This document shows positions 1 to 64,000 of a DNA stretch of 64,000 nucleotides, one piece after another; position 1 is the stretch's first letter; the number at the start of each line of letters is the position of its first letter. Location: contig NC_087077.1 in NCBI RefSeq assembly GCF_026151205.1, positions 8,981,983 to 9,045,982 on the forward strand, in the 5' to 3' direction. This DNA comes from Bolinopsis microptera. Its lineage: Eukaryota > Ctenophora > Tentaculata > Lobata > Bolinopsidae. The translations under genes were made by a program, and so were the position numbers. The notes below the pieces were generated by a model, which searched no databases, was not told the origin of the DNA, and saw only the letters and a list, made by a program, of their open reading frames with translations.

Positions 1-1551
1 GAAATTTTCGAGCTTTGTATGACTCTTAAAACCAGTGATAGATTGCGATTAGCGAGCTGTCACCTAACAGATAAGAATCATGGTGGCGTGTGATAGATCA
101 CTAGGTGTGAAAATAACAAAGCTATATAATGCTGGCGTTTGGCATGAGCGTAGCCCCCTAAAATTGTGTATTTTACAGTGCAGCATTCAGCAGCTTTGTA
201 GCTGGCGGCGGAATGGAAAGTACAAAGTCAGTATTTACAAAGGGTAAATCATCGTCTAAAAACCGAAATATAAACATTATATTGCTAAAACATCGGGTAA
301 AATTCAAGTTCAATAATTCACTTGAAAAAACGATTCCTGGCGGGTATATATCTTACAAATATTGTATATTATATAGCTTAAAAATACCAAATAGTTGTAG
401 ATTTTCCTTACTATTTTACAGAATCAAGGAGCCCCAAAACATCATTATCGTAGAGAGACATCAAAATCATATCAATGTATTTTAAAATCCAACTATCTTA
501 AAATCAAGGCCAAGATTAAGTCATGTCAACTATCATATTGAGATCTTAGAATTAAAAACAACCATACATCATTATATGATATCAATTCGCATATATCAAC
601 AAACATAAATCAGTCCGAACTGGTAATACTAATAGTAATTTCGAATTTAAAATTGAATAGCTAACTTTCGTGTAAAGAAAACGGTAGCAACCTTCATCAT
701 TTTTTTCATTGTATCAGAAAGGCTTGAGCTGTTAAAGAATTCAATAATGGACCATTGAACGGACTTTTGAGAGGATTCAATTTTCTATAATATGAATACG
801 GTTGTAACCATTCTCCTTAACGCGTTACATTCCTTAAATTAATCGAACTACAATAATAGAACAATATGATCGTCAATCAACCGGATAGGCAGGATCTTCT
901 CCTTTTTAAATAAATTAACAAATACGAGTTATGTGAGAGCTACAATTTAATAAATAAAAATCTAAAAATTACAACACATTGAGGCCTCTAAGTATTATAA
1001 TTATTTGCTGTCTCCCGATCGTAGGTTCTGTAAAAAGTCTTACAGAGGCAAACAACGATCGTGAATATTAAATATGTGCGCATACTTGCCAGTGTATGAG
1101 GTATGTGTAATGTATACACTAAATACACATCTGGTATCTTTCGTAACGTAATAAAATCTCCGCCCAAGGCTTTTCTCCACATTCCATATTTCATTTTAAA
1201 TATCAAATGTTTAAATATTATCATCCATCAACAAAAACAAAACATCAACAAAGTATTAGAGTTCATGGGCTCCGTATATCTCGCCTGCGATTCGGTCTTT
1301 TGTCTAACAGATTTACCTGGAATATTCTGATATTAATCATAATTATCATCTTCATATTAGTCTAAATTTAGGTCATGCTGTAAAACCAGATATTTTCGCG
1401 GGAACTTAACTCAGATCAATATCAGTTTGTTACAACTTGAAAAGCAACCACTAAAATGAGGAATTCTCTATCTTTGATACATGCAACGTATGTCAACTCT
1501 ATCTCTATTCCACCCGTAATCATGTGACCACACAACTAACCTGGTGACATA
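1..1551 (-). other. 3' UTR and 3' flank of the muscleblind gene
   Basis: This stretch lies downstream of the muscleblind stop codon on the minus strand. No coding exon could be supported here; the short open frames have no recognisable composition or splice context. An ATTAAA hexamer on the minus strand (plus-strand 946-951) is a possible poly(A) signal about 600 nt after the stop, but there is nothing else to confirm the transcript end. Confidence 0.4.
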
Positions 1552-1709
1552 CTATTGAGTAGGAGTAGCAGTAGGGGTCTGAGCAACTGTTTGCTGAGCG
1601 GAGGGGTATTGAGCTGGTATGCTGTATGGAGAGGAGGAGGCTGGTAAGGCGTACGTGGTGTACCCCAGCGCTGCTTGCTGATGCATTAGAGCTGCTGCTG
1701 TGGGATTCA
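1552..1709 (-). CDS. mbl/MBNL: Muscleblind last coding exon
   Basis: The acceptor TTTTACAG opens a frame reading [16 protein letters not shown] and ending A-T-P-T-Q-stop (TAG at 1552-1554). Q-Q-A and Ser/Thr/Pro-rich tails are usual for muscleblind C-termini. The upstream intron is only 122 bp (1710-1831). Confidence 0.78.
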
Positions 1710-4700
1710 CTGTAAAATAACAATAAGGTGAAACATCTGACAAATTGAAGGGATCAGAAGTGCCACAAACAGCCGCTTTAAATATAGCTGCTAAAATACA
1801 AAGTTCTGTTGAAACACAGAAAGAAACTAACTAAGCGCAGAGCTGGTTAGGAGTTGAGGTTGAGCTGTCATAGCGCCCTGTCCGGCTAGCGCCCCTTGTA
1901 GCGCCAACTGCTGGGACATGTTCCACGGAGACATGAGTGAGGCTTGTCCTGCCCCGGCCACTCCTAGAGCTTGTCTCTTCACCATCTCAGGGTACCCGGA
2001 CTGAAAGAGAGGGGTGAGGTGGGGTGAAGGGTAAGGGGGGTTTGAGGGGGTTGCAGCAGCTTGACAGATACAGCACTTGCTGTGGGGACAACAGTCGAGC
2101 AGATTAGAGCAGGCAGCTGGCCGATTCAAACCATGACCTGGTTAGTTTCAATACAAGCGTACTGGGGGTTTGGGGTAGGTTCGATCGTATGGGGTGTTAT
2201 GGTTTGAATAAAACAGCCGTTAGTTAGAACTTGTAAATGCTATATTTATTGCTAACTGGCTGTGTTGTGTGATCGTTAAAACAGCAGATTTACAAATGAT
2301 AAATATCATACCATAGTATCCATCAGCTTTCTCTTGCGGCTAGTCAGAACGGCTTTCTCAGCAGCCATTTGAGCTAACATGGTCGATCTAGCGATGGGGT
2401 CCTTGGGTAGAGCCAGAGCCCCCATAGCGCTCAAGGTAGCTGGGTCGTACAACCCAGCTCCCGGATTTCCCGCCCCAGCCATGCTCATAAGGCCAGCACC
2501 TCCCATCAGACCAGCCCCAGAGAAGGCCTGCCCCAAACCTGCACCTGCCAGACCATGAGCCCCTCCTGAGAGCCCGTTAAGTCCGCTTAGCGCGTACATT
2601 GGGTTCAGGGTGGGTTGAAGGGCAGGGTTAGGTGCCAGGGCAGCAGCTTGCTGGGCGTGGTAATATTGGCTGGGGAGGGCGGCGGAGAGCGGGCTGGATT
2701 GGTAGGAGGAGAAGGCCATGGAGGGAGTGGTGCAGGTGCTGGAGGTGGGGAGGAGAGCGGCGGAGGAGGCTGGTGTCGTGTAGGACAACTGGTTCCCGGT
2801 ACCTCCCGGTCCCTGCAGAGAAACAGCACATAGCAAAACAGCGGTACCACGATAAACCGCAACTTAAGCCTACATCGACCACAACCCTTGCTTTTAAATT
2901 TTTTTTAAGTGTTCGGTAAGTTTGGTCCGGATTAAAAAATATCACGGTCGAACGGTTGGTGATTGCAATCGATTTTATTTAGCAAGGGTCGCGGTCCACA
3001 GCTTAAAAAGCCTAAATATTGAAAAGTAGTCAAGATTCATCACATGTGATCTCCATTTTTAAAGCGAACGCCACTTAAATATGTAAGTAATCGATAATCA
3101 GGTCAGTAAATGAACGTATCAATTAGCTTGGGTAATAGCTTGTTGAGCGAAGGATGTTGTAACAATTCAGCTCTACAGTAGTCACATAAAGCAGCAACTG
3201 GTAACGGAATCAAGCCGGGTTTTTGGATTCTGAGCCGGCTTTAGTTCTCTCTTCCTCATGTGTGTCAGATAAAGTGTTGAGGGAGTTGGAATGCTGTTAT
3301 CAGTGTGATAACTACATTGAAAGATAACAGGCAATTTGGGCAACCCCAACAAAGCCTTGCAGCTATAACATTACATTGTCAGCGATAAGATATGGATAGT
3401 GGATAAGCTGCGTTCCCCAGGCCGCGGGGACACAGCGAAATAAAACATTTCCTTGTGTTTGAGTAAAGCAGACCCAGAACCCACAGACCAGGGAGGCCGA
3501 ACTGTGATATCTCGAGTATGGGTATATATATAGCGAGAGACCGGCCACGATTAAGCTGCTTTAAATTCTGAGCAATTCTTCAAATTTAGCAACGCAAATT
3601 GAAACGTTTGTTGCAATGTTTTTTGTGAGATCGAAATCTGATATCATTAATAGACAGCCATGATCTAAAATAAAATAATTGACATACCAGAGCAAGAGCC
3701 TGAGACTGGGCAGCTGCGGCCATGAGGGAGGAGGCGTTGAGCTGGTTAGCTTTAACTCTAGCTTGTAAGTGTGGGGGAGGGTGGTAGTAGCGACACGACT
3801 CTCGCTCACAACGCTCCTGAAAAACATTAGCATCAGCTCACGTGGTGATAGTCACGTGGTGATAGTCACGTGGTGATAGTCACGTGGTGATAGTCACGTG
3901 GTGATAGTCACGTGGTAATAGTCACGTGGTAATAGTCACGTGGTAATAGTCACGTGGTAATAGTCACGTGGTAATAGTCACGTGGTAATAGTCACGTGGT
4001 AATAGTCACGTGGTGATAGTCACGTGGTGATAGTCACGTGGTGATAGTCACGTGGTGATAGTCACGTGGTGATAGTCACGTGGTAATAGTCACGTGGTAA
4101 TAGTCACGTGGTAATAGTCACGTGGTAATAGTCACGTGGTAATAGTCACGTGGTAGCAAGTATATACTATATAATAAACCCGGCTAGTGCAGATGGTTTA
4201 CCAAATCTTATATAAGTGGCACATGTGCAGAGAGACAAATTAGTTGAAACCAAGAATTTCTGGATCAAGTAAGATAACTTAAATCATCAGCAGATCAACT
4301 ACAATTGCAAGATAACCAGATAACAAGATAACAAAGAAAACCAGATAGTATGAAAGTTAAGAGAGCTGCAAACCTTCATGAAGTCCATACAGACGGTAAC
4401 CATATTATCATTAGGGTCAGGGTGTATGTGGGGTTCGGGGTGAGCATACTTGCACTCGTCGTTACCCCTCGGGCACTGGGATCTTTGGTATTCTCTACAT
4501 ACCTGAAGGAGGGAGTCACGTGTTAAACTTAAACAGGTTGGTTTGATACAGAATTCTGTAAAGAGTCAATTGTTTTAACAAACAATTGTTTGATTAAAGT
4601 AGTCTGATTAGTTTGAACATGTCAGCTGGTAAAAACTTCTAATTACACTCAACACTAATCACACTCAACCTAATTAACTACCTTACTCGGGAATATTATA

Positions 4701-7700
4701 GCGGGTTAATTTATGACTGGGAAAATTAATGACCGGGAAAAATATGGCGGAATGTTCCAAAACCCACCAAGCATCAAAATGTTTTACTATTAGTTTACCT
4801 TACTCGGGAACATAATAGCGGGTTAATTTATGACTGGAAAAATTAATGACCGGGAAAATATGGCGGAATTTTCCAAAACCCACCACTTTATCCCAGTCAT
4901 AATATTCCCGAGTAAGGTAATCACATTCAACTTAAATAACTAATTACACTCAACACTAACCTCTAGTTTGTCGGATTTATCCTTCCTTCTGCCACCGGAG
5001 CAGGGAACCTCTGGGATGACGACGGCAGTTGGGGTGAAAGAGAGCGGCATTACCTGAGGCACCATGAACCCCCACGGAGAAATCATGTTCTGTCGGAGAG
5101 AAGAGGATGTTAGTCACGTGACTGGAGGGAAGAGGAGAAAATATAAACCCACCATTTTGATAAAATCATGATAAAAACATAATCAAAGTTTGTGCCTGTG
5201 TGTGTGAGTGTGTAGATTACACAAGCTGTATGTGCGCAACCAAGCCGGCTATTTCAGCACTCGTCCCAGCGTATAATATCTTGGTGTGTGTGTGTAGTGT
5301 GTAGCTCAAATAATAGTTCAGACACAGCGGAGGGTTACTTGCTCAGCGTTGTTCAAACCAGATAAATGTGAGAGCGGTAAATCGTGTAGAGCACGCGGGG
5401 TGAGTCAACGTTGTTGTTGTTGTGATGACGGTCACGTTTATTATTTAATAACCCCAACTCTAAATACAAACTAGGAGCATTCATCTTTTTCTATGGATAA
5501 TTATGACAAAGAAACAAAAGAAAAAAGTGTGGTTTCCATTGTCGTGAGTGAGGGATTGAATTGGTAAAAACGATGTTAGATAATTGCGCAGCTGTGTCCG
5601 CAGCTTTCAGCTTTGAAATTTCACTAACAAACGTACAATAATCATTGCGAATGAAGGGGTAGTGAGCCACGGGGAGAGGATTACCCTGCATTTCTCGCAT
5701 GAAAATCGATTACGGGAGCAATTTCACTGAAGAAAACATAGCAGAGTGGTGCGGGACTGGTCAACCTACAACTCTATAGACAATAACAAATTTATTTTTC
5801 AGCACCTGCGGCCAATTTTCTACATTCAACATCGCTTATTCCAAATTGGGTATGATTGGTTTAGCGAATTGGTCCATGAAAAGGTGGCAAAAATATCACG
5901 GGGTCACGATGAGCAGCAGATCACATCACTTTCAGGATCAGCTGGTTGCTAGGAGACGACAGCCATGCTGCTAGGAGACAGCCATGTTGCTAGGTTACAG
6001 CCATGTGGTTAAGTGACCAACACCTTGCTGGATGACAGCCACTTTGCTAGACGACAGCCACGTTGCTATGTGACAACGACATAGCTAGAAGCCACCAGCC
6101 ACATTGCTAGGTGAGACAGCCACATTTCAAGGACTTGCTCAGCAGTATACATACTCAGATAATGAGAACCACGTGGCACTGGGTCACGTGGTGTGGGTAA
6201 CCAGGCGGGCAGGACTCGAGGACTCATTACCTCCTTTCTTTAGTGTTGAACCTAGTTGAGGATGTGTCACTAGTCACCAAGATATGAACTAAACTAGATG
6301 AACAAGATAGTCGAGTAGTGATAAAAGCACGCGAAACTGTGTCGAGAACACATGAGGACGGTCAATAAAACGTGTGACAATGAGATACCTAAAAAGAATT
6401 TGTGAGGTAAAGGGAACAAAACAAGATCCAGCCTCAAGCACTGAAAGTGGTCCACACAATATGAGCACAATACAATATAGGAGTCAGGTGGGAGGGAGAG
6501 AAAGAGAGAAAGAGAGAGAGAGAGGCTGCCGCATTGTTCAGCTAGCTAGCTGTAGTACAAAATATGAGCTGAGAGATCGCCACAGTCCACATTAATTGAG
6601 TCCACGTGATATGCCCTTATTTGGTAACTCACACCGTACAATGCCCCCATGAAGTGGACCAGCTCATTACGTAGAAATTGTTTTTTAGAAAATAGAGCAC
6701 AAGGTAGAAATTTAAGTGAGCAAGGAGCAAGAGTGAGAGTTAGAGTGATGGTTAGAGCTTTATAGGTGACTTAGTGAAAGGGACATGCTGAGAAAAGTGG
6801 CTTAATGAGATCGTAAGATGTGCACCCTCAGGGCGACTTAATGAATAAGCTCAGACTTAAGGACTTAGGGCTACATACCATTTAATGGTATTACCATTGT
6901 CCAATATTGCATCCTTTTAAAACAAACCCAATCACTCAAAATACAGCGATGAATTGTTGTACAATGTAGATGAGGGTATGTATTGTAGGATCTAGTACAT
7001 TTGACATACCTTCCGCCGCCGACTAACACCACCTCTCCAGCCCTTCCCTCGGAAAATCATTACCAAGACTCAAGGACCAAATAACTAAGACTCAAAACTG
7101 GTTACTAAGTAACTAAAACTGGTTACTAAGACTCACAACTGGTTACCATTTATCGACACTCACAACTGGTATGGTTACCGCTCAATAGAACTCATAACGA
7201 TAGTCTAGAACAATAGCAACTGGAGGTATATAAAGTGGTTCCAGGCTGGTGATCTTGGATCGGATCAGTAGTTAGAATAGAAGTAGAGTGTGGGTGAAGC
7301 ATATGGTGGTGGGAGGAGTTCCTTTTGTTGGTAGACAAAGGGAATAGATCAGGGGATCTCATTATTCAACTGTTTGAAACAGATAAGACTGAAACTTCAT
7401 ATGAGATAATATTTCATCAGAGGTATGAAATAGTAGGATCTTTCTGGAACGGATCATGGCTAATGAGGATAGAAGACAGATGACTTTTAAAAGATATCAA
7501 AACGAACCTTTTTCTGTGATTTAGACATGTGGTGTTTGTTCTGAAGGAACTGTTTAGCACGAGGAAACGTATTTCCGATCTGCAAGTTAGACCCGACCCC
7601 GTATACAGAGGACCATTTCAAACTGTTCAAAGCGCCGAGTCCGTTACCAAGTCCGTTACCAAGTCCGTTACCAAGTCCGTTACCAAGTCCGTTACCAAGT

Positions 7701-10700
7701 CCGTTACCAAGTCCAGCAACATGTCCGGTACCAAGTCCGGTACCCAGTTCCACGCCAGGACCAGTGCCAGTAACTGGGACTCCACTGAAGGCGTCAGTCG
7801 GTTGTCCCACGCCAAGCTGGTAGGATGGGTTGTTCTGCATTTTTACTGAGTTCTCGTTTTTATAAAGATCTGGATCACGACTGTTCAGAGTATACAAAAC
7901 GGACGGATTGCAGGCAAAGTAAAGACGTAGTGTATCAAAACACATGCTGTGGACCGGAAACACCCCAAAATTCTGTGTTTATTTAAGGACGGTGTGATGT
8001 GCCGGTGTTTTTACACAGCCCATACAAGTTAACCGTAACTCATGTAGTCACGTGACAGCTACCGCCCTGTAGTGCTAAACAAATACCACGTGACAAGCAA
8101 ATACCACGTGACAAGCAAATACCACGTGACAAGCAAATACCACGTGACAATCAGAGATCAGCCATGCTTGGTTACGTCTACTGAGCCTCAGGATTGACAG
8201 CCCATTACAGAATCCCCTTAAATCCCATTAGCACTAAAGCACTAAGACTAATTAGGACTTTTACGAGAAATACACAGTTCAGCAAGGGATCATGATCAGA
8301 CCAGTTGTACCGTTAAAAAACACGGCTCCCACGGGTCGTTATAAAGCCATTTAACAGTCTTCAGCTGGCACTTAACTGTTCCATTACCGTCTATATCACA
8401 ACTCAACTATCAGGATCTGACGCGGCTCTCTGCCCTGGGTATTCTAGATTAGCTGCTCTTGATTTGGGTACTATCAACTCCGTTCTGATGAGCTAATAAC
8501 TTACAGGGATTGAGCGAGCTTTGAGACGCCAGAGTGGTGATTAATAAGGCTGGTGTTACAAATTGAAATTTATATTTTAACATGACAGCATATCCCGAGG
8601 GAATCGAACAAAAGACACTCGTACGAAACCCTCAATTGTCACATAGCATGCGCTAAAATATTAGACATCTCGCTAGTATGTCGTGACGTCATGCTGTCTT
8701 CTCTGAAAAAAGGAATCCTACCTTCCGTGGCTGCACTCTTGAAGAGGGGTTCTCTATCGTTACGGATCTTTTCATAGTGATGGAGCTATCAGGTACACTG
8801 TGTGGGACTGCAGATGTAATGTGCTGCGAGGAAGACAACACAAACCAAATGAACTAATGTACTATGGGACTGAAACTTGATTACGACCGGGGAGCAACAA
8901 ATGGCGTGTGACACAGAGCAGTGGGAGTAAGAGAGGGAGAGAGAGAGAGTGAGTTCTGAGGGCCCATCTGATTTTCAGGCTGTAACTCAATACACCCCTA
9001 ATTCTGGCTGTATTATACACGGCTGTAGAGAAGAACATCTCTCCAGTACAGGACACAGCTACCTGATCCTTGGTCCGGACCTTCAAGTCGTCTCTGTCGG
9101 ATAACTCAAGTGGAACACTATACCAGTTATACTGTGACCGGGTATTTTATCCGGACTTAACGTCTTTACCAGAGGTACTGCCAGTCCGGATACTGCGAGG
9201 CTTCTTTGGTAGTACCTATATAGCCTGGGATACTTGACCGGATATTCCTGGATAGTGGATACGCCAATTTGTCACGAAATCAATCGACTGGCAACAGTTA
9301 TCTACAAAAATGATAGGATTGTGAGTGAGCACTGAGCATGAATGATTTAATGGCTTGATAACCTAATAATCCATCACACGTACGTTGTACAATACAAAAG
9401 AACGTGCTGGGAAGGTATGCAACTAGTAGCTGTAGTTTAGTATAGTTCACGAGGAATACACGCACCAAGATTCATACAGCTACCGTCACAGAACTTCAAT
9501 AAAACTTGATATTGACAATAATTTCCCAGATATTCCCAATAATGGCTATTATTAGCTCGCCAGGCATGAACCGCCCATCCGTCATGATGATCAGGGTGAC
9601 AGGCAGATACAAATGGTGGTAGTCGTCAGATATTTAACGTTAATTAGCCTGCTTATTCGAATGTCCGCGCAATGAGGAGAGTTGGCGACATGCAGCCTCA
9701 AGGTTGCACATTCACTGGATACATAAGGTCTCGTGTGTGTGTCAGAATACTTAGAATATCAAGTACACTAAATTTTCCCTGACAAATTGACCCCGGGAAT
9801 TAGGGGACCCACAAAAGTGAATGGGTTAGACCAAAAATTACACAACGTTAACCGCTCCACTGCCCGAGACTTAACGTATCAAAAAATAGAAAATAGGCGA
9901 GTCATAGAAAATGACGCGACCGACCACCACTAAGAAACAGAGAGAGAGAGAGAGGTCACAACTAAATGGGGTGCCCGACACCTGCAATAATAGCTATATA
10001 ATGACCCCAGAAAAAAGAATGGCTGTTAAATAACTCTCCTAAGATGGCAGGATAGAGAGAATGAGGCTGGAGACAGAGCTAAGGTGTGAACACCTGGCTG
10101 CTACTGCGCTACAGTTAAAATATAGATCTTTGATCTGCAACAGAGAGCTTTGGGAGATAATAACGTAATATTTCGATAATCGTATCTTACTAAACCTAGA
10201 CCACTTACAATATATGTCATGTACTTTTAAAAACTAAAAGTTTTAGACCAGACGAGAAAATCTCCCGAATATTGGAAACCACAGTTCAGAACACTCTGCA
10301 GTGCAGGAGGGAGAGCGTGAAGGATGAAATCCAAAAGACTCAAACAAACGAATACGGGCTCCTCAGAAATGCGACCTTTGGAATAAAGGGATTGTCAAGA
10401 TATAAATCAGAGCAGGCCTTATAAGTCCTAATGATATTTAGGTGCTCGCCGAGTTTGGTATAACCGACACAGCAAAACGAGAGCGAGATCTGTAAAAGCA
10501 GCTCGCGTTAGTTCACGTCACGAAAGGCAGAGAGTGAGGGAGAGAGTGAGAGAGAGAAAAAGAGAGAGGGAGAGAGTGATAGCTGGAGGACATTGCAGGT
10601 GCCGTCTGTAGAGTGGTAACAGCTGGATCTCAAGCTTAAGGTCACTTGTAGACAGTAGAGATTTCCAGACTTAAGATCTGAGCAATCTACCCATGCACCT

Positions 10701-13700
10701 TGATTTCGGGGGCAATTATATAACCTGCAACATTTTCGTTGGCAGCTAATCTATAATCTATACGGGCTTATATAATGCTATAATGGAAACCGTTCATAAA
10801 AGCGGAGAGATGATGGCACTTTATGAACGATTTGGGAAGCTGTGTTTGTCAGTTTCTGGTTTAAATGATACCTCTCTGAGAGTGCCACGCGTGATTGTGG
10901 TATAGACACCGTGTCACGTGCCGGTTAAACCCCTGCCCGGTGTTTAAAACCAGCTAATACAGTTCAGACAAGCAGTGAGATGTGATTGGTGCTGGAGGGT
11001 GATAGTTTGATGGTTCAGTTGGTCAGGAGACTCGCATACGATTATACTGGAGTTTAGTTCTCGCAGGTTAGCGTTCAACAGGAGATATGGTAGAATTTAA
11101 AGACCGTGAATTCTGGGTAGATTGCGAAACCAGGTGAATCATCGGTATTTATGATGGGAAGCTGCAGACAGTGGTCACCAATAACATAATTGCACCTGGC
11201 AATATGCGACTAATTGGTTGTGGGAACTCCCAGTCAAATACAAACTGATTGAAGTTGACCAGGTACCCGGGGGCGGGGTAAATTAGTTTTTACACGTGAC
11301 AACTCATGGATGATTGCTGGCACACGTGTCAAATTAAACGAACTAAAATGCTTTCCACTTAAAAAATAACATCTCAAGATAGCCAGACTATAAAAAGGAA
11401 CTGATAAGGGCAGACAACGAGGATGAGGACTGACTCTGCATCCCGGATGTGATCTGCTGCTAGTGGACCGAGATAACAATGGTGGTGGGTGTGGGGGTAT
11501 CACGTGGTGTTATTACGGTTCTCTGGTTGGTGGTTTCATTAACAATCCAGTTATATTGGGTGAAATTGAACATTCTGGGGTATAGTATTAGTGATCGCTA
11601 TATTTTGTTACCGGCAACTTGACACATACTATGATAACAAATTATATTAGAATTAAAATGGAATTATTCTGATATACCTTGATAAATAATAATACAGTCA
11701 ATCCTGATTAAGTTTGAATGAATATATCTCTAATCCAGAGAAATGTAACGAAAACCAGCAGTTTGATCTCAGCAAACAGATAACAGATTCAACATTTTGT
11801 GTAAATAACATCATTATAGTTACACATAAAACACAGAAATGAACGACATTAACTTAAAGTTTAAGTGTGTGAGTGCTGAATGTTGAATGTTTCCAGAATA
11901 CAGGCTTACAAGCGTAATTAATATTCATGTTGAAATAAATAAACAGGAATGTATCTTCAACGAAGACTTGGATGAGCAGCGATGTTAGAAGCTTTGACAA
12001 AAACAGCGATTAAACACCACGAGGGTAACATTTTAAGCGGGGCACCTGGGATTTTGGAACTCACACACAGCTTTTGTTGAGTTTCAAGTATGCGGTTCAA
12101 GAAAACTTTATAACTATCAGTGTTCGCGGTTATTTAATTAAGTCAACGATCATAATCATAATGTTAATCTTGCTGATAAAGACTTTCACACCATCGTTTC
12201 GGACTAATTGATCCCCAAGCGGCACTGATAAGAGCCTATGATTGCACTGATTACGAGTTACGACGACGTCGCTGTGCATTGTATCCCCATAAAATGTACA
12301 TCTTACACTCCAATGCCAGCATGAATGGACAAACAATAAACTGTTTAGAAACCTAGAAAACTCTAACGCGCAACCGTGTAATGTAAACTTTATTGTAAAA
12401 AGCAGCATAAAAGGTGTGAGTCATAAGGGACCTCATAAAATCTTTGTCGTTACACGCTGCCCAATATGTTTATTACACAGTGTGTTAGGTTTATTAAGAT
12501 TAGATGAATATAAGGTTTTAGCAGTTGTGGTATATGATTGAGTGTGGAAAATGTGGTGGACAATCAACTACAGGAAGTTTGGAGACTATCCTGCAGACGA
12601 TGTAATCTTGAAGTTGATGTTTGAAGGGTAATTAATTAATTAATTAATATAAATTAAGCTGAATGAGAGAATTGTTGCATTAAGAATCGTCGCAATAGGT
12701 TAATGACGAGATCGCCAGACAAGCACACAACTCTTAATTCAACCACCAAGATTGCAGCTTTGCTATTTCACACCTTGTCCTTATGGCGATAAGGTACTTT
12801 TTAAAAGTACATTGATAACCATATAACATTTGTTGTAAAAGTATGTATATTATTCTTTGTCAAACCGAGTTCAGGCCGGTTTCATTTGACGTATACGATC
12901 GGTCTTTGCATGTTTGTTTGAGAAACTTGTATAATGTACATTTTGATTTTGTAGTGAAGTGTGTTGTAATAATTAATCGTCCAATCTACTGCGCAGTCAG
13001 CCAAACCGAAGTGATTTCAAACTTCAAGGATAATTCAATCTAGAACGCAGCGATATTTACAAATTTGCGGTACAAAAATTGGAAACCAGCAACAGAGAAG
13101 GCGAATTGTGAGGACCAATAATACAGTCAGGGAGCAGAAATTTTACCGTTCAATATTTCACCTCACAGCATTTAGGGGTAATAAATAACAAAGGGTTTAG
13201 GGTTGGATTCAAGGTTAGAACAATGTTCAGCTTGAAGTCTGATTATAGGATTGGGAGGTGAGTCACTGTGAGGTAACATATTGTGGCAAAACATCATGTA
13301 CCCGTACATTTGCGATTCAGCAGTCCAAATCGAGGCTTGTTTAAACGCATGTATTCGTTTTAAATGATTGATGCTTAGCCATGATCATCTTTTGTTTTTC
13401 AAGAGACAAAGATTTGTTTGAATTGTGAAGATAGGCGCCCAAGAGTGCGGTCAAGTTTGCAAGATGAGTATTAGTGTTTGCAAGAATATGAACTATCAAC
13501 TTGTCAAATATAGCGTGAAAAGTGAGTGAGAACAGCGAGTGGGCGCCAATGGGCGGCGGTGGCGGAAATGGGCGGCCCGGATCCAACAACAATAAGCAGC
13601 GAACTCATGCTCATTACCTGACGGAACTATTTTCATCTTACACGATCTTGCTACTACCACACACCCTAAACAAATACAGTACTTCAACCTTTTTCTAGTG

Positions 13701-16603
13701 TTAAATAAGATGAGTAATTTATATTACAGTGGGAAGAAAATTTTAGTATTTATTCGATCTAACTGCCCCGTCTTTTGTTCTATCAGATTTGAAAGATTAA
13801 AAAATGTCGCTCACAAAAGCACGTTCTTTGTGCCCAACCCAAGACGAACTGACATATTTTGCGAACAAAACACAAGGATATTTTGTGAAGTGAAGTCTAG
13901 GTCGGTCACAAGAATTTGAACGGGACAATAGCCAATGAGTTATACCTCATATAAACAGAAACCGTGAAATATTATCTTTCGCCGGAAGTGTGTTTTAAGA
14001 TAAGGAATAATTTGTAGCTGCTTTGATTAGCAATGGTAGCCGCGTGTGTAGCTCGTGGCGATATAGTGGCAATTTCATAACTTAAGTTAATTCGGCAATA
14101 AACGCCAGTGTTGCACGCCGGTAAAACTTCTGTGGCGGCGGCGGCATTTGGCGGCGGTGCAGGCGAACAACACTGGAATATTATTTAAAGACTGGTTCAT
14201 TGAGGAGCAACAAACCGAGGGGTTAACGTGAGCATCAATTATATAAATTAAGTGTGATTGCTACTCCAGTAACGAGATCTTTCCGGTTGCTAAGCGATAT
14301 TCTGGACCAATCCGGTCGGTAGGATGAAGCTTTCCTGTCCACCGCAGCCTTATGTTTTATGTACATGTTGTATATGAGCCTCTGATCCGCCATGTATTGG
14401 CCAAATATCAACTTGCACAATTTCCCGAGTCATTGCGGTGAGCACTGATCACGGCTCTGTGATCGGTATCACATAAAGATCGGTGACGTACACATTCAAC
14501 CGTCTGACAATCACGATAAATAGCAACCAAGCAAATTAAAGCAGATTTTAATGCACTGGAGAGAGTGAAATGGCAGAAATGTCTTGGCAACCGGGGCTCG
14601 CCATGTTGTCAGAGTGTAATCGGCCGAGAGTAGCAACCTAATGAACATGGGACTGTAAATGAGGGCAAGCATTAATAGGCGCGGTTTATAAAGGAGCTGT
14701 AGCTGCTGGGATTGTTGAAGCTATTCGCAAGCAGGGGTATTCACGCCCGGAATATAACTTACTATCATTCCAGCCGACTTTGACATATCACAGAACTGGA
14801 AATGGGTATTTCAGGGCTTTGTTTTGGTGGGGTTTTGGCAAATAATTGGTATAGATATGATCGAATATGTATACATATTTATGGAGGATAGCTGTTTGTA
14901 CAACATTTTCATCGACAAGAAGTAATACTATTACTAATGTACAAGTACAAGTTTTAGCGAAGCGCACCAAGGCGATCTCTTTCTCTCCAATGACTTAAAA
15001 CGGAGCCTCATGAACTAACGTGTCCACTACAGTCTACACTACACTAGTACAGTCACTACTGCTTACACCACACTTCATTCCGGCTATAAAGCTATTACTA
15101 AAGTTATTGTACTAGGTACATACACCTGGCTCTGATAAGTAATGAATTTTGAAAAAAGCTCGGTTATATCGGCCTCAGCGTGGTGCAGAGAGCTATGATT
15201 CATCATCAAGGACATTTAATAGTTATTTTACGTGTAATAATGGCAGAGAGTGGCAGGTCACGGTAATATAAGGTCACGTGACTTTAGTGGCAGTTCACGG
15301 TATAATAGACAGTTAGGTAAGATAATACCACACTAAAGTTAACGATGTGGGGGGACCTCGTAAAGCTCATTGTTTAGATCCATTATTACATTTAAAATGA
15401 TAGATAGTGCACCTGGTGCAGAAGTATACACAGCTCATACACTCTTATATTTGTGTAATAAACCTACTACCTTGTTCAAATTATGCTGTTTAGTTAATTT
15501 GGAGAGTAGTATGATAAATATATGAAACATTAATTCTGAAGCACTCAGAATCTGAGTCTCAGAATCTGAGTCTCAGAATCTGAGTCTCAGATGAGATTTT
15601 GGAAATGAGCTAAGTAATAAATTTGAAATCGCAGACATATCAAATTTTGTAGATGGTACTAGGCTATTTAAGTACTTAGGCTGCTGTAAGAAATCATCAA
15701 ATTAATGTCTACAACGGGGTACTTGATACTATTTACTTAATCAGCTGTGTAACTAATTGCTGAAGCTAGATCTACAATACGTGTCATAATCTTAACCACG
15801 TTACTTGACGATACACCACCAAAAGTCATTGGCATAATTGATAATAATGATGAGCAATACTTTATATTTAAAGGGCTATTTAATCACAGATTACAGGACA
15901 GTGGATCTTTATAATACAAATTATCGCTCGTAAGGCCAGATTTTAAAGGAATACTCATGGTTTACAGAGAAACTAGACAAACTCATTTACTTAACTTAGT
16001 CTTTTTTATAGATCTGTATCATGATAAAGTTATGGGTTATAAAATGTATATTTTACAACCATAAGAAGCTATTCTTATAAGCAGTATTGTATACACTGTT
16101 AAAAATAGGAGGGGCATGTTTAAAAAATAAACCAGTATAACCTGATAGTGATAGTTGGCTGATGTAAGCGCGACTAAGCAAGGCGCAGTTTATAGAGTAC
16201 ACGGTACCATCTACCTATGATATGAACGGGTACACCTAGCCATGAAGACGGACGTGGACAGCACACGATGCTACACCCGGACATCACCCGACCACCCGTA
16301 CTCAAGCACATTTCCGGACGTTAAAAGAGCTTCCTCACCGTCCAGAAATGCGGAAAGCACGAGGTCCAGCCAGGTCCGGGTACGGGTTAAAGCTTCACAA
16401 ATGTCGTTACCTGAGTAGCGCACATAGCCTGTTGCTGCAGCATGAGGGGGTTGCAGAGTTGCTGCAGAGCAGTCTGGGTCTGAGAGAAGGCTCGGGAGGA
16501 GGCTTGTAGTTCTTCTTTTACCAGTTTGGGAGGGTGGAGGTACTTACAGGAGTCACGTGTACACTGGTCCTGAAGAGAGAGAGGGGTTAGTAACCCGGGA
16601 GCT

Positions 16604-16634
<31 letters not shown>

Positions 16635-19600
16635 GAGGGGTTAGTATGAGAGGTTTGTGTGATAATGAGTGGAAGTGAGAAAGGGCTAGGAAGACTGGGG
16701 AAGTGCTCCCCAGCAAATTAGTTACACGATTATCAGTACTTTCCTACTGGTACAGTACACATAATATGGGGTATTGACTATTTAGGTACAAGTGAGAGGG
16801 GAGAGAGAGAGAGAGAGAGGCTTTTGTTGGTAATGTCACGATAAGTTGTTTTGTCCAGGTGAACGAACAAATGGTCAAGTGTTGAGGACACGGATCTGGT
16901 GCTGTGACGATTGGTTTCGCTACTGAGAGACGACAATGGTTGGAGAACAAAGAGGTGGTAAAGAAATAAAACACAAGAGTTTAGTTAACATATGTAATAT
17001 GTATAATATGGTGACCATTATTCCTGGCCCCACCCCTTCAACACACACGCACAGTTATTGAGTTATATGTTACCATCCTGAGGGTCTGTGTGGTGATTCC
17101 CTCTTCTAGAAGCCTCAAGACTTGAGAGGTACACCTTAACGACCACAAGTGAAATCAAATTAAGTTCCCTGCACAAAATGCAGATATTTTTCAGAAGAAA
17201 TGGAGAGCTCCAATTTCAGGGCCGATTCCAATGACAAGTGTGCTCATAGACAGAAACGGTTTTAAATCGTGCTTTGAGCAGGACACATTTTTGTACCTTG
17301 ATTTTCGTACAAATTTTTATACCTTGATTTTACATAAAGGTAGTACAATTACATGCATAGGCTCGGCAGAGGCACATATTAGGTGCGATGGGTGCGGGAT
17401 CGCACAATTTACTGTTTTCCGCGCATTTCCGCATAATTTATTGTTTTCCGCACACTTCCGCACATTTTGTAATTTTCTGCATATTTCCGCATAATCTAGC
17501 ATTTTCCGCGTAATTTCGCCTAATTTTGAAATTTTCGCGTTAAGATTTTCGAGTGTAAAAACCAAAATATGTTAAAAGTCGGGCCCTTTTAGGACCGTGA
17601 CTCAGGCCCTTTCGGGACCCTGACCCAGGCCCTTTCGGGACCGTGACCCAGGCCCTTTTGGAACTCATACGTAGGCCACGTGACCCAGGCCCTTCCGGGA
17701 CCCTGACCCAGGCCCTTTCGGGACCGTGACCCAACCCTTTTGGAACTCATGCCTAGGCCACGTGACCCAGGCCCTTTCGGGACTGTTACCCAGGCCCTTT
17801 CAGGACCGTGACCTAGGCCCTTTCGGGACCGTGACCCAGGCCGTTATGGAACCCTCGTCGTTACCGTACTTCGATCATACCTGCAGAGTGCAGCCCTTTT
17901 TGTCGATAATGAGCTCTATTCGTTGTAGCGTTGGCTTTATAGTGGGCTTAATGGATCTTGGATCAAATGGTTTACAAGTACTGACAATCAATGCCAACAA
18001 GCGTGTCACATATTTGCGATCACGCATAGGATCTGATCGACTCTATCAAGAGGCGTCTTCAATAACTGTTTCCTGATCTCTACCAGATCAAGTCACTGTT
18101 CTCAGATAACTGAATCTCAATATAGGTTCAATCATGGTCTTAGTAAAGAACTACACCCTCAGTAACACATAAACAGACCTATTTTTGATAAGAGCGGCGG
18201 TTATACGTTTAGAATTTCCAAAGTCTTTCAGAAAATGCAAAAGAAAACCGCATAATTCCCGCACAAATTTCGAAAAAATCGTCGCACATTTGCCGCATAA
18301 TTGGTAAAAATTTACCGCACCTTACCGCACATTTTACCTTTATAGTCGGGTGCGGTACCGCAATTTTTCGATTTTTTTACCGCACCTAATATGTGCCTCT
18401 GAGGCTCGGGGAAGGCTCAAAACCAAAAGTTTGACGTCACAATACAATAAATGGATAATGGTGAATGGTGCATTGCCATTAGCTAGCTAGTGTGGTTAAT
18501 AGTGTGTGTAACAAGGCTCATCAACAATGTACACAGCCCGTCAGTCCATCATCTCTTCTGAACACACTGTAAATTCCACAGTTTGTGGATAAAGATTTGG
18601 TTCTTAAATCGTCCTTAAGGATGTCCGCCAGGGGATCACAGACGAATCCATTGTAGCAGGGGGAGGGGGGGGGGGGGGCCGGGGGGACAACAGGCGACAG
18701 AATCTTTTGTCACAGAGAAGGATTTTACTGGGTGAAGGTCTATTTTTGTAAAGCTTTAAAACATGCTGAACACCTCGCGACCTTTGTTCGTCCCCCATTA
18801 AAACCACATGAAATCTTGGAAGAGAGAGAGTCAAAGAGCTATGTTCATTTGTCCATGGACTTTACCAGATCCCTAACAAAGGCCGTTATTTGCATCTCAA
18901 GAGAGATCTGGATTACGAGAATAGTCTGCTCTGATTGGACAGTTAACAGAATAGCAGCCTGTGATTGGTTGGTCTGGAGCAGAAGGAGGGTAGACAGGGC
19001 GCCATTGGTTGGGATAGGAAAGTATAAACGGAGTGTATTCCGTGTGTATGAGCTCTTGAATCGTGGAGGCAAATGAAGTCATCTGCAATGGTTAGCTCGA
19101 ACCGAGGAAAGCAAATTCAGATCACTTTTTTTACAGCCACGAAATATCTAAAATTTCATCATTTCAATAAATCCTCAGCATGGAAATTACCTTCAACAAT
19201 AAGAAACAGCTGGACAAATAACAGACTGAACAGTAAATTCACGGGCTGGTGAGTTTCAAAGTCAAACAAAAGAAAGCTAAAGTCATAAAGTGAAGCCTCT
19301 AGTCAAACGGATGTAATCTGGTGCCATGACGACGGCAGTGTATACCAACAACATTATGGATTGATTGCAGCGGATTTCATTCCTTAATAACAGTCCATAA
19401 TGTACATACAATGTGATGCTAGATGGCTATTCAGGCTGATAATTGACTCCCTATTGTGAGTATAACATCTGGTCTGTTTGATGTGTAGTAACAGAGCCTG
19501 GTATCATGTTAGTCATCACCAGCCGCCATATTTCCAAATAAAACAGGATATTTCCAAATGAAACAGGATATTTCCACATAAAACAGGATATTTCCACATA

Positions 19601-20146
19601 AAACAGGATATATCCACATAAAACAGGATATTTCCACATAAAACCGGGATATTTCCGAGTGAAACACGGGTGATTTAGTCTTTAGCATTGCAGTTATACA
19701 GACAGTGTGCCTCTAAATATTCCTCATTAATCCTTCATAAAACTAACTAACTGCTAAAATCAGTCAGTGACAGATAAATATATCCTTATTATACTTATAG
19801 TGACGAGGTTGTATTTGTAAATTTAAACAGGACTGACCTTGGTAACGTCCTTAACATTTGCGACTGTTACCATGGAGAATATGCTTCTAGAAGGAAGATA
19901 AACGTTTAAACGTTACTAACTTATATAATATATATATCGGGATATCTTAACCAACGGTAGATAATGAGAGATCTTAGAGTAACTCAACAAATAAACATCC
20001 GTTTTACAAAAAGTTTGTTAAATACACGTTCAAACAAACTTCAGGCAGAAAAGTACTCCAAAGTTCAACCAATATCCTCAACGTTACAAGGCAAGTAAAA
20101 CAATGAACACGACGTTACACCGGACTTCGACTACACAGCCGCTGTG

Positions 20147-20232
<86 letters not shown>

Positions 20233-23200
20233 TAGTCTTTAATACCTATGATTAAATGGCGGTCTCATTCTGAGTGTGACCGGAGTTATACACGGTACAC
20301 CGTATGTGTACTGATCACACACACGTTTTGTACTGTGTTTGTTTTCTAATGTTGTATGTCGTGGGGAAGAAAATGGGGGTTTTGGGGGGACAGTCTTGTT
20401 TACCTAACAGATCGGTAAAGGTGGGTATAATGGTTATAAGAAGCAATAATTGATGTAAAACTAAAGGCAGAGATACATATTTTTGCAATATGTATGATCA
20501 AGAATTTGTATTAAAGACTTAATCGGTCGAGCTCGACGAAGTCTTAAAATTGTAAGGTTGGATTTGTCATGTATAATTATTAATTATGAATTATGATTCA
20601 GATTCACCGATGCAGGGAGAATGTTTAAGGTCCAAGGGATTGGAATATCCTCACAAGTTAATTGGCACTCTAACTTTCAATGAACATATATGTACATCGT
20701 ATGTAGAAGCTAAATTTTTGCGTTTTAAAAAAGTTATTCGTGGAGCTCAGTTACAAATTTCGTTTTGATTTGAAGAATATTAAGACATTTTCTGACCAAG
20801 ATATTCGAGAACACAGTTGTATAGATATTTCTAGTTCTCTTTCCTTAAGTGATTTTTACCACATTACAATTTCTACTACCCTTGGAATCGGTCACCGTCC
20901 CTCAATTCCAATCTAATAATTCAGAAAATTGGAAGCGACATATATATAACCCCGATCTTCCCCCACAAAGACAGTCATTAATGACCGGATCTGAAGAATG
21001 CCCACATATAGTCATATAAAGCAGAGTGACAGTCAGAGTGATTTCAATCTCGACAGTTCCTACCATCCCGATTATATTGAGGTCATTAGAGGGTACCTTA
21101 GTGAATATCTGAGAAATATTCCTTTGATGAAGACTGAATAATATAGCATTTCAGCTGGCACAATTAACGCTGATGGCTTTTCTCAGAATACTCTACCACT
21201 TTACTGAATGGTTGCAAATAGGGATGGGTAATACAGATTACAGACTACAGAGGCCCTCTGGCCTCTTACAGCGATCACTATTGTATGAATGGTGGGCTAA
21301 AAGGTTGAGATCTACAATGAAAAATCATCAAGATATTCGTAAAGGCGTTCAAACATAATGCTAAAAACTCCGTAATGCTAAATACTCTGCACCTGAGTAC
21401 TCAATCTTACAAGTAAGATTTATGAATAATTATATTTTTAGCGCATTTATAATGCTATAAGTAATTCTTAACTTCGGCACGACCAACATTTTTTTCTTTA
21501 GTTCAAAAATAATCATTTTCATTTGAATCGCATGACCTAGCCGGATGTAGGATGTCTATTTTAACAGCTCAAAAGAATTACAAGCATCTTTTTCAGAACC
21601 AAGTTCGACAGAAATTCAAACCTCAATTACAGTTAACAGGCCTTCGTGGTCAATTCATCAAATAAAGTGTGCCTCAAAATTGGAGCTGCCCTAAATGTTG
21701 AAGTGATAAGCTTTTAGCTTATACACTGTCAAGCTTATACACTGTTAAGCTTAATAAGCTTATACACTGTTACTTACTAAGCTTATACACTGTTATACAC
21801 TGTTATAATCATCTAATCTGATAATGAATCTAAGTGCATTATATTTACGCCTTGATGGCATCTATTATATTATATACATTGGTAAAGTTGCTGAGAAGTT
21901 ACATAACCTCAGAAGTCAGAATGTTAGATTTACAGAAACATGTGCCACTGTAAAGATTGAGTGTAGTAAGTTACAATTTCTGTAGTGTTTCTAGGATTGA
22001 TGAAGTTCAGATTAACATTGAGATTAGGTTTTTTAGTTATTTAGAGTTATTGTTTGAACTTCCGTGCAGATATAGACAACCATTAAGCCGATCAATTTAA
22101 TAGATTATTTTAAATTGAAAATGTATGTGATTGCAGATTGCTTTAATTAAATAGATATCATAATAATTCTTGGACGTAATTTGTAATGCAAATGATCTCT
22201 TTGGGCCAATTTCGTGCCACAACACACTTAGCGAATTCAATGTAACACGTTCTATGAATTACTCGGACCAACCCATCAGAACCCAGATACTGCCAAAATG
22301 ATTCAAACCAACCAACCACAACCCAGATCCTGAAAGTCACGTGACAAAATAGTGGTCACGTGTGACAGAATAATTCAAGTCCACACACAGTTGTCTGGTA
22401 ATGTTACTGATGTACCGAGCAGATAACTCATTTCCTGCTCCGGATCAAACGTGATGGTTCTGATCATCATAACACGGGCTGTCAGACTCGGCAAACAGCC
22501 ATAAACTCATGGTGTGATTATTGTGTGTGCATCATGTGGAAATTGTGCGGGGAATTTGGAAAATCATTTTATACTTGTATTTATTTATATTTTTATATTT
22601 TCTTAGTTTGCCTATGTTTGGGGATTCCAGAGGAAGGTATTCGAGTGCGCCGTCAAATATTTAGGAAAGATAATAGAATGAAACGCTATAAAATCGAATG
22701 AATATAGTGATCTGTTCAATAAAGTAAATAAAAGAATAAAGAAATACTTATTGAGAGTGCAGAATGCATTATAAAGCACTAATGTTATGAAACCTATACC
22801 TACTCACGTCTTTTTTGGCAAGTGACATCATATTTGGTGATGATCTGATATCCTTATATGCGGTAAGCTAAAAAACGAAAGCAATGATCAATTATTGTGA
22901 AGAAAGAGAAAACTAATATAACATCCTAAAGCTGCTAAACGCTGCTTAAACACCAGAAACCGCGTTAGATTGCACGATGCATATTAACTTCAAGAGATTT
23001 CAATATGTTCAGCTCTTTAAAAGCTCCTGAAATACCAGCCACAACGAGTGTACAAGAACCACAAAAACTCAAGAAACACTAGAAAAAAAACACATGAAAA
23101 TCTCAGCTCATACAGCTTGACACCATGACTCCGACTGACACGCGGCAAAGACTAAAATCAAAAGCAAGCTCCTGAGTGGGCTCCGTGGAAAGGAACCTTA

Positions 23201-26200
23201 CGAATCAAGGAACTACATTCAAATCCAACAGGTAGTATAGCGCTCCTGCAGACTCCTACAAAGTCCAAATGTAAAATGTATTTTGTCCCTGATAATAACA
23301 TATACGATTTCTTCATCAATGTGCTGTCCCCCCTAAAGGTTGCACACAACTCAAATTGCATACGAACAACACGGGCCACTAGTAAAGTTCCAGTAAGGTT
23401 GCGAATTAAATCAGAGGGGAACACGAAACCAATTATATACGGAGGACTGATTAGGGGACTGTGGTGGTGGTGACGGGATATCGTTCCGTGTGAATATTGG
23501 GCGGCCAAAATGAGGCTCATTATTTCAACTATGCGTACATATCAACCCCAAGGGGCCCGACACATGGCTTTATTGAAGATCGAATCAAATCAGACAGACT
23601 TGCGAGAATTGAGATTGATTACTGCTCGGATCGGAAAGATAAATGAGATTGCGTCATTATGGTGTAGACATAAGACTGAGGACAGGTCGCAAAATAAATC
23701 AATTATCTACTCAATTATCCAATTAGCAAAAAAGGGATCTGGAGAGCAGTAAGCTGTCAGCTGAGATTAGAAATAAGTGATCGTGATTATCACGATTAAG
23801 AGATGGCTTAGAACTTTGCGGCAAAATGTAATCAAATTAATTGAAATTGTACTGTGTCAGGAATAATTACCAATGTGAATGAAATCTAGTTAAAATATCG
23901 TTATCATCATCTAAGTGATCTTGATCAAATTAACGTCATAATTAATTATCTGTAACTAATAAAAAAGTGTTGCAATCACCAAAGACAGTAACTGTAAGAA
24001 AGTAGCAAAATTGCAGGGTACGGGAAAGGTACGTTGCTTTTGAAAGATAATGCAAAAAACAAGATAACACTTTTACCGATAAAATTGAAAATGAAATTCG
24101 ACTTCGAGCTATACTTTGAGAAAGCTTTTAAATGCAATGTTCGATTTGGAAGTGAAATGGAATATTACTTTTCGTTCGAGATATTGTTATCCTGGCGATA
24201 GTAAACTAAAATAGAAAGCACGGATGGAAATAGTGAATGCTTAACGCTCATCAGGTCACTGCAATGGCCCATAATAATCCATTAGCCATTATCTGATCAT
24301 CTTATTGAGTATGTCTAGTCTAGGACCGGAAACCATCAAAACGCACAATATAGCGATGTATTTCTTGCCTCTTGGTTATTAGTGCTTAATGCCCTTTTCG
24401 TCAGTACTGGTGGCAAGCTGCATATCATACAAGAACATATGGTGCAAAAAGGGATAACTGCATATCTGTATTGATATGATTACATAACGATTTTAATAAT
24501 AAGAAAACCCACGAATTGTGAACAACCAACTTAACTAAATACTAAAATTGCCCCCGATAGTGGATAGAAAACAACAAGAAAACAGAAACGGGCGCAACCT
24601 TCACACATGAGAATATAATACTAGACAACTGACATAAGCCAGCAATAAAGTAAACTAATTATTACAGAGAAAATAAGACTGAACATATAACATATGCAGA
24701 GTTATCGCGGGGAGTGTTAAGGTTCAACTTGAAGAGACTTTGACACACACACACGGAAACTAAAGTCTAGTCTGGCTGGGGTATGCCATCTACATACCAT
24801 CTACAATCTACATACTATCTACATATTTTACACTCAGGACAGAGTTCAAATTGACCGGAAATCTCCCAAATCATCTCTCAGACCTCAGTACACGCCTCAA
24901 GGTAGAAAGGTTGGGCTGTGATATAACTGGGTAGAGCTGCAGGCAAGTTTATTCTCAGTGAATTCATCGGGAAAATGGTTTATTCACAGACAAAGGGAGC
25001 CATAAAATTGTTACAAATGGTAATTTATGTATCCCTCTGAAAACTAATCACAAAAAACTCTCCCCAAAACTACGCAATGATAAGCTACTCAAACCCACAG
25101 ACCACTACTCACAGACCACTTTTGTGTACTCAAACACACAAAATAAGGGTCCCCCACCAGACTACCCGGACAAAATATGTAACAACAACACGAGACTTAT
25201 ACTTGAGAGATATATCTGGCGGGAGCCCCAATTCTGTGGGATCACGGACCCCGCCATGCTTGCCATGCTCCTTACATCATACAATCAAACACCCTTCTCC
25301 CCACACACACACCACGCACACGGAGACCACCATTAATATAGGGTCGGATATTCAACACTACTATATCCGTATTATGAGTGTGTTGATTAAACCATATAGA
25401 CAAAGCCAGCGAAACAAAGCGTTGAGATAGATAATAAGAAGTGTCGCAATTTAGTTGCGCGTGAGAAGGTAGAGTGTGTAAAGGCCCCCTTTTCAATTAA
25501 TATGAGTGTAACTCCGGTAATGAGGAAGGGTAATGAAGGTTAATGGGGCCCGGTTTAATATGACGTCTCATTAGGGGAGTGTGTGAGGGAGCTGCTTGAT
25601 TATGATCGGTATGTACGTTCTTCCGTGTGTGTGTTATGAGACCGCAAGTGTTTCAATTATTCTTGTCTGGTCTGGTGTCTAGAACGGACCATTTAACCAG
25701 TCAAATATAAGTATGAGGGTGGTAGATATTACTGCTACATTTAACGTATCTTATACTTATCAAATGTATTAACGTATATATGCTTATCCGATATGTGGGT
25801 ACTAGGTCTAGGTAATGACGGTTTTAATAATTTCAACACTACTATATAACAAATAATTTGAGGAAACGATATAACAGAGTCGATATATTTTAATGTTGTC
25901 ATGGGGTGGCAAGTCCCCATACATCGTAGTCCGGTTATAGTTTCATTGTGTCTTAATATAGGACACAATGGCGGAGGACACGAGTGCGGAGGACACGAGT
26001 GCGGAGGACACGAGTGCGGAGGACACGAGTGCGGAGGACACGAGTGCGGAGGACACGAGTGCGGAGGACACGAGTGCGGAGGACACGAGTGCGGAGGACA
26101 CGAGTGCGGAGGACACGAGTGCGGAGGACACGAGTGCGGAGGACACGAGTGCGGAGGACACGAGGGAGGTACTTTCTCAAAAGGGTGGAAACAAGGGCGG

Positions 26201-29200
26201 ATTACATAATACTCCCTTTAACATGGACACGAAGGCGGGACCAAACACGGCCCAAATGATTAACTATAGTGATAAACTTGGAACATTAAACAATTTGATT
26301 TGATTTTACCTTTTGATTAAATATAGATTAATATCTTTTAGCTGTTAACATAATTTAGCCATATAGAAATTCACTATTCAAGCCCCAAGGATAAGGGTAT
26401 ATATTATATTATGTAAATTGATTAATAAATTTTATAAAACGGTAATAATAAATAATTTTTAAAATATGAGTAGAATTTATTTAAACCCCTTTGTAATAAT
26501 AAATGTAGCCGGCCGATAAAAATTCAACGTACAGGCTAGAAGTTAATATATAATAACACCCTTCAAGCCAAGTTGTATAAAGTGTTGCACATAATTATCG
26601 AGAACGTTAAAACCAGTGTAATCCTAAGTTTTGCCAGTCAAGTCTTATCAGAAAGATGATTAAATTGTTGAATATGGCTTTATGTTAACACTTAACAGCT
26701 AAAAGATATGAATTATGTGAATACAAGTAGGTTGACGCTTATAAACAAAAGGTAAAATCTAATTGTGTTATCTTACAAGTTTATTACTAGTTAATCATTT
26801 GGGACGGTGTTTGGCTCCGCCCTTGGGCATTGTGACCATGTTATAAGTGAGTATCAACATCATGATGTGATCCGCCCTTTTAGGAAAGTAAAGGGCTATT
26901 TAGGAAAGTAAACGCCCTTTTAGAAAAAATACCGCCCTTATGTCCTCCACAGTCCACCCTCGTGTCCGGTTCCCGTATAACGACTGCTGTACGTGGGGCG
27001 GCGTTTAAACGAGATTCTAAAGGTGTCCAGAAGAAGCTCCGCTTTTTTCCCTCAGAAGCGAAGTTATACCTATTACATTAATGAAAAATGTACAGCTTCC
27101 TGTTTGATCTTTCTTGGAGCATTCCAGAGATATTTAAAAAAAGTTAAGTTGTGCATACTAGCCAAGTTAATCCTTATCACAAAACATCATGAACAAATCT
27201 AAAAAACAATTTTAAATTTCATGATTTCATCATTGAACCGCTTTACGGATTATAAACTCACTAAACCACCTAATTTCGTCTGTTTAATCCGTACTTGGTA
27301 CAATCTCCGGCATTCTTTTGGATCTAATCAGAATCTCCCACTTAATAATCAATTCTTTCTCTTGGAAGAACAATTTGACCAAAATAAATGTGCGAGTGTC
27401 TTCATTCTGCTATAATATTCACTGTTCACGATATAATTGACCCAATCCACACACATAATTAGCTGATGGTTATGATTTAATTAGAGCACACTGATCCCTC
27501 GTGAGATTAGTATAATCTCCCAATTATAGTAACCCATTGATCACACTTTACCAGCCATCACTCCATGAGTCGAAACACAAAAGTTAAATGGGTATAGACC
27601 GGGTGGGAGGCAATATTGCGAAATCAAACGATATACTGAGGTCAATTCGCAAATATGCAGTCTGCATAGCGCACAGATTATATGCGACAAATTGCGGACT
27701 TGGTCACCTCAAGTCTCATGTTACTGCCAATTGCTATCAATAGTTGATCATATCAAAAGGAGTTACCCACCACCGCAAAATTGAGACCAGACTGAAATTT
27801 TGTACAACTAATTAGGATGGGCACAGCCCAGTACAGCCTCATACATGGGTCGGAAGTATGCAATAGGAATCTGATTATATCTAATGGCCGGATCGTTACA
27901 TATTATTACAAAAGTGGTAAGGGCCAAAACGAGGCTGAAAAAAAAAGATCAACAGTCATGAGTCAACTTAAATTTTCTTATGGATCATTTATTCGTGTAC
28001 TTCTGGAAGTGCATTCTCGTCATAAAATTTTCGACGTTTAATACCAAATTTCTAATCATTCTGGACAACATTTCATTCGCTCCAAGAATCCAAGCTCCCA
28101 GTCATGATTATTTTGAGGTTACAAGTAGTAAGTAAACTTTATTTGGGTGCTCCCTCTCTTATCTGATCTACTGTTGACACGATCATTTGTCAATTTCAGA
28201 GGATCAGGGGGAAAAAAGGTTGTTGATTTGATTCGAAACTTTCATCAAATAATGAACGACAATAAAATAGAAGCATACAAAAATCGTGTCATAAAGTTTG
28301 TTCAAGCTGCTAAACTATAAGATTAAGTTGGAGCCACAAGACCTACATCAGGTAGACTAAAATCACTATATATTTTTAACAATATGATTACGGTTTTAAA
28401 TTTCCAGTATTAATCAACACGGGATACAACAAATCCCGGACTTTTACTATGCACTCCGTAATAAGAGAAGAGGTTGAGAAAATGGAAATGTCTGTTTCTT
28501 TTCAGAATAGGGATGAAAAGACATGATTAATGAGGATATGATGCTATTTATAGAATGATTACATGTGTGAAGTCATACTGCAAATAAGTACCTCTGATTA
28601 AATCATTATATCTAGAATTATATTGAAATTATTCCAGCGTTCGTCGACGAGAGAACTGAGCCAGAACTGCAACATATAATCTGAGAATCTAAGCGCTCGA
28701 TCGATCATCGATTGTGTATATGGCGCATTTCTTTCCTCAACGTACGCTATTTTTCAGTTTAAAACCGAAATTGAGAAAAAATGAATGAATAGAACAAAAT
28801 ATAATCCATATAAAACACGTACCTTGAGCGAATCAAAACAAGCGGTCACGTGACCGTTCTCTATCGACACGTGGGCGGGAGGGTGAGCATAGCGACACTC
28901 GTCTGCTTCCCGCGAACATTTACCTCTCTGAAACTCGCGACACACCTGCAAGAAAAGGGTTGTTACTGGATAACAAGGTCACAAATTGGGTTGGGTTTTT
29001 AATAGGTGTCGGTTACCAAGTTACAAATGCTTGTTTATTATCCCGTGGTACCAGACAATGGCTGTGAGGTTGGTCCATTTAATTTTTCTCTTTGGATTAT
29101 TGCTGGTTACTTATAAAGTCAAATGAGTTATGGTATATTGATATATACTATGTATATAGTTGGACCATGCTTATCAAAAATTCATTCATGCAATCGATAC

Positions 29201-32200
29201 TCTAAGGACTTGAGAAATATCTTAAAAAGCTTTTATTTATCGTTTAAAGGCTTTAATATAATTGTAGACATCGATTTATCTCAGCCTTTGCCCACTCTGG
29301 TACAAAGATCATTACTGGGTTTATTATGGGGTGCTGTGGAAATGAAATCTAGGTGTGACCGAGGGAAGGTAAGTCTGCAGAGGGATATACTTATGTAGTG
29401 TCCTTTTTAAGATGAATCGAATACTTTGGTATGTCATCTGAACGTCGCATTCGTCTGCTGGGGTATCTCTATAAATATGCACCGGGGTTTCTATAAATAC
29501 GCGACTAAACGGGTACGGAATTAGATCCGTGAAAATTCCGACTTGTACATATTTTAGAGGACAAGTTCTTGTGGACGGGGCCGTTTTAGTGTCCGTTCAG
29601 TGTTCATCAAAGTTGATCTCTATTGAGACCTACTTGGAACGTCGTTGACGTTCACTGAGACCTCAAATTCTTACATTAAAAGCATCGTATTACAAAGTCA
29701 GGGGAGGATCTTGAGATATGTGGCTCTGGAGATCATCGCTATTTGGTCCCTTGTTTAGTTACAATATTTATATCACTGACACTATAATATCAAGTCCACT
29801 ATAACTATAATACGGATCTCGGGCTCGTTTAACTTTAAGCACGTGATGACCCCCAGACTACAGACGTTCTCCTGTCACTCCCATCAACCATTGTCCTGCA
29901 ACTAATTTGGAGCCTAGAAGGTTCTAAAAGTCCGCAAGCTCCTGAATATTCAGTTCCAGAGAACAGAGAAGACAGGGACAAGGTGGTCCCGCGTGTAATT
30001 ACATGTAGAGTACTCTATGTATATTCGGCCAGGTAACAATAGGGTGAGTACGGCTAACAAAGCCAGCTTTGAATATTATCAAGGGTAATTAGGGTTAAAT
30101 TACAGCTTAGTCGCTCAGGCGGGGCTTACTCTAGGACCTCCCAGGGGATGGGGATCTATCTATAAGAGCTGAGAGTACAGGGGCTGATATTTGTGAACTT
30201 GAATATGGACACCTTCATCCAATCTGTATAAGTCTAATAATCATCATACCTTTGAGAGAATGGTTGAGTTATCTAGAAATTGAGATACAGTAACACAATA
30301 TACTGGGGATGGGATTGACCAAATATGGTTAAATGACAGTGTTCACAAGAGTTACTGTAATTGGACTCGGACATGAGAGTCGTTGTCATTGTTTATACAC
30401 CTGAGTTTTTAACAGACCATTCAGTGTGATGAACACACACATTCAGATCACAGGGCATTGTTTCACAGTGACATGTGAATGTAAGATAAGCCGAATTACA
30501 ACACCCTCATGGACTATCTCCCCCCACACTGTAATGTACACACGACCTACACACGGCTAATAGTGATTAGTAACAGCGCATGTGATTAGTGAGCAATGTG
30601 GTGTATAATTCTAGGCTCGTGTTTGACATCAAGAGCTCCACATGGGTCTGGAAACTGCTAGAAGAGATTTCATAAGAGGATCAGGATCGAGGTCATTTGT
30701 ATAGCTGATACTAATGGCCTATACCGATTATGCAATGCCTCGAGCCACTTGTTAACCTCAAACCCCCCTCTCACATGGTCAGACAATGCGGTAAATATAT
30801 AAACGGAGCTGGTGGTGGGGAGCCAAACAAAGATTTATAGCGTCTCCTGGAGAAATATAGCCAGGAGAATCTAAGAGACCGGTAAATTATGGAGAGAGAT
30901 GATTTATAAAGGCAATTTTTACGTAGAAGGAAGGCTACGTATAGATCGTTCAACGGTTAGTCTAGGACGTTGGATGAAATAATCTCCTTTAAATTGTGGT
31001 CAGGTTTGACCTCTACATCGTACACGCGGACCACCATTTGATCGGGCGGACCGGAAATGACTATACATTCACTCTATTAAGAGTTCTCTTGCTAGCCTTT
31101 ATTGGGGCCAAGTTCCTTTTAGCTTGTTATAGGGGTCTAACGACATGGACATTGTGATTTGAGCTTTAAGAAAGGTTCCCCCGATGGTTTTCATGGTTCA
31201 TGATTAAAACCATGTTGAATTAAAACAACACTGGTATCACACGACTACACTTGCGAGTCATATCATATTCGGGTAAAACTCTGTTTGTGATTGCAAGCAC
31301 AATCACTTATAATCCCCAGCCATGACGAGACAGAACTTTAGGTCGTGAACAGGTGCAAAGGCCGTGGTGAGACTGTCAGACTGTCCTAAAGTCAAAATAG
31401 GGATAAATTTAATCAAGGTTACTGCACCTGTCATCCTACTTCCTAATTCTTGCATTCATATTCATAATTTAAAGCTTCTCCGAACTGACGTCTGTCACTA
31501 ACTTTAGAACCGTTAAGATTTATAAATAGGCAATCAAAGTTATAAGGGGGTGTGTCTTATAACCATACCACTTCCAGTCGCTTTTCCAAAGCTAACTGGG
31601 AGCAGGTGGCCTTTATAGAAGTGCTGATCGATAATATACAAAAACTCTTAGGCTGTGTATATCGAAACTCTAACGGCTGTTTTAACTAAACCGAAAGGTG
31701 ACGTAGTTATGGGCAAAAAACGGTTTTGGTCACGTGACAGGCTGGTTAAACACGAATTCGATTGTTTAGGGCTCGGGTTAGGGTTAGGGTTGTGGTTAGG
31801 CTTATGCCTATGGATAGCTTCGGGGTGATGGTTAGGGTTAGGGTTGGGATTAGGGTTTATGTAAAACCGTTTTGTTCGACAGCAAAACCATAAAAACCAA
31901 AGTCACATGATAATTTTAAGGCGAGCGAATTAGTAAAAGCCAGTTTCGACACTGAGTGCATCTGAAATGAAGTTCGAAATAATCGTCAAAACTGAAGTGC
32001 AAACCACAAAAACTCCAGAATGAAGGAGACGTGATTGAAATCCGTGGTGATGACTTGTTTATGTAAAATAAAAATGGTTGTAAACGTGAAATAAACGTAT
32101 GTGGTACTGGGTACGGATTGATGTATATTTTAACAAACTACCTCTACTGCCAAGTCGGACCTCATCGGATCGTGCAAAATCTCCCTAGGTAACGCTCATC

Positions 32201-32397
32201 TATATTCAAACTCGCAACAAAAAGAGACACACAATAATAATGATTGGCCGGCCTCTTAGCACCCTTTATATAAACACAACATTAAACTGATGCAGCAAAG
32301 TATATGGTATTTGTGAAGTTAGTTCCCCGGTCCTCACCTCAATCATGAGCCATCTCCGGTCTCGTGTGTTGCCTTGCAGCGCACTCACGTTCAACAT
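1552..32397 (-). CDS. mbl/MBNL: Muscleblind-like CCCH zinc-finger RNA-binding protein, ten coding exons
   Basis: Muscleblind proteins bind YGCY-type RNA motifs and control alternative splicing, RNA localisation and stability. Coding exons in transcript order: 32338-32397, 28823-28945, 16411-16569, 7508-7834, 4961-5089, 4374-4502, 3688-3816, 2312-2812, 1832-2000, 1552-1709. All have GT donors and AG acceptors and the phases fit throughout (phase 0 until the last junction, which is phase 1). The sum is 1884 bp, 627 residues plus stop, or 518 residues without the 7508-7834 exon. Four CCCH fingers appear as two tandem pairs: CX7CX6CX3H then CX7CX4CX3H, twice. Fingers 2 and 4 each span an exon junction, which supports the splicing model. 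The C-terminal third is rich in Ala, Gly, Ser and Gln, as in MBNL proteins. Two finger pairs match the vertebrate and tunicate arrangement; flies and nematodes have one. Transcript ends are not known. Confidence 0.92.
1832..2000 (-). CDS. mbl/MBNL: Muscleblind penultimate coding exon
   Basis: The exon encodes [12 protein letters not shown] followed by Gln/Ala/Leu-rich sequence. A GTTAGT donor leaves phase 1, and the first two bases of the next exon complete an ATG codon. If this donor is not used, translation stops two codons on at 1827-1829, giving a shorter C-terminus. Confidence 0.8.
2312..2812 (-). CDS. mbl/MBNL: Muscleblind low-complexity C-terminal exon
   Basis: The 167-residue exon is rich in Ala, Gly, Pro, Ser and Leu (segments such as Q-A-A-A-L-A-P and G-A-G-L-M-G-G-A-G). 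It ends [10 protein letters not shown], a short basic stretch like the K-R-P motif near the MBNL nuclear localisation region. The acceptor TTTCTCTGCAG is strong and the donor is GTATGA. Both ends are phase 0. Confidence 0.85.
2813..3687. other. Muscleblind intron, no further feature
   Basis: This 875-bp intron lies between the finger-4 exon and the low-complexity exon. I see no additional coding segment, tandem repeat or inverted repeat in it. Confidence 0.6.
3688..3816 (-). CDS. mbl/MBNL: Muscleblind exon: rest of zinc finger 4
   Basis: The 43-residue phase 0/0 exon starts [19 protein letters not shown] and completes finger 4 (CX7CX4CX3H across the junction). An Ala/Gln-rich segment follows. 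The acceptor is TTTTTCAG and the donor is GTATGT. Confidence 0.92.
3837..4155. repeat. 14-bp minisatellite, about 22 copies, each with CACGTG
   Basis: The 14-bp unit (gtcacgtggtgata) is repeated in tandem. Two variants differ at one base (gtgata or gtaata) and occur in blocks of about 5, 7, 5 and 5 copies, suggesting that blocks were duplicated. Every unit holds the palindrome CACGTG (canonical E-box). The array is in the muscleblind intron between the finger-3 and finger-4 exons. Confidence 0.95.
4374..4502 (-). CDS. mbl/MBNL: Muscleblind exon: zinc finger 3 and first Cys of finger 4
   Basis: The 43-residue phase 0/0 exon starts [10 protein letters not shown] with spacing CX7CX6CX3H and ends T-V-C-M-D-F-M-K, which provides the first cysteine of finger 4. 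It closely matches the third MBNL finger (V-T-V-C-M-D-Y-I-K ending). Confidence 0.93.
4681..4917. mobile_element. MITE with TA target and internally repeated 5' part
   Basis: The left end ccttactcgggaatattat is matched by its reverse complement at the right end, with TA on both sides. The left third of the element occurs again in direct orientation from about 4797. This is a 237-bp non-autonomous DNA element in a 458-bp muscleblind intron. A Tc1/mariner-type origin is inferred from the TA flanks only. Confidence 0.7.
4961..5089 (-). CDS. mbl/MBNL: Muscleblind inter-finger linker exon
   Basis: The 43-residue phase 0/0 exon starts [11 protein letters not shown] and ends R-K-D-K-S-D-K-L-E directly before a GTTAGT donor. 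The terminal K-L-E before V-C-R-E-Y of the next exon copies the D-R-L-E/V-C-R-E-Y junction of MBNL. The acceptor is CCGACAG. Confidence 0.88.
5090..7507. other. Muscleblind intron with degenerate repeats
   Basis: This intron holds a degenerate repeat of the type cagccatgttgctaggtga at about 5940-6125, a GA-rich tract at 6490-6525 and several CACGTG sites. No coding exon is supported. Confidence 0.5.
7508..7834 (-). CDS. mbl/MBNL: Muscleblind linker exon with L-G-N-G tandem repeat (probably alternative)
   Basis: The 109-residue phase 0/0 exon lies between finger pairs 1 and 2, where the muscleblind linker belongs. It starts N-N-P-S-Y-Q-L-G and contains six or seven copies of a 12-bp unit encoding L-G-N-G, followed by a Lys-rich end (H-M-S-K-S-Q-K-K) and a GTTCGT donor. 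The AG acceptor at 7835-7836 has a poor pyrimidine tract, so skipping is plausible; skipping keeps the frame. The open frame extends further upstream to 7963, so the 5' edge could differ. No homologous exon is known to me. Confidence 0.55.
7635..7715. repeat. 12-bp coding minisatellite (L-G-N-G units)
   Basis: The unit gtccgttaccaa is repeated six or more times and then decays into related ccggtacc copies. The period is a multiple of three, so copy number can change without breaking the muscleblind frame in the exon that contains it. Confidence 0.85.
8083..8150. repeat. 18-bp tandem repeat, four copies, with CACGTGAC
   Basis: Four consecutive copies of aaataccacgtgacaagc, the last degenerate. 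It is unrelated in unit length to the 14-bp array at 3837 but shares the CACGTG core. Confidence 0.85.
14106..14175. repeat. Small inverted-repeat element with hAT-like ends
   Basis: The ends cagtgttg and caacactg enclose a GC-rich 54-bp middle (gcggcggcggc). CAGTGTTG-type ends occur in hAT elements, but I find no 8-bp target duplication, so this is tentative. Confidence 0.3.
16411..16569 (-). CDS. mbl/MBNL: Muscleblind exon 3: rest of zinc finger 2 and Gln-rich helix
   Basis: The 53-residue exon starts [14 protein letters not shown] and completes finger 2 (CX7CX4CX3H counted across the junction). A Gln-rich stretch with L-Q-Q-L and M-L-Q-Q-Q follows, as after the second finger of MBNL. The acceptor is CTTCAG, the donor is GTAACG, and both boundaries are phase 0. 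Confidence 0.92.
16604..16640 (-). promoter_or_regulatory. (CU)n tract upstream of the finger-2 exon
   Basis: The plus strand carries an almost pure (GA)n run, so the muscleblind pre-mRNA carries (CU)n about 35-70 nt upstream of the exon 3 acceptor at 16569. A second such run lies at 16798-16820. CU-rich RNA is a known binding substrate of polypyrimidine-tract-binding proteins. A role in regulating this exon is inference. Confidence 0.45.
17367..18401. mobile_element. Non-autonomous hAT transposon with perfect 8-bp TSD
   Basis: The 1035-bp element has perfect 21-bp terminal inverted repeats beginning CAGAGGCACATA and ending in the reverse complement. It is flanked on both sides by the 8-bp duplication aggctcgg (17359-17366 and 18402-18409). 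An 8-bp duplication and CAG-type ends are hallmarks of the hAT superfamily. Subterminal regions on both sides contain many copies of ccgcacatt/ccgcataat motifs in opposing orientation, typical of transposase-binding repeats. There is no transposase ORF. A minisatellite occupies the centre. Confidence 0.9.
17579..17850. repeat. About 24-bp minisatellite inside the hAT element
   Basis: Roughly ten degenerate copies of a unit like gaccgtgacccaggcccttt are arranged in tandem. There is a longer-period pattern: the variant containing ggaactcat followed by ggccacgtgaccc recurs once. The open frames here are by-products of the repeat. Confidence 0.85.
19526..19664. repeat. 20-bp tandem repeat, about seven copies
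   Basis: The unit ggatatttccacataaaaca is repeated with single-base differences. It lies in a muscleblind intron. Confidence 0.85.
20154..20230. repeat. (GA)n microsatellite, about 77 bp
   Basis: An uninterrupted GA dinucleotide run on the plus strand, reading (CU)n in the muscleblind transcript. Confidence 0.97.
25968..26166. repeat. 15-bp minisatellite, about 13 copies
   Basis: The unit gcggaggacacgagt is repeated about 13 times with almost no divergence. The period is divisible by three and several frames lack stops, so long open frames appear on both strands (for example repeated A-E-D-T-S on the plus strand). I treat them as repeat artefacts. Confidence 0.93.
28823..28945 (-). CDS. mbl/MBNL: Muscleblind exon 2: zinc finger 1 and first Cys of finger 2
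   Basis: The exon encodes 41 residues starting [10 protein letters not shown] and ending A-C-F-D-S-L-K. Finger 1 has the spacing CX7CX6CX3H. The terminal C-F-D-S-L-K supplies the first cysteine of finger 2. The acceptor is a good pyrimidine tract plus TTGCAG, and the donor is GTACGT. Both boundaries are phase 0. Confidence 0.92.
28946..32337. other. Muscleblind intron 1, 3.4 kb
   Basis: The intron between the start-codon exon and the finger-1 exon. It contains a degenerate telomere-like tract at 31770-31860. No coding exon is supported. Confidence 0.55.
31770..31860. repeat. Degenerate interstitial (TTAGGG)n-like tract
   Basis: Several ttaggg units in two clusters are separated by about 40 bp of other sequence. 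The match to the animal telomere repeat is clear but short and imperfect. Confidence 0.6.
32338..32397 (-). CDS. mbl/MBNL: Muscleblind coding exon 1 with start codon
   Basis: The exon encodes 20 residues from ATG (32395-32397) and ends in the motif W-L-M-I-E just before a gtgagg donor. MBNL proteins have the equivalent W-L-T-L-E directly before the first zinc finger, and the next exon begins V-C-R-E-F in the same phase. That match, rather than ORF length, sets the start. It is too short to be seen as a long ORF. Confidence 0.85.
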
Positions 32398-34480
32398 CAC
32401 AGCAGGAGGCAGGGTGAGTGGGGATCAGCGGAGACAGCAGCAACAACAACAAATAATAGCACACAAATGGGCGAGGGGTAGGTTGATCCGAGTATAAAGC
32501 TAGATATGGAGATGAGTCTGTATACGCGGTTTAGGTGAAGCTAAGCGAGGCTCATAGACGAAGGAGGACTGGTCAAGATAGTAGTGAGTCAGGTATGAGA
32601 GATTGTGCGCGGAGAGTAGCTATTAAGAGGAACTGGTGACCTTGTCGTGGTGCATGGGTGTTACAGTGGTGGCAATGGGTGCAGATCGGCTGCGTGTTCA
32701 GTACAATGTGTGCACCTTCCCGTCCTGACGGCCTATACTAGCCACCAGCTCCACCAGTCACGTGACACAGCCTCACGGTACTCTTCCAGCCCAATAATCG
32801 ACCTGAACGCTACACAACTGCTCTTAATGACGGTCACGCGCTTACCACGTGACCACATCAGGCTTTATGTGGCAGTCAGGCGCGCGCTCTAACTGGTCTA
32901 CTTCTCGCACGTGACCTGGTTACCATTATCCCATTGGCGTGGAGTATGATCGAGCAGTTTCGGTATTATCCCTTATAAGAGCTAAGTGCGGAGGGAGCTG
33001 GGAGAGAGTAGGGATAGGAGAGCTAGGGTGATGTTCGGTGTTTTCATATCCTGGATCTGATACGCTGACAGGACCCCTCCACCAGTCCACCAGCTGCACT
33101 CACAACATTGACAACACACGAGCACAATTACATTGAACTACACACCCCACCTTAATGTCAGGGAGGCGGTCATGTGGAACACATACAATTACTCTGCACC
33201 GACTTTACTTTCATTTGTAATACTGGCTCTGTGTACTGGGGGTTATGAGGGGGACTAGGTGTCCAGCCTTTATTTGCAAATGTAATAAAGTTATTGGAGT
33301 ACTTATAAGGTTATGGATGACATGGGTATATGCACTACATGCAAGCTGACTTTGATTTTGATATTCAATATCAAATATATGCTGGGATGTTGCCGGGTAG
33401 GAATGATTGTTATTCAGTGAATTTACCAGTGACGAGGGCGGACATTTTAGTTGCTGTAGAGCTGGAATCAGCATTGCTTGGGCAGATATGTGATTTGAAA
33501 CGACATCTTATCCGGGTAGACATTTCTTAACCTGCTCTAGATTTTCTGATAGGTAGATGTCTCCATTTACATAACGTTGATTACATGACGAGTGATTAAT
33601 AAGTTTTGTTAGTTACAGTGCGTCATTAGAAAATTAAGAACCAACCGTAATTGAGGGAGGGTCATTTTATTAAATTGTAACTCTTATGATTCAGATGTCT
33701 CATGTTGTGCAGAATTAGACAAAGAAAACAACTCTCATTTAAACAAATAAAACATAAAAACAGTTTATTTTTACAAAACAATATCATTAAATCATGAAAT
33801 TTAAAATTCCAATAATCAATTTCAATACAGAGCGTTTTCTGATGAATTTGTTAATTATTAACTCTCCGCCACAGTGAAGATTGTTAAAAATGAGATTATT
33901 TTCAATGTCATTTTAAACATCCATGAGAAGGAAAAAATAAGATAAATCAAATGTACAGAAGGTTTTTAATACATTTCCTAATAGCAGTAATTAAGTTTGG
34001 GGCAATTCAAAATTGAACTAAACAAAAATCTTTTCTTAGTTACTAAATAAGTGGTCAAGACTCTCGCACTCAAAATCAAATCATTAATGCAAATTGCACA
34101 ATTATTCAATTAAAACTTAAATTCGTTCAAACTTTACAGACTCAACAAAACTAATAATCGTAATATACTTACATAACCCATAAACAAAAATGTCGAAAAT
34201 TGTAATAAAAAAGCCTAGCTGAAACACACTACACCAAGCTTGTGACATATTGGTTCCGCTATAATACAAATACAGCACAATCTTTGTCACCAAAAATGAG
34301 TTCTGAACAAATTGGGACAGATTTAGCTTCCTGAAAATAGTGGAACATCATTTGTTCGTCCACTTGCGCCCAAAAACATATTGTCGAACTTAAGACTTTC
34401 CAGCAAATATTGTTAAAAATTATGCTCTTCCAAGTTTCTGACTCTTTTGGCCACCTCTCTCTTTTTAAATCACATTAAAA
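32398..34480. other. Muscleblind 5' region and UBE2O 3' flank
   Basis: The region between two same-strand genes should hold the muscleblind 5' UTR and promoter (adjacent to 32397; it begins with a CAG/CAA-like repeat stretch at 32430-32455) and the UBE2O 3' UTR. A minus-strand AATAAA near 33763 could end UBE2O. CACGTG sites occur at about 32758, 32845 and 32908. No coding region is supported. Confidence 0.4.
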
Positions 34481-34920
34481 CTAGACAAAAAACTCTTCAG
34501 ACTTAGAATCTGAAGTCTCAGGTTGACTTGTAACTAAATCATAGTTCTCACCATTCCCCCTATATAGCAGTATACTACTTTCTCCCCCTATCATCTCCAT
34601 CGGAGGTGGGCCAGGGTCATACTTAGTGGAAACTCGGACAGGAACGTCTCCCAAACTCGGAGCACCGTAGTTAGCACTGTCTTCAGACTGATCAGTGGCT
34701 TTATTATTGTTCTCAGTAAGATCAACTGAGTCCTCAACTTCACCCCTGATTTCTGAACTGGCGACCACATCAAAAATAGTCTGGGGTTTAAAGATCTGAT
34801 CAGCAGCGGATATTATCTTGAGAGGGTTGAGAAGGGAGGTGACGCACGGGATAACACCTTTAGAGAGGGGGAGGAGAGGGTAGGTGATATTACACAGCTC
34901 GGGGGTGTTGTTCTGAGAAC
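34481..34920 (-). CDS. UBE2O: UBE2O terminal exon
   Basis: The last exon starts at phase 1 after a CATCCCCAG acceptor. Early in it [16 protein letters not shown] resembles the conserved F-P-L-F-P-L-S-K-G-F-I segment near the end of animal UBE2O. An acidic, Ser/Asn-rich tail of about 100 residues follows and is probably disordered. Confidence 0.85.
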
Positions 34921-37900
34921 CTGGGGATGGTGAGGTTAATTGAGGCAAATTGAGGCAAATTGATATTAGTCAATTGCAAGTGAGCAGGGAGAATGACGCA
35001 CTTAATCACTTAACCACTTAAAACCGCGAGACTGGCCAGGTGATGTAAAGCATTATTATTCAAGTCACGCTCCCGTATATCCTGTCCACTATCAACTTAT
35101 CAGTGAAATAAGTTTGACTATATTAAGGTGAGTATTACTGTAGTCTGTATTAAAGACTTTTCTATCGTAATTTGACTCACATTCAATGAACTTCTGGTAT
35201 CGCTGAAGAGTCCTGGGAATGTTAACAGTGTAGTAAGATCTGATCTCTTGCTCAAATGCTGGGTGAGGGTAGTTGTACATCTTCACCAGGTGCTGAAATT
35301 AAAATGATAAGTGACGAAACGGATAGAAGATAATTTAGTCCGAACAAAGTATTTTATTAACAATTGCAACAAAAACTTCTACCGATCAAATAACGATTTA
35401 ATTTCACTGCACTTCTGAACAATTCCAACTATGTAATTAGTTACGGTGAACTTTAAAGCAAACCCACATCCAATATTTTGAAGATGACCATTTCGTTATA
35501 AAGTTTGGCGTTATTCTCTCCACTCTGAGTGTCCTTGTACTTTGTGAAACCTGCCTGAAATAAATACACCATCAAAATATTACATATATTACCATTTATG
35601 AGAAGTTAGAGAAAACACTTAGGGAAAGGCGAAAGCTTTAATTGAGATTTAAAAATCACTTAAGGAAAGTGTTTTAAATTTTAGAGTTTCATATTTTCTA
35701 TAGTTTTAGATTGGTCAAATTTCAATATCGTAGCTTCATTCCGTATCATAAACAGTATGCTGTATGAATGTACGCATATTCTTATTGGCACATATAACCG
35801 CAACCGAACGGTGAGCCATAATTGTGATTAGACTTCTAGTAATGACCAAATGAATGCCTCCCCCTTAATAGCCTCCACTGGGATCAACAAAGCAGCCTAA
35901 ATAAGTATAACTCTTATTATCCGTACACATTAGTGTATAATATGCCTCTCATCAAGGCAAAATGGGAGACCATTGACCAGTCTTGGTTGCTTAGTAACAT
36001 GGTAAAATAGTTCGAAACAACCTAATAGAGCTCTTATTTTGTCTGGGATTTGTTTTATCAATTAGGTAAACGTGCCCTTCGTTGTTACAATTAATTAGCT
36101 GGTTAAGCCACGTGCATTAACTGACTACGATAGGTCCGTGTTTAGGGGAATTAATTTAAACAATTAAGATTACTGCACGATAATCAGTTAATTACACGAT
36201 TAGATAATTTAAATAATTGTCTCATCATACTAATTGCGCGATAAAAATAAAGGTAATGAGCAATTACCTCATTATAATAAGGAGTAGAGTTAAGAACAAG
36301 ACTCTGGATAGAAATGAAAAGTTGAAGTAAGTTGGATGTTTTAGTCCACTGTTCTGTTCCTTTACCGGTCCATGTACCGAGTAAGCTTAGACACACCTGG
36401 AAAATACAGAGCGTGTTACTATCACCTGGGGCATGTTTATATGATTAGGATAAATTTAATTTGAAAACATACCTTAATGGGAACGGACAGGACCGTTAAT
36501 AAATTGTCCATGTCATTGATCTAAGATCTCCTGCCTCTGGACAACGGTAAACTATTTCAGTATTTCTTACAATCAGAATCCAGGAACATGACAGCATTTT
36601 CAAACACTAACTCATCATTAAAACCCCGTCAGTACGGGTCAGTACCTTGCCAAGAGGGTAGAGGTTAGGGTTAAGTTTAGTCTGACTGTAAGCCACAAAG
36701 TGGAGGAGAGGAGGGGAGGCACTGTAGGTACTGGGGAGCTGGATATCAAACACGAACAGGACTCCCTCGTAGGGCGTGTCCACTGGACCCTCTATCAGAC
36801 ACGACATTAGATCCTGCGGGTGAGACTCATTCAGTAAGGCATGAAGGTATTAATTCGGTGTCATTTTGGCGGGAAACAAGTATATATATATTTTTTATAA
36901 ACATTATTCGTATCCAATATTTTCGTTCAATGTGCAGGCAAGATAAAATTATGTGTAGTTTAAGTTAGCATTAACATCTCGGCGAAACATTCAGTGTCAA
37001 TCATGCCTGTAAAAAGTTTAAACCCTTAAAGTTTATACTTATAGCAGGATGGCCGAAAGCTGCATCCTGTCCAAACTCTGTTGGCAGGTGGATATTAATG
37101 GCGAACAGTTTGATTGTGCAGGCAGAATTGCTTTGTGCAGGCAACAAGGTTACCAGGTTAAGCTTTTTTCTAAACATGAATTGTCTCTTACCATTCGATC
37201 CTCGTAAGCTCTGACCCAGATGCCATCAGGTAAACTACTGCTGATAAGCTTGATATCCTTTCTAACAGCTGAGAGAAATGCTCGCTGGTAGTTCCCCGGC
37301 TGTGAGTGGAAATAGTAGTTGTGGGAGTCCGGACAGTTCGGAATTGTCTTGAAACTTTGGCTGAAATGAAACTTGAGATTATTCATGAGGTTGACATATT
37401 CAGAAATATTCAATATTGAAAGTTGGATGATTTGGTATCAGTGGTGTAATGGACTATTCCATAATGGCAATGGTAATGATATTGGACAGTAGGCAGTGGA
37501 CGTTAGAGATTAATACAGCGCGAAACTGAAAGTTTCTAATAGTGGACTGCACTGCAGCGCTGTGCAAAGTGTACTGCAAGACTGTTTTATGGTCGAGAAA
37601 TTACCACTCGCTTAATCTAAAGTATGCGCTACATGCAACACAGTACACTGTAGTTTGGATAAAAATACTGTAGTTTCGATAAAACACTGTAGTTTGGATA
37701 TGTATATGCTTTTCGCGACCTGCAGTCACACTAAAAAATATCCCTGAAAACGCCGCTTAATTTGTATATTCACACAGAGCTGGTTTAACAGAATAAAAGC
37801 ATGCTCCATCCCTGTAGGTTAATAGCATTCGATCTTCGAAATTATACCAATGGAATGAACGTTTCCAATGTAATCATCCAGTAGCTTGCACCTAAGCCGT

Positions 37901-40900
37901 GATTTTTGGGTATTTCAGGAAAATTATTTGGTCGAGAAATGTCTACTTGCTCAATCTGAAGTATGCGCTCCATGCTGACAAGTGCTCTAATATGGCTACA
38001 TCTGCTTTTCCCAGTACGGTCACATCAAAGCGTATCCCCAAATAAAACGCCGCTCACTTTCTATCTAAACCACTTAAAACACACAGACCCGGTTTAGCCT
38101 AACAAAAGCCATGATCCATCCCTCATTAGGCTAATTAGTTAGCAGCATGTCGCAGCTTTGCCCATCATTGCAAGGCACAACTCCCCAAATAATAGGAGAA
38201 CACTGAACCTAGATGTGTAATATTCATCAGGCTGCCCCGCAATTAGTTACCATCACTTAGAGGGTGCTGGAGACCCTCGAGGGCGACAACAAACTGCGCG
38301 CGATTAATTGCGGTGTAGTTTGTAGTGTTGTGACTGCAGGTAGTCCGTAGTTGTATATCATATACCACTACAATTCAGACCATGTATAGTGTATATGCCA
38401 CATGTAGCTACCCCCTAAATTGTAGCCAGCACTTTAATTATAGCTCCAACTTCTAAATTGTAGCTAGCTCCTAAATATAGCTCCCTAACAGGAGAGAGGT
38501 CTCGTTATAAGTATTACTTGGCATTAGTTGAACCACAGTGGTGCTCGAGGTTGTTATAATACTATTTAGCGCCGTGGATAATTCATAATGGTTAATAGCC
38601 CCTTGTTTAATGAATATTATGATAATTTTAAAATGAATATTTTATGCTATATAGCGTTATCGTGACATTATTTAGTCGTAGTCTGTACACAATTAAGAGT
38701 TACAATTAACATGGCCCCTGTTGAAGTTAGCCCCAGGGAGCCGGCAGAATATTATATTCTTGGCACACACATTTTTCCATTTTCCACGGTGTTCCTGAAC
38801 AGCTGAGAGCAGGGAGCCATTAGCTAGCAGTTATTGTGACTTTGTATCCTAGTTGAGAGAGATTATCCGAGGTGTGAGATGGCTTTTAGGTTTGGGACCC
38901 GGAAGTTAAGTAGCCTAGCCCTCCCTGAACAATGCCATGCTTCACTTCCGTGTCACGTGACCTCACAAGTGCTTATAATATAACTATGTATGTAACTCCT
39001 TTTTATACTGTCGCTGTGTATAGTGACTATTATATTGATGGTTAAGAATGCTTTGGGAAATCACGTTTGGGAGAAAATGTAGAGAGATCTAGCTCTCATT
39101 TTCCATGTTTTTGCCTCACAGGAGATATTGTGATCTTTTCTAAATATAACTGTAATACATTGATGTAAAGTTTATTTGAATTTTGAAATAAATGTCAATT
39201 AAGCGTGAAACTTTCGCTGGTATTAAACCACCATATTTCCGGTTGGCGTGTTAGTTGTAGTGTAATGTGGATGACAAACATCATTGTAGACTGTAGGAAG
39301 ATGTCAGTGACTGATGTGGAAATACAGTAGGGTTCAACTAGACAAAATATGTCACAGAAAGGGATCAGATATTAATCTCACTTCAATCATTCAATTTCTC
39401 ATTCGAAGGTCGAAGCTTGATGTGCATATGATATGCAAACTAATGGTGTTCTGGCAAATGTGACCGTGGATTTTATACCCACTGTTTCAGCTGATTAGCT
39501 GTTCAAATATTTTTCAGATGCATTTCAACTCAGAGGCCCACCCGCCAGAGGGTTAATCCAAGTCCATTGGCGGAATCTGTATGGCTGTATTTGAGGCATT
39601 TTAGTCTTTTAAGGCACGATTGTCATGTGTTTTATAAAATCCGGTATCTTTCAAGCAAACTGAAATCAAATACAAGAAGAAAATCGATAAAAATAAACTC
39701 AAAACAAAATATCAAGTCTACGATACGGAATGATCATGTGCATGGCTAAGTAAAACTGATAACAAAATTGGATATGGGAATAATCTAATTAATTGTAATA
39801 ATTTAATTAAAGTATCAAGTATAGTACACAAAAACTAAGAAAAAACCGCGCACTCTTTTTTTTCTTACTTTATTTTAACAAAAAACCAAAGCTACTTCTT
39901 ATTTCAATCTGTCAGTGTGACTGAAATTTCTTGACAATCACTTTCTTGACCAGTCGGACACTTCTTTACTAAAGACAGTTGCGGAACATGTGTGGTACTA
40001 AACTTCTGTACCCTCTCACGAATTTGTTGTCTCTCCTCTTCAATGCTTACTTTCTTGTTCAAGAGGAGAACAATCTTTGGTATGAAGATGCAGAGGAGGA
40101 ATGCCGAGGAGGTGACAAATATCACTATAGCCCGTAGTACAGATTGGACCTCTGGAGGAGAGTAAGAGTATCCCGTCAGGAACATGATGGAGCACAGTAG
40201 AACCACAAAGGTGGCACAAAAGATGTTGAGGGATTCCCTGAAATTGTGAGGGAACTGCCTCATCTTGAAAGCAAGGATCAGGGTTATGAGAAATGATAGA
40301 CCTGGTATAACCATTGGAAGCATTAGATTGAGGAGCTTGTCCTCATCACTGGTGCACGCAAGATACCATGGCGTGTGATTTATTTCTTGATACCTTTTAA
40401 AGGTCCAGCTAGTACCATCTCCAGTGAAGAAGTCAATGATAAGAATGATGGCTGTCACTCCCAGGGCAAGAAGATTAATGGCAGTCTGACCTGTTCTTTT
40501 TAGGAACAAACCCAACTTTGGGGCTGTAAAATTTTGGGCAGCCGCGAAAATGACGTACACTTTCATGCATCTATAGAGTAAGTTAACAGATATGAAAGTG
40601 GCAAAAATTATGAAGGAGTAGTATTCAGCAGCGCAGGATATTTTCGAAGGCTTGAGAATTGATGTGTAAGCCACAAGGTAACCAATCAGCAAACTTAACA
40701 GCAACATGTAGAGGTATGCCGGGTCTGAAGCTTTGACGATGGGTCTGTTCTCGTTTCTGAAGATGAGAACACCGAAAAAAATGACCATTGCAACACCAAG
40801 TGGTATGCAAGACGCCCCTACTAAGAAAATGGTTGAATCTGGTCGAATGTAGATTTCTCCCGTCAAAACACAAGCTGTGTGATTTTCAGTAGATGACATG

Positions 40901-43900
40901 GAAGTGTCACATGTTTTGCATACGTTAGTGTCATATTCGGTGCTGTATTGGTTAGCCTTACAAGAATTACAGATCCAACAGCATGGTACATATTGTACAC
41001 TCTCATCAAAAAGTCGGTAGGTGCCAGGCTTGCACGTGTGCGAGCAAGTTTTGTTGTACCCTGGAATGCTCTTCAACAGGTCCTCGTCTGTTACATCTAT
41101 TCGGTCAAAGAATGCTCTTCCTAGCGATGAAAAAGTCTTTGTCTTGGTTCGGTACACCCCAATCTTGTACCCAATATTGACAGTCTTATTAAACATCTTC
41201 ATGAGTATTGTAACATTTTCTTCGAGTCTAACCTCCAATGTTCGGTTCTCGTTCACGATTTCGTTAAACAATTCCGTTTTGTAATCCATCAGACAGTCAC
41301 TCTTAGGTGCCACATTCTTAGCAAGACTGGCATGAAGAGCGTCCAATATCAGCTGAACACCGCCTATCATATAAGGGAGCCAGCTTGATGCTTCGCAATC
41401 CCAAGGCTCGTCATCATCCTTTGGACATCTGTCATTCTGAACATTCTCAAAGATGTCATCGATATAATCTCTTTTGTCACGAAGTCTCCAATCCTTGTTG
41501 AAATATTCCGGAGTTTGCTTTAATTCAGTATTGAGAAGATCTGGCAATGGAAGTATGATAGTATTGTCTCCAGAAGTATTGAGGATTTTTGTGTAATTTA
41601 AGCCATCAAGGTGTCGAAATCTTCCGTTTGATAATCCAAGAATGTAGATCTTATTTCGGAATCCTAGATTACCGACCATCTCTTCAAGCATCGCTGCTGT
41701 AGTTACTCCTGAATTTTGGAGAATAAGTTGAACCTGCGCTGGACTTCCCCCAGTTTCATTGTACGTCTGTTTTATCCTAGGAATGTCAGATACGGATGTA
41801 ACATCAGTTATTCGTCCACATCCTACTTTCTTAACGTAACTGTTGTATATATGCTCTGCCATATCTTTGGAGAATTTATGGTACCAAATGTCCATGTACT
41901 GATAGCCCATCTTTTCTAGGAATCGTATGGTTATTTCAGCCTCGTTGACTTCCGTATCGATCATGGAAAATAGTGTCGGAAACATACCATCATCCATCAA
42001 CTCTCCATCATTGAACAAGTAGACGAATGTGGGAATGTGATAAGAGGTCGTGACACTAGCAGATCTTTTGACAAATGATTTGAAGTCCACTCCAGAAACT
42101 CCAACAACTTTACTGTTGCTAGCCAGTTTGAACGAGGCTCTCGATGTAACAGCTGAGCTCATGCAGCAGTCATATATTTCATAGCCCAGAGTCTTGTTAA
42201 AATCTCTCTTGAACCTTTCATTTTCTCTGTCAATCACCATCCTCAACACAATAGCTTTCTGGATTCTGTATTCTTTCAAATTCTCGTAAGAGCAATACTG
42301 AACTGGGGCACGGGTACCGTTATCATCACTCGTATATTGAAGCTGACCTATCTGGAACATTCCTCCGATGATTAAGTCGCCATCTTTTGCCGCAATGGGG
42401 GTGTCAAGAGGTCTGACATGACAAACTCCTTCTCCTTCATCTGGTGCCCCGTAAACTAGGGTGAGGAGGAATAGAAGAAGTATCATCAGTGACAGAGGTT
42501 TTCTTATCATGAGCTGTAAGTAATGAATTATCATTTAGCAGCTGATACAATTGTTACAAGGCTTATCATAACTTTGTTAATTTGTCAGCAACAAGGGGTA
42601 AAAGACTCGGTATTGTCATGCCTTCAAATTCTAGCACGATTAACTATCAAGGCATTGTTTTGGAAAATTAGGGGTGTGGAACGGATCCCTCTCCCTATTA
42701 TATGGAAGATCCCTGTCCCTATTATGTATACCCTCGAAAAGCTACCTCTGTACATACGTTACTCTAATTTCAATATAAGAGTATGCAATACTTCAAGTGT
42801 CATATGAACATATGAACAATAGCCATTAGCAAGGGAACCAGCAAATAAAACCAAAGGTAACGAGATCATTACACAATACACATATATTTGAGTATTAACC
42901 GTGTTCATCCGACACTCGCATAATTCTATACTAATTTGTTGAAACACCTATATAATATATATTGATGATAAGTGGAAAGATGAATCATTCCATGGAATAG
43001 TCAAAGTTATAGATACTGTAAAACCATTAATTTGGTGTGGTGTGGATTAGATCATTGCTCAAATGCTCGTAAGAGATATGAGATATCTGTCCCTATTATG
43101 AATAGTTTTGAAAAGCTACCACTGTATAATATATGCTATTCTAATTGTATATTTATATGCAATTCTAACTTTATATAAGTTAAGAGTATACAATACTTAT
43201 GAAAAAAGAATGGGCCATCTTTACGCAGACTGCTTTAAAGCGTACTCATGATAATTAATTGAATAGAAGCTACAAGAAAAGATGTTGGTACCTAGCTTGA
43301 AAATATGAAAAATTATGAAAACGCTGAATGTAAATTGCATTGTTCACATTAGTACGCCTTTATTCTTTTATCATCAAAACACGAATCTCTAACATAATGC
43401 TGAATGCTCATTGATTGATCATTATCCTTTCTTAGTTCACCAAAAGAAGTTCACACCCCTGGACATATTATGAAAAATATCCAGGGAGCTAATAAATAAA
43501 AAACAAAGCGAGATCATTATACATAGTCTATCAGACAGTGTTCAACACGCACACAATCCCATACTAATTTATTGAAACCCCTATAATAGGTGGACAGACA
43601 GAACGTTTTATAAAATAGTCAAAGAAATAGGTACTGTAAAACCATCATTTTCGCAGGTAATGTATGCTTTTATTCTTATTTTTTCAGACTTAAAATCAGC
43701 GAAAATATGTGCCGCGAAATTGAGTGCTTCTGTCTAATTTCTGCGTTCAATCATTCGAATTCGATAAAATTTATGCCGTGACAATTTTAGAAATCCGCAG
43801 AAATGAGTGCCCACGAAAATATATGGTTTACAGTAGAACAATACCAATCATCGGTAGAAGACATTCTATAAAATTACATATTACCATGAACAATTGATAT

Positions 43901-46900
43901 GCTATGAAATTCCATTGGGATTTACTAAAGACCAGCTTAAGAGGAAGGCTAACGTTGAAAAGACTGAAAAGACCGTACATATTTTGACATAAACTCAGAA
44001 ATTCCTTCGGAAAATTGTCAGTGGTCACCTATATGCATCGTGATGATCAGATTAGATACAAATAAAATCACATTAAGTTCTCATCAAACCCATTTACGGG
44101 TAGTATATGTTTTCATGAAAAAGTGTCAAAGCCCCGGAACTGGTCAATGTCATTTTCTCTTACGACGTTTCATCTCACTTTCGACATAGATCTAACCATA
44201 AAATTAACTCAGTGCTGAACTCTAATCAAGCTAGTATAAAACTAACCCACATTCTAATCCTTACCCAAAAACCTTGTTTAGAATGGCAGGTCGTGGAACT
44301 TTAGTGCCCAAAAAAGATAGATTTATAGATAAAACAAGCCACTACTTCTTAATCTTATTCAATCTGCGTAATATTGTCGTCCATTTCAAATACTGTATAT
44401 TGAAAGGTTGTTAACGGCTACTATGATGGGTAACTACCATTTTTTATTTCAAAATTCAAATAAATCCGCGGAAAGGAAACATATTCCGCAGTAAATCGGG
44501 GTCCGCGGTAAATCGGGGTTTTACTGTATTTACACATGACCAAAATATCTACAATGAAGCAAAACTATGATTTATGAAGCTGAAGGCTACCAGACTGCAG
44601 CTGGAGTGAGAAAAATCTATGTAAAATATATTTCGGCTGAACCAAAACACGGCGGTTAAACTATAATTCTATTGGTGCTGAGAACGAAACACTGCACGGC
44701 TATACTCAAAGTGTTTATGGAAACCCAATTATGTACTTATTTACTCCATCATATGTTTTATGATTAGAGCAGCAACATGACAGGACAAATACGATGAGAT
44801 AAAGCAGCTGCAATCTAAAATAACAGTTGTTCACTAATAACCAATTATAAATTGCAACATGCACCTCTCCAGACAGTAGTTAAGGCAAATTCAATGCAAC
44901 TAATTTTATAGTTAATGTCTTAATCAGGAAGGAAAAGATCGCCTCACTCACTGAAATTTATGTGGCAAACGGAGACTATCGTTGAACAATCAGGAATAAC
45001 CATGTTCCTCTCAACTTACATATTCAAATTTATGTCACGTAATGTACCACGAGACCTCATCAAAATACCATCTCACCGGGACCCCTCCGTGAAGACACGT
45101 GACCTATGGGTGATTATCCATTGCTTGCTACAGAAACAATGCTAGTAAACGGTGATAAAATGTCTAGAATCAGCAGACAGACCACTACCAACTTGCTGTG
45201 TTGTCTGTTGATCACCCTAATATGTATTAATATGTTATTATATTATGTAAATGATTAGTTATTGTCGATGATATTCTCAGGGTCTGATAATTAAAATACT
45301 AACTCTACAATTACCGTAACAATGAAACATACAATAATATAAATTATGTCTTCTTCTAATTGGTCAGCGTCGACAGTAATCCTTCCTTACGGTGGCTTTC
45401 ACGACGCGTCCCCATTTCCCCAACTCCTGCTGCTGGAAGAGGGTCTCCCAAATTATATACCATAAATATATTAAACATAGATATCGAGAACAGACTCCGA
45501 GAGTCTTGAAGTTCTGTTACCAGTATATATATATAACAATGAAACATACAATAATATAAATAATGTATTTGATAATGATATTTAAACTCGTAGCTAAGTA
45601 TTTTAATTTAACAGCTCCTTGACCCCTTATCCTGCTAACATGGCCCACGTCAGTATTTCCTACGACATCATGTCTAGAGACGATAATTGATCAGACAATG
45701 ATTAGATTCAAATGTTCCTGCGTTAAACGATTTCCTAGCTAAATAGATCTTACGTGTACCATATTATGTTGAACAGTAAGATTCTTCAAAACATTGATGG
45801 GTGTGAATGATAACACGCTGTAGACTCTCTATATATTTCTAAATTATCAAGGCCTGAAACCGTTATAACTTACGCTCCATGAGTGCTAATATTGATTTGG
45901 GTCTACGAGTGGTAATCGTAAAACAATTCTGGATTTCTCTTATTTGTCAAATTGGAAACAAACAAGATAGCTATGATCAAACGATTTAGCTTATTGTTGT
46001 GCTATTCTTATGCCGTTTCCTTGAAGTGCAGTATTATCTGCAGTTTTATCTGACCCATTGTTTTCTGGGGGATTATGTGATTAAGGAGTATGGACTCGCT
46101 GCTAGAGAACTAGCTAATGGGTGGGTTGGCGATTAACTCATTGTTGGACTCAAAGCTGTACAAAGTTAAGGTCATAATGTGCTGCAGGGTGTAAACATGT
46201 CCATCTATGTAATATGTATCCGTAGAAGCGAGCCTCACAAGCAATGAATGGTGGAATTAGTATAAAAAAGGTTAACAATTATTTACTATGACAGAGCTCT
46301 CAACAGATTTAAGCCAGTGATCCGGAGGGGTTGAACTGATAATCCAATGTTTGAAGTCAGTGACCCAATATTATGAGTCAGTGATTAATGATAAGCCACT
46401 ACTTACGAGTCTAGACTCACAACCAGCTTAGACTCAGCTAAGTTATGCAGAATACATGTATGTTCAATACCTTATCGGATGTAACATGGACGGACATAAT
46501 TATAAACACACTTTCGAAAACAAGAGCAATTATAAAATAGTTAAGTATCATGATGATGATAAAGGCTTTTCATGATCATTGATAATCAACAATGTTAATT
46601 TGGGTGTTTTGTTCCAACATTCACAACTACCTGTTATAGTAAAAACTTGAATAGAGTTTACACTATGGAAGAGGATAATGCTAAGTACTAATAACTCTAC
46701 AGTTTACAATCAATAGATTGTATCGTACTTATTCACCAATGTCCTAAGCTATACAATAAACGACAAGATTAAGAAATTAAAATATAAATTACAAGACGTG
46801 ATCATCTTTAAACGGGTTGTCTCGAATCAACTAGCCTATGTTCAACCCAGTGCCACCTTCTCAAAACGTTGTTTTACCAAGCTGGTGCCACTATGAATTT

Positions 46901-49900
46901 GCCTGAACTTTGTCCGGCTTGCCTATCTGCCTAACGATGCATAAAACGGTTCATTATCCGATGGATCTTCACGATTAAATTTCATATTAACCCTGCTAAG
47001 GTTTAACCAAATTCATTATACCTAGTCCAGCCTTATTGAACATTTTATAAGTTCATCGAATAATCGCTTTAAGCTAGCTACCAGAGCGGAGAACTAACCC
47101 AAATGGTCAAAATATTCAGAAGTGGTTCAGAAGTGAAAACGAGCAAGACCGAGTATATAAATAGTTGGCCTATCAGCATTCAACACCATATTGCAGCCCA
47201 GAACGACCATTTCCCGAGTTGAACAAGCATGACCCGCGGGGTTGTCCCAAGGCTCAAGCCTTGCTACTTGAATCAAAAAATTAAATGTTAAAATTATACT
47301 TTTAATAATTAATTTAATTCGTAATTTCAAAACCACATGACTGAGTGTGGAAATATTCAACTTTGAAGAGGGAGAAATAACAAGACTAACACTGAAGAAC
47401 AGACGAGACAACACACTAAACCACCACGGTCATGAGTCATTAAACAAATGAAGGTCTAGAACATTAAAAATAAGCGCCGGAAAAAGAACCGCTGACCTGA
47501 TGATACTGGCGTGCTCCTGCATCACGGCCGACAACTCCAAAGGTTCGCACATCTCAACTGGTTCAGGGTTGGAGTAACTTGTCTTGCTGTTTCTGAACCG
47601 CTTCCTTGCTTGGGTGGTGGCTGGCTGCTGTCAATTAGTGGCATTAGTGTGGTTTTGATAATATAGAATTCGAGTAAATATGTATGGAAGCATCATCTTT
47701 TGCTAACAGTTATCGATAATTATGAATCGGTGATCTGTAATTATAATTGCGATCGAAGTTCGGCTAGACGCTAGACACTAGCTGTCTGTTTCGACTAATG
47801 TCCAGAGTTTAATGTACAAACTTAGAAGGCTAATGGAAAATTATGGAGAATGGACAGCGAGGATAGGTCGATATTTTTATCGTCCTATCGATAATTGGAA
47901 GAAAATGATCGGATAAGACTCGAGAACAAATTAATCTCTAGAGAAAAAGTTTTTAACTTACTCCATCCTGAGAGTCGGAAGAAGCTTGTCTGACAAATTC
48001 TCCTCCTTTTTCTAATGTTTCCAAAACTTTCTTCTTCTCTTCTTCCAGTGATTTCTAGAATAGTATAGGCAACTTGTAAGGTAAAAGTAAGTAAACGTGT
48101 GCAACAGAGGGTTTCATCTCATGATCTTACACCCAATAACGTGGAACTATAGTTGAATGTTAACTAATTAAGTATTGATCCTAATCAGCAGGGACTTGAG
48201 ATCAACATGGAATGAGTCAAGATAAATCTCAGAAATAACAAACTTTTTGACTATCTAAACCTGATCTTGGGGCTCAGTGAGGACATTATCACACTCCACG
48301 ATAGGAGCTTCAGACTCTGCGATTAAAGAATCATACTCTACAACGACAGCATCAGAACTGCCTTTCTCTGCCAGTTGATCTGGTCCGGAATTCAGTTCGC
48401 CGGACACTGCGGACAGTACTTCCTTACCAAAAAAATCGGCCCCCAAACATGGTATTCCCGTTTGTGGGTTTGTCAGAGCAGGATCTGCAGACGATGCGTC
48501 TTGAAACTCGTCTCCGGAGGGCTCCTTACCATCGTCGGCAGTTTTCTCTGCCGTTTCTTTATCCTCACTGTGTTGACAAATTTAATAACTCACCGACAAA
48601 ATCACAACCATACAAAATTTGTTGTAATTGTGTTAATCTGTGTTCTGTAAGCAGCTTTTTAATGAAGGGCTGCTGAATTGTAAATGTTTGTTTGAAAATT
48701 GCTGTTAGTTCCAGTCAAGTAAAAATGCTGTCATGTTAGTCAAAGTGCTGTGAGCTGTTGGTAGTGTATTGTATGCGGCCCTAGCTGCAGTGCTTCACCC
48801 CTCATTCTTATACAATGTCTCACCAAACACATAACTCTGTATACTAAATTCACGATTCTCAATAAAATTGAATAAAAACACTTCTCAGTCAATAGCACAC
48901 TGTCAAAAACACTTCACGATCATACATCACATGTTCAACACACTAGTTCATATTATCCACACAGTGCAACAGTCGGCGGGCATTTTTAACTCTATTCTAC
49001 AGCATCGTGCAATGTGCATTTCATGTACCCAGTCGGTTACAGGAATCAAGTGTGGGGTTGTTTTGATTTTAAAAAGCCCTTAGGTAGCAGTCATCAATCT
49101 GTAGGAAGGCGGCACAGATTTTCGACCTTACTACCATGCCACTTTATCTCAAAGTAGGTGCTCACTGCTCTCACCACTGCACAACCCACTGAGTCCCGGA
49201 ATGATAACTTACACCTGCAATTACATAAGATTCCAAGTATAACCATACCACACAGCACACGTCACTAATTAATTCACCAGTCATCGGCTGACAATTCAAT
49301 GCTACATTTCTTACTGGACATTGCAAGACGGACGCAGCCACGCCGATTAACGACATCACTCAAAATCACATTCTTATCTAAAGCACACTCTTATCAAAAG
49401 CACACTCGTATCTAAAGCACACACATCCCCATATATCTGAGCTAGCAACTACTCACTCCTCAGACCCATCACTGTCAGTCGTGACCCACTCGTCTGAGTT
49501 TAACCAGTCACCGTCATCACTGTCATCAAACATGCCCATCTCCTCGTAAACATGGGCCGCGTTGTCGGGGTTCACTGTTGTTATGGTCTTGTCAGCCCAT
49601 TGTGTCAGTAGCTGAAATAGGAGGAGAATATCAGAGGGGAACGTACTGATCAGAGAAAAAGTCACTATCAGCCGTCATCCAGCTGCTGTCATCATCATCT
49701 GCCTCCGCGTAGTCTTCTTCAGATATGTCCTCGTAGTCAGTGTCAGACGAGGCTAGGTGGACGCACTTATCGGGGGTTATAGCGGATATTGCTCCGTCCG
49801 TCCAGTGAACAAGTAACTGTGGGGATGGTGTTTATTTATATTTAATTGATTGATAAACAGTACAAGGCCGTCTCATGATTTAGTGGTTCAGTCCCAGGCA

Positions 49901-52900
49901 TTGAACATCTATGACCATTTTACACTCGCTTTTTAAAAAACAATATATTGTATGTATTGAGGGGTAGATGTGAACTTATCGTGGGATTACATGTATACAC
50001 ATAATGTATACTCATAATATCTATTACAGAAAAGCAAATTGAGTATTAGCTATCAAAACATTATGTTTATCTGCCTCCTGTATTGAACCGAAGTTGGCCC
50101 CAGCCTCTATTCCCTATTTCCCCTCACAACAGTGTCACATCAAACTGTACACTGCTTTTGAAGGCTTGTTTAACAGGAGAATCCTCTCAAAATCCTGACG
50201 ACGGACTTCTTTCCGAACACTACGAAATAAACAAGCTCGAAGCCGAAAAATGGTGTAAATCTATCTTAAGTCCGTAAGCTCCCGACCAAGTTTCACCAGC
50301 CCTCCAATAATATCTCGACAGTCTTGTTTTAAAATTTGGAGTATCGGAGCAAAGCCCGCAAAGTTGGCCCGTCATCATTCATGCTAAATCAATACAATGC
50401 ATGTTCGTTTGATGTAAATAACGAACGCGCGTGGAGGGTTGGCTGGCAATGGAAATCCAAACCTTTTTGCAATGCGCGTGCCGTAGACTCATACTGACTA
50501 ACTGACTCTAAAATTAGCATTGGCCGCGTTTCCACCCTCCATATTTATATTGTGACTGGATCGTGGATGCGTGTGATCGACTGGATATGTGTGACTGTCT
50601 ATTGATGCAGGTAAAGGTGTTCAATGTTAAGCTCCAAACAACTTCATATTAATGGCTCCTTTAAAAACGGCAGAGGAGGTCCACAAGATTTCAGACGAAT
50701 AATTTGATTGAAAACACGTAGGATATTTTTACGTCTTCATAAAGTATGGTCAACATTCTTCAAAAAATTAATGCTTGAAAAATCAACAACATTCCAAGGT
50801 CTTTTTTAATCAATATTATTAGGTTGAAAAACCATAGAAGAACTACATGCTGATCGTAAGAGGCATGCATGCAAAATACGACACAGAAATAAATAATTAC
50901 TTAAATTCATTAAATCCATTACCTTTCCAGTTTCAGTAACGCAAATGATTTGACCGATGGAGCTGTGAGAACACTCCACTAAGCACACAATGATGTCCAT
51001 GGGGTTAAAATCATACTTTTGGTTGTATTCCAGGGAGTATACACTGACTTCTTCCTCTCGCTGAAAGAATACATTAAAAGTCAATACAATATTGATACAA
51101 CACTAATACAACACTATATACAACATAGAGCACACTATATAATACATATATATAATACATCCTCATGCCCAATCATTACATTATTCTAAAATTAGCACCT
51201 ATACAATAGGCAACTCCAGCATAATTTGACCAAAACTGTCGTGTACAAATTCTGGACTCATGCCAAGAGCCAAGACATGAATAAGCCCTGCTACGAGCAC
51301 TGAGCTGTACGAAAATAATTACATCACTTGACACTGTGTACGACTGCAGTAATTGGTTGCTATTTATGTAATTTGCCGTGCATACTACACTGGCTACTGT
51401 CAACAAACCCCTGGTAAAATATAACAGCAACATAAAAAGTATTGCAATTCGATTAAGTCATTGAGTATATATTTGGACACCCACACATGGCTAGAATGTA
51501 ATGTTGTTTTATTTTTCATAACTAATGATAAGGTGCTACAACACAACTAAGTACCCTGAATTAGAAATCGACAACTATTGCAAAGCAGTGGCGTAACGTT
51601 GCCTGTAGGCGCCCCCCCCCCCCCCCCGCCGAAAAAGCGCCCCCCTGTTGGCGCCCCCTCCCTTTTTGGCGCCCCTCCTTAAAATTGAACAAATTAGGTG
51701 ATTTTAGTGGATATGCCGGTAAAATCTCTAAAAAAAGTGCGTTGCTAGAGCAAAACGCGCAGTTTTGCTAGTACCTCAGTTAAGATTTTCAAAATTGTCT
51801 CACATTCAAACGACGATTTGGTGCCCCCCTATGATGGCGTCGCCCAGCGGGGACCTTCGTTACGCCACTGTTACTAACATTAATAATTAGAGAAGTACGA
51901 GTCTGTGCCACTTTGATATGTTATAAACAGTTACCTTGTCGCTATCAAGCCAGTGAACAGTACAGGTCCTATCCTTAGAGCTATACTTGGAAACCACCGC
52001 TAGCTCGTCCTTGTTTCCCACTTTATTAACAAAGTACCCAGGCATGTGGGCGTGGTCGTCTAAGTGGTCGATCTGGTTTAGTTCGGTACACGGTACATCT
52101 TCCTGGCTACCATCCTCCCACAATACCTGATAGGGGTTATTTTAGGTCAGATGACATTATTGTTTAATTCTCCATGAAAACTCGACATTTTTGGGAGTAA
52201 TGGCGATGACACCTCTTAATTCTTAATCATTGAAAATATTCCTCCATGCCCTGTGATTTTACCGATCGAATTCCAACGTTTTATAAATGCACTCATGAAG
52301 ACTTTTGTTGACAAAAAATGATAGAAATAATCACGAACCACCAAATTTCCCCAAATTTTAAAAGTATGTTATCATGTCAACACGATACGAGTCTCAGGGT
52401 GTGGTGAGAAACCATGCTCTTTGTGAGAACAATTATCGAACAATTATTCATGAAAGTCAGCACTTAATCATATTTGAGGCATTTACAAATTACCAGCAGA
52501 ATCAGATAATTAGATGAAATTTTGATAAAGTTATGGTATGTACATATTGTGTCCCGTATTTAGATTATCGATACCTTCAAGTGATAAGATTCGCAAAGTG
52601 ATAAATTCCTTATTAGATTGGTAAATGTCTAATCAAAACTTAGACTCTAGACTCTAGAGACATGACAATTCTTAAGCATCTACTCAATATTAGTGAAAAA
52701 TCCCGTTTGCGTGTCATTTACGAATGACTCAATCAAGAAAACCGTATAGTAAGAGTTATGGGTGATTATGGGACTGGTTATTTTCGGTATAGTGCCATCA
52801 TAACTCTGAGGAAGTAAAATAACTTTGAAGTTCTTTGAAATTGGCCAACGGAAAATAGACTACTACTACTACTACTAGGTCGGAACTAAGTCCAATCTAC

Positions 52901-54292
52901 GCCAAATAATCCTCTTCATATATCCCTGTCGCGCATCGGGGTTCGCAGTTCCTCTTTAGAGTTTGTCCCAAATTCCTTCAGTAACATAGACAAATAGCTT
53001 TGTCTCGGTCGGCCTCTTATCATTTAAGATACCTCGCATAAATACGAGGTCTAATTTGATCACGACACTTAGCTGCCGAGAAAAAGAGGAATTTCTCACT
53101 GCTTAACCTGTAATCAAATTACCATGCTTGTTCATTGTTATTTACTTTCCGATTAGGGAGGTTTTTTAGGAAGTTCAATCTATACTTGGATATCTCATAT
53201 CACTTTAATGAAGTTAAGCTTGACTGTAGTTCCTTAATCTTCGGTGGTGATGTTTCATAATTTTTTTTATAGATGCATGTTGATCGCTTAGGTCGTCGGG
53301 TTTATCACATACGTTATTGTGATCTTTTGCAACCAAATCGAAATGTGTTCAGTTGACTCACTATGAAACATCTGATAGCATTACTGCGTATTATCTTCTG
53401 TCTGCTTGTATAATTTGGACAATTAAGAAATTGAAATGTTTCAGCATTAATATGGTACAATTATGATAATTTTAAATGCAACCACTTTCCTTCCTGTTTT
53501 TAGCATAACTTTTCATTGCTTATATTTTTACCCAGTTGCCCAATACAGGGTATTGTTTTTATAGCGTTATGCATCTAAAGATGCAGTAAATTAACCTGAG
53601 TTTGGCGTTTAGCATATTCTTGATGTAATCACATCAGTCATCATTAATTGCATCCTAACTGGTTTACTTGTTTTCAATTGTTCAATAAAAAGTAATAACA
53701 AATGTAATGATTACATGGCATCAAAACATGTTCAATATATTCTGTTTAGTACATAGTATGCTTACAGTTGATAGAGTATAATATATGATACATTATATAA
53801 TTGCTGTTCAAGAGAAGCAGGGTTGAGTGTACATCACAACTATTGTACAAGCTAATCAACCATAATCCGAACTCTCAACAAAATCACCTGATTACTAGCC
53901 CACCCAAACTCTATTCTAACAGCACACAGTAACATGTATACATATTACATATCACGTGACCCCAGTTTCTGGTTATTATACTGGATATTATACAGTATTA
54001 TAGCTAGTGTATAACCAGGAAATAGTTATTACAGATCAATGATCCTCGCGAAATATGTACAGATCTTGGATTCAAGGTTTTCAATACCTCAATTCTCATA
54101 ACACAGCAGACCAAAATTTAGAGCCGCGGTAAAACAAAAAAATTGTTAGCTGCAGTAATGATTTAACAATACACATTTGGAGATCCTGTATAAATAGTAA
54201 ATACCTTTCCGGTGTACGTAGCGTCGACAATCTCTACCAAGTACTGCCCCTTAACTTCTATCGGCCCTTTGGGAGATATGTTGCTGCACCAC
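34481..54292 (-). CDS. UBE2O: UBE2O-like hybrid E2/E3 ubiquitin-conjugating enzyme, C-terminal half (5' partial)
   Basis: UBE2O binds substrates through SH3/Tudor-like conserved regions and ubiquitinates them with its own UBC domain. Exons in transcript order: 54205-54292, 51935-52126, 50923-51060, 49457-49611 (or 49647-49816), 48261-48567, 47962-48054, 47497-47627, 37192-37360, 36646-36813, 36268-36396, 35468-35554, 35139-35292, 34481-34920. All boundaries are GT-AG and all phases fit; these exons give about 750 codons with the stop at 34481. Landmarks are V-L-W-E-D-G-S near the start, D-H-L-D-D-H with P-G-Y-F-V, E-E-E-V-S-V-Y, an acidic W-A-D-K segment, a Lys/Glu-rich coiled stretch (K-S-L-E-E-E-K-K-K), then S-L-P-D-G-I-W-V-R and the UBC fold. 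The catalytic region is [19 protein letters not shown]. The N-terminal half is not in the window up to 57.8 kb and probably lies past the transposons to the right. Confidence 0.9.
36268..37360 (-). CDS. UBE2O: UBE2O UBC catalytic core exons
   Basis: Three exons (37192-37360, 36646-36813, 36268-36396) encode the heart of the E2 domain. The first ends A-Y-E-D-R-M, the second starts [10 protein letters not shown] and contains [14 protein letters not shown], and the third begins with V-C, where the Cys codon at 36391-36393 is the expected thioester cysteine in the G-K-V-C-x-S-L-L-G-T-W motif. The third exon ends T-P-Y-Y-N-E, followed by A-G-F in 35468-35554. This order is as in human UBE2O. All key residues of the family motif are intact. 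Confidence 0.93.
37361..39903. other. UBE2O intron, part 3' of the nested receptor gene
   Basis: The intron sequence downstream of the GPCR gene. No coding exon, long tandem repeat or inverted-repeat element is recognised. A minus-strand AATAAA at 39869-39874 is the likely poly(A) signal of the receptor gene. Confidence 0.5.
39869..39874 (-). terminator. Poly(A) signal AATAAA of the class C GPCR gene
   Basis: The plus-strand tttatt reads AATAAA on the minus strand, about 30 nt after the receptor stop codon, implying a very short 3' UTR. Confidence 0.5.
39904..42534 (-). CDS. Intronless class C GPCR (mGluR/CaSR-like), 876 aa
   Basis: A single uninterrupted frame has the full class C architecture. 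A hydrophobic signal peptide is near residues 9-30 ([10 protein letters not shown]; Met9 or Met17 are also possible starts). A Venus-flytrap ligand-binding domain covers about 40-480, with [10 protein letters not shown] and S-Y-H-I-P-T as typical elements. A Cys-rich NCD3G-type segment lies at about 490-555 ([14 protein letters not shown]). Seven membrane segments cover about 565-830, and a cytoplasmic tail of about 45 residues follows. Many N-x-S/T sites are present in the ectodomain. Such receptors sense amino acids, calcium or related small ligands and signal through G proteins at the plasma membrane; the ligand here cannot be told. The gene sits inside the 10.1-kb UBE2O intron 37361-47496 on the same strand. 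Lack of introns in a family that usually has them suggests retroposition or a lineage of intronless copies. Confidence 0.93.
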   Translation of the reverse strand: MIIHYLQLMIRKPLSLMILLLFLLTLVYGAPDEGEGVCHVRPLDTPIAAKDGDLIIGGMFQIGQLQYTSDDNGTRAPVQYCSYENLKEYRIQKAIVLRMVIDRENERFKRDFNKTLGYEIYDCCMSSAVTSRASFKLASNSKVVGVSGVDFKSFVKRSASVTTSYHIPTFVYLFNDGELMDDGMFPTLFSMIDTEVNEAEITIRFLEKMGYQYMDIWYHKFSKDMAEHIYNSYVKKVGCGRITDVTSVSDIPRIKQTYNETGGSPAQVQLILQNSGVTTAAMLEEMVGNLGFRNKIYILGLSNGRFRHLDGLNYTKILNTSGDNTIILPLPDLLNTELKQTPEYFNKDWRLRDKRDYIDDIFENVQNDRCPKDDDEPWDCEASSWLPYMIGGVQLILDALHASLAKNVAPKSDCLMDYKTELFNEIVNENRTLEVRLEENVTILMKMFNKTVNIGYKIGVYRTKTKTFSSLGRAFFDRIDVTDEDLLKSIPGYNKTCSHTCKPGTYRLFDESVQYVPCCWICNSCKANQYSTEYDTNVCKTCDTSMSSTENHTACVLTGEIYIRPDSTIFLVGASCIPLGVAMVIFFGVLIFRNENRPIVKASDPAYLYMLLLSLLIGYLVAYTSILKPSKISCAAEYYSFIIFATFISVNLLYRCMKVYVIFAAAQNFTAPKLGLFLKRTGQTAINLLALGVTAIILIIDFFTGDGTSWTFKRYQEINHTPWYLACTSDEDKLLNLMLPMVIPGLSFLITLILAFKMRQFPHNFRESLNIFCATFVVLLCSIMFLTGYSYSPPEVQSVLRAIVIFVTSSAFLLCIFIPKIVLLLNKKVSIEEERQQIRERVQKFSTTHVPQLSLVKKCPTGQESDCQEISVTLTD
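42690..43650. repeat. Diverged tandem duplication upstream of the GPCR gene
   Basis: Two blocks share ordered landmarks: gtccctattatg, then gaaaagctacc, then agtatgcaatactt/agtatacaatactt, then gcgagatcatta/acgagatcattacac, then atactaattt.ttgaaac, then tactgtaaaaccat. Block 1 is about 42690-43030 and block 2 about 43078-43650. Both end at the left terminus of the same MITE, which is complete only in block 2. Confidence 0.7.
43634..43833. mobile_element. 200-bp MITE with TA target
   Basis: The left end ctgtaaaaccatcattttcg and right end cgaaaatatatggtttacag are imperfect inverted repeats flanked by TA on both sides (43632-43633, 43834-43835). It resembles Tc1/mariner-derived MITEs. A bare left end of the same family lies at 43016. 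Confidence 0.75.
49457..49611 (-). CDS. UBE2O: UBE2O alternative exon A (SH3/Tudor-like strand plus acidic tail)
   Basis: The exon starts at phase 0 after CTATTTCAG with [16 protein letters not shown]. It ends in an acidic stretch with E-W-V-T-T-D-S-D, with a GTGAGT donor at phase 2. Human UBE2O has one segment of this type (W-A-D-N-S-K followed by an acidic region). Joined to 48567 it reads into E-D-K-E-T without a break. See exon B for the alternative relation. Confidence 0.85.
49647..49816 (-). CDS. UBE2O: UBE2O alternative exon B, duplicate of exon A
   Basis: The exon starts at phase 0 after CATCCCCACAG with [16 protein letters not shown]. It ends in an acidic stretch with S-W-M-T-A-D-S-D, with a GTACGT donor at phase 2. 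It matches exon A in length (170 vs 155 bp), phases, opening W-x-D motif and closing W-x-T-x-D-S-D motif. The gap to exon A is 35 bp. Splicing B to A would give C-A-C T-A-C T-G-A, an immediate stop, so the two should be alternatives. Confidence 0.78.
51586..51870. mobile_element. Small hAT-like non-autonomous element
   Basis: Perfect 13-bp terminal inverted repeats (cagtggcgtaacg and its complement) enclose 285 bp that begins with a C-rich run (about 51610-51627) and repeated ggcgcccc motifs. CAGTGGCGTA ends are common in hAT-derived elements, but the flanking 8-bp sequences do not match, so the class is not proven. It lies in a UBE2O intron. Confidence 0.65.
52127..54204. other. UBE2O intron, 2.1 kb
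   Basis: AT-rich intron with no exon, tandem array or element that I can recognise. Confidence 0.5.
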
Positions 54293-54426
54293 CTGTAATG
54301 TTTGATGGTATCATCTACGAAATATTATAATATATGATCTAAAATAGACCGCATAAAGTACGTGAACTAATAAATGAATATGGTATGCACAAGAGATTCA
54401 GAGATTGACTAGAATGTCTAGTATAG

Positions 54427-54598
54427 GCCTCATGTAGCCTCCAGGCTCGACAAACCCCGACAAACCCCGACACACCCCGACAAACCCTGACAAACCCCGA
54501 CAAACCCCGACAAACCCCGACAAACCCTGACAAACCCCGACAAACCCCGACGTGTCGAGATATGTCGTATCATGTCGGGCCCACCGGCTACATGAGGC
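54427..54598. repeat. Inverted-repeat element with a 10-bp minisatellite inside
   Basis: A 13-bp perfect inverted repeat (gcctcatgtagcc at 54427-54439 and its complement at 54586-54598) encloses ten tandem copies of caaaccccga (54451-54550, three variant copies) and a short spacer with degenerate gtcg motifs. It lies just 5' of the UBE2O exon at 54205-54292, in the upstream intron. Confidence 0.8.
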
Positions 54599-56856
54599 AT
54601 TAGTATGCTCATAACTAGTCCATGATTTTTAAGTGTTCCCCAAATTCCCGAGTACGCCACCATGGCAACAATTATTCTGTGTTCATAGATGATTCACGAC
54701 TGTTTATACGACTCATTCTATGACATAAAAGTCATGATTCAGTAGATGCCCTCTAGCTAGACGGTACTTGATTCTAGCTAGACGGTATGTGATTACTTAG
54801 ACATTACAGAAAATTCCTAGCTCCTTACTTAGACATTACAGAAAATTCCTAGCTCGGCCGTTCCCTCAATTCACGACATCATTCATTGCACCGAGTTCTA
54901 CGTCATGAGGTGCCCTGGCATATTCTGTGGAACAATGTTATAGTAGGAATAATAAGTTTTCAGACTGATTTCAGCTTCCTATAATGGGATTTTGTTATAT
55001 GCCGCAGCTTCCATAAGAGGTACATGATCTCTCCAAACAGAAAAAAACTATATTACCGTAACTTAAATGACCGAAATTCCAGATGACACTGAAAACGAAA
55101 TTGGTCGCTCACTGCCGGCCGTATTTTTTGGTATCTGTATAGTTCTTACTCTGTTTGACAAGCATGTGGATATTCAGGAAATTATAAATAACAACCTTTT
55201 CCAAATGACATGGACACAAGCTTCCTGAGAAGTATCTATGATGAGCCAATAAGAAAGGCGTATCGATTTCAGTCTCTTAACTTTTTTCCACGCTACTTTC
55301 CACACTATATCAATAGGAACAGTGATCCAAACGTTTTGGATAGTTAGATGGTGGGGACGTAATTAACTTATCGAGTTTTTAAAAAGAAGCATAATCAAAT
55401 AATGATATAAACTTCCAGGATGCTCTAGAGCTCCTACACACTATTTCCATTTAACATTTCATTCGTACAATCTACTTTGCTCATCAGTTCTGAAGGTTTG
55501 TGATAAATTGTATTTTTTAGAAGTGGGAATTTGCGTGCAGTGATTTATCGTCTGAATTTAAAAAATAGAATCACCTTGTGCTATGACTTTTCTAAATTCT
55601 TCAGATTTACCTCCTTTCAACTGGTGATATTGTTTTAGAATTGTATCTAATCCATTGCTAACATTGTTTTAGGTGACCCTGGGCACAATAAGTCAGAGCG
55701 TATTTCCGGATTCAACAACGTCTCTTTAGACGCAACCATTTCTGGAAATTTAGGATCAAATTGGTTTCGCAGCAGACACCACCAAAAGCTACTAGTCCAA
55801 ATCCAGGAATCCTCATTTTCGCGAAATTATCCAACATATATGAAGAGACTGCCTTCTATGTCATTCATTGACATGATTCTTGAATATGACATTGGAAATT
55901 TCACAAAATGGCGACACCCACCTGATTGACAGTATGCATTTGAGTGGTCTGCTCAAACCATAATATGAGTTCTTACACAGGTAAAACGGTAAGTGGTTTA
56001 CATTGAAGTTGATCTTTATTTATTTACAGGGTGTCCCAGGATTAGCGTCCCGGTAAAAATTTCATTACCTCAGGTTGAATTAGGTCCTGGGAATTAGTTT
56101 CAGAGTTAGTTTCAGTGAGCCAAAAGGGCAAAAGTTTGAGCCAGTGAGCCATAAATCTGAGCCATTAATCCAAAAATATGAACCGAATTGTACCCTGAGT
56201 CTCAGGTCACAAGTCAAGAGTATATTATACTCACCAGATTGCACTGGCTTACTTTTATGAATGACCCCTATGATTCCCATTAATCGTTAAATTCTACACT
56301 GGACTATCTACTCAACGTCAGCTCAACGTCAGCTCACGCTCATCATATTTAATTTCTCAATCATAAAACTTATTGCTATGTACTATACAAATATTTTCAT
56401 CAAAAAAATCTTTGGGACACTACTTCTGGGACAAACTGTATGAGGAATCTCTCTTGTCAACAAAGGAACCATAATCTTCAGACCCATCGTGTAAGTAAAA
56501 TAAAACATGCGGTGTACCTTAGGTTGAGTTAGGTCTACTGATAGGAGGTGCCATACTATACCTATATTAACAAAGTAGCAACCTCAGTTAACAGTAGTGC
56601 ACGGTTGAATATAAATTAGAAGCTTGAAAATGTATGAGGATTGACATTTTGAGAGGATTGACATTTTGAGAGGATTGTTGGCAAGAGGATTCCTGGTGTA
56701 AATACAGGAAAATGAAATGTCGATTATAAATAAACACAAATATTTCAGTGATCAACGATGACAGTTCTAGCTCTGAACACGAAATCAGAGGAAAAGGTAA
56801 TTAATTAATTGATTGTGGGGAACTTAACTCCATTTCGCATTACTTCTTCTAATGTA
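54599..56856. other. UBE2O upstream intron or 5' region, no gene recognised
   Basis: The UBE2O exon upstream of 54292 must end in phase 2, but I could not find a convincing candidate here. A plus-strand exon-like segment is at 56756-56801. Confidence 0.4.
56756..56801 (+). other. Isolated exon-like segment on the plus strand
   Basis: A segment bounded by AAATATTTCAG and GTAATT has one open frame reading I-N-D-D-S-S-S-S-E-H-E-I-R-G-K. No partner exon with a recognisable product was found, so this may be chance. Confidence 0.15.
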
Positions 56857-57624
56857 CAGGGTGGGCCAAAAGTCAGTACCCATACGTTGGCCTTTATAGC
56901 TCAGTCACTGAGTGCCCAATTTAAATACTTCTTTCTGGTATGACTTAGTACCACCACTGGTTCGAGGAATTTGTCAACTCGAAAAATATTCGCGTTCATT
57001 TTTTTCAAATGGAGGTTCATTTTCACATTTATTTGATAGTTTGGATAATCGGATCAAGCTAAATGTTATTGAATTGTGTTTGGCCATTCGAATTACGTTT
57101 GTCCTGAAAGAATTAGAACTGTAGCTTCTCAGATGACCGAGATATGAAGCATAACGAGTTTATTCATTACGTGTGATCAGGTGATTGGTTTACCTAATCA
57201 CGTGATAAGGTGCCCCCATTAACTACCCCGTTAAACATTATGGGAATTGTTAAGGGTGCCCAATTAAGGTGTCGTGTCACGGTGTCACATAATCACCCAG
57301 TCAATATTGTTAACGAGATACAGAAAATGCTTGATAACTTCGTCATTTCTAATCCGTTTTGCCTCATGTTTTCAGATCATATGCAACATTTGATAATCTA
57401 CCGTCTCTGAAAAAAATTAGGCGTTCAGCATGTTCAGAGAAAACAATATAGGTGTTTTAATATTGAATGGGCTTGGTCTAAAATATTCGAATTTTCAAAT
57501 TTTGACGACGGAATCCTCGAACCAGTAAGTACAGTATGCCATCTGCAAAGCAACAGCTCTCAAATATAAAACACGGCAGAGCTATTAAGGCCAACGTATG
57601 GGTACTGACTTTTGGCCCACCCTG
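56857..57624. mobile_element. Mariner-like foldback element, TA target
   Basis: The ends carry an almost perfect inverted repeat of about 48 bp (cagggtgggccaaaagtcag at the left, complement at the right), flanked by TA on both sides. Inverted similarity continues inward (ggttcgaggaattt at about 56960 versus its complement near 57515), so the element can fold on itself. No transposase is recognisable in the 70-codon open frame inside. Confidence 0.8.
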
Positions 57625-57842
57625 TAGATTCACATTTTTAGCACATTTGGTACTGAAACTTCCAGTTTTTATAGAGTCCCTTTATTTCTGGATACGTGGC
57701 TAGTATCTAGATAACGAATGTGGTGGCCCCGTTTGGTATCAATAATCACTCAAAATGAATTTTTATTCTCACTTTGGATTAATAGTTCTCCTTTATATAT
57801 AAGGTTTTTTTTGAGGATGGTGTGTGACTGTAACGGGTCCGC

Positions 57843-59157
57843 ATGACTGCCAAAGTCAGTACGTTTAACGCCTCGAGGAAGATCGCAGGATTCCTAGTCT
57901 ACGCTACTCTTTTCATCATGGCTACGACACTCAATTTTGGGACATGGAATGTTTGCGGTCTATCGACCACATACAGGCAACACTTCGTTGCAGAGGACAT
58001 TGACAGATATAACTTAGACATTTTAGCACTTCAGGAGACCAAGACACGTGAATACTTGGAAACAACACTCCCTGGACATCATCGATTGTTTTTGTTTGAT
58101 CAGAGACACGATAGACACGGTGGACTTGGGTTTATTGTTAACAAGCGTTTTTTGGAATGTATAGTATCGCATCATCAGATCAGTGACAGAGTTGTTTATA
58201 TGGACTTTAAATTAAGTGCTAAAAGGGTGGATCAACCACCTTGTCATATCAGAATTGTTAATTGTTACAGCCCTACGAATCCCAAGTCAGTTCAGAACCC
58301 CCGATTAGCGACCCAATTTTACGAGGAGCTACTCGAGGCTATCAGTGTTCCTGCTAGATTTGAAGTATGGATGTTAGGCGACTTTAATGCCAAACTTGGC
58401 AAAAGAAGCCCTGTTGATGTAGAAAATGGTTTACATGTGAATATTGGTAGACATGGTGTTGGGAGGAGGAATGAAAATGGTGAAAGGTTGCTACACTTTC
58501 TCACTGCTAATGGCCTGTTTGCTGCCAACACTTCATTCTCCCATAGCAGCAGACACATTACCACACGGACTGGTTGGATTCGGGATCGAGCAACCAGGAA
58601 AAGTAAACCTTATTTCCAACAGATTGACTTCATACTCTGCAAGTCCAGAAGCAAGGCACTGCTAACTGATGCCAGGTCATATGCAGGTACAAAGCACCGC
58701 AGTGACCATAAACTTGTTGTTGCCAAGGCAGATTTTTCGCAGCGCTTCAAGTTGTACAAGGAAAGCAGAGCATTTCAAAAGACTTATAACACAACAACCT
58801 TGATTGGAAGCAAACAAGTTCAACAACAATATCAGCAAGAACTTCGTCAGAAACTTGAGCAAACTGTATCATATCCTGACTTTACCTCCAACAACACGGA
58901 ACAGCAATTTGATATGCTTTTTGGTGAAGTTAAAGAAGCTGCTGTTTCCACTGTGGGTTTTCGTGAGCCACAGCGAAAGAGGAATCATTCCTCTGACAGT
59001 CAAGTTGTTAGCATGTCTGAAGAAAGGAAACAACTTTTACAACAACTGAACAACAACGAATACAGAGACAGGACAGCTCTCAGAGCTAAAATCAACAGGC
59101 TCTCAAACGACATTACTAAACGGTTGAAAACATTGAGAGTTGAGTTAGCAAACAGCC
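57843..59157 (+). pseudogene. LINE ORF, 5' part: AP-type endonuclease
   Basis: This is the N-terminal part of the LINE polyprotein. The endonuclease motifs are F-G-T-W-N-V-C-G-L, L-A-L-Q-E-T-K, M-L-G-D-F-N-A-K-L-G and H-R-S-D-H-K-L-V-V, which include the usual catalytic Asn, Glu, Asp and His positions of AP endonucleases. A Gln-rich stretch follows. The open frame continues into the insertion and stops at 59187-59189 after a foreign tail (S-S-V-R-K-G-A-L-F). Confidence 0.85.
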
Positions 59158-59536
59158 CGAGTAGTGTTCGAAAGGGCGCCCTGTTTTGACATACCTCCTG
59201 AGCCGGTACTCATTTCCTCTCTGAGCTAGCTAGTGTATATCAGTTTCTTGTTGGTGTTTTGTCTGTGTTTGTTTGTCCGTAGTAGGAATTTACTGTAACT
59301 TTGGAGACTGGGCGCAGTAATGTCCCAGAGGGTTTGTAACATCATGGATGCTGACTAAGCTTACCTGATCCTCTCCAACTTGTATTAGTACACTACTTCA
59401 TTCACACCAGTCATTTCACTACATTAAACTGATTGAGGTTATGCCCTTTGTACATGCTGAAGCGATATGCTATGATGAGTGGAATATGAGTTAGGATCAG
59501 TTTGGTCCGTTTCATGGCAAAAACATTTATTGATTT
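59154..59536 (+). repeat. Left direct repeat of the LINE insertion
   Basis: 383-bp repeat beginning agcccgagtagtgttcg and ending catttattgattt; its first four and last two or so bases overlap with the target sequence by microhomology. It carries a 10-bp palindrome agggcgccct near its start. Confidence 0.9.
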
Positions 59537-60065
59537 TGTATTAACCCTTCGGGGCTTGCGTGACCCTTATCATAGAACTGGTTTTCAGGACTGGCAGTCT
59601 GACCTATTGCCTTGCCAGCATAGGTGTACTTATATAGTTTTGCATGGTTCAGTTGCATAGTAGTGTCCGAATTGCACTGTTTCTAGCCCGAGTAGTGTTC
59701 GAAAGGGCGCCCTGTTTTGACATACCTCCTGAGCCGGTACTCATTTCCTCTCTGAGCTAGCTAGTGTATATCAGTTTCTTGTTGGTGTTTTGTCTGTGTT
59801 TGTTTGTCCGTAGTAGGAATTTACTGTAACTTTGGAGACTGGGCGCAGTAATGTCCCAGAGGGTTTGTAACATCATGGATGCTGACTAAGCTTACCTGAT
59901 CCTCTCCAACTTGTATTAGTACACTACTTCATTCACACCAGTCATTTCACTACATTAAACTGATTGAGGTTATGCCCTTTGTACATGCTGAAGCGATATG
60001 CTATGATGAGTGGAATATGAGTTAGGATCAGTTTGGTCCGTTTCATGGCAAAAACATTTATTGAT
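59158..60065 (+). mobile_element. Insertion with 383-bp direct repeats and 13-bp TSD
   Basis: A 908-bp insertion interrupts the LINE. Flanking copies of ttagcaaacagcc lie at 59145-59157 and 60066-60078. The insert consists of a repeat (59154-59536), a 148-bp core (59537-59684) and the same repeat again (59685-60067), at a constant offset of 531 bp and with no difference that I can see. The repeats lack TG/CA ends and the duplication is much longer than the 4-6 bp of LTR elements. It has no coding capacity. Strand is given relative to the LINE only. Confidence 0.85.
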
Positions 60066-60067
60066 TT
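59685..60067 (+). repeat. Right direct repeat of the LINE insertion
   Basis: Copy of the left repeat, identical by eye over 383 bp, offset by 531 bp. Confidence 0.9.
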
Positions 60068-60078
60068 AGCAAACAGCC

Positions 60079-61802
60079 TAGCTGACTCTATAGCCACCAT
60101 AGACGAAGGACGGAGAATGTTTGAAGCTGCTCGTCAACTATCAGGCAAACAGAAAACGGGTGCAGGCTCTGTGTCTGTTTTCAACACTGACAACCAACTG
60201 GTAGATAATGAACGAGACAAGGCTGAAATCATTCGCCAGTACTTCGAAGAACACTACACTGGACCTGACAGTGAACCACCACTAGAACCGTTCACAGGTA
60301 AACCTAGGCCCCTTCAAAACCCCATTACAGCGTTTGAAGTTGAGCTTGCGGCCAAGAAACTCAAGAACGGTAAAGCTGTTGGACCAGATGGGATCCCAAA
60401 CGAATTTCTCAAACACTCTCCTGAAATCTTTTTTTCCACATTTGCACAACTTACTAATCGATCCTTTGAGCTCCATGAACATGTACCTTCTTTCACAGAG
60501 GGATACCTTACTCCGCTCCAAAAACCTGGAAAGCCACTAGGCCCCCCTAAGAGTTTGCGCCCACTTTGCCTACTAAACGGTACTAGAAAGATATTGTCCA
60601 TGATAGTCTTAAAGCGCATCCAAAGGCAAGTATCTCAGTACACTGGTCCTTGGCAGAATGCCTATAAACCTGGCCATAGTTGTGCAAATATCGTTTGGAC
60701 CCAGCGAATACTAGTGTCAGTTGTCAAGGAAAAACGCTGGTCTCTTCATAAGATGGGCATTGACATGTCCTCTGCTTTCGATACCATAAAGAGGTCGGTA
60801 TTACTTGACATTTTAGCTGATGCTGGTTGTAGTGAGGACGACATTCGACTGGTAAGGTATTTGCTCGCAAATACTAAACTGAAGATCAAAGTGAACTCAA
60901 CAATATAGGGAGAGTTTATTGTCACGATTGGAGCTTTTCAAGGCGACAGTTTGTCTGGAAACTTGTTCACTCTATATCTGGCAGCAGCACTTTACCACCT
61001 GCGTGCTGTTATGTCCTATCTAAGACCTAACCCTCCCATAGCTGAGAATCTGTTACCCCTCGAGTGGGAGTACGCAGATGATGTTGATTTTACTGATGAG
61101 GATAAAAGCAATTTGGAGTCTTTGTTGCCAATATGTAAAGAAATATTGGAAGAGTGGAATCTTTTTGTCAATGAGTCAAAAACCGAGTTCACCCACTTCT
61201 ATCTGGCCAGCAAGAACGAGGTTGATAACAAAGGAGAGAAACTCAGAGGTAGAGAACCTTGGAGGTCATCTATCTCTTTAGGCTCTAAGTTGTGTAGCAT
61301 CGAAGATGTCAAGAGACGATGTATACTTGCTAACATTGCTTTTCAGAACTACAAAAAAGTCTGGGAACAAGGTAGACGTATACCCTTGAAGATTCGACTC
61401 AAGATATATGAAGCACAAGTTGTTTCATTACTGATGTATAATTGCAACAGTTGGGCAACATCTAAACAACTCCTTCAAAAACTTGATGTCTGCCACAGGA
61501 ATCATCTCCGTACGATCATCGGCATGACCTACCCTAATGTCATACGAAATGTGACTCTATACAAACGCTGCGAAGTTGTTCCACTAAGTGAGCGTGTTGC
61601 TCGTGCACGGTGGAGAATGCTCGGTCACATCCTCCGCAGTGATAATAACTCACCTGCCCAGCTTGCCTTACATTTTGCTGTAGAGAGTCAGAGTTTGATG
61701 AGAGGTAGAGTCGGACGACACCAGTCAAACTTGTTAAAAACTATTTTGAACGATTTTTTTATTAAATACTTTTCAAATTTTACAGAGTACAGCAATAGAT
61801 GA
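60079..61802 (+). pseudogene. LINE ORF, 3' part: reverse transcriptase with in-frame stop
   Basis: RT motifs are K-A-V-G-P-D-G-I-P-N-E, L-R-P-L-C-L-L-N-G, G-I-D-M-S-S-A-F-D, G-A-F-Q-G-D-S-L-S-G and Y-A-D-D near 61071. A TAG at 60906-60908 cuts the frame between the Asp motif and the Y-A-D-D motif. After the RT come a likely Cys-containing region and R-W-R-M-L-G-H-I-L-R, seen at the end of many LINE ORFs. The last residues (from about 61742) do not look like the family and coincide with an inverted repeat. Confidence 0.82.
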
Positions 61803-61827
61803 ATATAAAATAGAATCGTTCAAAATA
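61742..61827. repeat. 14-bp inverted repeat at the LINE 3' end
   Basis: tattttgaacgatt at 61742-61755 is matched by its exact complement at 61814-61827, with a 58-bp loop. A second inverted pair (attttacaga at 61777-61786 and its complement at 61837-61846) overlaps it. The LINE C-terminal coding loses its family character at the left arm. Confidence 0.7.
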
Positions 61828-62104
61828 TCGCCCCCATCTGTAAAATATGATGGGCACCCAAACACGGTAAACACATAGTTGACTATGTCCGCAGTAACTT
61901 GGACCCATTACATCGAATTAATCTAAATCCAAAAATTTATGAAAAAATATTTAATAACAAACAAATCCATGGTGAATAACTGTGGATATAGAGTCAAAAT
62001 TGGTATTTCAATACGTCAAATTCCAGATACATTAGATACAGGTCTGAAATGGTCATTAATGTGTGAGAAGGTGTGCGGGTGAAGTGTGATATGATGTTGA
62101 AAGT

Positions 62105-64000
62105 ATAGGAAGGTAGATAAAAAAATTAATAAAACAAAAATAATAATAATATGGGGAGCAAAGAGACTAGGCTAGACTGTTGTTTCACTATCCAATAAAC
62201 ATTTCCATAGATGCTTAGTGACCTCAGCTTTGAAAAGGCTAGTAGACACAATCTGTCTTACCTGTAAAGGGAGTCCATTCCACAGTATATGGGTTCTGTA
62301 GAAAAATGATTTTGCCAGTGGGCTATTTGAGGTACATGTGGTGTGTGAATTCTGACTTAACTTAGGTAAAATTGATGACACAATAGACAGACTGTCGAGG
62401 TGGCAACGTCTTAGTCGAGAAGTGCCCTGATATAAAGAGAGATAGTGAGGCAGCGATACAGGAATTAAATTGTTAAGAACTTTGTGGAAAAAAATAAGAT
62501 CATTCAAGTCAAACTTTTGAGACAAAGGGAGAATGTCGACAAGCTTGCACTTTTTGACATATTGCTCAGGTGGATAACTGCGGCCCTCTTCAGACAGAAT
62601 CCATTTAATAGCTCTCTTTTGGAGACTTGGTTTTCCTGAAACAATAAGCACTTTACATTTTGCTGGATGGAATCGCATTTTGTTTCTTAGTGCCCAGTCA
62701 GAGAGATAGTCTATATCCATTTGTAAATTAGTATTATCAGAAGATGAATGTATTTTGCGCCAGATTTTTGTATCATCGGCATACAAAACAATATCAGTAT
62801 TATCCGAAAGGCCAAGAGGAATATCATTGATAAACAATACAAAAAGTAAGGGACCAAGAATAGAGCCCTGGGGGACACCAGAATTAACTGAGAGGGTAGA
62901 TGACATCTCATTACCAATAACCACTCTTTGGTAACGGCCTTGAAGGTAATTGGTAAGAAATTTGAGAAGTGTACCATCAATGTTATATAAGGTCTTTAGC
63001 TTATGAAGAAGGATATCATGATTTACAGAATCAAATGCCTTAGCAAAATCAAAATACACAACATGATTGATAATGTTTTCGTTAAGAGACAATGCCAGGC
63101 TATCACAAAAGTCAACCATATTGGTTGTGCATGACTTGTGCTCTAGAAAACCATGCTGCCTGGGATCAAGAAGGGTAATTGTCAAAGAAAGCAGTTTACG
63201 TTTAACAATGCGCTCAAAAACTTTCATGACTAAACAAGTAAGGGATATTGGTCTATAGTTTTCAACCTCACTTTTCTTACCTTTCTTAAATATTGGGACA
63301 ACATTTGCAAGTTTCCATTCTTGTGGAATGTAGCCGCTGTTGTAAGATCCGCGAAAAATGCATGTTAGAGGGTAAGCTAAACCTACGGAACAATTTTTGA
63401 GAATTTTACCGTGTATGCCATCTGGTCCCTGGGCTTTATTTGAATTAATATTTGAAAGAAGCTTACGAACATCCCGATGATCGAAGTCAATATCAAAATC
63501 AACATCATTGACATAGGAGATGTCAGTGTCATAAAGTGAAGGATCCGAAAACTGGTTATAAAAGAAAGAATTGAAAAGTTCAGCTTGAGCTTTGGGTTTG
63601 AACCGAAGCTGTCCAGAATAACTAACACAATTAGGAATACGGCAGGAGTTAGATTTATACTTAACATGTGACCAAAACTTCTTAGTTATAAGCGCTGGAT
63701 CATCACTATTGAAAAGATTGTCTCTTATTTTGGCTGATGAAAGCCTCTTAAAATCTTTACGGCTAGTAACAAACTTTAACTCATCAGAAATAGAACCAGA
63801 AATTTTAAATTTAGCTCTGAGTCTATCTTTTTTACGGCATGAAGAAAAAAGTTCACTATCGAACCACGGGGGTTGAAACTCTGATTTAATAGTTACTTTA
63901 GGAATATGTATATCAACTAAATTCATAATGCAGTCTTTAACTAACTTCCAAGACGAATCAGGATCTAGGCATTCTAGGACTTGCCAATTAATCGAGCATA
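62105..64000 (-). mobile_element. Second LINE (jockey/CR1/L2-like), 5' partial
   Basis: The minus-strand element includes the RT ORF, a 3' UTR of only about 60 bp and a terminal (TAT)n-like run (plus-strand aataataataata near 62140-62150), a simple 3' repeat often found in CR1/L2-type elements. It is oriented tail to tail with the LINE at 57843-61802. Confidence 0.75.
62172..64000 (-). CDS. LINE reverse transcriptase ORF, 5' end beyond window, internal deletion
   Basis: The frame is open to the right edge (at least 609 codons), so the Met at 63926 is probably internal and an endonuclease part likely lies outside. RT motifs seen: A-Q-G-P-D-G-I-H-G, N-Y-R-P-I-S-L-T-C, H-G-F-L, Y-F-D-F-A-K-A-F-D-S-V-N-H, G-V-P-Q-G-S-I-L-G-P-L-L-F and L-Y-A-D-D-T-K-I. 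It is a jockey/CR1/L2-type non-LTR RT. After K-C-K-V-L-I-V-S-G-K-P the sequence jumps to R-A-I-K-W-I-L-S, which belongs far downstream in relatives, so roughly 100-150 residues of RT thumb/connector are missing without a frame break. The end has the usual F-F-Y-R and W-N-G-L-P-L-Q-V-R motifs. Confidence 0.88.
   Translation of the reverse strand, partial: CSINWQVLECLDPDSSWKLVKDCIMNLVDIHIPKVTIKSEFQPPWFDSELFSSCRKKDRLRAKFKISGSISDELKFVTSRKDFKRLSSAKIRDNLFNSDDPALITKKFWSHVKYKSNSCRIPNCVSYSGQLRFKPKAQAELFNSFFYNQFSDPSLYDTDISYVNDVDFDIDFDHRDVRKLLSNINSNKAQGPDGIHGKILKNCSVGLAYPLTCIFRGSYNSGYIPQEWKLANVVPIFKKGKKSEVENYRPISLTCLVMKVFERIVKRKLLSLTITLLDPRQHGFLEHKSCTTNMVDFCDSLALSLNENIINHVVYFDFAKAFDSVNHDILLHKLKTLYNIDGTLLKFLTNYLQGRYQRVVIGNEMSSTLSVNSGVPQGSILGPLLFVLFINDIPLGLSDNTDIVLYADDTKIWRKIHSSSDNTNLQMDIDYLSDWALRNKMRFHPAKCKVLIVSGKPSLQKRAIKWILSEEGRSYPPEQYVKKCKLVDILPLSQKFDLNDLIFFHKVLNNLIPVSLPHYLSLYQGTSRLRRCHLDSLSIVSSILPKLSQNSHTTCTSNSPLAKSFFYRTHILWNGLPLQVRQIVSTSLFKAEVTKHLWKCLLDSETTV

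Follow-up and report, generated by a model that had tools for sequence, protein, structure and literature searches.

The question raised by this locus is whether two similar neighbouring exons, on the minus strand of the window (the whole 64,000-nt stretch of Bolinopsis microptera DNA analysed here), are joined in one transcript or used as alternatives, and which part of which protein they encode. On its domain content and alignments, the gene that carries them is UBE2O. Its UBC part scored 76.4 bits against PF00179, and the best PDB matches of this part were E3-independent E2 / UBE2O chains, with E-values down to 2.5e-63. An SH3-B (PF23043) and an SH3-C (PF23044) domain, both above cut-off, precede the UBC domain. 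A two-isoform profile of the modelled exons was collinear with residues 545-1145 of the 1292-residue UBE2O chain 9mc4_B (E 8.5e-75), which we take to be human UBE2O, and the alignment spanned the SH3-B, SH3-C, acidic and UBC parts as well as a GKVCxSLLGTW stretch. Cys 1040 of 9mc4_B sits in this stretch, and the active-site Cys of the B. microptera UBC domain is present, aligned with it. This position agrees with C1040, the catalytic cysteine of human UBE2O (PMC12835413). The modelled part of the gene comprises exons from 54292 down to 35181 on the minus strand, and its features are the following:

54205..54292, minus strand: UBE2O upstream exon, open frame with AG/GT borders, aligned from its residue 18 onward with human UBE2O from residue 545
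51935..52126, minus strand: exon with most of SH3-B (PF23043 SH3-B_UBE2O, 26-30 bits, cut-off 22)
50923..51060, minus strand: shared exon preceding the pair, with the end of SH3-B and the first half of SH3-C, phase 0 end, donor GTAATG (PF23044 17.7 bits alone)
49647..49816, minus strand: exon A, second half of SH3-C and acidic tail, phase 0 in, phase 2 out (PF23044 with the shared exon 37.9 bits, profile 1-61)
49612..49646, minus strand: 35-nt gap with the A donor, CTGAT (its single yUnAy match), a pyrimidine tract and the B acceptor, as read from the sequence
49457..49611, minus strand: exon B, alternative second half of SH3-C and acidic tail, phase 0 in, phase 2 out (PF23044 with the shared exon 38.3 bits, profile 1-67)
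48261..48567, minus strand: shared exon following the pair, phase 2 entry, open frame with AG/GT borders, donor score -3.8
47962..48054, minus strand: exon KSLEEEKKK..., coiled-coil-like by eye, within the collinear alignment to human UBE2O
47497..47627, minus strand: exon preceding the long intron (gene model)
37192..37360, minus strand: UBC (E2) exon 1 (gene model)
36646..36813, minus strand: UBC exon 2, with a PF00179 match at the same place in the genome
36268..36396, minus strand: UBC exon 3, carrying the Cys that pairs with Cys 1040 in the alignment to 9mc4_B
35468..35554, minus strand: UBC exon 4 (gene model)
35181..35292, minus strand: exon 3' of the UBC domain (gene model)

Exon A (49816-49647, 170 nt, LLVHWTD...WMTADSD...) and exon B (49611-49457, 155 nt, LLTQWAD...WVTTDSD...) are each 2 mod 3 in length, preceded by AG, followed by GT and open in frame. 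The sequence-only reading had described two similar neighbours that begin with L-L-x-x-W-x-D, end with W-x-T-x-D-S-D, and share a phase 0 start and a phase 2 end; the coordinates, the motifs and the phases were all confirmed. Local alignment of A and B gave a BLOSUM62 score of 87, while shuffled sequences averaged 31.3 (sd 5.9) and none of 5000 shuffles reached 87; judged by these shuffles, the similarity is not a product of chance. The first 27 residues alone scored 53 (0/5000 shuffles), while the acidic tails alone were much weaker, with a score of 44 that 215 of 5000 shuffles matched, and the W-x-T-x-D-S-D ending therefore weighs less than the SH3 half. Eight of the first 22 residues are identical in A and B, including the W, the D at the second position after it and the PD, and from residue 23 onward Asp or Glu make up 15 of 34 residues in A and 12 of 29 in B, with three S/T-x-x-D/E sites in A and one in B.

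Over the first 23 aligned codons of A and B, pS was 0.71 (12.17/17.25) and pN 0.40 (20.83/51.75), a contrast that, with 23 codons only, was borderline (Fisher p 0.049 on rounded counts). Synonymous change is near saturation, so the duplication is old, and the lower pN suggests that both copies have been kept as protein. When the window was queried with A, B was the second-best place (30.0 bits, E 7e-5), the next place after it contained a stop (20.4 bits, E 0.22), and no third copy of the exon was found in the window. A 170-residue protein query against the 264.65-Mb genome (232 contigs) gave four matches, all in the UBE2O locus, with no further copy, although this was a loose first look that a more diverged copy could escape: with B in the query, A itself was recovered only at E 0.136. 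The SH3-C profile gave no match across the whole genome and likewise none in 14 control genomes, an uninformative result since the domain is split by introns. A UBE2O query against viral contigs returned six pattern matches and no relative. A search with GFP gave no match, and none in controls either.

The two exons contribute to the same domain. Pfam annotates PF23044 (SH3-C_UBE2O) with "ubiquitin binding" and sets its cut-off at 21 bits. The upstream exons without A or B scored 17.7 bits, below this cut-off, and covered profile positions 1-38, the first half only; adding A to the shared exon raised the score to 37.9 bits (positions 1-61), and adding B raised it to 38.3 bits (positions 1-67). 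Because either exon completes SH3-C to about 38 bits, a gain of about 20, the two are alternative second halves of one domain, and by the profile they encode the equivalent part of SH3-C. The variable part had been described earlier as acidic and SH3/Tudor-like; the acidic tail is present, and the second portion of that description is refined here to the second half of SH3-C (PF23044). PDB searches with the SH3 region alone, performed separately for the isoforms with A and with B, gave chance matches only (E 0.25 or worse).

Human UBE2O was expected to have a single segment of this type, and the alignment to 9mc4_B bore this out, with one such segment in the human chain as against two alternative exons in the B. 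microptera gene. Against the human segment, A scored 55 (21/3000 shuffles) and B 57 (3/3000 shuffles). Since the A-B score of 87 exceeds both, the comparison suggests that the duplication took place after this lineage split from the human lineage.

We then consider what the reading frame allows. The gap between the exons is exactly 35 nt (GTACGTTCCCCTCTGATATTCTCCTCCTATTTCAG) and runs from GTACGT to TTTCAG, just as had been reported from the letters alone. When A is joined to B, the third codon from the join (with the junction codon as the first) is TGA, which also upholds the earlier claim of a stop on joining. Retention of the gap exposes an in-frame TGA inside it, and skipping of both exons leads to an immediate TGA. 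Because joining, gap retention and double skipping each lead to a stop, a full-length protein would, given these borders, need exactly one of the two exons.

The gap itself would probably also be unfavourable to splicing. Its single yUnAy match, CTGAT, places a putative branch-site A at nt 16, with 19 nt after it, and the predicted donor-to-branch distance is therefore nt 16 of 35, as compared with a published steric limit of about 50 nt (PMC7969005). Within the modelled gene, the 11 remaining intron intervals measure 175-10136 nt, and the 13 introns estimated at other E2-family loci extend from about 144 to 15255 nt, so that none of these 24 is shorter than about 144 nt. The 13 estimates come from the 24 of 41 E2-family pieces that paired as neighbouring exons by position and profile range, the other 17, including UBE2O's own, being omitted; one of the pieces used (C7:8357995-8358303), with two TAA and about 102 nt longer than its profile range, may itself hold an intron of about 100 nt, which is not among the 13 estimates. 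Since splicing of 43-nt introns has been documented for some human cases (PMC4463651), removal of a 35-nt intron is improbable yet possible.

Taken together, the homology of the neighbours, their identical phases, their equal fit to one domain half, their frame incompatibility and a gap far below the length of the other introns examined support the proposal of the sequence-only reading, and A and B are quite probably mutually exclusive exons, derived long ago from a single UBE2O exon by tandem duplication. In any one transcript, the shared exon 51060-50923 would be spliced to A or to B, and the chosen exon to the one that starts at 48567. U1 on the A donor and U2 on the B branch site presumably could not both assemble within 35 nt, which would block A-B splicing, and any leaky A-B joining would lead to a stop and probably to nonsense-mediated decay.

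The strength of the splice sites bears on which exon would be chosen, and on the alternatives. Scored with generic weight matrices, which are not specific to the B. microptera genome, exon A had an acceptor of 1.2 and a donor of -1.5, and exon B an acceptor of 5.6 and a donor of 2.4; the scoring omitted the acceptor of one exon (F) and exons I, J and K of the gene model. The B acceptor was the strongest of the nine scored in the gene. On the strand, 18% of the 3962 GT sites in the window scored at least as well as the A donor, and 9% of the 3422 AG sites matched the A acceptor. Because its sites are stronger than those of A, B is likely to be the default, and A would be under positive regulation and need a regulator.

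The weakness of the A sites, with eight of the nine other scored donors stronger than its own, is a pattern expected also of a rarely used or decaying exon, and B could accordingly be constitutive, with A a relic or a very rarely used duplicate. We consider this unlikely: exon A has an uninterrupted frame of 56 codons, AG/GT borders and the correct phases, like B it raises the SH3-C profile score by about 20 bits, and near-saturated synonymous divergence with a less diverged protein is unexpected for a freely drifting copy. Its acceptor is stronger than five of the eight other acceptors scored, and the donor of the following exon (-3.8) is weaker than the A donor.

The remaining readings have A and B joined in one transcript. 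The early stop produced by direct joining could serve as an off-switch, with double-exon transcripts degraded and UBE2O output lowered, and reads joining the exons are known for some frame-incompatible exclusive clusters (PMC5740500); the branch-like A at nt 16, far under the threshold of about 50 nt, and the length of the 24 other introns speak against such joining, and we regard this as a very improbable explanation. We give even less weight to translation of both exons in tandem through alternative in-frame splice sites, which would yield one and a half SH3-C domains. In all, 25 GT-AG combinations would retain portions of both exons in frame, and tandem use is compatible with the profile, because the hypothetical joined A+B peptide scores 45 bits in total on SH3-C, above either isoform, with its best stretch in A. 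However, the in-frame donor closest to the end of A, TAC/gttccc (49642), which the sequence-only reading had named, scored -10.3, a value equalled or exceeded by 92% of the 3962 minus-strand GT sites in the window, and would leave a 31-nt intron, while the best-scoring combination (donor 49766 with acceptor 49645, a 121-nt intron) loses the acidic tail of A and turns part of the gap into coding sequence. Moreover, a second half without a first half would probably not complete a domain.

Mutually exclusive use of A and B would have precedents in other genes. In alpha-tropomyosin, studied by Smith and Nadal-Ginard in 1989, exclusive choice is said to be enforced through an unusual branch point location, with the branch point reportedly far from the 3' splice site and in a longer intron. 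This distant branch point sets it apart from the UBE2O gap, where everything lies within 35 nt and the 19 nt past the branch-like A are an ordinary spacing. OGDH exons 4a and 4b are tandem duplicates, like A and B, and mutually exclusive, the choice being enforced by branch points 25-41 nt from the upstream donor (PMC7969005); their intron is 118-131 nt long in birds and mammals and its branch points are mapped, whereas the UBE2O gap totals 35 nt and its branch site is predicted. Among the human mutually exclusive clusters of Hatje et al. (2017, PMC5740500), 377 (60%) include exons whose length is not a multiple of three, and for 57 (9%) steric interference is possible. These clusters are neighbouring, similar and in the same frame, as are A and B, but they are backed by junction reads, while the UBE2O pair is predicted from genomic sequence. 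The candidate combines frame incompatibility of the kind considered in that source with a putative steric obstacle (by the predicted branch site). A and B differ in length by 15 nt, and one published prediction of mutually exclusive exons allows a difference of 60 nt, in steps of three (PMC5740500).

The mechanism is already known, and the literature searched, which leaves out most subscription papers, suggests that UBE2O is a new candidate gene for it: the accessible texts yielded no report of exclusive or duplicated UBE2O exons. One of them, PMC8990255, holds a list of splicing types together with Ube2o methylation.

The CR1 and CR2 regions of human UBE2O serve in substrate binding and in restraint of activity (PMC12835413), and SH3-C has been suggested to bind ubiquitinated cargo (PMC12554184). 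We infer that the choice between A and B would alter the handling of ubiquitin or substrate; through SH3-C and the acidic segment, the two proteins would probably deal differently with ubiquitin, with substrate or with the enzyme's own restraint. If this is true, an enzyme that selects its substrates as well as tagging them would gain a built-in, selectable version of a non-catalytic module, and the A/B pair would serve as a natural experiment on the role of SH3-C. The 35-nt gap would likewise be a compact and simple system in which to test steric exclusion.

Within the intron that follows B, an open frame at 49213-49097 on the minus strand (...LPTD, then a stop) was considered as a third alternative and rejected: it had no Pfam match, and its scores against A, B, the human segment and the SH3-B exon were 14-17, with at least 2071 of 3000 shuffles doing as well. 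This frame has a fair acceptor (2.9) and a compatible phase 2 with a stop following, and may be an alternative last exon or a chance occurrence.

Two overlapping TGCATG hexamers lie at 50864-50873 on the minus strand, 50-59 nt past the donor of the shared exon; this is presumably an Rbfox-type motif. Since TGCATG occurs less often than expected in the window as a whole (21 observed against 37 expected), we claim no regulator for this pair. Elsewhere in the window, open frames at 4299-4565 and 16387-16743 (minus strand) contain CCCH zinc-finger-like stretches, which we take to resemble muscleblind, a splicing regulator. No Rfam family was found in the window.

The long UBE2O intron (47497 to 37360, 10136 nt) contains, nested on the same strand and apparently intronless, one continuous open frame of 876 residues for a class C G-protein-coupled receptor (39904-42534, minus strand), which scored 122 bits for 7tm_3, 26.3 bits for ANF_receptor, just above cut-off, and 31.3 bits for NCD3G, below cut-off. 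The plus strand at 57834-60908, which lies upstream of the UBE2O exons found, carries fragments of a non-LTR retrotransposon with endonuclease (PF03372) and reverse transcriptase (PF00078) frames. Just past the right end of the window, two adjoining transporter-like genes, presumably of the organic cation transporter style, lie on the plus strand at 1209-2488 and 6970-8302 of L009.
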